Source of the DNA: an uncultured Mediterraneibacter sp.
Lineage (GTDB): Bacteria; Bacillota; Clostridia; Lachnospirales; Lachnospiraceae
Reading direction: 5' to 3'
NCBI RefSeq assembly: GCF_934309415.1
Contig: NZ_CAKRDI010000022.1
Span: 1-48,698, forward strand
DNA: 48,698 nucleotides
The stretch's first letter is position 1, and each line of letters opens with the position of its first letter. Positions 1 through 48,698 of this stretch are shown here, one piece after another. Below the pieces are notes generated by a model. That model did not search any database, had not been told where the DNA came from, and worked only from the letters and a program-made list of their open reading frames with translations. The position numbers and the translations under genes are program-made.

Positions 1-76
1 CTCTGCTCTGCTCTGCTCTGCTCTGCTCTGCTCTGCTCTGCTCTGCTCTGCTCTGCTCTGCTCTGCTCTGCTCTGC
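1..76. repeat. (CTCTG)15 pentanucleotide tandem repeat
   Basis: Fifteen perfect copies of CTCTG (CAGAG on the minus strand) occupy 1-75, plus one extra C at 76. The array begins at the window edge, so its true length is unknown. It lies inside the reading frame that starts at 129 on the minus strand. The unit is 5 bp, so gain or loss of one unit shifts the frame. No frame of the repeat contains a stop codon. Confidence 0.97.
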
Positions 77-129
77 AAATTATCCTTTCCACCATTCTTC
101 ATGTCAACCTCGACTTTCAATACATTCAT
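1..129 (-). CDS. 5' end of an unidentified, probably phase-variable gene (runs off the window)
   Basis: An ATG at 129-127 overlaps the wzx stop codon as TAATG, a typical coupled start. The frame reads MNVLKVEVDMKNGGKDNL and then enters the CAGAG array, which is translated as repeated Gln-Ser-Arg-Ala-Glu. It is still open at the window edge. A second ATG at 95, one frame over, also reads through the repeat, so repeat-length changes could switch between start codons as well as on and off. The product cannot be identified because the functional part lies outside the window. Its position as the gene after wzx suggests another polysaccharide enzyme, but that is inference. Confidence 0.55.
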   Translation of the reverse strand, partial: MNVLKVEVDMKNGGKDNLQSRAEQSRAEQSRAEQSRAEQSRAE

Positions 130-1460
130 TATTTTCTCTTTAACAATTTTCTTATTCCTTGCTTCACCATAAATATCTCTTCTTTATTAAGCACATCTCT
201 TAATAAAGCCCCTTGGATAATCGAAGTTGAAATTTCTCTTGTATCCTTATATATGTATGGCACAATAATCTGAATAACAATATGTGTAATCAGTGTTGCT
301 ATCGCTGCACCATTAATTCCCATAACTGGAATCAAGATAAAATTTAATATCACATCTGTTATCAAGCCTACTATACAAAAAAGATTAATATACTTATTTT
401 TTTCATCATTTGCAAGATAAACCTGATTTAATGTTGACATCGTAGACAAGCCATAATACCATACTACAATTTTTAATGCTGCCGTTCCTGCCAAATAATC
501 TTTTCCATATAATAATAGAATTACCCAATGTGCAAAGACACCTACAAAAATAGAATAAGCTGCGTTCAGCCAAAAAAGAACCGCATATGATTGTCTTAAT
601 CTACGTAAATAAAGCGTTCGATCTTTTCCTGCTGCCTCATAAAGGACCGGAGAAATTGACTGAATTAACGCTGTCGGTATCATGCTCCATAACGTAGAGA
701 TTGTCAATGCTGCTGAATAATAACCTACAGAAGTTTTATCCAGCATATTTCCAAGCATAATACGATCTACTTGTGCATAAAGAATTGTAATTAATCCAGC
801 TATTAAATAGTGATATGATTGCTTCAATAATCTTTTTCCTATATTCCAATTAAATTTAGGACGAAATCCTTCGATTTTCACATAAAAAATCATAAGAAAA
901 ATCGTTAAAAATATCATATCCGTAGAAGTGGCAAATGCAAACCAAACAATATCTGCTCCTGTAGCTAATAGATAAATTCTATATAAACTCATTCCGATAT
1001 ATGCCAATACACCTGCTATGCTACTCCACTTAGAAAGTAATTTAGCTTGAAAATAATAATTAATTGTATCAAAAGAACTAAACAATATTGATAATGATTC
1101 CAAGAATGCAATCTGAACAATCATCGAATCATTTCGGTTAGTTATAAACATTAATGTAATTATACTGATTGTTGATAAAATCGCTGTCCCAAATCGTAAC
1201 CATATTGAAGTCCAAACCACTTCATTATTATCATATTTATTAGTTGAAATTTCTTTTATTACAATAACTGCCAATCCCAATGATGCAATTGATGAAAAAA
1301 AACTTACAAAAGCAGCCACATAATTTATTGTTCCAAAATTTGATGGTCCCAAGTATCTAGCCGTAGCTAAAGAAACTACAAACTGCAAAATCATATTGAC
1401 AATTTTACCACCCATCAGCCAACCTATGTTACTAATAAATCGTTTAGAACTGCTCTTCAT
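129..1460 (-). CDS. wzx: Wzx-type oligosaccharide flippase
   Basis: Predicted integral membrane protein of 443 residues with about a dozen hydrophobic segments. It has the N-terminal pattern of the polysaccharide-biosynthesis/MOP exporter family (SNIGWLMGGKIVNMILQF, then ATARYLGPSNFGTINY). The family flips undecaprenyl-linked repeat units across the cytoplasmic membrane. The start is set at the ATG at 1460 because a GAGAGG ribosome site lies about 8 nt upstream. An in-frame ATG at 1481 would overlap the preceding fucosyltransferase and has no better site. It lies 13 bp after the fucosyltransferase stop in a tightly packed operon that also encodes a Wzy-like polymerase, pointing to the Wzx/Wzy route. 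The exact glycan is inferred only from neighbours. Confidence 0.9.
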   Translation of the reverse strand: MKSSSKRFISNIGWLMGGKIVNMILQFVVSLATARYLGPSNFGTINYVAAFVSFFSSIASLGLAVIVIKEISTNKYDNNEVVWTSIWLRFGTAILSTISIITLMFITNRNDSMIVQIAFLESLSILFSSFDTINYYFQAKLLSKWSSIAGVLAYIGMSLYRIYLLATGADIVWFAFATSTDMIFLTIFLMIFYVKIEGFRPKFNWNIGKRLLKQSYHYLIAGLITILYAQVDRIMLGNMLDKTSVGYYSAALTISTLWSMIPTALIQSISPVLYEAAGKDRTLYLRRLRQSYAVLFWLNAAYSIFVGVFAHWVILLLYGKDYLAGTAALKIVVWYYGLSTMSTLNQVYLANDEKNKYINLFCIVGLITDVILNFILIPVMGINGAAIATLITHIVIQIIVPYIYKDTREISTSIIQGALLRDVLNKEEIFMVKQGIRKLLKRK

Positions 1461-1473
1461 AGTATATCCCTCT

Positions 1474-2343
1474 CTATGCATAATTTGATTTGATCTTCAT
1501 CCAATTTTCCGGATAAAAATCTCCCGTCCATTCATCAATTTCTGGACAAATAACTACTTTTTCTTCATTTTCATTCAGCCACGCAGCCCACCAACTAAAA
1601 GAACTATTTGATATAATTTGATGCATGCATTCTTTCATTAGCATAAAATCTTCTATCGTTGAATTTTCTTTATTCGGATTATTTATCACATTCATATTAA
1701 TATACTTTGAAGAAAACTCTTTTGCAAATTCTATATCATCTGAAAAAAGAAAAAAAGTTACATCATTTCCGAGATTAGATATCATATTTTGTATCGCTTC
1801 TTCATAAAACCTGATATCCATATTGCATCCGATTGAGACATAGTCTCCGCGTCTAATATGAATTGCAACACTCTTATTACAATTTCTAATTTTTCTTACG
1901 GTTTCTTCATAATACTTGCTCGTTTCTCCTTGAAATACAAACAGTTTTATTATTTCTTTTCTATATTTTTTAAAATATTTCTCACTTTGCCAATATCCAT
2001 CCATATAAATGCTACATTCTTTATTTGAAAACACATTATCCTGATAGAGATAAGGCTTCTTTTCTTTTATTACAACTGGGAAAAAACCTATTTCTTTTAC
2101 CAATTTACACCTGTTAATAATCAAACGTCCCATTAAATTATCTTTCTTCTTAAACGTAATTCTACGCTGATATTGGATATTTAATTTCATAAGATCTGTT
2201 TTTCTAAAAGAGTCATTATCTTGTTGTGACGTGTCAATAACTAAATTTCTATTACTCTCCCTCGCAACTGCATATCCACAAGCATAACAAAATAACTGGT
2301 TTCCAAATCCCCCCATTATCTTCATCACAACTGTATTTTTCAC
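1474..2343 (-). CDS. GT11 family alpha-1,2-fucosyltransferase
   Basis: About 289 residues, a normal length for GT11. Three family motifs are visible: GGFGNQLFCYA near the N terminus, HIRRGDY at about 163-169 (GDP-fucose binding), and NSSFSWWAAWLN near 247. GT11 enzymes transfer L-fucose from GDP-L-fucose, usually in alpha-1,2 linkage. The gmd and fcl genes in the same window supply that donor. The GTG at 2343 forms a GTGA overlap with the upstream stop and has GGAGG 9 nt before it. A TTG at 2346 is the alternative start. The acceptor sugar is unknown. Confidence 0.9.
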   Translation of the reverse strand: MKNTVVMKIMGGFGNQLFCYACGYAVARESNRNLVIDTSQQDNDSFRKTDLMKLNIQYQRRITFKKKDNLMGRLIINRCKLVKEIGFFPVVIKEKKPYLYQDNVFSNKECSIYMDGYWQSEKYFKKYRKEIIKLFVFQGETSKYYEETVRKIRNCNKSVAIHIRRGDYVSIGCNMDIRFYEEAIQNMISNLGNDVTFFLFSDDIEFAKEFSSKYINMNVINNPNKENSTIEDFMLMKECMHQIISNSSFSWWAAWLNENEEKVVICPEIDEWTGDFYPENWMKIKSNYA

Positions 2344-3332
2344 CAATAACAGCCTCCTTCAACTTGATTTGCCACTTTCGGCCTATCTTTATCGCTCGGT
2401 CTAACCCACGCATCATTATATAACTTTGATACAATGGGATCTGAATCCCATCGTTTTCCTTTTATTCCAAATAAAATTTGTAATACACCACCCATATGTA
2501 TTGCTTGCTTTCCATATTCTTTCAATTGAGCTGCTAAAGGCATACCATATGCGCCACACCCAATCAAAGCTATATCAAAATCAATCTTTAATGCCTCATC
2601 TATCATCCAGTCTAATGCATTAAACCATGTATCGAAGAATTCACATTTACCTCCCATGGATTGAACTGCCTTTACTGTATACAATTGAAACTTTGGCAAT
2701 ATATTAGGATCACTAAACAACAAACATCTTTTTTTATACTGCTGTTCAATTGTTTCCGCATATGGATGAATCACCAAAACTTTCTTTCCCTCAAGAGCTT
2801 TCGTCCAAGGTTTCTTTGAAAACCATGGCTCCAAATAACGTAATGGAATTAAATCCACGCATGAACTCATTAAATGTTTAATATAATATTCCTCACGAAA
2901 TATATTCCAAAACGCCAAAACATCTATATTATGACTTGCACTTTTTAAAATCTTTGTGAACTTACGAGCCATTTCAATATCATTAGGAAAAAATCCTGCA
3001 TTAACTGTTAACGTCTGCATCGCTATATCATATCTTGATTTATAGTTTAAATCAAAAATTTCCATATTATATAATTCTGTAGAACCATATCGCGCAACCA
3101 TCAATGGTTTTCCCTCAAGAATTTTCTGATAAATTACTTCATTTGCACCATCAGCTGTTGCTGTTTTCCTACCGCAATATTGCCGTGGGATACAAAAGTA
3201 GTCACTATAAGTATGTTCATCGTATCGGATAATATATTTTCTAATAGACTTTGTTTTAAGCAAATTTCCATAATAAATTAAACAATTTTTAATCTCTTTA
3301 ATTTTTTCTACCAAACTACGCCCTACCTCCAT
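2340..3332 (-). CDS. Putative GT-D-fold-like glycosyltransferase
   Basis: A soluble protein of up to 330 residues lodged between polysaccharide genes. It has a central VARYGSTELYNME stretch that resembles the RFGDGE motif of GT-D (DUF1792-type) transferases, and a C-terminal IGCGAYGMPLA followed by HMGGVLQILFGIKGKRWD. I infer a glycosyltransferase on this likeness and the context; the fold is not proven. The ATG at 3332 overlaps the acyltransferase by 17 bp, and its GGAGG lies immediately after it. A TTG at 3314, placed about 11 nt after GGAGG, is a credible alternative start. It overlaps the next gene by 4 bp, so translation is coupled. Sialyl- or pyruvyl-transferase-like roles cannot be excluded. 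Confidence 0.55.
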   Translation of the reverse strand: MEVGRSLVEKIKEIKNCLIYYGNLLKTKSIRKYIIRYDEHTYSDYFCIPRQYCGRKTATADGANEVIYQKILEGKPLMVARYGSTELYNMEIFDLNYKSRYDIAMQTLTVNAGFFPNDIEMARKFTKILKSASHNIDVLAFWNIFREEYYIKHLMSSCVDLIPLRYLEPWFSKKPWTKALEGKKVLVIHPYAETIEQQYKKRCLLFSDPNILPKFQLYTVKAVQSMGGKCEFFDTWFNALDWMIDEALKIDFDIALIGCGAYGMPLAAQLKEYGKQAIHMGGVLQILFGIKGKRWDSDPIVSKLYNDAWVRPSDKDRPKVANQVEGGCYW

Positions 3333-4377
3333 TGATAATATTCCATATTTTTCTAAAATACTTTCTCAATAATATGGATAATACAAAAATTATTAAATAA
3401 GTAAATATTACACCTCCAAATGTATTTATAATAGCAAATACATCTCCTCTATTTGGCAATACAATTGCAAAAATTTTATTAATACACTTTTGTAATTCAC
3501 TATGCATCATATATGCAAAAAAAGTTATCAAAGCACAATTTGGAACTGGAAATTGCCGTAAAGCATCACAACATATCCACACACATAACAGTTCTGTTGT
3601 TCTTAAAAACATCAATGCTATTTTAAATTCACGCGGTGTAATACCTATTATGCCAACAACAATAAGAAGCATTACCATCGCTATATATGTTTGCCTTTTT
3701 GAAAATTTAATATTAATCCATGCAAAATGATACATCGCAATATAAGCCCCTAACACATAAAAGAATATACTATTGTATTGTCCCAAATATCCAACTAACC
3801 ATCCCTCAGGATAATTTAAGCATGATAGTGCTGTGCAAATAATAAATACTATTATCCATGTCTTTTTACTTAACCGAGCAATAACCGGAAAGAAAAACAC
3901 ATAGATTATCAAACAAAATATATACCATGCTACTCCATTAAACTTAAACAATAATATACCATCCAAAACATCTGAGACGCTATAATTAAATCGAATCGCA
4001 GAATTGATATGATTATTAATAAATGGTATTGATTGTTCCAAAATCGTAAGCAACATTCCCCAAATGTTAAAGATATAAAATGGAATCAGTAAACTCTTGA
4101 GTCTTGACTTTAATTTTCTTTCATATTGTTGAGAAATCATTTCTTTACTATTTGCCACATCTTTGTACATTAAAAAACCACTCAACATAAAAAACATTGG
4201 TACTCCTGCCTCTGGGAAATATAATGTAATATAATCCAAAATTTTTTTACAGGCAGAAGACACCACAAAATATTTATACTTAGTTGAATGTAACATTATA
4301 ATCATAATGCATCCAATAAAATTGACCCACTTTATTTTATTACTCGTATTTTTCTCTATCTTTTGATCCATATTCAT
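3316..4377 (-). CDS. Membrane acyltransferase (acyltransferase-3 family)
   Basis: 353 residues with about ten membrane segments. The N-terminal WVNFIGCIMIIMLHS followed by GVPMFFMLSGFLMYKD is the signature of acyltransferase-3 proteins (OafA/WecH-like), where the His in the first helix is part of the active site. These enzymes usually transfer acetyl or succinyl groups to sugar hydroxyls of surface glycans at the cytoplasmic membrane. It starts inside the 3' end of the wzy-like gene (38-bp overlap), showing a compact operon. Together with the hexapeptide acetyltransferase at 7288-7863 it suggests that the polymer carries acyl substituents. The acyl donor and target sugar cannot be read from sequence. 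Confidence 0.85.
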   Translation of the reverse strand: MNMDQKIEKNTSNKIKWVNFIGCIMIIMLHSTKYKYFVVSSACKKILDYITLYFPEAGVPMFFMLSGFLMYKDVANSKEMISQQYERKLKSRLKSLLIPFYIFNIWGMLLTILEQSIPFINNHINSAIRFNYSVSDVLDGILLFKFNGVAWYIFCLIIYVFFFPVIARLSKKTWIIVFIICTALSCLNYPEGWLVGYLGQYNSIFFYVLGAYIAMYHFAWINIKFSKRQTYIAMVMLLIVVGIIGITPREFKIALMFLRTTELLCVWICCDALRQFPVPNCALITFFAYMMHSELQKCINKIFAIVLPNRGDVFAIINTFGGVIFTYLIIFVLSILLRKYFRKIWNIINGGRA

Positions 4378-5491
4378 TATTTTTATAACCTATTGAAATA
4401 TATCTATCAAAAATGCCCAACACCAAAAACATAATAGCAATCGGTTCAATTTCTGTCATCATATCTATTCCTATCCCCATCAACGCTGCCTTCATGATAG
4501 AAACACCTTTACTTTTTGCTAAGTCATTTTCCAATTTACGTTCTTTCATTCCTATATATACATACATCGTATAAAATAAAACTAATAATAGTAAGCCCCC
4601 ATTTATAAGTAATTGCAAAATTTGATTATGTGCAACATATTGCAAATGTGCCAGTTCTCCATAACCATATCCCAACACAGGTGAACGCCAAAACTTACTA
4701 ATCGCTGCAGCCCATATATATGTTCTTCCCGTCAATGTTGCATCTTTACCCAAAAAATCAAGTACACTTTGAAATATAGGTGAAACTCCTGCTAGAACCA
4801 ATATAATTGAAGCTAAATTTGTCCCAATATTAGTAATAAAATATGGAATTCTTCTTTTTTTTCCTTTTTGACTCCACATATAAATTATAAGGAACAAGAA
4901 CCATGCAATCATACCAGTTCCTGACCATACAAGCACTTCTGAAACAGAACATACAAGACATAAATAAATAATTCTTCCACGTACATTTATCTGATATAAC
5001 TCACTGTACAACACAGTTAATACAATTGTTATGATATAATAGATTGTAATTCCATTTGAATCAATGATAAATACACTATCATCTGCCTCTAGCCCCTTAA
5101 TAAATACACCAATTAAAAGACTCAGGAAATTTATACTACACAGGAGTCCAAAATATTTATATCCAATCTTAACAATTTGTCTAAAACTTATAATCTCACA
5201 TGTTAATAAAATTGGCATGCCTAAGTTGTTAAATATTTCAACTACACACCTGTAAATCTGTTTATTCCCCAAAAATGTTGAGATAAATAAACTCAAATTG
5301 AAAATAAACATAAGCATAAATAATGAAGAAATATTTCTTTTTTTGATCAATATCATTAACAAATACGTAAAGCCTATCATCTGAATTATATTACACAGTA
5401 ATTTAATCACAGAATATGCCATCAACATGTTGGGCGGATACGATGCAAATATAAATAGAAATAACAAGATATCTGTTTTTCTTATTTTCAT
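4340..5491 (-). CDS. wzy: Wzy-like polysaccharide polymerase (O-antigen ligase family)
   Basis: 383 residues, almost entirely hydrophobic, with ten or more membrane segments. In the C-terminal half, GRTYIWAAAISKFWRSPVLG is followed by AHNQILQLLINGGLLLL, matching the long periplasmic loop and the HNxxLQ motif of the O-antigen ligase/polymerase superfamily. The start has GGGAGAG about 8 nt upstream. In a Gram-positive cluster with a Wzx flippase the likely role is polymerisation of lipid-linked repeat units outside the membrane. Ligase and polymerase members are hard to separate by sequence, so the Wzy call leans on context. Confidence 0.85.
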   Translation of the reverse strand: MKIRKTDILLFLFIFASYPPNMLMAYSVIKLLCNIIQMIGFTYLLMILIKKRNISSLFMLMFIFNLSLFISTFLGNKQIYRCVVEIFNNLGMPILLTCEIISFRQIVKIGYKYFGLLCSINFLSLLIGVFIKGLEADDSVFIIDSNGITIYYIITIVLTVLYSELYQINVRGRIIYLCLVCSVSEVLVWSGTGMIAWFLFLIIYMWSQKGKKRRIPYFITNIGTNLASIILVLAGVSPIFQSVLDFLGKDATLTGRTYIWAAAISKFWRSPVLGYGYGELAHLQYVAHNQILQLLINGGLLLLVLFYTMYVYIGMKERKLENDLAKSKGVSIMKAALMGIGIDMMTEIEPIAIMFLVLGIFDRYISIGYKNNEYGSKDREKYE

Positions 5492-5511
5492 GTATTATCT
5501 CTCCCAATATT

Positions 5512-6438
5512 TCATTTTCCCTTAAACATATCATAAAATCTATTTCTAATACTTCCAATTTTAAGAGCTGAAGCAATAAATCCTCTCACGTCTCTTTTAG
5601 ATTCAACAATATCCCATTCATCTAAAAAACAATTCTTTTGTTCTGACCATGGACCTGTAAAGTAATGTGAAGGTCTAATCACATATAAGTTTTTTTTAGG
5701 GTTTAGCAATGCCCCCATCATTGAAAAAGTACTATTAGCTATTATTTGTGCATCACATTTTGTCATACAGCACATATCTTCAACCAATGATCCCCTCACT
5801 AAAACACTATCAAACTGCTTTATAAATTTGTCTACAGTCTTGTTCTTTTTATCACAGAAAACAATAAATTTTACTTTTCCATATTTATTTATCATTCTTT
5901 TTGCTGCATTCGTCCAGTAATCTGCTGCCATCAAAAAGCCTAGCAATAAATAATTTTCGCCCACTCTAAAATGAACAGATACAACCGTTGCATTGGGATT
6001 TTTTTTTCGAATATTATTGATAATATTCTCTGATTTTTCGTCAATTTCTTTTGGAAATTGAAACCATTTCCGTACTTCATCAATCCTATGATAAAAATAC
6101 TTCGGGCAGATAAAATGACCTTTCATATACGTATTATCTTCAATTTCTTCTGCCTCTTTATAATAAAAACTATCATATTTTTTTATGTACTCAAATTCCT
6201 CGTGTTCCGTAAATTCCGTCGTATTAATAACTTTCAATTCTTCTTCTTTTGGAATATTAAAAATTGTGTCAAAATCTCGACCATATTTTTTATCTACAGA
6301 ACTATATGAACTTTCTGAAGCTGAACAATGTTCGTGAATATATTTAAATTCAAAACCCTTATCTTTAGCAATTGATTTAACAGATGCGTATGCAAACATT
6401 TGATTTGCCAATAAACTTGTAATTCTTGCAACAACCAT
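5512..6438 (-). CDS. Divergent GT11-like (fucosyltransferase-related) glycosyltransferase
   Basis: 308 residues. The architecture follows GT11: an N-terminal LLANQMFAYASVKSIA in place of GGLGNQMFQYA, a central VSVHFRVGENYLL in place of HIRRGDY, and a C-terminal IIANSTFSMMGALLNP in place of the NSSFSWW motif. The second Arg and the Asp of RRGDY are replaced, so donor handling could differ from the canonical enzyme at 1474-2343. A fucosyltransferase is likely given the GDP-fucose genes nearby, but another donor is possible. It lies between a GT2-like transferase and the polymerase with short gaps, and an AGGAGA site precedes the start. Confidence 0.65.
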   Translation of the reverse strand: MVVARITSLLANQMFAYASVKSIAKDKGFEFKYIHEHCSASESSYSSVDKKYGRDFDTIFNIPKEEELKVINTTEFTEHEEFEYIKKYDSFYYKEAEEIEDNTYMKGHFICPKYFYHRIDEVRKWFQFPKEIDEKSENIINNIRKKNPNATVVSVHFRVGENYLLLGFLMAADYWTNAAKRMINKYGKVKFIVFCDKKNKTVDKFIKQFDSVLVRGSLVEDMCCMTKCDAQIIANSTFSMMGALLNPKKNLYVIRPSHYFTGPWSEQKNCFLDEWDIVESKRDVRGFIASALKIGSIRNRFYDMFKGK

Positions 6439-6452
6439 TTATATTTCTCCTA

Positions 6453-7271
6453 TTATTTACCTAACAATATTCTTACATATGGGGATAAACTATACACAAT
6501 TGCAGTTAAAAAATTATAATTTTTTAACAAATAATGAAACCATGCTTTATTGGGAGTTCCTTTTTCATTATTTTTTATTGCAAAACGTCTTCTTCTAGAA
6601 AGAGACTTATCTCTCCAGCTTCCATGTTCAGTTGTTTCATCACATATTCCACAAAAAAAATTGGAAACATACAATTTTATTCCTTTTCTAGAAGCATTAA
6701 ATCCATAATCATAATCTCCCATCCCATGAACATAAACTGGATCAATATTATCCAATTTCAAAAAAGTATTAAATTCAATAAGTACACAATTTGCATTAAA
6801 TGTGTCGCAAGTTATAAGCTTACTTTCGTCACTATATACAATTTCACACTTAGGAATCCATTTTGAGAGTTTATTCACTCCCGCATATGTAAGTTTTCCG
6901 TCTGATCCGCAAGTTGCTCCAACCAAAATCCTGTATTCAGGCTTAAATAATTTAAGCATTCTTTCTATTGCATTATCAAAAAAAGTAACATCATCGTTAA
7001 AAAACATACAATAGTCATAATTCTTTCTTTTTTTTGCTTTATCAATCGCCATTCTCATACCACCGGAATAAAACAAGTTTCCATTCCCTTCAATAATAGT
7101 AACCTGCTCAAATTCTTCTAACATTAATTTCGTTCCATCAGTACTTCCGTCATCTACGATTATAAAATCAAACTGAATATTGGGATTACCTTTAATTAAC
7201 GTCTCTAAACATTTTTGAGTTTTCTCACACCGATTGTGGCACGTTGCTAATGCTAAAATTTTCTTATCCAC
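6453..7271 (-). CDS. GT2 family glycosyltransferase (rhamnosyltransferase-like)
   Basis: About 272 residues when started at the GTG at 7271, which has AGAAGGAAG 9 nt upstream. The in-frame ATG at 7328 would overlap the acetyltransferase by 41 bp. The protein opens with ILALATCHNR and has FIIVDDGSTDGT (nucleotide-sugar binding), EGNGNLFYSGGMRMAI, and FFNDDVTF carrying the DxD-like metal site. This combination is typical of GT2 enzymes of the WbbL/rhamnosyltransferase group that build surface polysaccharide repeats. The sugar transferred is not determined, since no dTDP-rhamnose genes are in the window. Confidence 0.85.
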   Translation of the reverse strand: MDKKILALATCHNRCEKTQKCLETLIKGNPNIQFDFIIVDDGSTDGTKLMLEEFEQVTIIEGNGNLFYSGGMRMAIDKAKKRKNYDYCMFFNDDVTFFDNAIERMLKLFKPEYRILVGATCGSDGKLTYAGVNKLSKWIPKCEIVYSDESKLITCDTFNANCVLIEFNTFLKLDNIDPVYVHGMGDYDYGFNASRKGIKLYVSNFFCGICDETTEHGSWRDKSLSRRRRFAIKNNEKGTPNKAWFHYLLKNYNFLTAIVYSLSPYVRILLGK

Positions 7272-7287
7272 TATTTTCAACTTCCTT

Positions 7288-7863
7288 CTATCTAATTTTT
7301 CTTGCTGGATTTCCAGCCCATACTTCATCTTGCGGAATATCCTTGGTTACCACAGATCCAGCTCCAATAATAGCTCTTTTTCCAATACGTACTCCTTTCA
7401 AAACTATACAATTCGCTCCTATAAATACCCCATCACCAATGTTTACTGGGGATGTTATTCCTCCACCTTCTGAATTACGTTTGTAATAATCAAGCCAATG
7501 AAAATCTGTGTCGTAAATTTTACTCCCCCCACCAATAAGTACATTTTCTCCGATAGTAATATTTTCTTTCGCACATATAGCACAATTAGATATTCCTGTA
7601 TTATTTCCTATCTGTATTTTTGCACCTTTGCCTGCATAAAGAATCGTTCTTGTATCTCCACCTATTGGATTACTTTTTAAACTTGAATTGATAACTACAT
7701 TATTTCCTAATACTATCAAATTCTCTTCAGACGCTACACAATATATTCTGCCATTTATATTTACATTATTCCCAACCTTTACTTTACGGTAATAGAAAAC
7801 GAATTTATTATATAAATCATTGGGGATTTTCCTCACTTTTATTAAAATGGATTTAATATTCAT
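7288..7863 (-). CDS. Hexapeptide-repeat acetyltransferase (left-handed beta-helix)
   Basis: 191 residues with repeated isoleucine/valine-glycine hexapeptides (IGNNTGISNCAI, IGENVLIGGG, IGDGVFIGANCIVLKGVRIG). It ends in the family tail GAGSVVTKDIPQDEVWAGNPA, which contains the acetyl-CoA binding loop. It belongs to the WbbJ/LacA/CysE group of trimeric O- or N-acetyltransferases. In this setting it probably acetylates a sugar of the repeat unit in the cytoplasm. The start overlaps the upstream transferase gene by 11 bp. The precise acceptor is unknown. Confidence 0.9.
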   Translation of the reverse strand: MNIKSILIKVRKIPNDLYNKFVFYYRKVKVGNNVNINGRIYCVASEENLIVLGNNVVINSSLKSNPIGGDTRTILYAGKGAKIQIGNNTGISNCAICAKENITIGENVLIGGGSKIYDTDFHWLDYYKRNSEGGGITSPVNIGDGVFIGANCIVLKGVRIGKRAIIGAGSVVTKDIPQDEVWAGNPARKIR

Positions 7864-8884
7864 ATTCTTTCTTCCTTTTTAAATAATTACTAATCTTAAC
7901 TCCCAATTCATAAAAAGCTTTCTTTTTATTCCCTTTTAAGATTTTATATACAAAGCTTTCAAGTGTACGATAAATTTTAATAAAAGTACTATTCCATCCA
8001 TACACTTTATAAGAACGATCCTGATAAGTATAATCTTCGATCACATATTTAGGATGTTTCAAATCTGTCTGTATTTCATATGTTTCCAGCATAAATAGTT
8101 TTCTATATCCTTTAGGTAGAGTATCTAACTCGCTCTGTGTATGTGTTGCATCTCCGGTTAATCCAACATTCAATACCATATTCTTTTTAGGTACTATAGT
8201 AAGACCCGAATTTAAATATTGATTCAAAATCATGATTGTTTCAAAATGAGGGATTTTAGATTTTTTATGTACAAAACAGCTATTCATAAAATCGTTTGCA
8301 AAATTATTTTTCTTAATTTTTCCATTTATGAGTTTCCGAGTATACTCTTCATCAAGTACTGCATATTCTTCATCCCATGTATTTATAACTCGTCTCCAAG
8401 AAGCCCAACATCCAACGGTAAATGTTGTACTTGTAAAGAAGTAATCATATGGACAATACTCTGTAATTGCATCAACGTTTAATCCTGTGATAAGCATAAC
8501 TCGTTGATCATTTTCATATTTATCCAATAATTCTTTACAGAAAGAGAAAAAAGAAACTGATGGAATGTCATCATCCTCTATTACAATGCACTTCTCTGTA
8601 TATGAAAAAGCCCATGTTTGAGCAAGATATCCAGATGGATCACACCCCATATTCTTTTCTTGATATAATCTATGTACTTCACATTCCCAGTCAACTTGGT
8701 CGGCAATCGCCCTACATTTTTCTATATTAATAATGTCGTCGTCCCGTCCTGCTCTAGGACCATCCTGATATAAAAATAATCGACTTGGTCTCGCTTTTCT
8801 TACTTGTTCAAAAACTTTCTGAAATTGTTCATGTCTAGTAAAAAAAACAAGCAATACCGAAACATCAACTAATGCTTCTTTCAT
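7853..8884 (-). CDS. GT-A type glycosyltransferase with EDDD motif
   Basis: 343 residues. The N terminus VSVLLVFFTRHEQFQKVFEQ is followed by RLFLYQDGPR and then CIVIEDDDIPS at about residue 110, the metal-binding acidic cluster. TVGCWASWRRV in the middle resembles the GnT-I/'hemolysin activation' type of glycosyltransferases found in exopolysaccharide clusters. It probably adds one sugar of the repeat unit on the cytoplasmic face. GGGAGGAAAAA precedes the ATG. Donor and linkage cannot be inferred. Confidence 0.75.
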   Translation of the reverse strand: MKEALVDVSVLLVFFTRHEQFQKVFEQVRKARPSRLFLYQDGPRAGRDDDIINIEKCRAIADQVDWECEVHRLYQEKNMGCDPSGYLAQTWAFSYTEKCIVIEDDDIPSVSFFSFCKELLDKYENDQRVMLITGLNVDAITEYCPYDYFFTSTTFTVGCWASWRRVINTWDEEYAVLDEEYTRKLINGKIKKNNFANDFMNSCFVHKKSKIPHFETIMILNQYLNSGLTIVPKKNMVLNVGLTGDATHTQSELDTLPKGYRKLFMLETYEIQTDLKHPKYVIEDYTYQDRSYKVYGWNSTFIKIYRTLESFVYKILKGNKKKAFYELGVKISNYLKRKKEYEY

Positions 8885-8896
8885 TTTTTCCTCCCA

Positions 8897-10072
8897 TCAC
8901 TCAAAAAAGGTTATCCATTTAGTATCTGAAACCTTTTCTTCCTTTTGTAGTTCTAATGTATACTTATTTCGTATAGTTTCCGATGTAATTATTTCTTTTA
9001 AGTTCTCGTAAACGCTGTCTACGCTTATCGAAGCAATTGATCCATTTTTTCTGTTTTCTAGCTGTTCGCGCGCCCCTGAAACATCTGTAGTCAAAATAGG
9101 TTTATTAAAAATTTTAGCTTCTGAAACAGTTGTTACATACCCTTCATGTCTAGATGTTTGAACATAAATATCACAATGACAAAAATAGGGGTACGGGTTC
9201 ATTCTTGTACCTAAAAAATGAAAATATTCTTGTACTTCTCTCCTTCTAAGTTCTTCATACAAAGTTTTTTTTTCGCTTCCATCTCCTAGAACAAACCATT
9301 GAAATTTAAAACCTTCCTTTGCTAACCTTTCGCATACTTCAATTGCAATATCATATCCCTTTCGTTCTTCAAGACATCCAACAGTCAATATCTTTAATTG
9401 ACTAACTTTTTGAAATTCTTTCGGATAAAATTCTTTTGATTTATCAAGAATTTTTTCTACAGGTATCATGTTTAAAGCAACCTGCGTTTTTTTTGAATAT
9501 TCTGGTAACTGTTTCTTAAATTCATCTGCCAAATTTTCTGCTACTGCAAAGAAATTATCTACACATTCAAGATATTTCTTCAGATTTACAATATTATATC
9601 CTGTGGTCACAAAATCATTATGTATCCATGTATATTTTATTTTTGCTTCAACTTTTTCAGCCAAATATCGTACTAAAAATGGCGAATGCATATGATAATT
9701 CACTGCAATATCATACTTTTCATTCAACTTTGGTATCTTATTAAAATTAATATTTAATTCTGCAAACTCAGTTTTTCCAATAAAGTGAGTTATAAAAAAT
9801 TTTGTTGCATGAAGATACCTTTTCCTTTCAATACATTCTCTTATTGACACCTTTGTTCCACCAACAGGAATATTTTTTCTAATCTTTTCATTCATTGGGA
9901 TTTTCTTTAACAAAACATTGTCCGGAATTTTATTAATAAATTCTCCCTTATCCGTTATAACATATATCGTTACACTATTCCCTCTTTTTATTAATTCTTC
10001 GGAAAGTGTAATTAATGTATTTTCAACTCCTCCACAAAGCATCCATTGAACAAAGAAAGCTATTCTTTTCAT
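8897..10072 (-). CDS. GT4 family glycosyltransferase
   Basis: 391 residues with the two-domain GT-B layout of GT4. The N-terminal domain opens with IAFFVQWMLCGGVENTLITL. The C-terminal domain has ILTVGCLEERKGYDIAIEV, then YPYFCHCDIYVQTSRHEGY with the GT4 E-x7-E type region, and ILTTDVSGAREQL. Retaining enzymes of this family use nucleotide-activated hexoses. It sits 5 bp after the preceding GT4 gene, with AGAGG before its ATG. It likely adds an internal sugar of the polysaccharide repeat. Confidence 0.87.
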   Translation of the reverse strand: MKRIAFFVQWMLCGGVENTLITLSEELIKRGNSVTIYVITDKGEFINKIPDNVLLKKIPMNEKIRKNIPVGGTKVSIRECIERKRYLHATKFFITHFIGKTEFAELNINFNKIPKLNEKYDIAVNYHMHSPFLVRYLAEKVEAKIKYTWIHNDFVTTGYNIVNLKKYLECVDNFFAVAENLADEFKKQLPEYSKKTQVALNMIPVEKILDKSKEFYPKEFQKVSQLKILTVGCLEERKGYDIAIEVCERLAKEGFKFQWFVLGDGSEKKTLYEELRRREVQEYFHFLGTRMNPYPYFCHCDIYVQTSRHEGYVTTVSEAKIFNKPILTTDVSGAREQLENRKNGSIASISVDSVYENLKEIITSETIRNKYTLELQKEEKVSDTKWITFFE

Positions 10073-10077
10073 ATAAT

Positions 10078-11241
10078 TTAAACCTCTGAGTAAATATTCC
10101 TTATAATTTTATAATTAGTCTCTTCCGTATATTTATCTATATAATCGTTCAATGTAATCCTCACCAAGCCCTTACATCTGTTCACTGCCCCAATTAAGTC
10201 ATAACTTGAATTCACTTCAAACTTGCGACCTGTTATTCCCTCACTAACAATACTCCCCGCATTTCCCAGATCCGAACAAATAACCGGTGTTCCAACACTA
10301 AACGCTTCCACGATGCTCATCGGAAATCCTTCATACCACTGAGTCGGCAATATTAATCCCCTGCTATAAGCAATCAATTTTCTTGTTTCTTCATTCGGTA
10401 CAAACCCTCGCAGCTCCACATTTAGTCCATTCTCTGTAACATACTCTTTGCACCATTCTTCCATTGGACCGGTTCCACAGACGATAAGTTTTGGGGCATT
10501 CTCCCCCATCTGTTTCCATGCTTTCAAAAGAAGATCAATTCCTTTTAATTTATCTAGTCTTCCAGCAAATATAAATTGATCTTTTCTTTTTTCTTCTGGA
10601 ACAAATTCACCAATACTCTCCACAAAATTAGGCTTTACAAAAACTTGTTCTTCTTTAATCTGTTTTAACTCAAGCAATTTCCTTTTATTAAATTCTGTCA
10701 GACAAATATAATTGATTTTCCCATATATTCCTGTCATTCGATGAATCTGAGTACTGATCACGCATGCTAAAGTCTGAATCTTACTTCCACGGTAACAGCT
10801 ATGTTTTACTGCACATTTCAATCCATGTTGGACACAATCTTCACATATATGTCCATCTCTGTAAAAGGTCGCCCCTGGACAAAGTAGACGGAAATTGTGA
10901 ATTGTCTGCACTACAGGTATTTTCATAGCTCTTGCCGCATAATAAACCGAAGGGCTAATTAAATTCAAAGTATTATGTACATGAACTATATCTATCTTTT
11001 TTTCTTTTATAATTTTTTTAATCTCTCGATATGTTCGCAAATTAAAAATCGTAGAAAATGGGAGAAGTGATTTCTGAAACTTCCCCATAGTTTTTAATTC
11101 TGAATTATTTCTTGAATACAGTGTTACATCATGACCATGTTCTTCGAGCATTTCCTTTTCATTTGCAACAACTGTATCTTCTCCACCTGGTATCTGATAA
11201 TAGTTGTGAACTATGAGAATCTTTTGTTTTTTATCTTCCAT
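10078..11241 (-). CDS. GT4 family glycosyltransferase
   Basis: About 387 residues from the ATG at 11241, chosen because GAGGGG lies at good distance and the start falls 2 bp after the tagA stop. An upstream ATG at 11271 would overlap tagA. The N-terminal ILIVHNYYQIPGGEDTVVANE is the glycan-binding loop seen in GT4 exopolysaccharide transferases. The C-terminal domain has FIFAGRLDKLKGIDLLLKAW and LPTQWYEGFPMSIVEAF (donor-binding EGFP...E). CEDCVQHGLKCAV forms a small Cys-rich loop often seen in this subgroup. It probably adds the third sugar after TagA. Confidence 0.87.
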   Translation of the reverse strand: MEDKKQKILIVHNYYQIPGGEDTVVANEKEMLEEHGHDVTLYSRNNSELKTMGKFQKSLLPFSTIFNLRTYREIKKIIKEKKIDIVHVHNTLNLISPSVYYAARAMKIPVVQTIHNFRLLCPGATFYRDGHICEDCVQHGLKCAVKHSCYRGSKIQTLACVISTQIHRMTGIYGKINYICLTEFNKRKLLELKQIKEEQVFVKPNFVESIGEFVPEEKRKDQFIFAGRLDKLKGIDLLLKAWKQMGENAPKLIVCGTGPMEEWCKEYVTENGLNVELRGFVPNEETRKLIAYSRGLILPTQWYEGFPMSIVEAFSVGTPVICSDLGNAGSIVSEGITGRKFEVNSSYDLIGAVNRCKGLVRITLNDYIDKYTEETNYKIIRNIYSEV

Positions 11242-11243
11242 TC

Positions 11244-12035
11244 TTACTTTCCCCTCACAACCGCATTCCAAATAAACTTCGTATTCGTCACCAGATACCT
11301 CTTAAACAACCTCTTTGGATCCTGCATCAACCGATACAGCCACTCCAGATTGCTCTTCTGCATCCATTCCGGTGCGCGTTTGATGTTTTCCGCATAGTAA
11401 TCAAATCCAGCACCAACACCTATCATTAATCCATCAATTTGACCATAATGAGCCGCCATCCATTTTTCCTGTTTTGGAGCTCCAAGTCCAATCCACACAA
11501 AATCTGGTTTTGTTTCATTGATTCTTTCAACAATTGCCTGATTTTCTTCCTCTGTCATTGGTCGAAACGGTGGACTGTACATTCCGGCAATCTGAATTCC
11601 CGGATAATGATCCGTAAGTTTTTGATAAAGCAGTTCCAGTGTTTCCTCTGTACTGCCATAAAAATAATGACGGTATCCTTTCTCTGCTGAGATTTTAAAA
11701 ATCTCTCCCATCAAGCTCGGTCCTGTTGTTCTTTCCATATCTTTGAAACCGCGCTTCTGACCTACAGTAGAAAGAGGACCGCCATCTGGTATCGCCATCA
11801 GTCCTCCGTTCTGAATGGCGCAATAGGATGCATCTTCATAACTAGTTACCGTTGTATGTACATTTGAAACACATATATAATCGCCTTTTATGTCAGAAAG
11901 ATTCTGTGCGAGGTAAGCCAATAGCCACTCCATATTAATTGCTGCAATATTTACACCCAGAATGTTACAAGTAGGAATTAATTCCTTATTGACAATTCTT
12001 TTATATGTAACTTTCCGTGAATTATCTTTTGACAT
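11244..12035 (-). CDS. tagA: WecG/TagA/CpsF family glycosyltransferase (GT26)
   Basis: 263 residues with family motifs CNILGVNIAAINMEWLL, CVSNVHTTV, IPDGGPL, GYRHYFYGSTEETLE and PDFVWIGLGAPKQEKWM. Family members transfer ManNAc, ManNAcA or a hexose to undecaprenyl-diphospho-GlcNAc and so perform the second step of a lipid-linked glycan. As the first transferase gene in the transcription order it probably acts directly after the initiating phosphoglycosyltransferase, which is not in the window. An AAAGG site precedes the ATG. TagA activity in wall teichoic acid synthesis is the main alternative, but the downstream Wzx/Wzy genes favour a polysaccharide. Confidence 0.88.
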   Translation of the reverse strand: MSKDNSRKVTYKRIVNKELIPTCNILGVNIAAINMEWLLAYLAQNLSDIKGDYICVSNVHTTVTSYEDASYCAIQNGGLMAIPDGGPLSTVGQKRGFKDMERTTGPSLMGEIFKISAEKGYRHYFYGSTEETLELLYQKLTDHYPGIQIAGMYSPPFRPMTEEENQAIVERINETKPDFVWIGLGAPKQEKWMAAHYGQIDGLMIGVGAGFDYYAENIKRAPEWMQKSNLEWLYRLMQDPKRLFKRYLVTNTKFIWNAVVRGK

Positions 12036-12122
12036 CTAACTTTTACCTTTCTCTAATGAACATCCTGTATTTTTCTAACGCTTCTTAAACAAATAGCTTT
12101 CTTCCATTTGTTTTTCGTTTTC

Positions 12123-12710
12123 TTACGATACGCTTTCAGAATATTCACTATTGCTCTGCACTCTCACTTTTATCTCCCCATCCACCTTCATCACTTCAAA
12201 CACCAGTGGATGTTCTTTCCCCCATTCCGGGTTCTCCTGCTCTTTCTGATTCCACTCTTTCCATCTCTTGATAAATCCGTTATGAATCAGATTCTCTGCC
12301 GCAAGTCTTGCCTGTACTGCCTCATCATAGTTATCAAACAATCCGACATAATATCGTTTGCCTTTGAATCCGATATCTACTCTGTAGCGATTACAGTTCT
12401 TTAACCGAAATACTCCGCGGAATCCGCTTGCATTGTCTTTTCTGCTCTTTCTTTTTTCCAGAACTTCCACGCAGGTTCCGTCAATCAGATGGCGCCGCAT
12501 CGGAATTTCTTTTCGATTCTTGCGCTGCAGACATCCGCAGCTGTGACTGTTTCCGTGCATCAGTGCTGCTGCCGTCACATCCGTTTCGTTTCCGCAGTCA
12601 CAGACGCAATGCCAGTAGATTGATCCACGGTTATCTCGTTTTTCTAACGGATACTTTGCCGTCAGTTTTCCGAATTTCTGTTCTCGCAAATCTGCCGCTT
12701 TTCTTCCCAT
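12123..12710 (-). CDS. AP2/ERF-like domain protein with Cys-rich N-terminal module
   Basis: 195 residues from the ATG at 12710, preceded by GGAG about 10 nt away; homologues of this type commonly begin MGRKAADL. Residues about 30-65 hold WHCVCDCGNETDV and HSCGCLQR, a probable zinc-binding knuckle. The middle carries an AP2-like DNA-binding domain (GFRGVFRLKNCNRYRVDIGF, then GLFDNYDEAVQA). Such proteins are usually carried by phages or mobile DNA. Here it is the first gene downstream of the putative invertible promoter and 88 bp before tagA, so it could regulate the cluster or bind the inverted sites. Both roles are inference, and a stranded mobile gene is the alternative. Confidence 0.75.
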   Translation of the reverse strand: MGRKAADLREQKFGKLTAKYPLEKRDNRGSIYWHCVCDCGNETDVTAAALMHGNSHSCGCLQRKNRKEIPMRRHLIDGTCVEVLEKRKSRKDNASGFRGVFRLKNCNRYRVDIGFKGKRYYVGLFDNYDEAVQARLAAENLIHNGFIKRWKEWNQKEQENPEWGKEHPLVFEVMKVDGEIKVRVQSNSEYSESVS

Positions 12711-12733
12711 TTTTATTCGTCTCCGTATCAATC

Positions 12734-12760
12734 TTTCGTAGATTACATAACTTTACGAAA
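12734..12760 (+). repeat. Left inverted site of the putative invertible segment
   Basis: A 27-bp dyad built as 11-bp arm, 5-bp centre, 11-bp arm: TTTCGTAGATT, ACATA, ACTTTACGAAA. The arm-spacer-arm layout with an asymmetric centre resembles crossover sites of tyrosine recombinases. It lies 24 bp upstream of the AP2 start. Confidence 0.8.
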
Positions 12761-13043
12761 TGCCTGTTTTCCTTGATAAATCGCCATGGACAATTTCTCT
12801 GACCATTTTTTTGACGGCGAATCATTGCCTGGAAAACCAATAAGATGAACGAATTTCTTTAAAAGTTGTCTCTGATTTTGATACAAATATGTAATTTTTG
12901 AATTGTGTCTGAACTGACAAGATATTTGACGGTAAATAAATTGTTTTCTTGATTATTTAAATTTGTATTTGTGAAATATGAACAAATTAATGCTCTTAGC
13001 TTTATTAGAATTGCACTCAAGAGATGAATTTTGAGTATAATCA

Positions 13044-13072
13044 TTGACATACGATTTTAATAAGTGTAGAAT
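13044..13072 (+). promoter_or_regulatory. Strong sigma-A promoter inside the putative invertible segment
   Basis: A perfect -35 TTGACA at 13044-13049 and a -10 TAGAAT at 13067-13072 are separated by 17 bp, predicting a start near 13080 on the plus strand. No plus-strand gene follows. The transcript would cross the right inverted site and meet the terminator at 13211-13264, so in this orientation the promoter appears to serve nothing. Confidence 0.75.
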
Positions 13073-13121
13073 GATTCAGTAAAAGTTTATAAAATTATTA
13101 GATAATTTAGACTATTTTCTC

Positions 13122-13148
13122 TTTCGTAAAGTTATGTACTCTACGAAA
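13122..13148 (-). repeat. Right inverted site of the putative invertible segment
   Basis: Inverted partner of 12734-12760: arms TTTCGTAAAGT and ACTCTACGAAA around TATGT on the plus strand. Read on the minus strand it differs from the left site at a single base. Confidence 0.8.
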
Positions 13149-13210
13149 TTTTTTATTTTAAGATGCTTCCCAATATCTGATACACTACTCTTCGACTTCC
13201 ATTGCTATAG

Positions 13211-13264
13211 TATATAAAAGGGGCGCAGACAACTCATAAAAATTGTCTGCGCCCCTTTTATATA
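13211..13264. terminator. Strong bidirectional intrinsic terminator
   Basis: Perfect 22-bp inverted arms (13211-13232 and 13243-13264) surround a 10-nt loop. The GC-rich core is GGGGCGCAGACAA, with A/T tracts on both outer sides. It would end the fucose-donor operon coming from the right and also stop the rightward promoter of the invertible segment. Confidence 0.92.
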
Positions 13265-13370
13265 CAGTACGCCAAGCATTTTCATGCATACTCCAGCCCA
13301 TAACCAGACAAAGTAACTGCATAAATGCACATAAACCTAATCTTTTTTACAATATCAATTAGACTTCCCT

Positions 13371-15044
13371 TTACTTCAAATACTCTTCCGCACTCTTACA
13401 AATCTCTCCCTCAACCGTTTCCGCAACTTCCTTATTCTCCGCACTCACAGAAATATAAGTCTTAAGTTTCGGTTCCGTACCGGAAGGTCGTACAACAATA
13501 GAACAATTATCTTCCAAAAGGAATTTCAACACATCAGACTTCGGCAATTCATCCAGTCCCTGTGCATAGTCCAGCAGTTTTACTACTTTCTTTCCGCCAA
13601 ACTCCTGAATATTTTCACGGAATTTCTGCATAATACTCTGCATCTTTGCAAATCCGGCACTGCCATCAAATTCATAGCTGTGCAGGGTATTCAGACAATA
13701 GCCGTAAGTCTTATACAGTTCCTCCAGCTTCTCCAGAAGACTGATTCCGTGAGTTGCATAATAGCTGAACATCTCACAGATCATATAGGCAGCATTCACG
13801 CCATCCTTATCACGAACATAAGAACCGGTCAGATAACCGTAACTTTCTTCAAAGCCAAACACATAGCTGTCAGCCTTTCCCTGCTGTTCCAATCTGCCGA
13901 TTTGTTCACCGATAAATTTAAAACCGGTCAACACGTTGATGGTTTTTAATCCATAATGTGAGGCAATCTGCTCTCCCATGTCCATAGTAACAATGGTTTT
14001 GACCATCACCGGATCGGCAGGCATCTTGTCGTGTTTGATACGCTGGCTGCAGATATAATCCAGCAGTAACATGCCTGTCTGGTTTCCAGTCAGCAGTTCA
14101 TACTCTCCCACCTTGTTCTTGACTGCGATACCTACACGGTCACAGTCCGGATCCGTTGCCAGCAGCAGATCCGCATTACACTTCTTAGCATATTCCACGC
14201 CAAGAGCCATTGCTTCTCTGATTTCCGGGTTCGGGTACGGGCAAGTCGGGAATTTTCCGTCCGGCTGCTCCTGTTCTTTAACGACTGTGATGTTAGTATA
14301 TCCCATTTCTCTGAGAGTACGGGTTACAGGTTTCAGACCGGTACCATTCAGCGGACTGTATACAATCGCAACATCTTTATTGACTTCTTCGCCAAACAGC
14401 ACTGACTGGTTTCTAACTTCATTTACAAAAGCAGTGTAGACTTCATCCGGGATATACTGAATATTGCCATTTGCAAGACCTTCCTCAAAATCACTCTTTT
14501 TTACATCTGCAAATAGATCCAGCTTTTCGATTTCTGCCAGAATCTCAGCGGCAGCTTTTGTCGTGATCTGACATCCGTCTGCACCGTAGACCTTATATCC
14601 GTTGTATTTACTTGGATTGTGGGAGGCAGTAACCATAACACCTGCTGAAGTATGCAGATAACGGGTTGCAAAAGACACAGTCGGTACCGGCATTAGAACC
14701 GGCCAGATATTAACTTTGACACCATTGGCAGCGAATACTCCTGCCGCAACCTTTGCAAATACATCGCTCTTAATACGACTGTCATACCCAATGGCTACAG
14801 ACGGCTCTGCAAAGTTTTTATTCAGGTAGTCTGCCAGTCCCTGAGATGCCTTTGCCACAGTATAGATATTCATACGGTTCGTACCTGCACCGATCACACC
14901 GCGCAACCCACCTGTTCCAAAAGCAAGATCCCGATAAAATGCATCTTCAATTTTCACATCATCCAGCGTTTTCAGTTCTGCTGCAACATCTGCATCTTCT
15001 GTTGCTTTTTCCAGCCAACGCTCATATTCTTTTTTATAATCCAT
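13371..15044 (-). CDS. Phosphohexomutase (phosphoglucomutase/phosphomannomutase family)
   Basis: 557 residues from the ATG at 15044, where family members begin (MDYKKEYERWLEKA). The 76 codons upstream stay open only because they read through a hairpin element. The catalytic serine loop TASHNPSKYNGYKVYG, the metal loop DPDCDRVGIAV, the sugar-binding loop GFEESYGYLTG and the phosphate loop RPSGTEPKLKTY are all present. The enzyme interconverts hexose-6- and hexose-1-phosphates. Between manA and manC functions, mannose-6-phosphate to mannose-1-phosphate is the expected job here, although family members often act on glucose phosphate. It is the last gene of the operon before the terminator. No strong ribosome site is visible at this start. 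Confidence 0.9.
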   Translation of the reverse strand: MDYKKEYERWLEKATEDADVAAELKTLDDVKIEDAFYRDLAFGTGGLRGVIGAGTNRMNIYTVAKASQGLADYLNKNFAEPSVAIGYDSRIKSDVFAKVAAGVFAANGVKVNIWPVLMPVPTVSFATRYLHTSAGVMVTASHNPSKYNGYKVYGADGCQITTKAAAEILAEIEKLDLFADVKKSDFEEGLANGNIQYIPDEVYTAFVNEVRNQSVLFGEEVNKDVAIVYSPLNGTGLKPVTRTLREMGYTNITVVKEQEQPDGKFPTCPYPNPEIREAMALGVEYAKKCNADLLLATDPDCDRVGIAVKNKVGEYELLTGNQTGMLLLDYICSQRIKHDKMPADPVMVKTIVTMDMGEQIASHYGLKTINVLTGFKFIGEQIGRLEQQGKADSYVFGFEESYGYLTGSYVRDKDGVNAAYMICEMFSYYATHGISLLEKLEELYKTYGYCLNTLHSYEFDGSAGFAKMQSIMQKFRENIQEFGGKKVVKLLDYAQGLDELPKSDVLKFLLEDNCSIVVRPSGTEPKLKTYISVSAENKEVAETVEGEICKSAEEYLK

Positions 15045-15120
15045 TTCTATCACGCATAATCCAATCAGCATCAAATGATAATTAGATTGATTCCTTTCTC
15101 TTTCTACTTTTCTAAAATCT

Positions 15121-15268
15121 GTCTTAAAAATGCTTTCTGCAAGACGTATGCCATAATTTGTGAGAGATTTTACCTGTATAAAGGCGACATAACGTGCTAC
15201 GTCAACCGAATAAAGGTAAAATTTCTCGCAAAACGGGACGTACAAATTGCAAGAATGATTTTTAAGAC
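15121..15268. repeat. 148-bp imperfect inverted-repeat element (hairpin family 2)
   Basis: Two arms of about 70 bp pair imperfectly around a centre near 15193. The left arm begins GTCTTAAAAATGCTTTCTGC, and the complement of the right arm begins GTCTTAAAAATCATTCTTGC. Both arms also share TTTTACCT further in. It lies between the manA stop and the phosphohexomutase start. Related termini occur at 17845-17914. Confidence 0.75.
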
Positions 15269-15273
15269 ACACT

Positions 15274-16260
15274 CTACCCTCTCACATCCAGAAACTGTGC
15301 CTGTCCCTGAATAGTCAGCACTTCTGAATCTGCCGGAACGAAGATACAGTCTCCTTTGTAAAATTCCATATCCCCATCTTCATAAATAATTCTGCCGCAT
15401 CCATTGACGCACAACAACACACGGAATGCAACTTCATCCGCACGGTAATGCACCTGCTGCCGTCGCTCTGTATTTACCAGCATCCGATACACTTCAAAAT
15501 ATTTGCAGCGTGTCAGAAGTTCGGAGGCAACTCCCTGGCGGTATTTCAACACACGAAGAGGCTGTCTTGGTTCTGCACTGCTTTTCAGATTTGCCACCTG
15601 CAATGCTTTATCTATATGAAGTTCTCGTTTCTTTCCATCTTTCCCTACACGGTCGTAATCATACAAACGATAGGTCAGATTGGAATTTTCCTGAATCTCT
15701 GCTACCAGTACACCTGCCCCGACCGCGTGGATGGTTCCTGCTTCTATAAAGAACAGATCATCCTTTTTAACCGGAACCTGTTGCAGATAATTCATAATTC
15801 TTCCTTTTTCAATCGCACGCCGCATCTGCGTCTCAGAATAGGACCGTTTTAGTCCATACACCAGCTTTGCATCTTTACTTGCGTCCAGCACATACCACAT
15901 TTCCGTTTTACCAAGCTGTCCATTCTCATGTTCTTTGGCATATTCATCGGTAGGATGCACCTGTACGGACAAATCCTTCTTTGCATCGATTAATTTAATC
16001 AGAATTGGCAGTTCATTTTTCCCTTTGTGCCGCTCTCCCAGATACTCCGGATATTTCCGCAGCACCTCTGCCAGTTCCAGTCCGTCAAATGTACCGCCAA
16101 CTACATAACTCGGACCATCCGGATGGGTAGAACACTCCCAGGTCTCTGCCAGCGGAGTCAGGTCAATCCCTTTTGCAAATTCATCATTGAGTCTGCTTCC
16201 GCCCCAAAGATAATCTTTGCCGGAGGGACGAAGCAAGAGAGGCATCTTTTTATCACTCAT
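15274..16260 (-). CDS. manA: Mannose-6-phosphate isomerase, class I
   Basis: 328 residues, the short class I form found in Firmicutes. LRPSGKDYLWGGSRL opens the protein. QVHPTDEYA, TEMWYVLDA and AGTIHAVGAG carry the zinc ligands (His, Glu, His). It converts fructose-6-phosphate to mannose-6-phosphate, the entry step to GDP-mannose. It follows manC by 28 bp in the same direction. Its stop codon sits directly against the hairpin element at 15121-15268. Confidence 0.93.
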   Translation of the reverse strand: MSDKKMPLLLRPSGKDYLWGGSRLNDEFAKGIDLTPLAETWECSTHPDGPSYVVGGTFDGLELAEVLRKYPEYLGERHKGKNELPILIKLIDAKKDLSVQVHPTDEYAKEHENGQLGKTEMWYVLDASKDAKLVYGLKRSYSETQMRRAIEKGRIMNYLQQVPVKKDDLFFIEAGTIHAVGAGVLVAEIQENSNLTYRLYDYDRVGKDGKKRELHIDKALQVANLKSSAEPRQPLRVLKYRQGVASELLTRCKYFEVYRMLVNTERRQQVHYRADEVAFRVLLCVNGCGRIIYEDGDMEFYKGDCIFVPADSEVLTIQGQAQFLDVRG

Positions 16261-16288
16261 TGAATTTTCCCTTTACTTTTTTACTGTA

Positions 16289-17605
16289 TTAATACTCCAG
16301 TTCATATTTCTGCTTGTCATGAACATTGATATCCTCACCAAGCTGTACCTCGATCATTTTCAGCTCCGTCTCAGCGATCACGGTATGACGGCAGCCCGCA
16401 GACATTGTGATCACATCGCCAATCTTGACACTCTGCTCCATGCCATCCACGATCGTTTTTCCTTTTCCGGAAATCACTGCCCACACTTCATCACGGTTCT
16501 TGTGGCTGTGGTAATTCATTCTGTGTCCCGGATTCAATGTCACTTTGATTGTCACGGATTGGCTGTCAATATCAATGACACGGAAGCTTCCCCAGGATTT
16601 TTCTGCGAACATGACGCGGTGATCCAGTGTGCTTACAAATGGCTTGATATAGGAACTCTGCTCCTTATCTGAAACCAGGATTCCTTCCGGAGATGCAGAA
16701 ACTACAACATCCTTCAGCCCCATACAAAGGATTGGGACATCCAGTTCGTTGACAACATGGACATTTTCACAGGTTTCATTGAACATTGCCTCGCCCACTG
16801 CCTGACTGTCCATCGCCTCGGTCAATGTATTCCACGTACCAAGATCCTTCCATGTGCCTGCGAAGCGCATCACTTCGATTTCCGGTTCATGTTCCACAAC
16901 TGCATAGTCGAAACTGATTTTATTCAGTGTCTCATATTTGTTAAATAAATCTGTATAATCGATAAAATCGATCAGCTCATGGGCACGCTGCAATACATAG
17001 CCAAGCTTAAATGCAAAGACGCCGCCGTTCCACAATGCGCCTTTGGCTATGTAATCTTTTGCAACTTCCTGCGTCGGCTTTTCCTTGAACACGGAGACTT
17101 TGCTGACCTGTTCTTTGCCGGTTGGGATAATGTAACCATATTTTTCACTCGGATAAGTCGGCTCAATCCCCATCAGCACAAGGTTGGCACTGCTGACTTC
17201 TGCTCTCTCTCCCAGCTCTTTCAACGCCTCAAAATAATCATTTTCCACATATGGGTCAACCGGGCATACAACTACAGATTCTTCTTCCTCAACTCCCAGC
17301 ACATCTTTCAGATAAGAAGCGGCAAGCGCGATGGCTGGAAATGTATCGCGGCGGTATGGTTCTACACTGATACCAACATCTTCTCCCAGCTGATTATAAA
17401 TAGCAGATACCTGTGACTTTGAGGTTGCGATCGTCACTGTCGCATCTGTATCAACTGTCTTGATCTGACGGTATACACGCTGCACCATGGATTCCAGCGA
17501 ATCGTCTTCTTTATGAAAAATCTTGATAAATTGCTTGGACCGGATCTCATTGGAAAGCGGCCACAGACGCTGACCGGAACCACCGGATAATAAAACTAAA
17601 TTCAT
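16289..17605 (-). CDS. manC: Mannose-1-phosphate guanylyltransferase with C-terminal cupin
   Basis: 438 residues. The N-terminal nucleotidyltransferase domain has LSGGSGQRLWPLSNEIRSKQF and the FKEKP motif. The C-terminal cupin (MNYHSHKNRDEVW, then VIAETELKMIEVQLG) is the isomerase-like extension of type II enzymes. It forms GDP-mannose from GTP and mannose-1-phosphate. The enzyme may keep some isomerase activity, which would overlap with manA. It lies 314 bp after fcl, with a hairpin and a repeat element between, so it may have its own promoter. Confidence 0.93.
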   Translation of the reverse strand: MNLVLLSGGSGQRLWPLSNEIRSKQFIKIFHKEDDSLESMVQRVYRQIKTVDTDATVTIATSKSQVSAIYNQLGEDVGISVEPYRRDTFPAIALAASYLKDVLGVEEEESVVVCPVDPYVENDYFEALKELGERAEVSSANLVLMGIEPTYPSEKYGYIIPTGKEQVSKVSVFKEKPTQEVAKDYIAKGALWNGGVFAFKLGYVLQRAHELIDFIDYTDLFNKYETLNKISFDYAVVEHEPEIEVMRFAGTWKDLGTWNTLTEAMDSQAVGEAMFNETCENVHVVNELDVPILCMGLKDVVVSASPEGILVSDKEQSSYIKPFVSTLDHRVMFAEKSWGSFRVIDIDSQSVTIKVTLNPGHRMNYHSHKNRDEVWAVISGKGKTIVDGMEQSVKIGDVITMSAGCRHTVIAETELKMIEVQLGEDINVHDKQKYELEY

Positions 17606-17655
17606 AACTATTCTCCTCGTATATCTAACTCACCCAATGTATGTTATAAAAATGA

Positions 17656-17683
17656 GCCGTATCCATACCACTACGGATGCGGC
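17656..17683 (-). terminator. Hairpin with short T-run between fcl and manC
   Basis: A 9-bp stem (17656-17664 with 17675-17683, one G-U pair) surrounds a 10-nt loop and, on the minus strand, is followed by TCATTTTTAT. It could partially end the gmd-fcl transcript ahead of manC. Confidence 0.5.
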
Positions 17684-17844
17684 CCAACTAATAAATACAT
17701 TACTTTCAAAATAACTGCCTCATGCTTCTGTCTGTGAATCTGATTGTTCAGTAAAATTTCAACAGAACACACTACTCCTATGTTTTTATCTTAGGAATCG
17801 AATTCTCATTCTGTGTGAGTCAGTTATTTATGAAACACTGTAGT

Positions 17845-17914
17845 AGAGTATGTCTGAAAATACTTTCTGCAAAATGGGGATGCAATTGCTGGAATGATTT
17901 TTCTGACACACTCT
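17845..17914. repeat. 70-bp hairpin element related to 15121-15268
   Basis: Inverted arms of about 28 bp (17845-17872 and 17886-17914) have ends AGAGTATGTC and GACACACTCT. The outer sequence matches the element after manA (tgtct-AAAAAT-tt-GCAA pattern). It lies a few bases beyond the fcl stop codon, exactly as its relative lies beyond the manA stop. The rest of 17606-17919 holds only the hairpin at 17656-17683. Confidence 0.7.
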
Positions 17915-17919
17915 GACTT

Positions 17920-18864
17920 CTATCTTTCTGCGCGCATCGGATTATTCAGGAAGTCTTCGTAAGACAGGCGCAGTCCGTCTTCCAGTTCTGTCTTGTAACT
18001 CCATCCGAGATTTGTTGCCTTGGAAACATCCAGTAACTTACGCGGTGTACCGTTCGGTTTTGTAGTATCCCACTCGATGGTTCCGGTATAGCCTACAACC
18101 TTTGCCACCAGTTCTGTCAGTTCTTTAATCGTCAGTTCTTTTCCTGTACCGGCATTGACTGTCTCATTGCCGGAATAATGGTTCATCAGGAAGACGCACA
18201 GATTTGCAAGATCATCCACGTATAAGAATTCACGCAGCGGGGATCCATCACCCCAGCAGGTAACGCTTTCTACTCCATTAACTTTCGCCTCATGGAAACG
18301 GCGGATCAATGCCGGAACTACATGACTGTGCGTCGGATGATAGTTATCGTTCGGTCCATACAGATTGGTCGGCATAACCGAAATGTAATCTGTTCCATAC
18401 TGACGGTTCAGGAACTCACAGTATTTCAGGCCGGATATCTTAGCCAGCGCATAGGCCTCATTTGTTTTCTCCAGTTCGCTTGTGAGCAGGCAATCCTCTT
18501 TCATCGGCTGAGGAGCCATACGAGGGTAAATGCAGGAAGAACCGAGGAATTCCAGTTTCTTACAGCCATTCTTCCATGCGGAATGGATCGCATTCATTTC
18601 CAGTGTCATGTTGTCATACATAAAATCTGCCAGTGCTTCCTGGTTTGCCACGATACCACCAACTTTTGCAGCTGCAAGGAACACATACTCCGGTTTTTCT
18701 TTTGCGAAGAATTCTTCCACTGCATCCTGACGTGTGAGATCAAGTTCTTTATGTGTGCGGGTAATAATATTGGTATATCCCTGACGCTCCAGTTCACGGA
18801 CAATCGCAGATCCTACCATTCCGCGATGACCTGCAACATAGATTTTTGCATTTTTTTCCATCAT
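17920..18864 (-). CDS. fcl: GDP-L-fucose synthase
   Basis: 314 residues, typical for the family. The Rossmann loop [14 protein letters not shown], the LGSSCIYPR motif with catalytic Ser/Cys, and [13 protein letters not shown] with the Tyr-x3-Lys pair are present. It epimerises and reduces GDP-4-keto-6-deoxymannose to GDP-L-fucose using NADPH. It follows gmd by 18 bp. The second Met (18861) could be the true start. Its product is the donor for the GT11 enzymes. Confidence 0.95.
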
Positions 18865-18882
18865 TTTTATTTGCCTTCTTTC

Positions 18883-19932
18883 TTACAGAACTGATTTCAT
18901 GGCCTTCTCACGTTTTGCAAGTTTGCGGTCATGTTTTGCCATAATTTCAACAAGCTGCTCATAAGTTGTGGACTGCGGATTCCAGCCAAGTACTGTCTTT
19001 GCCTTTGTCGGATCTCCCCACAGGTTATCTACGTCTGTCGGACGAAACCATTGTGGATTGACACATACAAGCATCTTGCCTGTCGCTGCATCGTATCCTT
19101 TTTCATCCACACCAGTACCTTCCCAGCGGATTGTAATGCCATTTGCTGCGAATGCTTTTTCTGTAAAATCACGGACTGTATGCTGAACACCGGTTGCAAT
19201 GACGAAATCATCCGGCTCGTCCTGCTGCATGATCAGCCACATACACTCAACATAATCTTTGGCATAACCCCAGTCACGCAGAGAATCCATGTTGCCCAGT
19301 TCCAGATGATCCTGCAGACCTTCTGCGATACGTCCGGCAGCCAGTGTGATCTTACGGGTAACGAAGTTCTCGCCACGGCGCTCGGATTCATGATTGAAGA
19401 GGATTCCATTTACTGCAAACATACCATAAGCATCACGGTATTCTTTCACCATCCAGAATCCATACTGCTTCGCTACTGCATAAGGAGAATATGGATGGAA
19501 CGGTGTTGTCTCACGCTGCGGAACTTCTTCCACTTTTCCGTACAGCTCAGAAGTAGAAGCCTGATAAACTTTGCATGTCTTTGTCAGACCACATACACGG
19601 ACAGCTTCCAGAATACGCAGGACACCAAGTGCGTCTACATCTCCGGAATATTCAGGAGCGTCAAAGGATACCTGAACGTGGCTCTGTGCTGCAAGGTTGT
19701 AAATCTCATCCGGTTTAATCTCTCCAACAAGACGGATCAGGCCGGAAGAATCAGACAGATCTCCATCATGCAGTGCGATTGCATTTTTCTCGATCAGATG
19801 ATCGATACGTGCTGTATTGGAAATAGATGCGCGGCGGACAATTCCGTGAACTTCATAGCCCTTCTCCAGAAGGAACTCTGCGAGGTAAGAACCATCCTGT
19901 CCGGTGATACCAGTAATTAATGCTTTTTTCAT
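18883..19932 (-). CDS. gmd: GDP-mannose 4,6-dehydratase
   Basis: 349 residues from the ATG at 19932, where the conserved [16 protein letters not shown] begins and AGAAAGG lies upstream. The in-frame ATG at 19989 adds an unconserved leader. [27 protein letters not shown] (Tyr-x3-Lys) and [16 protein letters not shown] are diagnostic. It makes GDP-4-keto-6-deoxymannose, the substrate of fcl. It is the first gene of the fucose-donor operon. Its promoter should lie in 19933-20235, but no box pair there is convincing. Confidence 0.96.
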
Positions 19933-20235
19933 TTTATTTATATACCTTTCTTTTATTGACTTTGTTTTCAGGTCTTGAGCGTACTTCAAAAACGCTCAGG
20001 TAACAGTTTAGCGTAAAAGCAGGTAGGAATTGAATGGCATAATATGGTGGATATTAGCACAATATTGGTTTTTTAAATTAGTTTCTGCGTATGAACGGCT
20101 GATTTAATTTCCGGAAAACCGAAAAGAACGATTCCTGACAAGCCAAACAATGGGCTGCAAAAGTTCATTAAGGCATAGAAATACCCTGCCAGCTTTTGCC
20201 AGCAGGGTTGATTGTTTTTTACTTGTGGAAGTCTT
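19933..20235. other. Upstream region of gmd; two small hairpins, otherwise nothing recognised
   Basis: GAGCGT/ACGCTC at 19977-19997 forms a short hairpin in the likely gmd leader. ACCCTGC/GCAGGGT at 20183-20208, followed by a T-run on the plus strand, looks like an orphan terminator. No promoter boxes of good quality were found. Confidence 0.5.
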
Positions 20236-20392
20236 TTACTGTAAGCTTCTCTGTATTTCTAAAATTTCCTCATCTGTTGCTGATGTATATTGCTTAATCT
20301 TCTCGATTGGAACATGATCTAATAACATCTCGCGGATATGAGTCCGTCTCTCGGCAGTTCTTCTTTCCAGTATAGATAGTAAAACTTCATTC
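20236..20392 (-). pseudogene. 3' remnant of an Rpn-type recombination-promoting nuclease
   Basis: About 51 codons end at a TAA at 20238-20236. The frame is closed by TAG upstream and has no start codon. The readable part includes ERRTHIREMLLDHVP, IEKIKQYTSATDEEI and LEIQRSLQ. It resembles the C-terminal tail of Rpn/YhgA-like PD-(D/E)XK nucleases. The catalytic domain is missing. It lies just after rloB and suggests that this stretch has been a landing area for mobile DNA. The family call rests only on this short tail. Confidence 0.45.
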
Positions 20393-20398
20393 TATATC

Positions 20399-21103
20399 CT
20401 ACGTAAAATATTTCTTCTGTTCCTCCGGCAAATACTTCGCCAGTTCTTCCACCAACTCATACACTTTCGTTCCAGGTGCTATCTCCGCCGGTGTTTTTCC
20501 CTCTCCATCTTTAATAATCCTTCTCGCATACCGAATCGCCAACTTCGGATTTCCACCATTCAGCAGTGTTTCAAATATGTCATCCATATTCTTCTCATAC
20601 TTTCCAATTCCCAGTTCTTGAAATTTTTCATTCAAAAACTTCTTATACTCGGACCTGTGATTATTTGCCGTGTAATATGCAAAATGCAACATAAACCAAA
20701 ATTCGATACACTCATTACTCCACGCCGCATGATACTGAATATCTGGATTCTTTTGATTTAGTATATCTGCCCGCTGGACTACTCCATTGACATCACTGGA
20801 TGGGAAACTATCTTTATCATAAACACACCATATCTGCCCTTTTGTAATCTTATTCTCATGCACATACTCTTCAGCCTTTCCGATTACTCGCATCGTCTCA
20901 GCCTGGCATCCTTCAATTTCAATCAAAACCATATCTCGATAAATAGGATTATCTTCGATGTATCGTTTAAATCCTTGAAAATAGTTAGGTTCCGTTGCTT
21001 GTCCCTCGCAGAAAATGTAGTATCGGAACTCTTTCTTTTCCAGATATTCCTGTCGACGTTTCTTCTTCCATTTGTCTTTCTCTTTTTTGCCTCTTTTAGC
21101 CAT
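20399..21103 (-). CDS. rloB: RloB family protein (AbiLii-like, Toprim-type)
   Basis: 234 residues with a very basic N terminus. YYIFCEGQATEPNYF at 28-42 and WCVYDKDSF at 92-100 give the Glu and Asp-x-Asp arrangement of Toprim-like nucleases. WSNECIEFWFMLHF follows, as in RloB proteins. RloB is the partner of an AAA ATPase in RloAB/AbiL-type loci, which are regarded as phage-defence systems. It overlaps rloA by 8 bp (ATGGCTAA), indicating coupled translation. The nuclease role is inferred from motif positions and is not proven for this family member. Confidence 0.85.
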   Translation of the reverse strand: MAKRGKKEKDKWKKKRRQEYLEKKEFRYYIFCEGQATEPNYFQGFKRYIEDNPIYRDMVLIEIEGCQAETMRVIGKAEEYVHENKITKGQIWCVYDKDSFPSSDVNGVVQRADILNQKNPDIQYHAAWSNECIEFWFMLHFAYYTANNHRSEYKKFLNEKFQELGIGKYEKNMDDIFETLLNGGNPKLAIRYARRIIKDGEGKTPAEIAPGTKVYELVEELAKYLPEEQKKYFT

Positions 21104-22322
21104 TCACCGTCCCCCAATCTATAATCTTTTTGAGGTAAGGATCTGCACCATATTTTCCTTCTAGATACCGTTTGTCGAACTTAGCATCCTTGCGTACAGA
21201 CTCACCTTTCTTATTTTTAAATTCTACAAGAGAATATAATTTTGAATTCTGACGGTTTCCTTTAGCTACAAACCAGATTTCATCTCTTCTGAAAACTTCA
21301 CTGTTCATGGTTGACAGATCATGTGATGTAAAAATCAACTGTGCACCTTTTTTATTCTTTTCCATATTGCTGAATGTCATAATAAGATATTTAAGTAATA
21401 CCGGATGTATCTTTGCATCCAATTCATCTATTATAAGGGTTGTTCCTCTTAATAAACTTTTTGCAATAAATGGAAGCAGACCAAATAATTTCTTTGTTCC
21501 ACTGGATTCATCAAATAAATTCAATTCTGCTTCATATTCATCTACTACGTGTTTCGTAAACACTTCAATCCGGTCATTCTCTTTTTCTTCTACACGAAAA
21601 TCTACGATATCCAAATCCATCTCCTGAATCATTTGGAGCATCAGTTTTTTTACATCCTCTGACTTAGAAACGGCCATTCGCAGTTCCTGCATAGGATTTC
21701 CATAATTTAAAAAATCAATCTCTTCATCAAACCAGTCAAGTACATCCTGCACCACTTCGTTTTTACTATAAGTAATTCCAAGATACGATAACAATGGCAA
21801 TGTATCGGATAATTCATCACTGGTTTTCAATTTTGCGAATGCACCTTTCAAAATAATTTCATCTTCATCTCGTTCAAAAAGTGCTGATTTTCGTCCTGTC
21901 TCCAATTTTATGCGGTCCAGTCTTTCGTATTCGATTACTTCTTTTTTTACAGTCAATTCATAGCGATACTCTGCCATTGCTGTTCTAAAAAATAGTTCAA
22001 ATTCTGTTGGATCATTTCTTGTTGCCTCATCAAAAGCAAACGGATCTATTACGAGCTTTTTCATTTTCAGTGCAATCTCTTCATTATTATTTGTAGCATA
22101 TAACGGTCTCAGTACTTTCATAACCAAACTATGCAAAGCTTCAAGAACATTGGATTTTCCTCCACCATTTGGTCCGTATATAGCAGATACCGGTAAATAT
22201 AATTCCTCATCTTTATCTTTTATAATTCTATCTTCATGCTCAGAAATGGCGGCAGCCTGCATGTCAAATGTTACCTCATCCCGTATACTTTTAAAATTTT
22301 TCACTGTAAATTGGCATAACAT
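21096..22322 (-). CDS. rloA: RloA/AbiLi-like AAA family ATPase
   Basis: 408 residues from the ATG at 22322, which has GGAGGT 7 nt upstream; the earlier in-frame start at 22337 would bury that site. FTVKNFKSIRDEVTFDM opens the ATPase. SAIYGPNGGGKSNVLEAL is the Walker A motif, and TTLIIDELDAKIHP is Walker B. FTSHDLSTMN carries the switch His. The layout matches OLD/AAA_15-type ATPases that pair with RloB. It presumably senses infection and controls RloB. The pair has its own promoter and an adjacent palindrome, so it is an independent unit. Confidence 0.87.
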   Translation of the reverse strand: MLCQFTVKNFKSIRDEVTFDMQAAAISEHEDRIIKDKDEELYLPVSAIYGPNGGGKSNVLEALHSLVMKVLRPLYATNNNEEIALKMKKLVIDPFAFDEATRNDPTEFELFFRTAMAEYRYELTVKKEVIEYERLDRIKLETGRKSALFERDEDEIILKGAFAKLKTSDELSDTLPLLSYLGITYSKNEVVQDVLDWFDEEIDFLNYGNPMQELRMAVSKSEDVKKLMLQMIQEMDLDIVDFRVEEKENDRIEVFTKHVVDEYEAELNLFDESSGTKKLFGLLPFIAKSLLRGTTLIIDELDAKIHPVLLKYLIMTFSNMEKNKKGAQLIFTSHDLSTMNSEVFRRDEIWFVAKGNRQNSKLYSLVEFKNKKGESVRKDAKFDKRYLEGKYGADPYLKKIIDWGTVNG

Positions 22323-22364
22323 CTTATTTACCTCCATTCATTCAACTTTCTTTTCTATATCCTT

Positions 22365-22392
22365 ATTATATTCCTTTTTTTTATTTTTTCAA
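22365..22392 (-). promoter_or_regulatory. Promoter of the rloA-rloB pair
   Basis: On the minus strand a -35 TTGAAA (22392-22387) and a -10 TATAAT (22370-22365) are separated by 16 bp, placing the start near 22358, about 36 nt before the rloA ATG. Confidence 0.75.
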
Positions 22393-22399
22393 TAGTTTT

Positions 22400-22416
22400 A
22401 TGAGATAAAATCTCAT
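22400..22416. promoter_or_regulatory. Palindromic candidate operator upstream of rloA
   Basis: ATGAGAT-AAA-ATCTCAT is a perfect 7-bp dyad with a 3-bp centre, 8 bp upstream of the rloA -35 box. It is well placed for a dimeric regulator. The remaining part of the 22338-22664 gap shows nothing else recognisable apart from the araC terminator. Confidence 0.5.
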
Positions 22417-22652
22417 ATTTTATGCTGTAATTTAATTTCTGACAATTTTCGACAAAATCATGTAACTTATACTTCCCCTCAAAAATTAATCTGAACTATA
22501 AAATATGCAAATATACAAATTTCATCATTGCTTTCATGTCCATATCTCCCACGTTGTTATCCCATTCCTCCATATTTTTTGAGTTTTTTTACATTCTTTT
22601 TCCATTGAAAGAATATCTGCTGTTGAGCAATAATTTCCACTATATAAAATCA

Positions 22653-22677
22653 AAAACAGTGGGGTTACCACTGTTTT
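22653..22677 (-). terminator. Terminator overlapping the araC-type gene stop codon
   Basis: Perfect 10-bp arms AAAACAGTGG and CCACTGTTTT surround a 5-nt loop. On the minus strand they are followed by TGATTTT. The stop codon (22667-22665) lies in the loop and the last Gln-Trp codons form the stem. Confidence 0.75.
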
Positions 22678-23645
22678 CGATACTCACTTGGACTGATTCC
22701 TTCTATTTTTCGAAAAGCTCTGCTGAAATAATTGGCACTGTCCATTCCTACAGAAATGCTGATTTCATCCATTGTCTTGTCTGTAAAGCGCAGAAGCTGC
22801 TTTGCTCTGGTGATTCGTCTTTCCATCAGATAATTGTTGATTGTTATTCCGTAAGTTTCCTTGAAAATTTTTGTGAGATAATATTTGTTGATAAAAAACT
22901 TTCCGGCCAGGTCATCCAATGCTATTTTTTTCGTGTAATGTTCGTCAAGGTAGTTTTTTATCTCTACCAGTTCCATCCGCTTCCGGGATACTGTCACGGT
23001 CTCCGGGTTCCAGGACTGCTCCATAAGAAGTGTGAGCAAGGTCGCCAGTTTTTCATTGATCCGCATGTCCCGTATGTGATCAGACGAATCTGCCAGATCA
23101 TAGAGATCTGATAGGAGTTGCGTAAACGATGTAAGATTCTCCGGACGGAACACTGGCTGACCGCCACGTTCTTTATATTTCTCATAGATCACTGAAAGCG
23201 ACGGAGCATAAAAGTGACACCACTGAAGAGACCAGAGATCTTCCTCAGAAGAAGTATTTTGTCCCTCTCCACAGCCGTTACCCGCATCATAATTATATCC
23301 GGTACTGTGGCTGTACGCTTTCCGACAATCGATAAACACGCAGTCACCTGCTTTCAGTTTGTATGTCTTACCTTCATACTTCACCTCACCAGTTCCGCTC
23401 AGCACAATAAAACACAGAAAGGACAACAGATCTGATCTCTTAGATATGTGTGGATGAATCGCATGCAGTGTTCCCACTTCCTGCAAATGAAGCAGTGACG
23501 TTCGGGCAAAAGTGGATGGAGTGTAGATGATCCGGGTGGAGTTTACGGAAAAAGACGGAGGATTAAATAATTCTTGTTCACCATTCTGACTTTTTTCCTG
23601 ATCATTCTCCTGAATGTTTTTTGTTACCTCACTCATTTGTATCAT
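22665..23645 (-). CDS. AraC family transcriptional regulator with N-terminal cupin
   Basis: 326 residues. The N-terminal half is a cupin-type sensor (GTGEVKYEGKTYKLKAGDCV and a His-rich start). The C-terminal 100 residues hold the two helix-turn-helix motifs (IALDDLAGKFFINKYYLTKI and MDEISISVGMDSANYFSRAF), ending with GISPSEYRKQW. Such proteins bind small ligands, often sugars, and control adjacent catabolic genes, but no such genes adjoin it here. The target is unknown. It has its own terminator. A short unstructured leader precedes the cupin, and MSEVTKN four codons in is an alternative start. Confidence 0.9.
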   Translation of the reverse strand: MIQMSEVTKNIQENDQEKSQNGEQELFNPPSFSVNSTRIIYTPSTFARTSLLHLQEVGTLHAIHPHISKRSDLLSFLCFIVLSGTGEVKYEGKTYKLKAGDCVFIDCRKAYSHSTGYNYDAGNGCGEGQNTSSEEDLWSLQWCHFYAPSLSVIYEKYKERGGQPVFRPENLTSFTQLLSDLYDLADSSDHIRDMRINEKLATLLTLLMEQSWNPETVTVSRKRMELVEIKNYLDEHYTKKIALDDLAGKFFINKYYLTKIFKETYGITINNYLMERRITRAKQLLRFTDKTMDEISISVGMDSANYFSRAFRKIEGISPSEYRKQW

Positions 23646-23778
23646 ATTCCTTTTACAAATATTTTTTATCTAAAATATGTTTTAAAAAACTTTCTGTAAA
23701 ATATATTTTAGAATTTATAAGCGCTTTGATTTCTAATCTCTTTATCATTTATTCCAAAAGATTTTTCTTATAAAAAGT

Positions 23779-23855
23779 TGGAAGTCATCAATTGAAATTT
23801 TTGATACAGGCAAACTTAGATTCCCTGTCAAAAAGAATTTTCAATGACAACTTCC
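23779..23855. repeat. Imperfect inverted repeat between serA and the araC-type gene
   Basis: Arms of about 32 bp pair with several mismatches. The left arm begins TGGAAGTCATC and the complement of the right begins TGGAAGTTGTC; both continue to TTGAAA, TTTTTGA and CAGG. It may be the distal terminator of serC-serA or another hairpin element. No T-run follows. Confidence 0.5.
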
Positions 23856-23883
23856 ATCTTTATCTATTCATAGATAACTCTTA

Positions 23884-23916
23884 GTTACTGCTTACAGGTT
23901 GCCTGTGAACAGTAAC
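23884..23916. mobile_element. 33-bp palindromic mini-element with 8-bp target duplication
   Basis: Fifteen-base arms (GTTACTGCTTACAGG and CCTGTGAACAGTAAC) surround a 3-nt loop. It is flanked on both sides by AACTCTTA (23876-23883 and 23917-23924), a perfect 8-bp direct repeat. It sits 13 bp beyond the serA stop codon. Confidence 0.9.
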
Positions 23917-23929
23917 AACTCTTATTCGA

Positions 23930-25093
23930 TTATTTAATCACACGCACTCCACGTACTCCGTCGATCGCACGGATCTTCTCTTCTACATCTGCAGATACTT
24001 CACCCTCTACATCAAGAACTGTGTAAGCATACTCCTTACGGCTCTTGTTTGTCATGAGGGAGATATTTAAGTTCTCCTGTGCAAGAAGAGCTGTGAACTG
24101 TCCAATCATGTTCGGAACGTTCTTATGAAGCACTGTGATACGCTCTGCATCACCCTTCGGTCCTACGTTGCAGTCCGGATAGTTTACAGAATGTGTGATA
24201 TTTCCGTTTTCAAGGAAGTCACGGATCTCTGCTACTGCCATCTGTGCACAGTTATCTTCGGACTCTTCTGTGGAAGCTCCAAGATGCGGGATTACGATTG
24301 CTCCTGTTACGCCTACGATTTCTTTTGTCGGGAAATCTGTTACGTAACGATGTACTTTACCGGATACGAGTGCATCTACGATATCTTCCTGATTTACAAG
24401 TACGTCTCTTGCGAAGTTCAGGATGACAACGCCCTCTTTCATCAGGCTGATTGCATTTTTATCGATCATTCCCTTTGTGTCTTCCAAAGCCGGTACATGG
24501 ATTGTGATGTAATCACACTCTTTGTAGATCTCGTCTACAGTCTTTGCATGATGGATACTTCTGGAAAGTCTCCATGCGGAATCTACAGATACATATGGGT
24601 CATATCCGTATACTTCCATGCCAAGGTGAGTTGCTACATTGGCAACGCGGACACCGATGGCTCCAAGTCCGATGACACCGAGTTTCTTACCTGCAAGCTC
24701 TGTTCCTGCGAACGCTTTTTTCTTCTTCTCAGCTATCTTTGCGATATCGCCGTCTTCTTCATACTCCTGTACCCAGTGGATACCGCCTACGATATCTCTG
24801 GCTGCAAGAAGCATACCTGCGATCACGAGCTCTTTTACACCGTTTGCATTTGCTCCCGGTGTGTTAAATACGACGATTCCTTCTTCTGCACAGCGATCCA
24901 GCGGAATGTTATTTACTCCGGCACCGGCACGTGCGATTGCTTTTAAGCCTTTTCCAAATTCCATGTCGTGCATCTTGGCGCTGCGGACCAGGATCACGTC
25001 AGCCTCTTCTGCTGCATCTGTGTTGACATAATTGTCATCCAGCTGGTTCATACCTACAGCAGAGATCGGATTTAAGCAATGATATTTATACAT
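23930..25093 (-). CDS. serA: D-3-phosphoglycerate dehydrogenase
   Basis: 387 residues from the ATG at 25093, which has GAGGAG at good distance; the ATG at 25114 would overlap serC. The Rossmann motif GKKLGVIGLGAIGVRVANVA, the substrate Arg in NFARDVLVNQED and the catalytic His in IPHLGASTEESEDN are present. A C-terminal ACT domain (NISLMTNKSRKEYAYTVLDV) suggests serine feedback. It oxidises 3-phosphoglycerate in the first step of serine synthesis. The gene directly follows serC, so both enzymes are made from one transcript. Confidence 0.95.
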   Translation of the reverse strand: MYKYHCLNPISAVGMNQLDDNYVNTDAAEEADVILVRSAKMHDMEFGKGLKAIARAGAGVNNIPLDRCAEEGIVVFNTPGANANGVKELVIAGMLLAARDIVGGIHWVQEYEEDGDIAKIAEKKKKAFAGTELAGKKLGVIGLGAIGVRVANVATHLGMEVYGYDPYVSVDSAWRLSRSIHHAKTVDEIYKECDYITIHVPALEDTKGMIDKNAISLMKEGVVILNFARDVLVNQEDIVDALVSGKVHRYVTDFPTKEIVGVTGAIVIPHLGASTEESEDNCAQMAVAEIRDFLENGNITHSVNYPDCNVGPKGDAERITVLHKNVPNMIGQFTALLAQENLNISLMTNKSRKEYAYTVLDVEGEVSADVEEKIRAIDGVRGVRVIK

Positions 25094-25094
25094 T

Positions 25095-26177
25095 TTACAG
25101 ATTCTCCTCTTCAAATTTCTTCATGAACTCAACAAGTGCTACAACACCTTCGTACGGCATAGCATTGTAAATGCTGGCACGCATACCACCTACTGTTCTG
25201 TGGCCTTTCAGGTTCTCAAATCCGGCTTCTTTTGCTTCTTTTACGAATTTTGCATCCAGATCTTTGTCACCTGTTACGAATGGTACATTCATAAGAGAAC
25301 GGTCTTTCTTCTCTACAGTTCCTTTGAACAGTTTACTCTGATCAAGGTAATCGTAAAGAACTTTTGCCTTCTTCTCATTGCGCTCTTTCATTACTTCCAG
25401 ACCGCCCATCTTCTTAAGCCATTTGAAGACTTTACCACAGATATAGATACCGTATGCCGGTGGTGTGTTGTAAAGAGAATTTGCATCTGCCTGTGTCTTA
25501 TATGCAAGCATAGTTGGTGTTCCCGGAAGTACATCTTCTGTGATCAGATCCTCGCGGATGATTACGATTACCACACCTGCAGGTCCGATATTTTTCTGTA
25601 CTCCACCATAGATCACGCCGTATTTTGTTACATCAACAGGCTCTGACAGGAAGCAGGAAGAGACATCAGCTACCAGTGTTTTGCCTTTTGTGTTCGGCAG
25701 TTCTTTGAATTTTGTTCCATAAATTGTGTTGTTCTCACAGATATATACATAATCTGCATCCTCAGAAATCGGAAGATCGGAACAATCCGGAATATAGGAG
25801 AATGTTTTGTCTGCTGATGAAGCAACGACATTGACCTTTCCGTATTTTTCAGCTTCTTTTGCAGCTTTCTTTGCCCACTGTCCTGTTACGATGTAATCTG
25901 CAACTTTGTTTTTCATCAGATTCATCGGAATGGCAGCGAACTGCTGAGAAGCTCCACCCTGAAGGAACAGCACTTTGTAGTTATCCGGAATGTTCATTAA
26001 GTCTCTGAGATCCTGCTCAGCGGACTGGATAATTTCCTCAAATGCTTTTGAACGGTGGCTCATCTCCATAACGGACATTCCTGTGCCGTTGTAGTCCAGC
26101 ATCTCTGCTGCTGCCTCCTTCAGTACTTCTTCCGGCAGAACCGCAGGTCCTGCTGAGAAATTATACACTCTGCTCAT
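25095..26177 (-). CDS. serC: Phosphoserine aminotransferase
   Basis: 360 residues. RVYNFSAGPAVLPEEVL, GTGMSVMEMSHRSKAFEEI and FLQGGASQQFA are family signatures. The pyridoxal lysine lies in VIYGGVQKNIGPAG. It converts 3-phosphohydroxypyruvate and glutamate to phosphoserine. AGGAGGT precedes the ATG. A short palindrome, GGACTG-TATT-CAGTCC, at 26254-26269 lies in its leader. It is the first gene of the serC-serA pair. Confidence 0.96.
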   Translation of the reverse strand: MSRVYNFSAGPAVLPEEVLKEAAAEMLDYNGTGMSVMEMSHRSKAFEEIIQSAEQDLRDLMNIPDNYKVLFLQGGASQQFAAIPMNLMKNKVADYIVTGQWAKKAAKEAEKYGKVNVVASSADKTFSYIPDCSDLPISEDADYVYICENNTIYGTKFKELPNTKGKTLVADVSSCFLSEPVDVTKYGVIYGGVQKNIGPAGVVIVIIREDLITEDVLPGTPTMLAYKTQADANSLYNTPPAYGIYICGKVFKWLKKMGGLEVMKERNEKKAKVLYDYLDQSKLFKGTVEKKDRSLMNVPFVTGDKDLDAKFVKEAKEAGFENLKGHRTVGGMRASIYNAMPYEGVVALVEFMKKFEEENL

Positions 26178-26276
26178 TTCTTTCTACCTCCTGTTTTTGT
26201 GTATATCCAAAAAGCGACTCATTGATTAATTATTGCTTTCTGATCTTTATCAGGGACTGTATTCAGTCCTTTTCAT

Positions 26277-26309
26277 GTTACTGTTTGCAGGTTACCTGTG
26301 AACAGTAAC
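26277..26309. mobile_element. 33-bp palindromic mini-element with 8-bp target duplication
   Basis: Arms GTTACTGTTTGCAGG and CCTGTGAACAGTAAC surround TTA. Perfect direct repeats CTTTTCAT flank it at 26269-26276 and 26310-26317. Its sequence is identical to the end module of the 143-bp element at 31722-31864 read on the other strand. It lies between ilvB and serC. Confidence 0.92.
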
Positions 26310-26320
26310 CTTTTCATTAC

Positions 26321-26347
26321 TGCCTGCTCCCTGTCAGAGCGCAGGCA
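26321..26347 (-). terminator. Possible ilvB terminator hairpin
   Basis: TGCCTGC and GCAGGCA pair 3 bp beyond the ilvB stop, with partial inner pairing. No T-run follows on the minus strand, so termination efficiency is doubtful. Confidence 0.35.
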
Positions 26348-26350
26348 AAA

Positions 26351-28039
26351 TTATTCAGCTCTCTTCTTAGCAAGGTCTTCCTCATCAAACGCCTCGCTGA
26401 TCGGAGCACCTGGTGCAACCATTGGCCATACTTTGTCATCGCAGTCGATCATACAGTCGATCAGAACCGGATGTCCGGCTTTCAGTGCTTTTGCAAATGC
26501 CTGCTCGAATTCTTCTCTTGTAGTCGCGCGCATTCCTTCTGCACCCATGGCCTCTGCTACTTTTACATAATCTACTGCATCTCTTAATACAGTAGCGGAA
26601 TATCTTTCATCATAGAACAGATCCTGCCACTGACGAACCATACCAAGTACGTGATTGTTGATGACCACTTCAATGATCGGAACATTGTGACGAACGGCTG
26701 TTGCAAGCTCGTTCATGTTCATACGGAAACATCCGTCTCCGGCGATATTGACTACGGTCTTATCCGGGCATCCTGTCTTCGCTCCGATAGAAGCTCCCAG
26801 TCCATATCCCATCGTTCCCAGTCCTCCGGATGTCAGCAGGGTTCTCGGCTCTGTATATTTGTAATACTGAGCAGCCCACATCTGATGCTGTCCTACTTCT
26901 GTGGAAATGATTGCCTCTCCGTTTGTCTGACGGTAGATCTCTTCTACTACGAACGGACCTGTCAGAACGGAATCGTGATATTTCAGCGGATATTTCTCTT
27001 TGTATCCCTGAATCTTCTCCATCCACTCCGGATGTGACTGCTGGGCAAGTCCTGCATTGATCTTTTTCAGAACTGCCTTGATATCTCCTGTCACACCCTG
27101 GTCGATGATCACGTTTTTGTTCATCTCTGCCGGATCGATATCGATCTGGAGAATCTTTGCGTCTTTTGCAAATGTCGCTGTATTTCCTGTTACACGGTCA
27201 CTGAATCTGGCTCCTGTAACGATCAGAAGATCACATTCGCTGACTCCGTAGTTGGAAGCCTTTGTTCCGTGCATTCCGAGCATACCTGTGTATCTCGGAT
27301 CTGTTCCCGGGAATGCTCCTTTTCCCATGAGGGAATCCGTCACCGGTGCATCTACCTTCTGTACAAATTCATACAGTTCTTTGCTCGCATCGGAAAGAAC
27401 GGCTCCACCTCCGACGAAGATAAATGGTCTCTCTGCCTTCTCGATCATCTCGATGGCTGCCTTAATCTCTTCTTCGTCTACATGAGTGAGTTCACGGTGG
27501 TATTCTGCCGGGATCTCTTTCTCATATTCTGTTACTTTTGCAGTAACGTCTTTCGGAATATCGATCAGAACCGGTCCCGGTCTTCCTGTCTTTGCGATAC
27601 GGAAGGCCTTGCGGATCGTATCCGCAAGTTTCTCCACATCTTTTACGATATAACTGTATTTTGTGATCGGCATCGTCACACCTGCGATGTCGATCTCCTG
27701 AAAACTGTCTTTTCCAAGAAGCGGTACGCCTACATTACAGGTGATTGCAACCATCGGAATGGAATCCATGTATGCGGTTGCGATTCCTGTTACAAGGTTG
27801 GTTGCTCCCGGTCCGCTTGTTGCAAGACACACGCCGACTTTTCCGGTTGCTCTTGCATAACCGTCTGCTGCGTGGGCTGCGCCCTGCTCATGGGAAGTCA
27901 GGATATGACGGATCTCGTCTCTGTGTTTGTAAAGTTCATCATACACATTCAGGATTGCTCCGCCCGGATAACCGAATACGGTATCCACGCCCTGCTCCTT
28001 CAAGCATTCAATTACGATTTCTGCTCCATTTAACTGCAT
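26351..28039 (-). CDS. ilvB: Acetolactate synthase, large (catalytic) subunit
   Basis: 562 residues. The N-terminal thiamine-diphosphate domain has FGYPGGAILNVYDEL and SHEQGAAHAADGYARATGK with the catalytic Glu. The C-terminal domain has GDGCFRMNMNELATAVRHN and NNHVLGMVRQWQ. It condenses pyruvate (or pyruvate with 2-oxobutyrate) in valine, leucine and isoleucine synthesis. It lies 21 bp after ilvD in the leuB-ilvD-ilvB operon. The small regulatory subunit gene (ilvN/ilvH) is not in the window. Confidence 0.95.
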   Translation of the reverse strand: MQLNGAEIVIECLKEQGVDTVFGYPGGAILNVYDELYKHRDEIRHILTSHEQGAAHAADGYARATGKVGVCLATSGPGATNLVTGIATAYMDSIPMVAITCNVGVPLLGKDSFQEIDIAGVTMPITKYSYIVKDVEKLADTIRKAFRIAKTGRPGPVLIDIPKDVTAKVTEYEKEIPAEYHRELTHVDEEEIKAAIEMIEKAERPFIFVGGGAVLSDASKELYEFVQKVDAPVTDSLMGKGAFPGTDPRYTGMLGMHGTKASNYGVSECDLLIVTGARFSDRVTGNTATFAKDAKILQIDIDPAEMNKNVIIDQGVTGDIKAVLKKINAGLAQQSHPEWMEKIQGYKEKYPLKYHDSVLTGPFVVEEIYRQTNGEAIISTEVGQHQMWAAQYYKYTEPRTLLTSGGLGTMGYGLGASIGAKTGCPDKTVVNIAGDGCFRMNMNELATAVRHNVPIIEVVINNHVLGMVRQWQDLFYDERYSATVLRDAVDYVKVAEAMGAEGMRATTREEFEQAFAKALKAGHPVLIDCMIDCDDKVWPMVAPGAPISEAFDEEDLAKKRAE

Positions 28040-28060
28040 GGTGCTTTATCCTCCTGCTTC

Positions 28061-29734
28061 TTATTTTGCCTTCGGTACTTCCAGAATTGCTCCGCGGTTT
28101 CCGGATGTTACCATAGAAGCGTATCTTGCAAGATATCCTGTTGTTACCTTTGGCTCTCTCGGCTGCCATTTTGCTTTTCTTGCTGCCAGTTCTTCATCAG
28201 ATACATCCAGTTCCAGTTTCAGTTCCGGAATGTTGATCTTGATGATATCTCCCTCTTCTACCAGGGCGATCGGTCCGCCTACTGCTGCTTCCGGAGATAC
28301 GTGTCCGATAGATGCTCCTCTGGATGCTCCGCTGAAACGTCCGTCTGTGATCAGGGCTACTGTTGATCCCAGTCCGTATCCTGCGATTGCAGATGTCGGG
28401 TTGAGCATCTCTCTCATTCCAGGGCCGCCCTTTGGTCCTTCGTAACGGATTACGATCACATCTCCAGGGTTGATCTTTCCTGTCTTGATGGCTTCTGTTG
28501 CTTCTTCATCGCTCTCGAAGATTCTTGCCGGTCCTTCGTGTACAAGCATCTCATCGCATACTGCGGAACGTTTTACAACGCTTCCGTCCGGTGCAAGGTT
28601 ACCTTTGAGTACTGCAAGACCACCTGTCTGAGAATATGGATTGTCGATCGGGCGGATGACTTCCGGATTCTTGTTCTCGCATCCTGCGATGTTTTCTCCG
28701 ACTGTCTTTCCTGTAACTGTCATGCAGTCTGTGTGAAGAAGTCCCTTCTTGTTCAGTTCGTTCATAACAGCGTAAACTCCGCCGGCTTCATTTAAGTCTT
28801 CCATGTATGTATGTCCTGCCGGTGCAAGGTGGCACAAGTTTGGTGTCTTCTCGCTGATTCCGTTTGCGAAATCAATCTCGAAGTCCATTCCGATCTCGTG
28901 TGCGATGGCCGGAAGGTGAAGCATACTGTTTGTAGAACATCCAAGTGCCATATCTACTGTTAATGCGTTCAGAATTGCATCTGGTGTCATGATATCTCTT
29001 GGACGGATGTTCTTCTCTACCAGTTTCATAACCTGCATACCTGCGTGTTTTGCAAGCTGGATTCTTGCGGAGTATACAGCCGGGATGGTTCCGTTTCCTT
29101 TCAGTCCCATACCAAGTGCCTCTGTCAGGCAGTTCATACTGTTGGCTGTGTACATACCGGAACAGGATCCACAAGTCGGGCATGCTTTATTTTCAAATTC
29201 ACAGATGTCTGCGTCATCCATCTTTCCTGCTGCGTAAGAACCCACTGCCTCGAACATACTGGAAAGACTTGTTTTGCTTCCTTTTACGTGTCCTGCAAGC
29301 ATCGGGCCGCCGCTGACAAATACAGTCGGGATGTTCACACGTGCTGCTGCCATCAGAAGTCCCGGTACGTTCTTGTCACAGTTCGGGATCATTACAAGAC
29401 CATCAAACTGGTGTGCCATTGCAAGTGCTTCTGTGGAATCTGCGATCAGGTCTCTTGTTACCAGGGAGTATTTCATTCCGATGTGTCCCATAGCGATTCC
29501 GTCACAGACTGCGATTGCAGGAACCATGATCGGCACACCGCCTGCCATGGCAACTCCCATCTTAACAGCCTCTGTGATCTTATCCAGGTTCATATGTCCC
29601 GGTACGATCTCATTATAGGAGCTTACTACTCCGATCAGTGGTTTCTGCAGTTCTTCCTCTGTCAGTCCCAGTGCATTAAACAGGGAACGATGTGGTGCCT
29701 GCTGAATTCCTTTTTTTACTGTATCACTTCTCAT
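28061..29734 (-). CDS. ilvD: Dihydroxy-acid dehydratase
   Basis: 557 residues. The iron-sulfur ligands are visible in [16 protein letters not shown] and [38 protein letters not shown] marks the C-terminal active-site region. It makes the 2-oxo acids for valine and isoleucine. It is transcribed with leuB, 142 bp upstream, and with ilvB. The leuB-ilvD gap shows nothing recognisable. Confidence 0.96.
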
Positions 29735-29876
29735 TTGCGTGATCCTCTCTTTCTATTACTGCCTGAATTTATCTGTCTGATATCGAAGTTGCAAGATCTG
29801 AAACCGCCTGAGTCTATTTATGAACGGTTTGCAGATCCTATCTTCACATCTGCTGATTGACCTTTTTATCTGATTT

Positions 29877-30962
29877 CTATTTAATATAAGAGCAGATTCT
29901 GTCTCCCATTTCTTTTGTTCCGATCTGTATCTTTCCTTCGGACATGATATCGATGGTACGGTATCCGTCTTTGAGTACCTGTGCAACTGCTGCCTCGATC
30001 GCATCTGCTTCTTTGTCCAGATCGAAGGAGAATCTAAGCATCATTGCTGCGGAAAGAATGGTTGCAATCGGGTTGGCGATTCCCTGTCCTGCGATATCCG
30101 GTGCAGATCCGCCACTTGGCTCGTAGAGTCCGAATTTTGTATCATTCAGACTTGCACTTGCCAGCATTCCAATGGAACCTGTTACCATACTTGCCTCATC
30201 AGAAAGGATGTCTCCGAACATGTTCTCTGTCAGAACTACATCGAACTGAGCCGGATCTTTGACAAGCTGCATTGCACAGTTGTCTACGAGCATGTGCTCC
30301 AGAGTTACTTCCGGATAGTCTGCTGCTACTTCTTCTACAATCTTTCTCCAGAGTCTGGAAGAATCAAGTACATTTGCTTTATCAACACTTGTTACCTTTT
30401 TATTTCTCTTCATTGCAATGTCAAAACCACGTTTTGCAATTCTGCGAATCTCGTTTTCATTATATGTAAGTTCATCTCTTGCAGTCAGAACTCCGTCTAC
30501 TTCTTCTGTACTTCTCTTTCCGAAATACAGTCCGCCTGTCAGCTCACGCATGATCATAAGATCGAATCCTCTGTCTGCGATCTCTTTCTTCAGTGGGCAT
30601 GCGCCTTTGAGTTCTTCGTAAAGAACTGCCGGTCTTAAGTTAGCGAAAAGGTTCAGTCCTTTTCTGAGCTGTAAGAGTCCTGCCTCCGGACGTTTGGATG
30701 GTTCCAGTTTGTACCATAGGGATGTCTTTGCATCTCCGCCGATGGATCCCATCAGAACTGCATCACTGTCTTTTGCTGCCTGAAGTGTCTCATCTGTCAG
30801 CGGCACTCCGTTTACATCAATTGAAGCTCCACCCATAAGAAGCTGTGTATAAGAAATAGAATGTCCGTAAACTTTTGCAATCTGATCAAGGACCTTCATT
30901 GCCTCATCAACGATCTCCGGTCCGATTCCATCTCCCTTGATAACTCCAATATTCATATTCAT
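29877..30962 (-). CDS. leuB: 3-isopropylmalate dehydrogenase
   Basis: 361 residues. GVIKGDGIGPEIVDEAMKVL opens the protein, RELTGGLYFG is the substrate motif, and the C-terminal block FGLYEPSGGSAPDIAGQGIA is the NAD-binding signature that separates LeuB from isocitrate dehydrogenase. It oxidatively decarboxylates 3-isopropylmalate in leucine synthesis. It is the first gene of the branched-chain operon. The leader is only about 35 nt from the predicted promoter, so no T-box fits here. leuA, leuC and leuD are not in the window. Confidence 0.95.
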   Translation of the reverse strand: MNMNIGVIKGDGIGPEIVDEAMKVLDQIAKVYGHSISYTQLLMGGASIDVNGVPLTDETLQAAKDSDAVLMGSIGGDAKTSLWYKLEPSKRPEAGLLQLRKGLNLFANLRPAVLYEELKGACPLKKEIADRGFDLMIMRELTGGLYFGKRSTEEVDGVLTARDELTYNENEIRRIAKRGFDIAMKRNKKVTSVDKANVLDSSRLWRKIVEEVAADYPEVTLEHMLVDNCAMQLVKDPAQFDVVLTENMFGDILSDEASMVTGSIGMLASASLNDTKFGLYEPSGGSAPDIAGQGIANPIATILSAAMMLRFSFDLDKEADAIEAAVAQVLKDGYRTIDIMSEGKIQIGTKEMGDRICSYIK

Positions 30963-31001
30963 CTTTCACTCATCCTTCCAAATGTAAAAATACTATTTGT
31001 A

Positions 31002-31030
31002 ATCATACAGCATTTTTGCGCGTGTTTCAA
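31002..31030 (-). promoter_or_regulatory. Promoter of leuB-ilvD-ilvB
   Basis: Minus-strand -35 TTGAAA (31030-31025) and -10 TATGAT (31007-31002) have 17-bp spacing. The predicted start near 30995 gives a short leader with AAGGATG ahead of the leuB ATG. Confidence 0.75.
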
Positions 31031-31160
31031 GTGTTTCGGGCAAAATTAGAGCGTACTCTGTTATTTTTTTATCTTATAAACAATAAATGGGATTCTTTTG
31101 GAGTATAAAATAAATAGACAAAAGCTTAGGAATACGTGGATTTTCAGAGGAAAAGAACAA

Positions 31161-31246
31161 AGAATGTGCCTTGGCACATTCTAGCGCCTGCGGCGGTCGC
31201 TTGCGACATCTTCCTTGTACGCCGCAGTGCGCATCCTCGCGGAGCG
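31161..31246. other. GC-rich structured intergenic block
   Basis: It contains a perfect palindrome AGAATGTGCC-TT-GGCACATTCT (31161-31182), directly followed by a bulged stem pairing GCGCCTGCGGCG (31184-31195) with CGCCGCAGTGCGC (31220-31232). It stands out in composition from the AT-rich flanks and abuts the terminator at 31247-31288. It could be a structured RNA or a dispersed repeat; no coding potential is evident. The remainder of 30963-31337 holds only the leuB promoter and that terminator. Confidence 0.5.
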
Positions 31247-31288
31247 TTTTTGTATATTAGGAAAGAGCACTTTCCTAATATACAAAAA
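31247..31288. terminator. Bidirectional terminator after yajC
   Basis: Perfect 19-bp arms (31247-31265 and 31270-31288) around AGCA begin and end in runs of T and A. This is ideal for ending the yajC transcript on the minus strand. Confidence 0.9.
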
Positions 31289-31337
31289 AAGAACCGGAAA
31301 GTCATCTCAACCTTCCAGTCCTTCATTCACCATTTTC

Positions 31338-31616
31338 TTATGCCTCTGCGCCTGGCTTCTCAATCTGAGTGATTGCTGCCTTCTGCATCGGGATTCTACA
31401 GTTCTTGTTATTACCGAACTCTACGATTACATCATCATCTGTGATGTCGATGATTACACCGTAAAATCCACTTGTTGTCAGTACTGTGTCACCAATCTCC
31501 ATATCAGCGAGCATAGCCTGAACTCTCTTCTGCTCCTTTTTCTGTGGACGCATAAGCAGGAACCACATACCACCAAGGATCACAACATAAAACAGGATTA
31601 ATCCAATCTGCTGCAT
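31338..31616 (-). CDS. yajC: Preprotein translocase subunit YajC
   Basis: 92 residues. A single N-terminal membrane segment (LILFYVVILGGMWFLLMRPQ) is followed by the family block QKKEQKRVQAMLADMEIGD and a small basic/acidic cytoplasmic domain. YajC associates with SecDF and the Sec translocase. It follows tgt, the common tgt-yajC order. A 143-bp mobile element now separates the two. Confidence 0.93.
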   Translation of the reverse strand: MQQIGLILFYVVILGGMWFLLMRPQKKEQKRVQAMLADMEIGDTVLTTSGFYGVIIDITDDDVIVEFGNNKNCRIPMQKAAITQIEKPGAEA

Positions 31617-31721
31617 TTCGTCTTCCTCCTAACTACTCTACTTTTTACAAGCAATATATCTATTGTATACAACTTCATACAATACTTCAAGTATTTTTTA
31701 TCATTTCTCTTTTATTTTTGT

Positions 31722-31864
31722 GTTACTGTTCACAGGTAACCTGCAAACAGTAACGTATCTCGCCATTTAGAATCGCCTACGGCGATGGGCGAGATACATT
31801 CAGGCCAAAACGTGCATCCTCATAGCTAATCAGCAAAGTGATTAGCTAGAGTGTGATCACTAAC
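31722..31864 (-). mobile_element. 143-bp multi-hairpin MITE-like element (older copy)
   Basis: Same length and module order as the elements at 34802 and 47999, but in reverse orientation. It has the 33-bp end hairpin (31722-31754), a GTATCTCGCC/GGCGAGATAC stem with inner ATCGCC/GGCGAT (31755-31797), and a TAGCTAATCA/TGATTAGCTA stem (31823-31848). The distal end matches the terminal repeat at 10 of 12 bases. No target duplication remains. The stem at 31823-31848 has changed on both arms and still pairs. Confidence 0.88.
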
Positions 31865-32981
31865 TCATCCCCTCAAGTTTTCTCTTCTTATAAGCCTGGA
31901 ACTCTCCTGCATCGATGGCATCCCGGATCTCTTCCATCATTGTATTGTAGAAATACAGGTTATGTAGTACGCAAAGTCTCATTCCGAGCATCTCTTTGGC
32001 TTTCAGCAGATGACGGATATAAGCACGGCTGTAGCTTCTGCAGGCCGGACAGTTACATCCTTCTTCGATCGGACGGTCATCCAGCTCGTATTTTGCATTA
32101 AACAGATTCATCTTTCCATGATTTGTATACACATGTCCGTGTCTTCCGTTTCTGGACGGATATACACAGTCAAAGAAATCCACGCCACGGTCGACTGCTT
32201 CCAGAATGTTCGCCGGGGTACCAACGCCCATCAGGTAAGTCGGTTTGTTCTCCGGCAGATGCGGAACGACTTCATCAAGGATTCGATACATTTCCTCATG
32301 AGTCTCACCGACAGCAAGTCCACCCACCGCATAGCCATCCAGATCCAGTTCTGAGATCTGCTGTGCATGTTCGACACGGATATCCTCATAAACACCGCCC
32401 TGGTTGATTCCAAACAGAAGCTGGTTCGGGTTGATCGTATCCGGCAGAGAATTCAGTCTTGCCATCTCATCTTTACAGCGTTTCAGCCAGCGGGTTGTTC
32501 TTGCAACAGAATTCGCCATATAAGTTCGGTCTGCCACACTGGACGGGCACTCATCAAATGCCATCGCAATCGTTGAGGCAAGATTGGACTGGATCTGCAT
32601 GCTCTGCTCCGGTCCCATGAAAATCTTATGTCCATCAATATGAGAATTGAAATGAACCCCTTCTTCCTTGATCTTTCTCAAAGATGCCAGGGAGAATACC
32701 TGGAATCCGCCGGAATCGGTCAGGATCGGTTTGTCCCAGTTCATAAATTTATGCAGGCCTCCAAGTTTCTTTACTACTTCATCTCCCGGTCTTACGTGCA
32801 GATGATAAGTATTAGATAACTCTACCTGAGTTTTGATCTGTCTTAAATCATCGGTAGAAACAGCGCCTTTGATGGCAGCTGCTGTTCCCACGTTCATAAA
32901 TACCGGAGTTTCGATCACTCCGTGGACTGTTGTCAGACGGCCACGCTTCGCACGTCCGTCCTTTTTCAATAGTTCGTACAT
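31860..32981 (-). CDS. tgt: tRNA-guanine transglycosylase
   Basis: 373 residues. TPVFMNVGTAAAIKGAV, LTDSGGFQVFSLA (catalytic Asp), GGLAVGETHEEM and the zinc site CNCPACRSYSRAYIRHL are present. It exchanges guanine-34 for preQ1 in queuosine tRNAs. The last codons and the TAG stop lie inside the terminal repeat of the mobile element at 31722-31864. The present C terminus was therefore set by that insertion. Confidence 0.96.
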   Translation of the reverse strand: MYELLKKDGRAKRGRLTTVHGVIETPVFMNVGTAAAIKGAVSTDDLRQIKTQVELSNTYHLHVRPGDEVVKKLGGLHKFMNWDKPILTDSGGFQVFSLASLRKIKEEGVHFNSHIDGHKIFMGPEQSMQIQSNLASTIAMAFDECPSSVADRTYMANSVARTTRWLKRCKDEMARLNSLPDTINPNQLLFGINQGGVYEDIRVEHAQQISELDLDGYAVGGLAVGETHEEMYRILDEVVPHLPENKPTYLMGVGTPANILEAVDRGVDFFDCVYPSRNGRHGHVYTNHGKMNLFNAKYELDDRPIEEGCNCPACRSYSRAYIRHLLKAKEMLGMRLCVLHNLYFYNTMMEEIRDAIDAGEFQAYKKRKLEGMS

Positions 32982-33004
32982 TTATTAACCTCAATTCTGT
33001 TATT

Positions 33005-34564
33005 TTAATTATGGATGATAACCGGTGTTCCGACACTCAGCATACCATACAGGTTTGCTGCATCATCCAGTGACATATTGATACATCCGTGAGATCCGTA
33101 TCCATCTTTATATCTTGTGCCTCCAAAAGAAGACTGCCAGGTCGCATCGTGGAAGCCGACTCCGGTCCATGTCACACGCATCCAGTAAGATACCGGTGTC
33201 TCATAGATTGGTTTTCCAGTTGTCGGATCTTTCTCTCCAACCAGTGTCTTGTCACGCTTCAGCTCCAGGATGGAATATACGCCGGTCGGTGTCTCTCTGT
33301 CCGGTGTTGGTTTTCCTGTAACGACATCTGTACTCATCTTCACAGAACCGTCTACGATATACCACATATGCTGTGCACTGATGTCTACTTCTGCATAAGT
33401 AGTACCCCAGTCCTGTGCGCCATGAGTTGCTGCGGTCTGCTCATAAGCAGGTTCTTTCTCAACGGTCTCACCTTTCTTGATGCTGTCAACCAGTGCTGTC
33501 AGCTCGGATGCTTCATCTACAGACCATCCGTATGTACCGCCGGAGACATCCACTGTCTTTCCGTCCGGTGTCGTAATGCTTCTTGTCTTTCCGACTGTGT
33601 CATAAGTCTTTCCGAATTCTCTAAGCCACTCTTTTACTTTAGACTCATCAAATGTAACTTCCATGTCATCGTTGTAGGACAGCCAGCCTGAGATCAGCTC
33701 TTTATCTACAACCACATTCTTATCCGTCATTGTGTATGTAATACTTGCCTTCAGATATTCATTCATTGTATTGCAGGCTTTCTGCACTTCTTCTGACTCT
33801 GATGTATATTTCGGCAAGACATAGCATCCGGTATCAAACATATTCAGTTTTGTCTGGAACTCTGTAATGCACTGTGTGATCTTCTCACTCAGTACATCCA
33901 TGTCTACTTTTGTACCATTTACTTCCGGTTCTACTACAAAAGAATTTCCATCGTATTTCGGATACGCAGACACCGGATCTGTCTGTTCTTCTGTGACTGC
34001 CTTTAAAGACTGGATCTTCTGGCTCAGTGCATCTGTGTCATATCCTACATCCACTGTTACATCTGCGGAACTCTTTGAGAACAGTGATTTCGGCCATGCC
34101 AGTGGGTTCTGACTTTTCAGAGCTTTGGCGATATCGTCATTCTCTTTATAAGTCAGAGAGATATCGCTTCCCTTGATTACATCTGTCTCGTTGTTCTGTT
34201 CCTCGATTGTAAGTTCATATCCGTCCACCTGACTTTTTATGTACTTTTCAACCGCTTCCACTGTCTTGCCGGAAAAGCTTTTTCCGTTGATCTGCGTATT
34301 AATATAGAAATGATTAATAAAGAACAGCGAAATCAGAAAATAAATCACGACCAGCGCGACAACCACTGCTCCCGCAATGATCCATGGTGTCTTTCCCATC
34401 GACTTCCTTGCATTTTTTCTTTTTCTGTAGTTTCTTCTCTTTTTCCTTACTGTTTTTGCAGGCATACTATCCAACTCACCCTCATCTTCTCTATCTTGTA
34501 TCTTTTCTCTTATTACGGATTCTTCCTGAGTAAGCGCTTCAGAATCTGTTGATTTTTTGCACAT
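33005..34564 (-). CDS. L,D-transpeptidase (YkuD) with peptidoglycan-binding repeats
   Basis: 519 residues. A basic cytoplasmic N terminus (KTVRKKRRNYRKRKNARKS) is followed by one membrane anchor at about 58-82. Two extracellular PG-binding-like repeats come next, and a C-terminal YkuD domain has the catalytic SHGCINM near residues 491-497. It cross-links peptidoglycan stem peptides outside the cell. AAAGGA precedes the ATG. A -10 TATAAT lies at 34609-34604 on the minus strand, with no clear -35. It is divergent from aroC. Confidence 0.92.
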   Translation of the reverse strand: MCKKSTDSEALTQEESVIREKIQDREDEGELDSMPAKTVRKKRRNYRKRKNARKSMGKTPWIIAGAVVVALVVIYFLISLFFINHFYINTQINGKSFSGKTVEAVEKYIKSQVDGYELTIEEQNNETDVIKGSDISLTYKENDDIAKALKSQNPLAWPKSLFSKSSADVTVDVGYDTDALSQKIQSLKAVTEEQTDPVSAYPKYDGNSFVVEPEVNGTKVDMDVLSEKITQCITEFQTKLNMFDTGCYVLPKYTSESEEVQKACNTMNEYLKASITYTMTDKNVVVDKELISGWLSYNDDMEVTFDESKVKEWLREFGKTYDTVGKTRSITTPDGKTVDVSGGTYGWSVDEASELTALVDSIKKGETVEKEPAYEQTAATHGAQDWGTTYAEVDISAQHMWYIVDGSVKMSTDVVTGKPTPDRETPTGVYSILELKRDKTLVGEKDPTTGKPIYETPVSYWMRVTWTGVGFHDATWQSSFGGTRYKDGYGSHGCINMSLDDAANLYGMLSVGTPVIIHN

Positions 34565-34680
34565 AATCTATCCTTTCATCGTTTTCTCAGTCTCCATTTC
34601 AACATTATATTACGAAATTTATTAAAAGTACAGTCCTTCTTTTGCCTTCGTCAAAACTTCATTAAATCTTAACTATTGTT

Positions 34681-34702
34681 GTTCATAAGTTACTGTTCAT
34701 AA
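34681..34702. other. Possible excision footprint of the GTTACTG element family
   Basis: GTTCATAA-GTTACT-GTTCATAA: an 8-bp direct repeat surrounds exactly the first six bases of the element terminus. This is what an imprecise loss of an element with 8-bp target duplication would leave. Confidence 0.45.
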
Positions 34703-34710
34703 CAAATTTC

Positions 34711-34739
34711 TTGCACACCGAAGTATCTTCTTATATAAT
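34711..34739 (+). promoter_or_regulatory. Promoter of aroC-potABCD
   Basis: A perfect -10 TATAAT (34734-34739) lies 17 bp after a weak -35 TTGCAC (34711-34716). The transcript would start near 34746, just at the base of the leader hairpin. Confidence 0.65.
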
Positions 34740-34746
34740 GTAGCTG

Positions 34747-34793
34747 TACCCTCAGTGTGGAGCAGGTATAAAACCCTGCTTCTGCTGAGGGTA
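34747..34793 (+). promoter_or_regulatory. Leader hairpin of the aroC transcript
   Basis: An outer stem TACCCTCAG/CTGAGGGTA and an inner stem AGCAGG/CCTGCT form a long hairpin at the predicted 5' end. No T-run follows, so it is more likely a stabilising or regulatory 5' structure than a terminator. Confidence 0.5.
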
Positions 34794-34801
34794 TGATACG
34801 G

Positions 34802-34944
34802 ATTACTGTTCACTCCCATGTCAATCACTCCGCTGATTGGCATGGAGGATGCACGTATTGTCTTGAATGTATCTCGCCCATCGCCAAAGGCGATTCTAAA
34901 TGGCGAGATACGTTACTGTTTACAGCTATGCTGTGAACAGTAAC
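34802..34944 (+). mobile_element. 143-bp multi-hairpin MITE-like element with 8-bp target duplication
   Basis: Flanked by perfect TGATACGG repeats (34794-34801 and 34945-34952). The ends are ATTACTGTTCAC and GTGAACAGTAAC. Internal stems are CATGTCAATCA/TGATTGGCATG (34817-34844) and GTATCTCGCC/GGCGAGATAC with inner ATCGCC/GGCGAT (34869-34911). The last 33 bp are the end hairpin. No coding capacity. It interrupts the aroC leader. Confidence 0.93.
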
Positions 34945-35006
34945 TGATACGGAAAGAAGCCTTTATTAATGAATTAACCGACTGATAAGAAAGGAGTTTA
35001 ACATAT

Positions 35007-36122
35007 ATGAGCGGATCATCATTTGGTACATTATTTCAGGTGACAACCTGGGGCGAATCACACGGTCCCGGTGTCGGTGTCGTGATCGACGGATGTCCTG
35101 CCGGTATCCCGTTAAGCGAACCGGATATTCAGGCATTTCTTGACCGTAGAAAACCTGGACAGAGTAAATTTACAACAAAGAGAAACGAGTCTGACACAGT
35201 TGAGATTCTCTCCGGAGTATTTGAGGGAAAGACAACCGGTACACCGATCTCCCTGATCGTCCGGAATCAGGATCAGCGCTCCCGCGATTATGGCACGATC
35301 GCCACTACATTTCGTCCGGGACACGCAGACTACTGTTTCCATGAGAAATACGGTTTCCGCGATTACCGTGGCGGCGGACGTTCTTCCGGCCGTGAGACCA
35401 TCGGACGTGTGGCAGCCGGAGCTGTTGCCTCTTTATTATTGAAAGAACTGGGCATCTCTGTGAAAGCTTATACAAAAGCCATCGGTCCTCATATCATCGA
35501 GGAACAGGATTATGATTTCAGCGAGATTGAGAACAACCGACTCTATATGCCAAATGCAAAAGCGGCAGAAGAAGTCAGCGCCTATCTTTCTTCTCTGATG
35601 GAAACATCTGATTCCTGCGGTGGCCTGATCGAGTGCAGAGCCAACGGACTTCCGGTGGGACTCGGTGAACCGGTCTTTGAGAAACTGGATGCACTGCTGG
35701 CACAGGCGATCATGTCCATCGGAGCCGTAAAGGGTGTTGAGATCGGAGATGGATTTGCTGCAGCGCAGTCTGTAGGAAGCACAAACAATGATCCGTTCGT
35801 GCTCCATCAGGACACCATCTGTAAAGAGACTAACCATTCCGGTGGAACACTGGGCGGCATGAGCGATGGTTCTGAACTGATCTTAAGAGCAGCTGTAAAG
35901 CCAACCCCTTCCATCGCACGTGCACAGCACACGGTGAACGAAGCCGGTGAGGAAACAGAGATTTCCATTCAGGGACGTCATGATCCGATCATCGTTCCGC
36001 GTGCAGTCGTCGTTGTAGAATCCATGGTTGCCATCACACTGGCAGATCTGCTTCTTCGCAACGCAGTCTCAAAGCTTGAGAATATTAAAAAGGTATATAC
36101 GGAGGAGAACGATGTCCAATAA
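35007..36122 (+). CDS. aroC: Chorismate synthase
   Basis: 371 residues. [40 protein letters not shown] and [17 protein letters not shown] are diagnostic. It converts EPSP to chorismate using reduced flavin. AAAGGAG precedes the ATG. The gene overlaps potA by 11 bp, so a housekeeping aromatic enzyme is translationally joined to a polyamine transporter. No other shikimate genes are near. Confidence 0.96.
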
Positions 36123-37185
36123 ACTGATCGATATCATAGATATTACAAAATCTTATGACGAGAACGTGATTCTCGACAAACTCAACCTTTATATCCGTGA
36201 GAATGAATTCCTCACACTGCTTGGTCCAAGTGGATGTGGAAAGACAACGCTCCTTCGAATCCTCGGCGGATTCGAGACACCGGATTCCGGAGATATTATT
36301 TTTGACGGGAAAAATATCAACAAACTGCCGCCAAACCAGCGCCAGTTAAATACGGTATTCCAGAAATACGCCCTCTTCTCTCACATGTCCATTGCAGAGA
36401 ACATCGCGTTTGGTCTGAAGATCAAGGGGAAATCCAAAGGCTATATCCGTGACAAGATCCACTATGCTTTAAAACTGGTGAATCTGGAAGGATACGGCGA
36501 CCGTATGCCTGACTCCCTCAGTGGTGGTCAGCAGCAGCGTATCGCCATCGCCCGCGCCATCGTAAATGAGCCAAAAGTACTGCTTCTGGATGAGCCTCTC
36601 GGTGCTCTGGATTTAAAGCTTCGTCAGGATATGCAGTACGAACTGATTCGCCTGAAAAATGAACTTGGCATTACATTTGTCTATGTTACCCACGATCAGG
36701 AGGAAGCTCTGACGATGTCCGACACGATCGTCGTCATGAACCAGGGTTATATCCAGCAGATTGGTACACCGGAAGATATTTACAATGAGCCGCAGAATGC
36801 TTTCGTTGCAGACTTTATCGGAGACAGTAACATTCTTCCTGCCACCATGATCGAAGACAAAGTGGTAAAAATGCTCGGTGCCGTCTGGAACTGTGTGGAC
36901 GTTGGATTTGGAAGGAACCGTCCGGTGGATGCCGTCATTCGTCCGGAGGATATCGACCTTGTAAAACCGGGAGAAGGTGTGATCAACGGCGTGGTTACAA
37001 ACCTGATCTTCAAGGGTGTGCATTATGAGATGGAAGTCCATGCCAATAACTATGAACTTCTGGTACACAGCACAGATATGTTCCCGGTAGGAACAGAAGT
37101 CGGTGTGAAAGTCGATCCATTTGACATCCAGATCATGAAGAAACCAGAATCTGAAGATGAGGAGGCCCCTGCCATTGAAAACTAG
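36112..37185 (+). CDS. potA: Spermidine/putrescine ABC transporter ATPase
   Basis: 357 residues from the ATG at 36112, chosen for GGAGGA upstream and for the family start; the frame is open earlier only within aro[19 protein letters not shown] is Walker [16 protein letters not shown] the ABC signature and [11 protein letters not shown]alker B. A C-terminal TOBE-type domain follows ([15 protein letters not shown]). It powers polyamine import through PotB and PotCD. Confidence 0.95.
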
Positions 37186-37990
37186 GAAATTACTTGCAGG
37201 TCCATATCTCTTCTGGGCTGTATCGTTTGTGATCATCCCGCTTCTGATGATCTTCTATTATGGTCTGACAGATAAGGAAGGAAATTTCACCCTGTCCAAT
37301 CTGGCCATGATGACATCACAGGAGAATCTGAAAGCACTGGGACTGGCACTTCTGCTTGCGTTCATCAGCACGCTGATCTGCCTGATCCTTGCTTACCCGC
37401 TTGCGATGATCCTTTCAGAGAAAAATGTAAATCAGACCAGCTTTATCGTACTGATCTTTATTCTGCCGATGTGGATGAACTTCCTGTTAAGAACGCTTGC
37501 ATGGCAGACACTGCTGGAGAAAAACGGTGTGATCAACAATGTGTTAAGTTTCTTCCACCTGCCGCAGCAGTCACTGATCAATACACCGGGAGCCATCGTA
37601 CTTGGTATGGTATACAACTTCCTGCCATTTATGATCCTTCCGATCTACAATGTACTGGCCAAGATCGACCGGGATGTCCTGTACGCTGCCAGAGATCTGG
37701 GAGCCAATGGAGTGCAGACATTTATCCGCATCATCCTCCCTTTAAGTGTCCCGGGAGTGATCAGCGGTATTACGATGGTCTTTGTTCCTGCGCTGACTAC
37801 ATTCGTTATCTCCGATCTTCTCGGCGGAAGCAAGATTCTGCTGATCGGAAATGTCATCGAGCAGGAATTCAAGCAGGGAAGTAACTGGCACACCGGTTCC
37901 GGCCTCTCCCTGGTGCTGATGATCTTTATCATCGCCAGCATGGCTCTGATCGCCAAATATGACAAAGACGGGGAGGGAACTACATTTTGA
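37175..37990 (+). CDS. potB: Spermidine/putrescine ABC transporter permease
   Basis: 271 residues from the TTG at 37175, 9 nt after AGGAGG inside the end of potA; the ATG at 37157 lies on top of that ribosome site. Six membrane segments and the EAA-like loop [19 protein letters not shown] identify the binding-protein-dependent permease family. It overlaps potA by 11 bp and potCD by 4 bp (TTGA), so the subunits are coupled at translation. Confidence 0.93.
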
Positions 37991-39864
37991 TCAAGAATAC
38001 TGCAAAACGAATTTATCTGGTCCTGATCTGTGTGATCTTATATGCACCGATCCTGACTTTGATGGTCCTGTCTTTCAACAATACAAAAACGCGTTCCAGA
38101 TGGGGAGGATTTACCGGAAAATGGTACATCTCCCTGTTCCAGAACGATGAGATTATGAGTGCGCTTTACACGACTCTGATCATCGCACTGCTTTCTGCGC
38201 TGATCGCCACACTGATCGGTACTGCTGCCGCACTTGGCATGCAGGCGATGAGTGCCCGTATGCGTACATTATTTATGGGAATCACAAACATCCCGATGCT
38301 GAATGCCGATATCGTAACCGGAGTCTCTATGATGCTTCTGTTCATTGCATTCCGCTTTACCTTAAGTTTTAACACCATTTTGCTGGCACATATTACATTT
38401 AATATTCCTTATGTCATCCTAAGTGTCCTGCCAAAACTCAAGCAGACCAACCGCCGCACCTATGAGGCTGCGCTGGATCTTGGAGCTACACCGCTGTATG
38501 CATTTTATAAGGTTGTACTTCCGGATATCATGCCGGGAATCTTCTCCGGATTCCTGCTTGCATTTACGATGTCACTGGATGATTTTGTAATCACCCACTT
38601 CACAAAAGGGCCTGGTGTGGATACACTTTCCACAAAGATCTACAGTGAAGTCCGCAAGGGAATCAAACCTGAAATGTATGCGCTGTCAACCATTATGTTC
38701 CTGACTGTGCTGCTCCTTCTGATCCTGGTCAACATGTCGCCTGCAGACAAGAAAAAGGTGAAACGTCGGAAAGTCAGCCGGGCTTCAAAGATCGGTCGTT
38801 TCTGCTTCCAGCGGCTTGTACCGGTTATGATGGTTGTCCTGATCATCCTTGGTGGATTCGTCTACATGAGAAAAGATGCAGTCTCCGGTAACGGACAGGT
38901 CATCGTTTACAACTGGGGAGAATACATTGACCCGGATGTCATTGATCTGTTCGAGGAAGAAACCGGGATCGATGTAGTGTATGAAGAATATGAAACAAAT
39001 GAGATCATGTATCCAAAGATTCAGTCCGGAGCTATCGCTTACGATGTTGTCTGCCCGTCAGACTATATGATCCAGCGCATGATCGACAATGATCTTCTTG
39101 CAGAGATTAATTATGACAACATTCCGAATCTGAAATATATTGACGATACTTATATGAAGATGTCACAGGGATTCGACCCGGAAAACAAGTATTCCGTCCC
39201 ATATCTCTGGGGAACTGTCGGAATTTTATATAATAAATCCATGGTAGATGAGCCGGTAGACAGCTGGGGAATCCTCTGGGATGAGAAGTACAAAGACAGT
39301 ATCCTCATGCAGGACAGTGTCCGTGATGCATTTGCAGTAGCGCTGAAATATCTCGGATATTCACTGAATTCCACTGATCTGGATGAATTACAGGCTGCAA
39401 AGAATCTTCTGATTGAACAGAAACCTCTGGTTCAGGCTTATGTCATCGATCAGGTGCGTGACAAGATGATTGGAAATGAAGCAGCACTCGGCGTTATTTA
39501 TTCCGGTGAAGCACTTTACTGCCAGGAAGAAAATCCGGATCTGGAATATGCGATTCCAAAAGAGGGAACAAACCTCTGGATTGATTCCTGGGTCATTCCG
39601 AAGAATGCAAAAAACAAAGAAAATGCGGAAGCATTCATCAATTTCCTGTGTAAGCCGGAAATTGCCAAGATGAACTTCGAATACATTACTTATTCCATTC
39701 CAAATACTGCTGGACGCGAATTAATCGAAGATCCAGCCATGCGTAACAGTACCGTTGCCTTCCCGGATGTAAGCCAGCTTACAAACTGCGAGACATTCAA
39801 CTTCCTTGGAGATAAGAATGAAGCGTTGTATAATGAACTGTGGCGTGAAGTGAAGTCAAAATAG
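37987..39864 (+). CDS. potCD: PotC-PotD fusion: polyamine permease joined to its binding protein
   Basis: 625 residues from a TTG start in the TTGA overlap, preceded by GGGAGG. Residues 1 to about 260 are a PotC-type permease (EAALDLGATPLYAFYKVVLP). After a basic linker a membrane segment near 277-292 leads to an extracellular PotD-like solute-binding domain (VIVYNWGEYIDPDVIDLFEE, VPYLWGTVGILYNKS). The binding protein is thus tethered to the permease instead of being a free lipoprotein. It is followed by a strong terminator. Confidence 0.93.
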   Translation: MIKNTAKRIYLVLICVILYAPILTLMVLSFNNTKTRSRWGGFTGKWYISLFQNDEIMSALYTTLIIALLSALIATLIGTAAALGMQAMSARMRTLFMGITNIPMLNADIVTGVSMMLLFIAFRFTLSFNTILLAHITFNIPYVILSVLPKLKQTNRRTYEAALDLGATPLYAFYKVVLPDIMPGIFSGFLLAFTMSLDDFVITHFTKGPGVDTLSTKIYSEVRKGIKPEMYALSTIMFLTVLLLLILVNMSPADKKKVKRRKVSRASKIGRFCFQRLVPVMMVVLIILGGFVYMRKDAVSGNGQVIVYNWGEYIDPDVIDLFEEETGIDVVYEEYETNEIMYPKIQSGAIAYDVVCPSDYMIQRMIDNDLLAEINYDNIPNLKYIDDTYMKMSQGFDPENKYSVPYLWGTVGILYNKSMVDEPVDSWGILWDEKYKDSILMQDSVRDAFAVALKYLGYSLNSTDLDELQAAKNLLIEQKPLVQAYVIDQVRDKMIGNEAALGVIYSGEALYCQEENPDLEYAIPKEGTNLWIDSWVIPKNAKNKENAEAFINFLCKPEIAKMNFEYITYSIPNTAGRELIEDPAMRNSTVAFPDVSQLTNCETFNFLGDKNEALYNELWREVKSK

Positions 39865-39934
39865 GTCAGAATATCGCAAACAGAGTAATCCTCACACGCG
39901 TGCTAATCTATGCAACAGTCCGCATAGTATATGA

Positions 39935-39981
39935 AAAACAGGAGAGTCTGAGTAATAAAATCACTCAAACTCTCCTGTTTT
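39935..39981. terminator. Bidirectional terminator between convergent potCD and nucleoside kinase genes
   Basis: Arms of 19 bp (39935-39953 and 39963-39981) with core ACAGGAGAGT/ACTCTCCTGT have A- and T-runs at the outer ends. It serves both converging operons. Confidence 0.92.
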
Positions 39982-40014
39982 AATTTAACTATTTTTCTAC
40001 TGTTATTATCTGCC

Positions 40015-41691
40015 TTACACATTAAAGCATCCACCGCCGATAAACTCTCTCAACAGTGAATTCGTCGGCACATATTCGCTTCCGATTCCCACAAAGTAAT
40101 CGAAGAATTTCAGCAGGCGTTTTGCTTCCAGATACTCTTCTGAATCCCGGTCTACGCCGAATAAGAGCGGTTCTACATACTGTTTCAGAACTGCCAGCTC
40201 ATAGCTCAGGGAGGAATTAAACATTACATCTGCCTCTTCCTGATACGGGAAGATATTCCGTTCCTCTCCTCTTCGCACAGACGGCCACATATCAATCGTC
40301 CGTGTAGCGGAGGCTCCTCTTGTCCTTGCATCTCTGACCAGTCTGCGGATCAGGCGTCCATCTGTAGATGGAATCCGGTTGTGCTCATCTACATTGAGCT
40401 GAGTCAGCGCACTGATATAGATCTTAAATTTATTTTCATCACAGAGCGTCTCTGTCAGCTTCGGATTCAGGCAGTGGATTCCTTCAATGACAAGAATATC
40501 GTGCTCTCCCAGCTTCTTCGGTCGATTGTCATAAGAACGCTTTCCCGACTTAAAATCAAAGATGGGAAGATAAACTTCTTCCCCGCAAAGCAGTGCATCC
40601 ATATCCTCATTGAACTTCTCAATGTCAATGGCTTCGATACACTCAAAATCATAATTTCCGTTTGCATCTTTTGGTGTATGCTCTCTGTCTACAAAATAAT
40701 TGTCTACAGCGATCGGATGCGGCCGTAATCCATTGACTTTCAACTGAATAGAAAGTCTGTGGGAGAATGTTGTCTTTCCAGAAGAAGACGGTCCTGCGAT
40801 CAGAACAAATTTAATATCCGGGCAGTCTGCGATCTGCTTGGCAATCTCTCCGATCTTCCGCTCCTGATGCGCTTCCTGTACCAGAACCACTTCCCGCATA
40901 TCGGATTTTGTAACCATGTCATTCAGAGCACCTACTGTGTCGATTTCCTGAAGATCTCCCCACTCCACAGCCTCTTTTCTGACCTGGAAGAGCTTCTGTT
41001 TCGGATCAAATGCAGGCACTGCTTCCGGGGCCTTCTTCTCCGGCATCTGGATCACGACACCCTCATCATACGGATACAGTGCGAAATATTTCAGGCATCC
41101 CGTCTTCGGGACCATATAGCCATAATAATAGTCTTCAAACTCATTGATGCTGTACAGATTCACCTTGGAAACCCTGCGGTATTCAAACAGCCGTTCCTTA
41201 TCATACATGCCATATTTATGGAACAGATCCCTTGCCTCATTCGTATTTACCGTACGTTTTTTAATCGGAAGATTCAATTCCACAAGTTCCCGCATTCTTT
41301 CTGTCACCTGGTCTAAAAATTCCTGATCCGGATGTTTCTTCTCATCAATCGTGCAGTAGAATCCGGCTCCCATGGAGAAATGCAGACGGATTCTCACACG
41401 TTTCCACGGCTCATGTCCTGATATATCATGCACTGCCTTCATAAACAGAAAACAGAGGCTGCGCCGGTAAGTATCATGACCGATTGGATCCTCTGTTGTA
41501 ATAAAACGTATCGTACAGTCTTTCTCCACCGTCTTATGCAATTCCTGCAGAAGATGAGCATCCACCATCGCCAGGACGATCTGATGCTCATATTCCGTCT
41601 GAAATTCCTGTGCAAGTTCATAGTAAGAAGTCCCCTCCGGGTAAGTCCTGGTTTTATCTCCGATCGTAACTTTATAACTACGCTCTTCCAT
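40015..41691 (-). CDS. Nucleoside (uridine-type) kinase with N-terminal TGS/ThrRS-like domains
   Basis: 558 residues. Residues 1-65 form a TGS-like domain, and about 70-200 resemble the second additional domain of threonyl-tRNA synthetase (RRSLCFLFMKAVHDISG, HFSMGAGFYCTI). The C-terminal half is a P-loop uridine kinase with AGPSSSGKTTF at 299-309 and ILVIEGIHCLNP. It phosphorylates uridine/cytidine or a related nucleoside; the synthetase-like part has no known catalytic role here. It lies downstream of nif3, separated from it by a terminator hairpin. Confidence 0.88.
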   Translation of the reverse strand: MEERSYKVTIGDKTRTYPEGTSYYELAQEFQTEYEHQIVLAMVDAHLLQELHKTVEKDCTIRFITTEDPIGHDTYRRSLCFLFMKAVHDISGHEPWKRVRIRLHFSMGAGFYCTIDEKKHPDQEFLDQVTERMRELVELNLPIKKRTVNTNEARDLFHKYGMYDKERLFEYRRVSKVNLYSINEFEDYYYGYMVPKTGCLKYFALYPYDEGVVIQMPEKKAPEAVPAFDPKQKLFQVRKEAVEWGDLQEIDTVGALNDMVTKSDMREVVLVQEAHQERKIGEIAKQIADCPDIKFVLIAGPSSSGKTTFSHRLSIQLKVNGLRPHPIAVDNYFVDREHTPKDANGNYDFECIEAIDIEKFNEDMDALLCGEEVYLPIFDFKSGKRSYDNRPKKLGEHDILVIEGIHCLNPKLTETLCDENKFKIYISALTQLNVDEHNRIPSTDGRLIRRLVRDARTRGASATRTIDMWPSVRRGEERNIFPYQEEADVMFNSSLSYELAVLKQYVEPLLFGVDRDSEEYLEAKRLLKFFDYFVGIGSEYVPTNSLLREFIGGGCFNV

Positions 41692-41743
41692 ACTGCTGCA
41701 CCTCCTGTATTCATAACTTGTTTTTTATAAAAGATGTGAAGAT

Positions 41744-41766
41744 GGGGGCAAAATAATTTTGCCCCC
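41744..41766. terminator. Perfect palindrome after nif3
   Basis: GGGGGCAAAAT and ATTTTGCCCCC meet around a single A. It lies 14 bp beyond the nif3 stop and probably ends the dnaG-rpoD operon, although the T-run lies inside the stem. Confidence 0.7.
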
Positions 41767-41780
41767 TCATTCTAACATTC

Positions 41781-42566
41781 TTAAATCACTTCAAACGGAT
41801 GCTCGATCGGATCTTTCATCACATCAAGTACCGGCAGTTTCTTGTTCAGAAAACGTTCCATGTCATCAATGAAGATATACTCGGTACCATAATGCCCTGC
41901 ATCAATGATCGCAAGTCCCTGCTCTACGGCATCCAGTCCGTCATGATGTCCGATATCGCCTGTCACAAGGACATCTGCGCCCTTCTCCAGTGCCGCAGAG
42001 ATGCAGGATTTACCGGAACCCGGAAGGATCGCCAGACGTCTGATCTTCTGATCCATATCTCCGAAAATCTTCAGACTGTTCAGTTTCAGTTTATGTTTTA
42101 CGTCCAGTCCACATTCCTTCAGTGTCATCTCTTTTTCAAGATTTCCAATGCGACCGATTCCTTCTTCTTTTCCATTCTCGTCCGTAGAAGTAACATCCAG
42201 AACCACACTGTCCTTCAATCCAAGCACATTTCCCGCAAGATCTGCCATTCCAAGCACATCATAATTCGTATGCATTGCATAATAGGAAATGTCATTCTGG
42301 ATCAGTTTGACAATTCTGCGTGTGATAAAATCTTCATCTGTGACTTTCTTTACAGGAGAAAACAGCAACGGATGATGTGTGATCAGCATATCTGCGCCTA
42401 CCTGAATCGCACGTTCAATCACACCATCTGTCGCATCCAACGCAAGATACACTCTCTGCACTTCTTTGTCTGAACGTCCTGCCAGCAGTCCTACATTGTC
42501 AAAATCCAGTGCTGCTGTACGTGGATAAGTTGCCTCAATTACCTGTATAATCTCTTTACACAGCAT
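41781..42566 (-). CDS. Nif3-like dinuclear metal centre protein
   Basis: 261 residues. The metal ligands are visible in ADMLITHHPLLFSPV, in DVLVTGDIGHHDG and in the C-terminal DAGHYGTEYIFID. Members are hexameric (YqfO/GTP cyclohydrolase I type 2 homologues) with an unsettled cellular role. It overlaps trmK by 11 bp, the usual order in Firmicutes (dnaG, rpoD, trmK, nif3). Confidence 0.92.
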   Translation of the reverse strand: MLCKEIIQVIEATYPRTAALDFDNVGLLAGRSDKEVQRVYLALDATDGVIERAIQVGADMLITHHPLLFSPVKKVTDEDFITRRIVKLIQNDISYYAMHTNYDVLGMADLAGNVLGLKDSVVLDVTSTDENGKEEGIGRIGNLEKEMTLKECGLDVKHKLKLNSLKIFGDMDQKIRRLAILPGSGKSCISAALEKGADVLVTGDIGHHDGLDAVEQGLAIIDAGHYGTEYIFIDDMERFLNKKLPVLDVMKDPIEHPFEVI

Positions 42567-43275
42567 AATAATTCATCCCTTTCTCTGCATCTTCAAGTTC
42601 TTCTGTCAGTTCTCTCTTCCGGAATGCGATCCGGTCTGAATCTTTCTTCTCCAGCCCGGAAAGAATTTCACGCTTGATGCGAATCTCCCGTTCCAGATAT
42701 TCTCTCAATACCGGATGCTGTTTTTCCAGAAGTAATTTTCCATATTTTAACTGCTCTGCTGTCCATTCATCACCTGCCTGTCCGGGCGTGTCTGCCTTCG
42801 GAGGTCTGACTTTCATCATCGGGTAGTATTTCCCGTCTTCTTCTACCATATCCTCTTCTAAAAACAAAAAGCCTTCTTTCAGAAGAAAGGCCCTCACTTT
42901 TTCAATCTCGGACTGTGGCTGTAAAATACATTCCTGCAGACCAGACACAATCTCTTTTCCATCCGTCAGGATACGGATCACAAGACCGCCTCCCATCCCT
43001 GCGATGACTGCAGACTGGACTTCTCCTTTCTTCAGAGAAGTAAATCCGTTCGACAGGCGTGTCTCAATCTGTCCTTCCATCTGATATGCACGGATATGTT
43101 CTTCTGCACGCTCCAGAGGTCCCTGATTGACATCCATGGCGATTGCCCCCGGGATCTTTCCTCTTTCCACCAGTGCAATCGGTATATATCCGTGATCCGT
43201 TCCAATATCCGCTAATTTGCAATCGGCGGTCACAAGATCTGCGACCGCCTGTAGTCTCTTTGATAATTCCATCAT
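42556..43275 (-). CDS. trmK: tRNA (adenine22-N1)-methyltransferase
   Basis: 239 residues. LADIGTDHGYIPIALV is the SAM-binding loop and VIAGMGGGLVIRIL the second conserved block; a C-terminal coiled coil (REYLEREIRIKREILSGLE) follows, as in TrmK. It methylates A22 in tRNAs. The ATG overlaps the rpoD stop as TAATG; the next Met at 43272 is equally possible. Confidence 0.93.
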   Translation of the reverse strand: MMELSKRLQAVADLVTADCKLADIGTDHGYIPIALVERGKIPGAIAMDVNQGPLERAEEHIRAYQMEGQIETRLSNGFTSLKKGEVQSAVIAGMGGGLVIRILTDGKEIVSGLQECILQPQSEIEKVRAFLLKEGFLFLEEDMVEEDGKYYPMMKVRPPKADTPGQAGDEWTAEQLKYGKLLLEKQHPVLREYLEREIRIKREILSGLEKKDSDRIAFRKRELTEELEDAEKGMNYYAV

Positions 43276-44396
43276 TAATCCAGATAATCCCTTAACTTTC
43301 TGCTTCTGCTCGGGTGACGAAGCTTTCTGAGTGCCTTTGCCTCGATCTGACGGATACGTTCTCTTGTAACGTCAAATTCACGGCCTACTTCTTCCAGTGT
43401 ACGGGCACGTCCGTCATTCATTCCGAAACGGAGGCGGAGTACTTTCTGTTCTCTCTCTGTCAGTGTATCAAGGACTTCATCCAGCTGTTCTTTCAGAAGT
43501 GTCTGTGCTGCTGCCTCTGCCGGTACCGGAACATTGTCATCCTGAATGAAATCTCCCAGATGGCTGTCTTCCTCTTCACCGATCGGTGTCTCCAGTGATA
43601 CAGGCTCCTGTGAGATCTTCAGGATCTCACGCACACGCTCTACCGGCATATCCATCTCTTTTGCGATCTCTTCCGGAAGCGGCTCTCTTCCAAGTTCCTG
43701 AAGGAGCTGTCTGGAAACACGGATCAGCTTGTTGATCGTCTCCACCATATGAACCGGAATACGAATCGTTCTTGCCTGGTCCGCAATGGCTCTTGTGATC
43801 GCCTGACGGATCCACCATGTAGCATAAGTACTGAACTTATATCCCTTTGTATAGTCGAATTTCTCTACTGCCTTGATCAGACCAAGGTTACCTTCCTGGA
43901 TCAAATCAAGGAACAGCATCCCTCTTCCTACATAACGTTTTGCAATACTTACAACAAGACGGAGGTTCGCCTCTGCGAGTTCTTTCTTCGCTTCCTCGTC
44001 TCCTTCTTCCATTCTCTGTGCCAGTTCGATCTCTCTTTCTGCACTCAGCAGCGGAACCTTACCAATCTCCTTCAGATACATACGAACCGGGTCTTCGATG
44101 CTGACACCTTCCGGAACAGACAGATCGATGTTTTCTACATCCACATCTTCCTCTTCAGACATAATGACATCAATGTCAACATCCACATCATCTTCTTCCA
44201 CATCTCCGCTGATTCTCAGAACGTCAATATTGTTCGACTCAAGGTAATCAAATACCTTCTCCATCTGATCTGCATTCAGTGACATATCATTAAAGAAATC
44301 ATTGATCTCCTGAACATCCAGTATGCTTTTCTTCTTCTTTCCGAGCGCAACCAGCTCTTTCAATCTCTCCATGAATTTCTGTGTAATATCGTCCAT
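43275..44396 (-). CDS. rpoD: Primary sigma factor (sigma-A/RpoD)
   Basis: 373 residues. Region 1.1 is acidic. [20 protein letters not shown] is region 1.2, [20 protein letters not shown] and [11 protein letters not shown] form regions 2-3, and [20 protein letters not shown] is region 4.2. It directs RNA polymerase to the TTGACA/TATAAT promoters seen here. It lies 57 bp after dnaG. Confidence 0.97.
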
Positions 44397-44453
44397 CTGT
44401 CCATCCTTCCTTCGCTGCGCAGGAAACGCAGTCTGTCTTGTTTTATTTTATCC

Positions 44454-46232
44454 TTATTGAATCGAAATATGCAGTGTACGCAGATCCTCCAGCTTCCGCT
44501 TCTCCTCCATCAGTCTCTGTAATCCGGCCATATCCGTCGGATCCAGGCTTCGTGTCTGATGGTCGATGCTGGAAGTCTTTACTTTCAGTATCGTCTCTCT
44601 GAGTGCCTGCTCACGCTCGTCTTTCGTCTTCAGCTCTTTAATTCGTGTATTGAACAGGGAGGCTGCTTCCCTGTGGTCTTCTTCTTCTGTAAAATGATTC
44701 AGAATCTTGGCAGGATTCAGTGAGCCTTCTTTTCTCTGCTCATACAGAAGTTCTGCCACCGTCCGGTAAAGACTCTCTGTGAAATCTCCCGGGCTTATGT
44801 AACTGCTGATCTGATCATACAGCCTGTCATCATCGATCATCCAGGTAAGCAATGCTTTCTGGGAGGTAAGATTACCGTCCTCTTTCCGGTTCTTCTCTCC
44901 GCCTTCCGCACGTTTCGGCCTTGTGACCGGACGCGCCATTCCTGCACTGACCGCTGTCTTTGCAACCATCTTGTCCAGACTGTCTTTACTGATCCTGTAT
45001 GCAGTCGCCACAGCTTCAATATAATTATTCCGCTCCAGTTCATCTTCAAACTCAAGTAATCTTCTGGATACTTCCCGAAAGAAATCTGTCTTTCCTTCCG
45101 GTGAATTCATATCATACTCTTTCTCCAGCATCTCGAGACTGAACATAAACCCGTTTCTCGCCGCGTGAATCCGCTTCTCATATTCTTCTGCACCCAGGTT
45201 CTTGATGAATTCATCCGGGTCTTTATATGGATCCATTCGGACTACTTTTGCGGAAACGCCAGCTTCCCTCAAAATCGGAACTGCACGGAGTGCTGCTCTT
45301 GTACCGGCCTCATCACTGTCATAGGTCAGATACACTTCTTTCACATACCGCTTGATCAGCGATGCATGTCCGGAAGTGAGTGCTGTTCCCAGTGATGCAA
45401 CTGCGTTCGTGAATCCTGCCTGGTGCAGTGAGATTACATCCATGTAGCCTTCACACAGAAGGAAATACGGCTTTCTGGAAGTTCTCGCACGGTTCAGTCC
45501 GTACAGATTCCGGCTCTTGTCAAATACGACTGTCTCCGGTGAGTTCAGATATTTTGGCTTTCCGTCACCCATGACACGACCGCCAAAGCCAATCACGCGG
45601 TTGTTCACATCCATGATCGGGAACATGACTCTGTTCCAGAATTTGTCATAAACGCCCTGCCGTTCATCTGTATTCACCAGACCTGCCTGCCGGATGAGAT
45701 CTTCACTGTATCCCTTTTCCCTCAGATATTTATACAGGTCATCACTGTATTTATTCGAATAGCCCAGACCAAATGCTGTGATCGTCTCATCCGAAAGTTC
45801 CCTGTCCTTCAGATAGCGATACGCCTGTGCTCCCCGTTCAGATTTCAGCTGTACATAAAAATACTTGGCTGCAAGCTTATTCATCTCAAGGATCGTTGCC
45901 TTCAGATCTGCTTTCGCCTTTGCTTCTTTCGAGTACTCCATCTCCGGAAGTTCGATCCCTGCTCTGTCTGCAAGATACTTGACTGCCTCTACAAATGAAA
46001 AATTCTCATACTCCATTAAAAATGTAAATACATTGCCTCCGGCTCCACAGCCGAAACAATAGTACATCTGCTTCTGTCTGCTCACAGAAAAGGATGGTGA
46101 TTTTTCATTATGGAAAGGACAAAGTCCAAAATAGGAACTTCCTTTCTTCTGAAGCCGGACGTAACCGGATATCACATCTACTATATCATTTCTCGATCTT
46201 ACTTCTTCTATCAGTTCTTCTGAATAGTACAT
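44454..46232 (-). CDS. dnaG: DNA primase
   Basis: 592 residues from the ATG at 46232, which has GGAGG 5 nt upstream; an in-frame GTG at 46244 would cover that site. The N-terminal zinc finger (CPFHNEKSPSFSVSRQK, then YCFGCGAGG), the Toprim domain (FLLCEGYMDVISLHQAGF, TYDSDEAGTRAA, DPDEFI) and a C-terminal DnaB-interaction region are all present. It makes RNA primers for replication and heads the dnaG-rpoD-trmK-nif3 operon. Confidence 0.96.
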   Translation of the reverse strand: MYYSEELIEEVRSRNDIVDVISGYVRLQKKGSSYFGLCPFHNEKSPSFSVSRQKQMYYCFGCGAGGNVFTFLMEYENFSFVEAVKYLADRAGIELPEMEYSKEAKAKADLKATILEMNKLAAKYFYVQLKSERGAQAYRYLKDRELSDETITAFGLGYSNKYSDDLYKYLREKGYSEDLIRQAGLVNTDERQGVYDKFWNRVMFPIMDVNNRVIGFGGRVMGDGKPKYLNSPETVVFDKSRNLYGLNRARTSRKPYFLLCEGYMDVISLHQAGFTNAVASLGTALTSGHASLIKRYVKEVYLTYDSDEAGTRAALRAVPILREAGVSAKVVRMDPYKDPDEFIKNLGAEEYEKRIHAARNGFMFSLEMLEKEYDMNSPEGKTDFFREVSRRLLEFEDELERNNYIEAVATAYRISKDSLDKMVAKTAVSAGMARPVTRPKRAEGGEKNRKEDGNLTSQKALLTWMIDDDRLYDQISSYISPGDFTESLYRTVAELLYEQRKEGSLNPAKILNHFTEEEDHREAASLFNTRIKELKTKDEREQALRETILKVKTSSIDHQTRSLDPTDMAGLQRLMEEKRKLEDLRTLHISIQ

Positions 46233-46257
46233 GTCTGCCTCCACTTAAAGAATCGTA

Positions 46258-46280
46258 CCGGTCACGGTCTCCGTAACCGG
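46258..46280. promoter_or_regulatory. GC-rich dyad upstream of dnaG
   Basis: CCGGTCACGG-TCT-CCGTAACCGG pairs with one mismatch, 26 bp upstream of the dnaG start. It may be an operator or leader hairpin; no T-run follows. Confidence 0.4.
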
Positions 46281-46381
46281 CAGCTAAAGAATACTCTATT
46301 TTTTATATTCGACAAAACCTTTCTGTTTCCTTTATTTTTTTGTTTCTTTTTTTATTTTTTCTTTTATCCTGTACTCAGTCT

Positions 46382-46416
46382 GTTACTGTTCACTCCCATG
46401 TCAATCACTCCGCACC
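46382..46416. mobile_element. 35-bp truncated GTTACTG-family element with 8-bp target duplication
   Basis: It begins with the left terminus GTTACTGTTCACTCCCATG and carries the first arm of the adjacent stem, then stops. The right terminal repeat is absent. It is still flanked by CTCAGTCT on both sides (46374-46381 and 46417-46424), and the ppk2 stop codon lies in the right copy. Confidence 0.8.
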
Positions 46417-46417
46417 C

Positions 46418-47962
46418 TCAGTCTTTTTTCAAGGCATGTTCCAGAGCCTTGACAACTGTCTCCAAGACTTTGATTCGCGCATAGTATTTATTGTTTCCTT
46501 CTACAATGATCCATGGAGCATACTCTGTGGAAGTGCGGATCAGCATCTCATTAACTGCTTCTTCGTACTGATCCCATTTTTCTCTGTTTCTCCAGTCTTC
46601 CTCTGTGATCTTCCACTGTTTTTCCGGGTTCTGCTGTCTCTCTTTAAACCGGCGTTCCTGCTCGTCCTTGTCGATCTGCATCCAGAATTTCAGGATCACG
46701 GCTCCTGCATCATACAGGTCACGTTCCATCTGGTTGATTTCTTTGTAAGCCCTCTTCCATTCCGCTTCTGTACAGAATCCTTCGATTCTCTCTACCATAA
46801 CCCTTCCATACCAGGTGCGGTCAAAGATCGCCACATGTCCGTCTTTCGGCATGTTCTTCCAGAATCTCCACAGATAATGATGCGCTTTTTCAATGTCGTT
46901 TGGTGATGCTGTTGGATTTACGACAAAACCTCTCGGGTCCATCTTTGCAGTAAGACGCTTGATGGCACCGCCTTTGCCGCCTGCATCCCAGCCTTCAAAT
47001 GCAAGTACCACCGGGATTCGTTTGCGATAGATTTCCCCGTGAAGCTCGTCAATCCGTTTCTGCAGTTTCTTTAATTTCTTCTCATATTCTGGTTTGTCAT
47101 ATTTTAAAGACAGATCAACTTTTGATAACGTAGATACCTGTAATTCTTTTAAAATATCCTGTGTCACTTTATCATTTGAAAGATCTGTATTTTTTGATTC
47201 CCTTTCATTTTGGCTGATTTCGTTCTGTTCATTTGCATTTAGTTTCTTTTCTTCCCGCTTCACTGCCTCTTCCAGTGCACAGACTACGATCGTATAGATC
47301 TTCACCGTTGCAAATCTGCAGTCCATAGCCTCTACGATCTTCCACGGAGCATATTCTGTATCGGTCTGGAAAAGCATCTCTTCCATCATGGCCGTGTATT
47401 CAGCAAACTTTGCGTTACGCTCACGATCTCCCTGAGACACTCTCCAGGCAGTCTCTTTCTTACTGGACAGACTGTCAAATCGTTTCTTTTGTTCTTTCTG
47501 ATTGATGTCGAGAAACAGTTTGATGATCACTGTTCCATCTTCTGTCAGTTGTTCTTCAAATGCATTGATGGAACGAAATGCCGCCGGAATTTCTTTTTCT
47601 TTGGTTCGTTTTTCAAACCGGTCGATCAGGACTCTCCGGTACCAGCTTCCGTCAAAGATTGCAATTTTCCCTTTTTCCGGTGTTTTCGTCCAGAAGCGCC
47701 ACAGGAAGGGATGCATTCGCTCTTCCTCTGTTTCATTTTTGATCGGATAGACCTGGAATCCGCGTGGATCCATGCTCTGGATCAGCCGTCCGATCCTGCC
47801 GCCCTTTCCTGCCGCTCCGTAGCCTTCAAACACGATCATAACAGGAATCCCAAGTCGCTTACATTCCCGCTGCAGTGCACCCAGTTTTGCTTCCAGTGTC
47901 GGCATCTTTGTTTTATATTCTTCTTTGGACATCTTTTTGGTTAAATCTACTTTCTCCAACAT
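46418..47962 (-). CDS. Polyphosphate:AMP phosphotransferase, tandem PPK2 domains
   Basis: 514 residues with two PPK2 domains. Domain 1 has FEGYGAAGKGGRIGRL (about 45-60) and MDPRGFQVYP. Domain 2 has FEGWDAGGKGGAIKRL (about 322-337) and MDPRGFVVNP. The second motif region reads IFDRTWYGRVMVERIEGF in domain 2 but IFDGSWYRRVLIDRFEKR in domain 1, so domain 2 looks more canonical. Two-domain PPK2 enzymes typically make ADP from AMP and polyphosphate. An Asn/Glu-rich linker joins the domains at about 240-268. It is a single gene with mobile elements on both sides. Confidence 0.9.
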   Translation of the reverse strand: MLEKVDLTKKMSKEEYKTKMPTLEAKLGALQRECKRLGIPVMIVFEGYGAAGKGGRIGRLIQSMDPRGFQVYPIKNETEEERMHPFLWRFWTKTPEKGKIAIFDGSWYRRVLIDRFEKRTKEKEIPAAFRSINAFEEQLTEDGTVIIKLFLDINQKEQKKRFDSLSSKKETAWRVSQGDRERNAKFAEYTAMMEEMLFQTDTEYAPWKIVEAMDCRFATVKIYTIVVCALEEAVKREEKKLNANEQNEISQNERESKNTDLSNDKVTQDILKELQVSTLSKVDLSLKYDKPEYEKKLKKLQKRIDELHGEIYRKRIPVVLAFEGWDAGGKGGAIKRLTAKMDPRGFVVNPTASPNDIEKAHHYLWRFWKNMPKDGHVAIFDRTWYGRVMVERIEGFCTEAEWKRAYKEINQMERDLYDAGAVILKFWMQIDKDEQERRFKERQQNPEKQWKITEEDWRNREKWDQYEEAVNEMLIRTSTEYAPWIIVEGNNKYYARIKVLETVVKALEHALKKD

Positions 47963-47998
47963 CGTTTTTTCCTCCGTTTCCTGTTATGTTGTTGACAG

Positions 47999-48141
47999 GT
48001 TACTGTTCACTCCTATGTCAATCACTCCGCTGATTGACATGGAGGATGCACATATTGTCTTGAATGTATCTCGTCCATCGCCAAAGGCGATTTTAAATGA
48101 CGAGATACATTACTGTTTGCAGCTATGCCGTGAACAGTAAC
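47999..48141 (+). mobile_element. 143-bp multi-hairpin MITE-like element with 8-bp target duplication
   Basis: Flanked by perfect GTTGACAG repeats (47991-47998 and 48142-48149). The ends are GTTACTGTTCAC and GTGAACAGTAAC, with the same stems in the same order as at 34802-34944 and a 33-bp end hairpin at 48109-48141. It sits 37 bp upstream of the ppk2 start. Confidence 0.93.
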
Positions 48142-48149
48142 GTTGACAG

Positions 48150-48698
48150 GATACCGTAACCGCCAATTTTGGCATGGTCTATATCAGGCATCGTTTTACT
48201 GTTTCTGTGCTTTTTGTCTTATTTTTCCAGTATCTTTTCTTATTTTTTGTATATAATCATACCACATTGTGTTGTTTTTTATAATTAGTTTTGTGTATTT
48301 TTGTTTCTTTTATTAGATTTTATCTATACTTTTTTGCCTTTTTCTATATTATTAGTATTATATGTTACTATTGTTATATTTTATTCTATACAGATAGGTG
48401 ATATAATGATGAAACTATCCGAGTATGTTTTCAATACTCTCTGTACAACTCTCATCATGGTTTCTATATTTTCATGAGAGAATCTCCGATATATAATTAA
48501 AAAGGTTCTGAATAAAAAGCTCTGCAGACTGCAGCAAAGCAAGGATCCGGCTTACAAAATTCAGCCAAAGCTCTATATCATGGTGGTAAATTACAGAAGT
48601 ATCCGTTCAGTCATACCCGGAAGAAAGTCCAGCTAATAAATGTCAATAGATAAACAAAAAATATTTTTTGCCTAAAAAAGGGTAGACTTTTCCCTTGG
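48150..48698. other. AT-rich right end without a convincing gene
   Basis: Apart from the interrupted small frame listed at 48406-48636, nothing recognisable is present in these 549 bp. Confidence 0.6.
48406..48636 (+). pseudogene. Possible broken small ORF with in-frame TGA
   Basis: AGGTGATATA precedes two ATGs. The frame reads MMKLSEYVFNTLCTTLIMV to a TGA at codon 24 and then continues, open and with basic residues (KKVLNKKLCRLQQSKD), to TAA at 48634-48636. The first part could be a short hydrophobic peptide in its own right, or the whole a 76-codon gene broken by one stop. The family was not recognised, and chance remains likely. Confidence 0.25.

Follow-up and report, generated by a model that had tools for sequence, protein, structure and literature searches.

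The 388-bp segment that precedes a polysaccharide operon in an uncultured Mediterraneibacter sp. is probably a promoter switch inverted by a tyrosine recombinase acting in trans, an enzyme that likely contacts the sites at both ends as well as two arm-type repeats within it. The stretch analyzed, referred to here as the window, comprises 48,698 nucleotides (contig NZ_CAKRDI010000022.1, positions 1 to 48,698). On comparison with other genomes, the window most likely holds a real invertible-promoter element belonging to an inverting family and flipped in trans by an arm-binding recombinase. The features of the switch are as follows.

12734..12760, no strand: recombination site 1, 11-bp arm, 5-bp core and 11-bp arm (inverted-repeat and pattern searches)
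12800..12815, + strand: TGAC-N8-TGAC, putative arm-type repeat A, starting 66 nt inside the outer end of site 1
12915..12930, + strand: TGAC-N8-TGAC, putative arm-type repeat B, ending 218 nt inside the outer end of site 2
13044..13072, + strand: predicted invertible promoter, TTGACA-17-TAGAAT, in the OFF orientation, which faces away from the operon (scan and conserved position)
13122..13148, no strand: recombination site 2, an inverted copy of site 1 (26/27) with a complementary core
13210..13265, no strand: hairpin with 23-bp arms, terminator-like on both strands (inverted repeat and folding)

Site 1 consists of the arm TTTCGTAGATT, the core ACATA and the arm ACTTTACGAAA. The two sites, each of 27 nt, are 96% complementary with matching cores, and 361 nt lie between their arms. 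Searching the window with the site pattern at ≤3 mismatches returned these 2 matches and none in 100 shuffles; the inverted 27-bp sites of the original prediction, said to agree at 26 of 27 positions, are therefore borne out beyond chance. The promoter fits the consensus at 11 of 12 positions. A promoter scan of the window alone found 4 sites where 3.9 were expected, no excess over chance; despite this, the promoter is credible because comparison with relatives shows its position to be conserved. The distance from the end of the -10 sequence to the outer end of site 2 is 76 nt in the window and 76, 73, and 85 nt in loci L014, L073, and L038, respectively, such that a placement of 73 to 85 nt is kept in all four recombinase-less segments of 388 to 424 bp among the site-pattern matches listed. 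Outward-facing promoters matching at ≥10 of 12 positions were identified in 15 of 22 oriented segments among the matches listed, against 3.0 expected from shuffles and 2 facing inward. The scan and the conserved placement also uphold the earlier claim that the promoter between the sites points away from the operon. As judged from the sequence, the promoter lies inside the segment and its target gene just outside.

Beyond site 2, arms of 23 nt (13210-13232 and 13243-13265) separated by a 10-nt loop fold at -39.1 kcal/mol (z, -11.9). This structure had been reported as a 22-bp-arm terminator at 13211-13264; the strong hairpin stands with slightly different arms, but the terminator scan of the window, which allows loops of 3 to 8 nt, gave no site there. 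The hairpin likely ends both read-through from pgm and the OFF transcript. In the ORF list no frame of ≥100 amino acids lies wholly within the segment, so the window does not carry a self-contained cassette of the Hin kind. The genes on either side are listed below.

129..11271, - strand: remaining polysaccharide operon (ORF list and Pfam)
11244..12035, - strand: WecG/TagA/CpsF glycosyltransferase (Pfam)
12123..12710, - strand: AP2-domain-like protein, operon gene 1 (Pfam, fold search, and homologs)
13371..19989, - strand: genes upstream of the switch, outside the segment (Pfam)

The first operon gene probably starts at the ATG at 12710, rather than at the TTG at 12731, because L014 of [Ruminococcus] faecis has ATGGGAAGAA in common with the window. 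Its label as AP2 is likely right, in that the best solved-fold matches to the protein model were the AP2 domains of Arabidopsis WRINKLED1 and TEM1, but these matches are weak (E values, 0.008 and 0.04; none at 0.001 or better in the fold search), and the Pfam AP2 match fell under the Pfam cut-off. The rest of the operon encodes glycosyltransferases (two GT4-type, one GT2, two GT11, and one GT-D-like), hexapeptide and acyl transferases, a Wzy-type polymerase/ligase, a flippase, and one family-less product. Upstream of the switch lie genes for a phosphoglucomutase/PMM, mannose-6-P isomerase, sugar nucleotidyltransferase, epimerase, and GDP-mannose 4,6-dehydratase, which presumably make GDP-mannose and GDP-fucose; GT11 is a fucosyltransferase family. 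As the hairpin separates these genes from the operon, the latter would need a promoter within the segment or close to it. The window also carries chromosomal genes, including rpoD and dnaG, and its rpoD-dnaG DNA is 83% identical to that of R. faecis (G001) and 82% to that of genome G422, the best of 58 genomes of the genus. Pfam scans of 40 of the window's 74 ORFs identified no recombinase.

To place the switch among relatives, a collection of genome contigs was scanned with both site arms and a free 5-bp core (consensus, TTTCGTARANT-N5-ANTYTACGAAA). The pattern was present in at least 111 genome stretches, mostly Clostridia by title, with a few from Prevotella, Alistipes, Paenibacillus, and Synergistales. 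The core census covered 99 loci in all, made up of matches listed, two viral contigs, and the window, and excluded 15 loci from the Chitinophagales MAG JAAFJT01. Within the 99 loci, 74 neighboring site pairs were found within 2 kb among the matches listed. In 70 of these 74 listed pairs the cores were exact inverted complements, in none were they direct, and in four they were neither; this count was made without requiring complementary cores, as an earlier list of matched pairs had done. There were 48 distinct cores among the matches listed, and these differences presumably keep separate loci from recombining with each other. A second site at ≤3 mismatches was lacking within 2 kb at 30 of the 99 listed loci, in some cases because the stretch ends. 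Matched pairs among the matches listed, the Chitinophagales arrays apart, fell into spacing classes of 148 to 253 bp, 388 to 424 bp, and 1.1 to 1.8 kb.

Within the genus, sites at ≤1 mismatch were found in 6 of 58 genomes. Genomes G005 and G006 carry 27 and 26 sites, respectively, at ≤2 mismatches, which form about 13 short pairs (178 to 180 bp) per genome with various cores. Arm repeats were absent from those short pairs that were checked, and the loci showed a single orientation relative to their flanks in the pairs compared. The JAAFJT01 sequences carry the palindrome TTTCGTAAATT-TTTCA-AATTTACGAAA at 15 loci among the matches listed, on many contigs, singly or often in short arrays spaced ∼41 to 82 bp (contigs include L018, L023, L025, L054, and L058). 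These palindromes are apparently unrelated to the switch, and the arrays were also left out of later pair counts.

The longest spacing class points to the enzyme. All 28 matched-core pairs of 1.1 to 1.8 kb among the matches listed enclose a tyrosine-recombinase ORF, the family being assigned by Pfam for 8, by alignment for 24, and by eye alone for the other 4. Residues R210, H318, R321, H344, and Y354 (L043 numbering) were invariant in all 24 aligned recombinases. These enclosed genes support the original suggestion that the sites suit a tyrosine recombinase. When the search was made from the recombinase side, 36 of 397 family genomes matched at an E value of 1e-80 and 30 loci were fetched; inverted 27-mers with ≤5 mismatches flank 20 of the 29 recombinase-homology loci with a script-found ORF, and the best of 54 shuffles, made for 18 of those 20 loci, had 6 mismatches. 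The N-terminal region of the recombinase was modelled as three strands and a helix, and the closest solved folds include Tn1549 Int and full-length lambda Int. Alignment, model, and solved folds together place an arm-binding-type N-terminal domain in the recombinases of the relatives; Pfam gave no arm-binding domain in these proteins. Recombinases lacking the N-terminal domain use the same kind of site in L001, L016, L035, L055, and L071, and in L087 the domain lies in another frame. In the genus survey, a recombinase match at an E value of 1e-50 was found in 9 of 58 genomes, mostly without an arm domain.

A candidate target for this domain was identified within the segments. The direct repeat TGAC-N8-TGAC occurs in 41 copies in 33 long segments among the matches listed, with 0.7 expected by shuffling; 22 of the 33 have it, and the 38 short segments listed have none. 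Eighteen of the 41 listed copies start 66 to 91 nt from the outer end of site 1, 20 end 172 to 297 nt from the outer end of site 2, and 3 lie elsewhere. After addition of the recombinase-homology loci, with classes fixed beforehand at 60 to 95 nt and 140 to 300 nt, the consensus of copy A was TGACcA.ttaTtTGACgg..AATa (30 copies) and that of copy B was TGAC.ataaTTTTGACgGc.AatA (36 copies), lower case denoting 50 to 75%. Of the A copies, 27 of 30 were at 66 to 74 nt. Such fixed spacing relative to the core sites is what arm sites would show.

Among the recombinase-homology loci, and scoring a repeat anywhere in the locus, 29 of the 34 whose recombinase has the N-terminal domain carried the repeat, against none of the 9 lacking that domain (Fisher, 3.6e-6, a nominal value, as the sequences are related). 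L190 (contig edge), L221, L222, and L227 (partial or split), and L223, L224, and L228 (weak) were left out of both groups. The five domain-bearing loci without a repeat are L202, L205, L209, L213, and L225; the nine armless loci include two near-identical pairs (L247/L248 and L250/L251) and one with an unrelated N-terminal extension (L206). Among the matches listed, the strict repeat was absent from 11 of the 33 long segments. Five of these encode the recombinases without the domain named above, four have the domain (L010, L077, L096, and one L079 cassette), and two have a degenerate or ambiguous N terminus (L076 and the second L079 cassette). It is inferred from these sequence comparisons that the N-terminal domain binds the TGAC-N8-TGAC repeats.

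Very stable hairpins lie between repeat A and site 1 in L043, L113, L192, L203, and L210 and could stop the recombinase transcript ahead of the target gene. A terminator at this position was rejected as a general feature, since only 8 of 31 loci had z below -2; the window gave -1.0.

Segments of the window's site family invert, as judged by paralogous loci on two contigs, L015 and L034, of one genome (MGBC000137). Their flanks match in reverse (91.7% over 2,496 bp and 92.8% over 221 bp), whereas the ∼1.4-kb cassette matches forward (95.0% over 1,378 bp), so one cassette has inverted relative to the other. The same pattern was found for one flank of L035 and L071, which come from two genomes and encode armless recombinases. 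Thirteen pairs of long-class loci could be matched in both flanks and segment, and only these 2 showed inversion. The orientation census, which took in 20 extra segments each with a flanking site pair, scored 21 loci as OFF, including the window, and 2 as ON by an automatic rule; at the remainder, genes led away on both sides (13), there were none (5), or orientation was lacking (12). Scoring by eye would add L034 and L168 as ON and L043 as OFF. The inverted cores, enclosed recombinases, and two inversions among relatives support the view that the window holds an invertible promoter in the OFF orientation. That it had been "caught" in OFF, as in a rare state, does not stand, as OFF is the usual state among relatives. 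OFF could be either a low-cost default or a sign of locking. The original interpretation also lacked the arm-type repeats and the self-contained recombinase cassettes, which mark a distinct class.

The window appears to be a recombinase-less copy of such a self-contained, armed switch, flipped in trans. The four recombinase-less segments of 388 to 424 bp (the window, L014, L038, and L073) all keep the outward promoter and at least two repeat copies each. GACCA-type repeats are common to two loci of genome G003, L038, which lacks a recombinase gene, and L219, a recombinase cassette; the two are 77% identical over 260 bp with a common flank, so the common repeat type may reflect plain descent. 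Bases TCCTCC or CTCCT-like often precede copy B, and on the other strand they resemble a ribosome-binding site. L038 retains CTCCTT before copy B, as in L219, where the other strand would read as a ribosome-binding site, and this suggests that recombinase-less elements arose by losing the recombinase gene. L208 and L214 each have an inverted pair (392 and 404 bp, respectively) with internal repeat(s) beside an armed recombinase; no outward promoter was identified at the usual place in either. Genome G004, which holds the recombinase-less L073, encodes a recombinase (L220) that has neither sites at its flanks nor repeats that match.

R. faecis G001 carries two site pairs at ≤2 mismatches, each directly before a homolog of the AP2 gene. 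The L014 promoter, like that of the window, faces away from AP2. The other, L168, is a recombinase cassette in which a promoter-like site (9/12) faces AP2; the assembly has the recombinase gene of L168 divided between two frames, so the gene may be dead there. After AP2, the L168 operon encodes a LoaP-family antiterminator, WecG, and pyruvyl transferases. The antiterminator gene (L168:10651-11178) is the second gene after the switch.

In the preferred reading, the window segment would invert between its 27-bp sites by the action in trans of an armed recombinase encoded in the same genome, the N-terminal domain of which would bind the internal TGAC-N8-TGAC repeats. The flip would place the predicted transcription start at ∼12803, ∼93 nt before the AP2 ATG, and would turn on the operon with its two GT11 genes, while the genes for GDP-fucose supply would stay upstream, outside the switch and behind the hairpin.

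The site could alternatively be an ordinary invertible promoter served by a simple armless recombinase, with the TGAC repeats being transcription factor sites, for example for a protein that regulates either the promoter or the recombinase gene. Armless recombinases using the same kind of site do exist (L016, L055, L035, L071, and L001), and the ribosome-binding-site-like bases by copy B are as at an autoregulatory site. This is nevertheless unlikely, as the repeats track the N-terminal domain of the recombinase, hold fixed positions relative to the sites at loci with widely differing target genes, and are retained in segments without a recombinase gene. A similarly low probability attaches to the segment being a fossil, once invertible and now locked OFF in a species with no fitting recombinase left. 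The 40 window ORFs free of a recombinase, the split R. faecis gene, the strong OFF bias among relatives, and the one mismatch between the window's two sites would all fit; yet the cores, repeats, and promoter of the window are intact, and in AT-rich intergenic DNA such features would presumably decay by drift.

That the cassettes are Tn916-type integrase transposons, and the window a recombinase-less derivative inserted upstream of AP2, is less probable still. In a Tn916-type element, the outer half of each end would come from the target, whereas here a complete two-arm site stands at both ends with cores that are inverted complements, and L015/L034 inverted in place with both flanks kept. Such an origin would agree with Tn1549 Int being the closest solved relative and with arm-binding recombinases being typical of mobile elements (PMC8138268). 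Least probable is that the palindromic sites are terminators or protein-binding sites that undergo no inversion. Both sites are able to fold as hairpins (-8.0 kcal/mol and a z of -3.4 for site 2 together with its T-run), but the cores vary between loci while remaining inverted complements within pairs (70 of 74 among the matches listed), the sites enclose recombinase genes, and the segments inverted relative to their flanks contradict it for the family.

An extended form of the preferred reading holds that a lambda-Int-type arm-binding integrase was converted in Lachnospiraceae to a promoter-inverting enzyme, its arm sites lying inside the segment, that the window is a stripped, nonautonomous copy flipped in trans, and that the AP2 protein, the first product of the operon, recognizes these TGAC repeats too and acts back on the switch. 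In this reading the AP2 protein and the arm-binding domain have DNA-binding folds of one class; for repeat binding, the modelled AP2-type fold is only a lead. Taken jointly, these propositions are unlikely.

Several known systems resemble parts of this arrangement. The capsule promoters of Bacteroides are phase variable, precede polysaccharide operons with UpxY antiterminators, and are served in trans by one recombinase, Mpi; UpxY occupies the position that the LoaP-family gene has in the R. faecis L168 operon. Phase-variable polysaccharide promoters, action in trans, and, in L168, an antiterminator after AP2 are thus shared. Mpi is a serine recombinase, whereas the enzymes enclosed in the relatives are tyrosine recombinases and the one serving the window would be too, probably with arm sites. 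In E. coli fimS, a tyrosine recombinase (FimB or FimE) flips a promoter segment of ∼300 to 400 bp; by description this is like the window in predicted enzyme type and in segment size, but FimB and FimE are short and lack an arm-binding domain. The Salmonella Hin cassette works through a serine recombinase and an enhancer bound by Fis; it is like those of the relatives in having an outward promoter and the recombinase gene within the segment that the enzyme inverts. The integrases of Tn916/Tn1549 and phage lambda have arm-binding-type N-terminal, core-binding, and catalytic domains and repeats near core sites, as here, but they integrate and excise mobile DNA, whereas here the gene lies inside a promoter cassette between inverted sites.

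Published descriptions offer further comparisons. The nearest published group is inverton group 139 of hCom2, with 33 invertons, 32 of them from Clostridia, linked to invertase group 35 (a tyrosine-type recombinase/integrase) and with flipping seen in reads (PMC11892184). Two members measure 231 and 241 bp start to start, and by description the group is alike in its clostridial hosts, tyrosine-type recombinase, and short-class lengths, such that it may correspond to the short class here; the account of the group mentions no arm repeats, whereas the window is of a longer class that has them (PMC11892184). An 844-bp putative invertible segment with 14-bp imperfect repeats encloses a recombinase gene, as do the cassettes here, and is described with no arm sites named; the same source gives the B. 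fragilis master recombinase as a serine type and C. difficile RecV as a tyrosine recombinase acting on more than one invertible switch (PMC5903667). The RecV switches are comparable by description in having a clostridial tyrosine recombinase, and arm sites are not mentioned in that account (PMC5903667). Arm-binding domains have been tied to mobile-element integrases in a report whose introduction names DNA inversion without reference to such a domain (PMC8138268). Among the open-access papers listed, none was by its title or opening abstract lines on arm-site invertible promoters.

If the preferred reading is true, a chromosomal family in which the arm domain goes together with arm repeats placed within an invertible promoter would be exceptional, and an unusual job for a phage-integrase-type enzyme; regulated flipping would be a testable consequence. 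A simple rule also follows for candidate phase-variable operons in Clostridia, surface-glycan operons among them: the site arms, a matched 5-bp core, and TGAC-N8-TGAC at ∼66 to 74 nt.

The first genes after other cassettes were varied (20 proteins from 17 loci scanned). Sugar-coat functions comprised a glycosyltransferase (L069), LytR-CpsA-Psr (L061), CpsB/CapC (L087), and a priming sugar transferase (L108); others were helicases, an NRPS, TnpB-like, regulatory, and several family-less genes. The self-inverting or derived cassettes L038:377-1744 and L104:2903-4219 adjoin TnpB-like genes (below the NCBIfam cut-off), and the flanks of L197, L198, L200, and L219 resemble that of L104; TnpB relatives beside cassettes are possibly phase variable. 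Cassettes in L015, L034 (by flank similarity), and L073 precede helicase/ResIII-domain genes, that of L015 having five helicase-associated (HA) repeats.

Two observations concern the genes upstream of the window's switch. The GTG-started phosphoglucomutase ORF (13371-15272) opens with a DUF6783 match (residues 3 to 59). The corresponding region, 15097-15276, sits in an imperfect 67-nt inverted repeat and has dozens of weak dispersed matches in G005 and G006; DUF6783 here looks like a translated dispersed repeat rather than a protein domain. Farther upstream, an RloB-like gene and an AAA ATPase gene (20399-22337), with best PADLOC matches to AbiLii and AbiLi, are likely an anti-phage defense pair beside the sugar genes.
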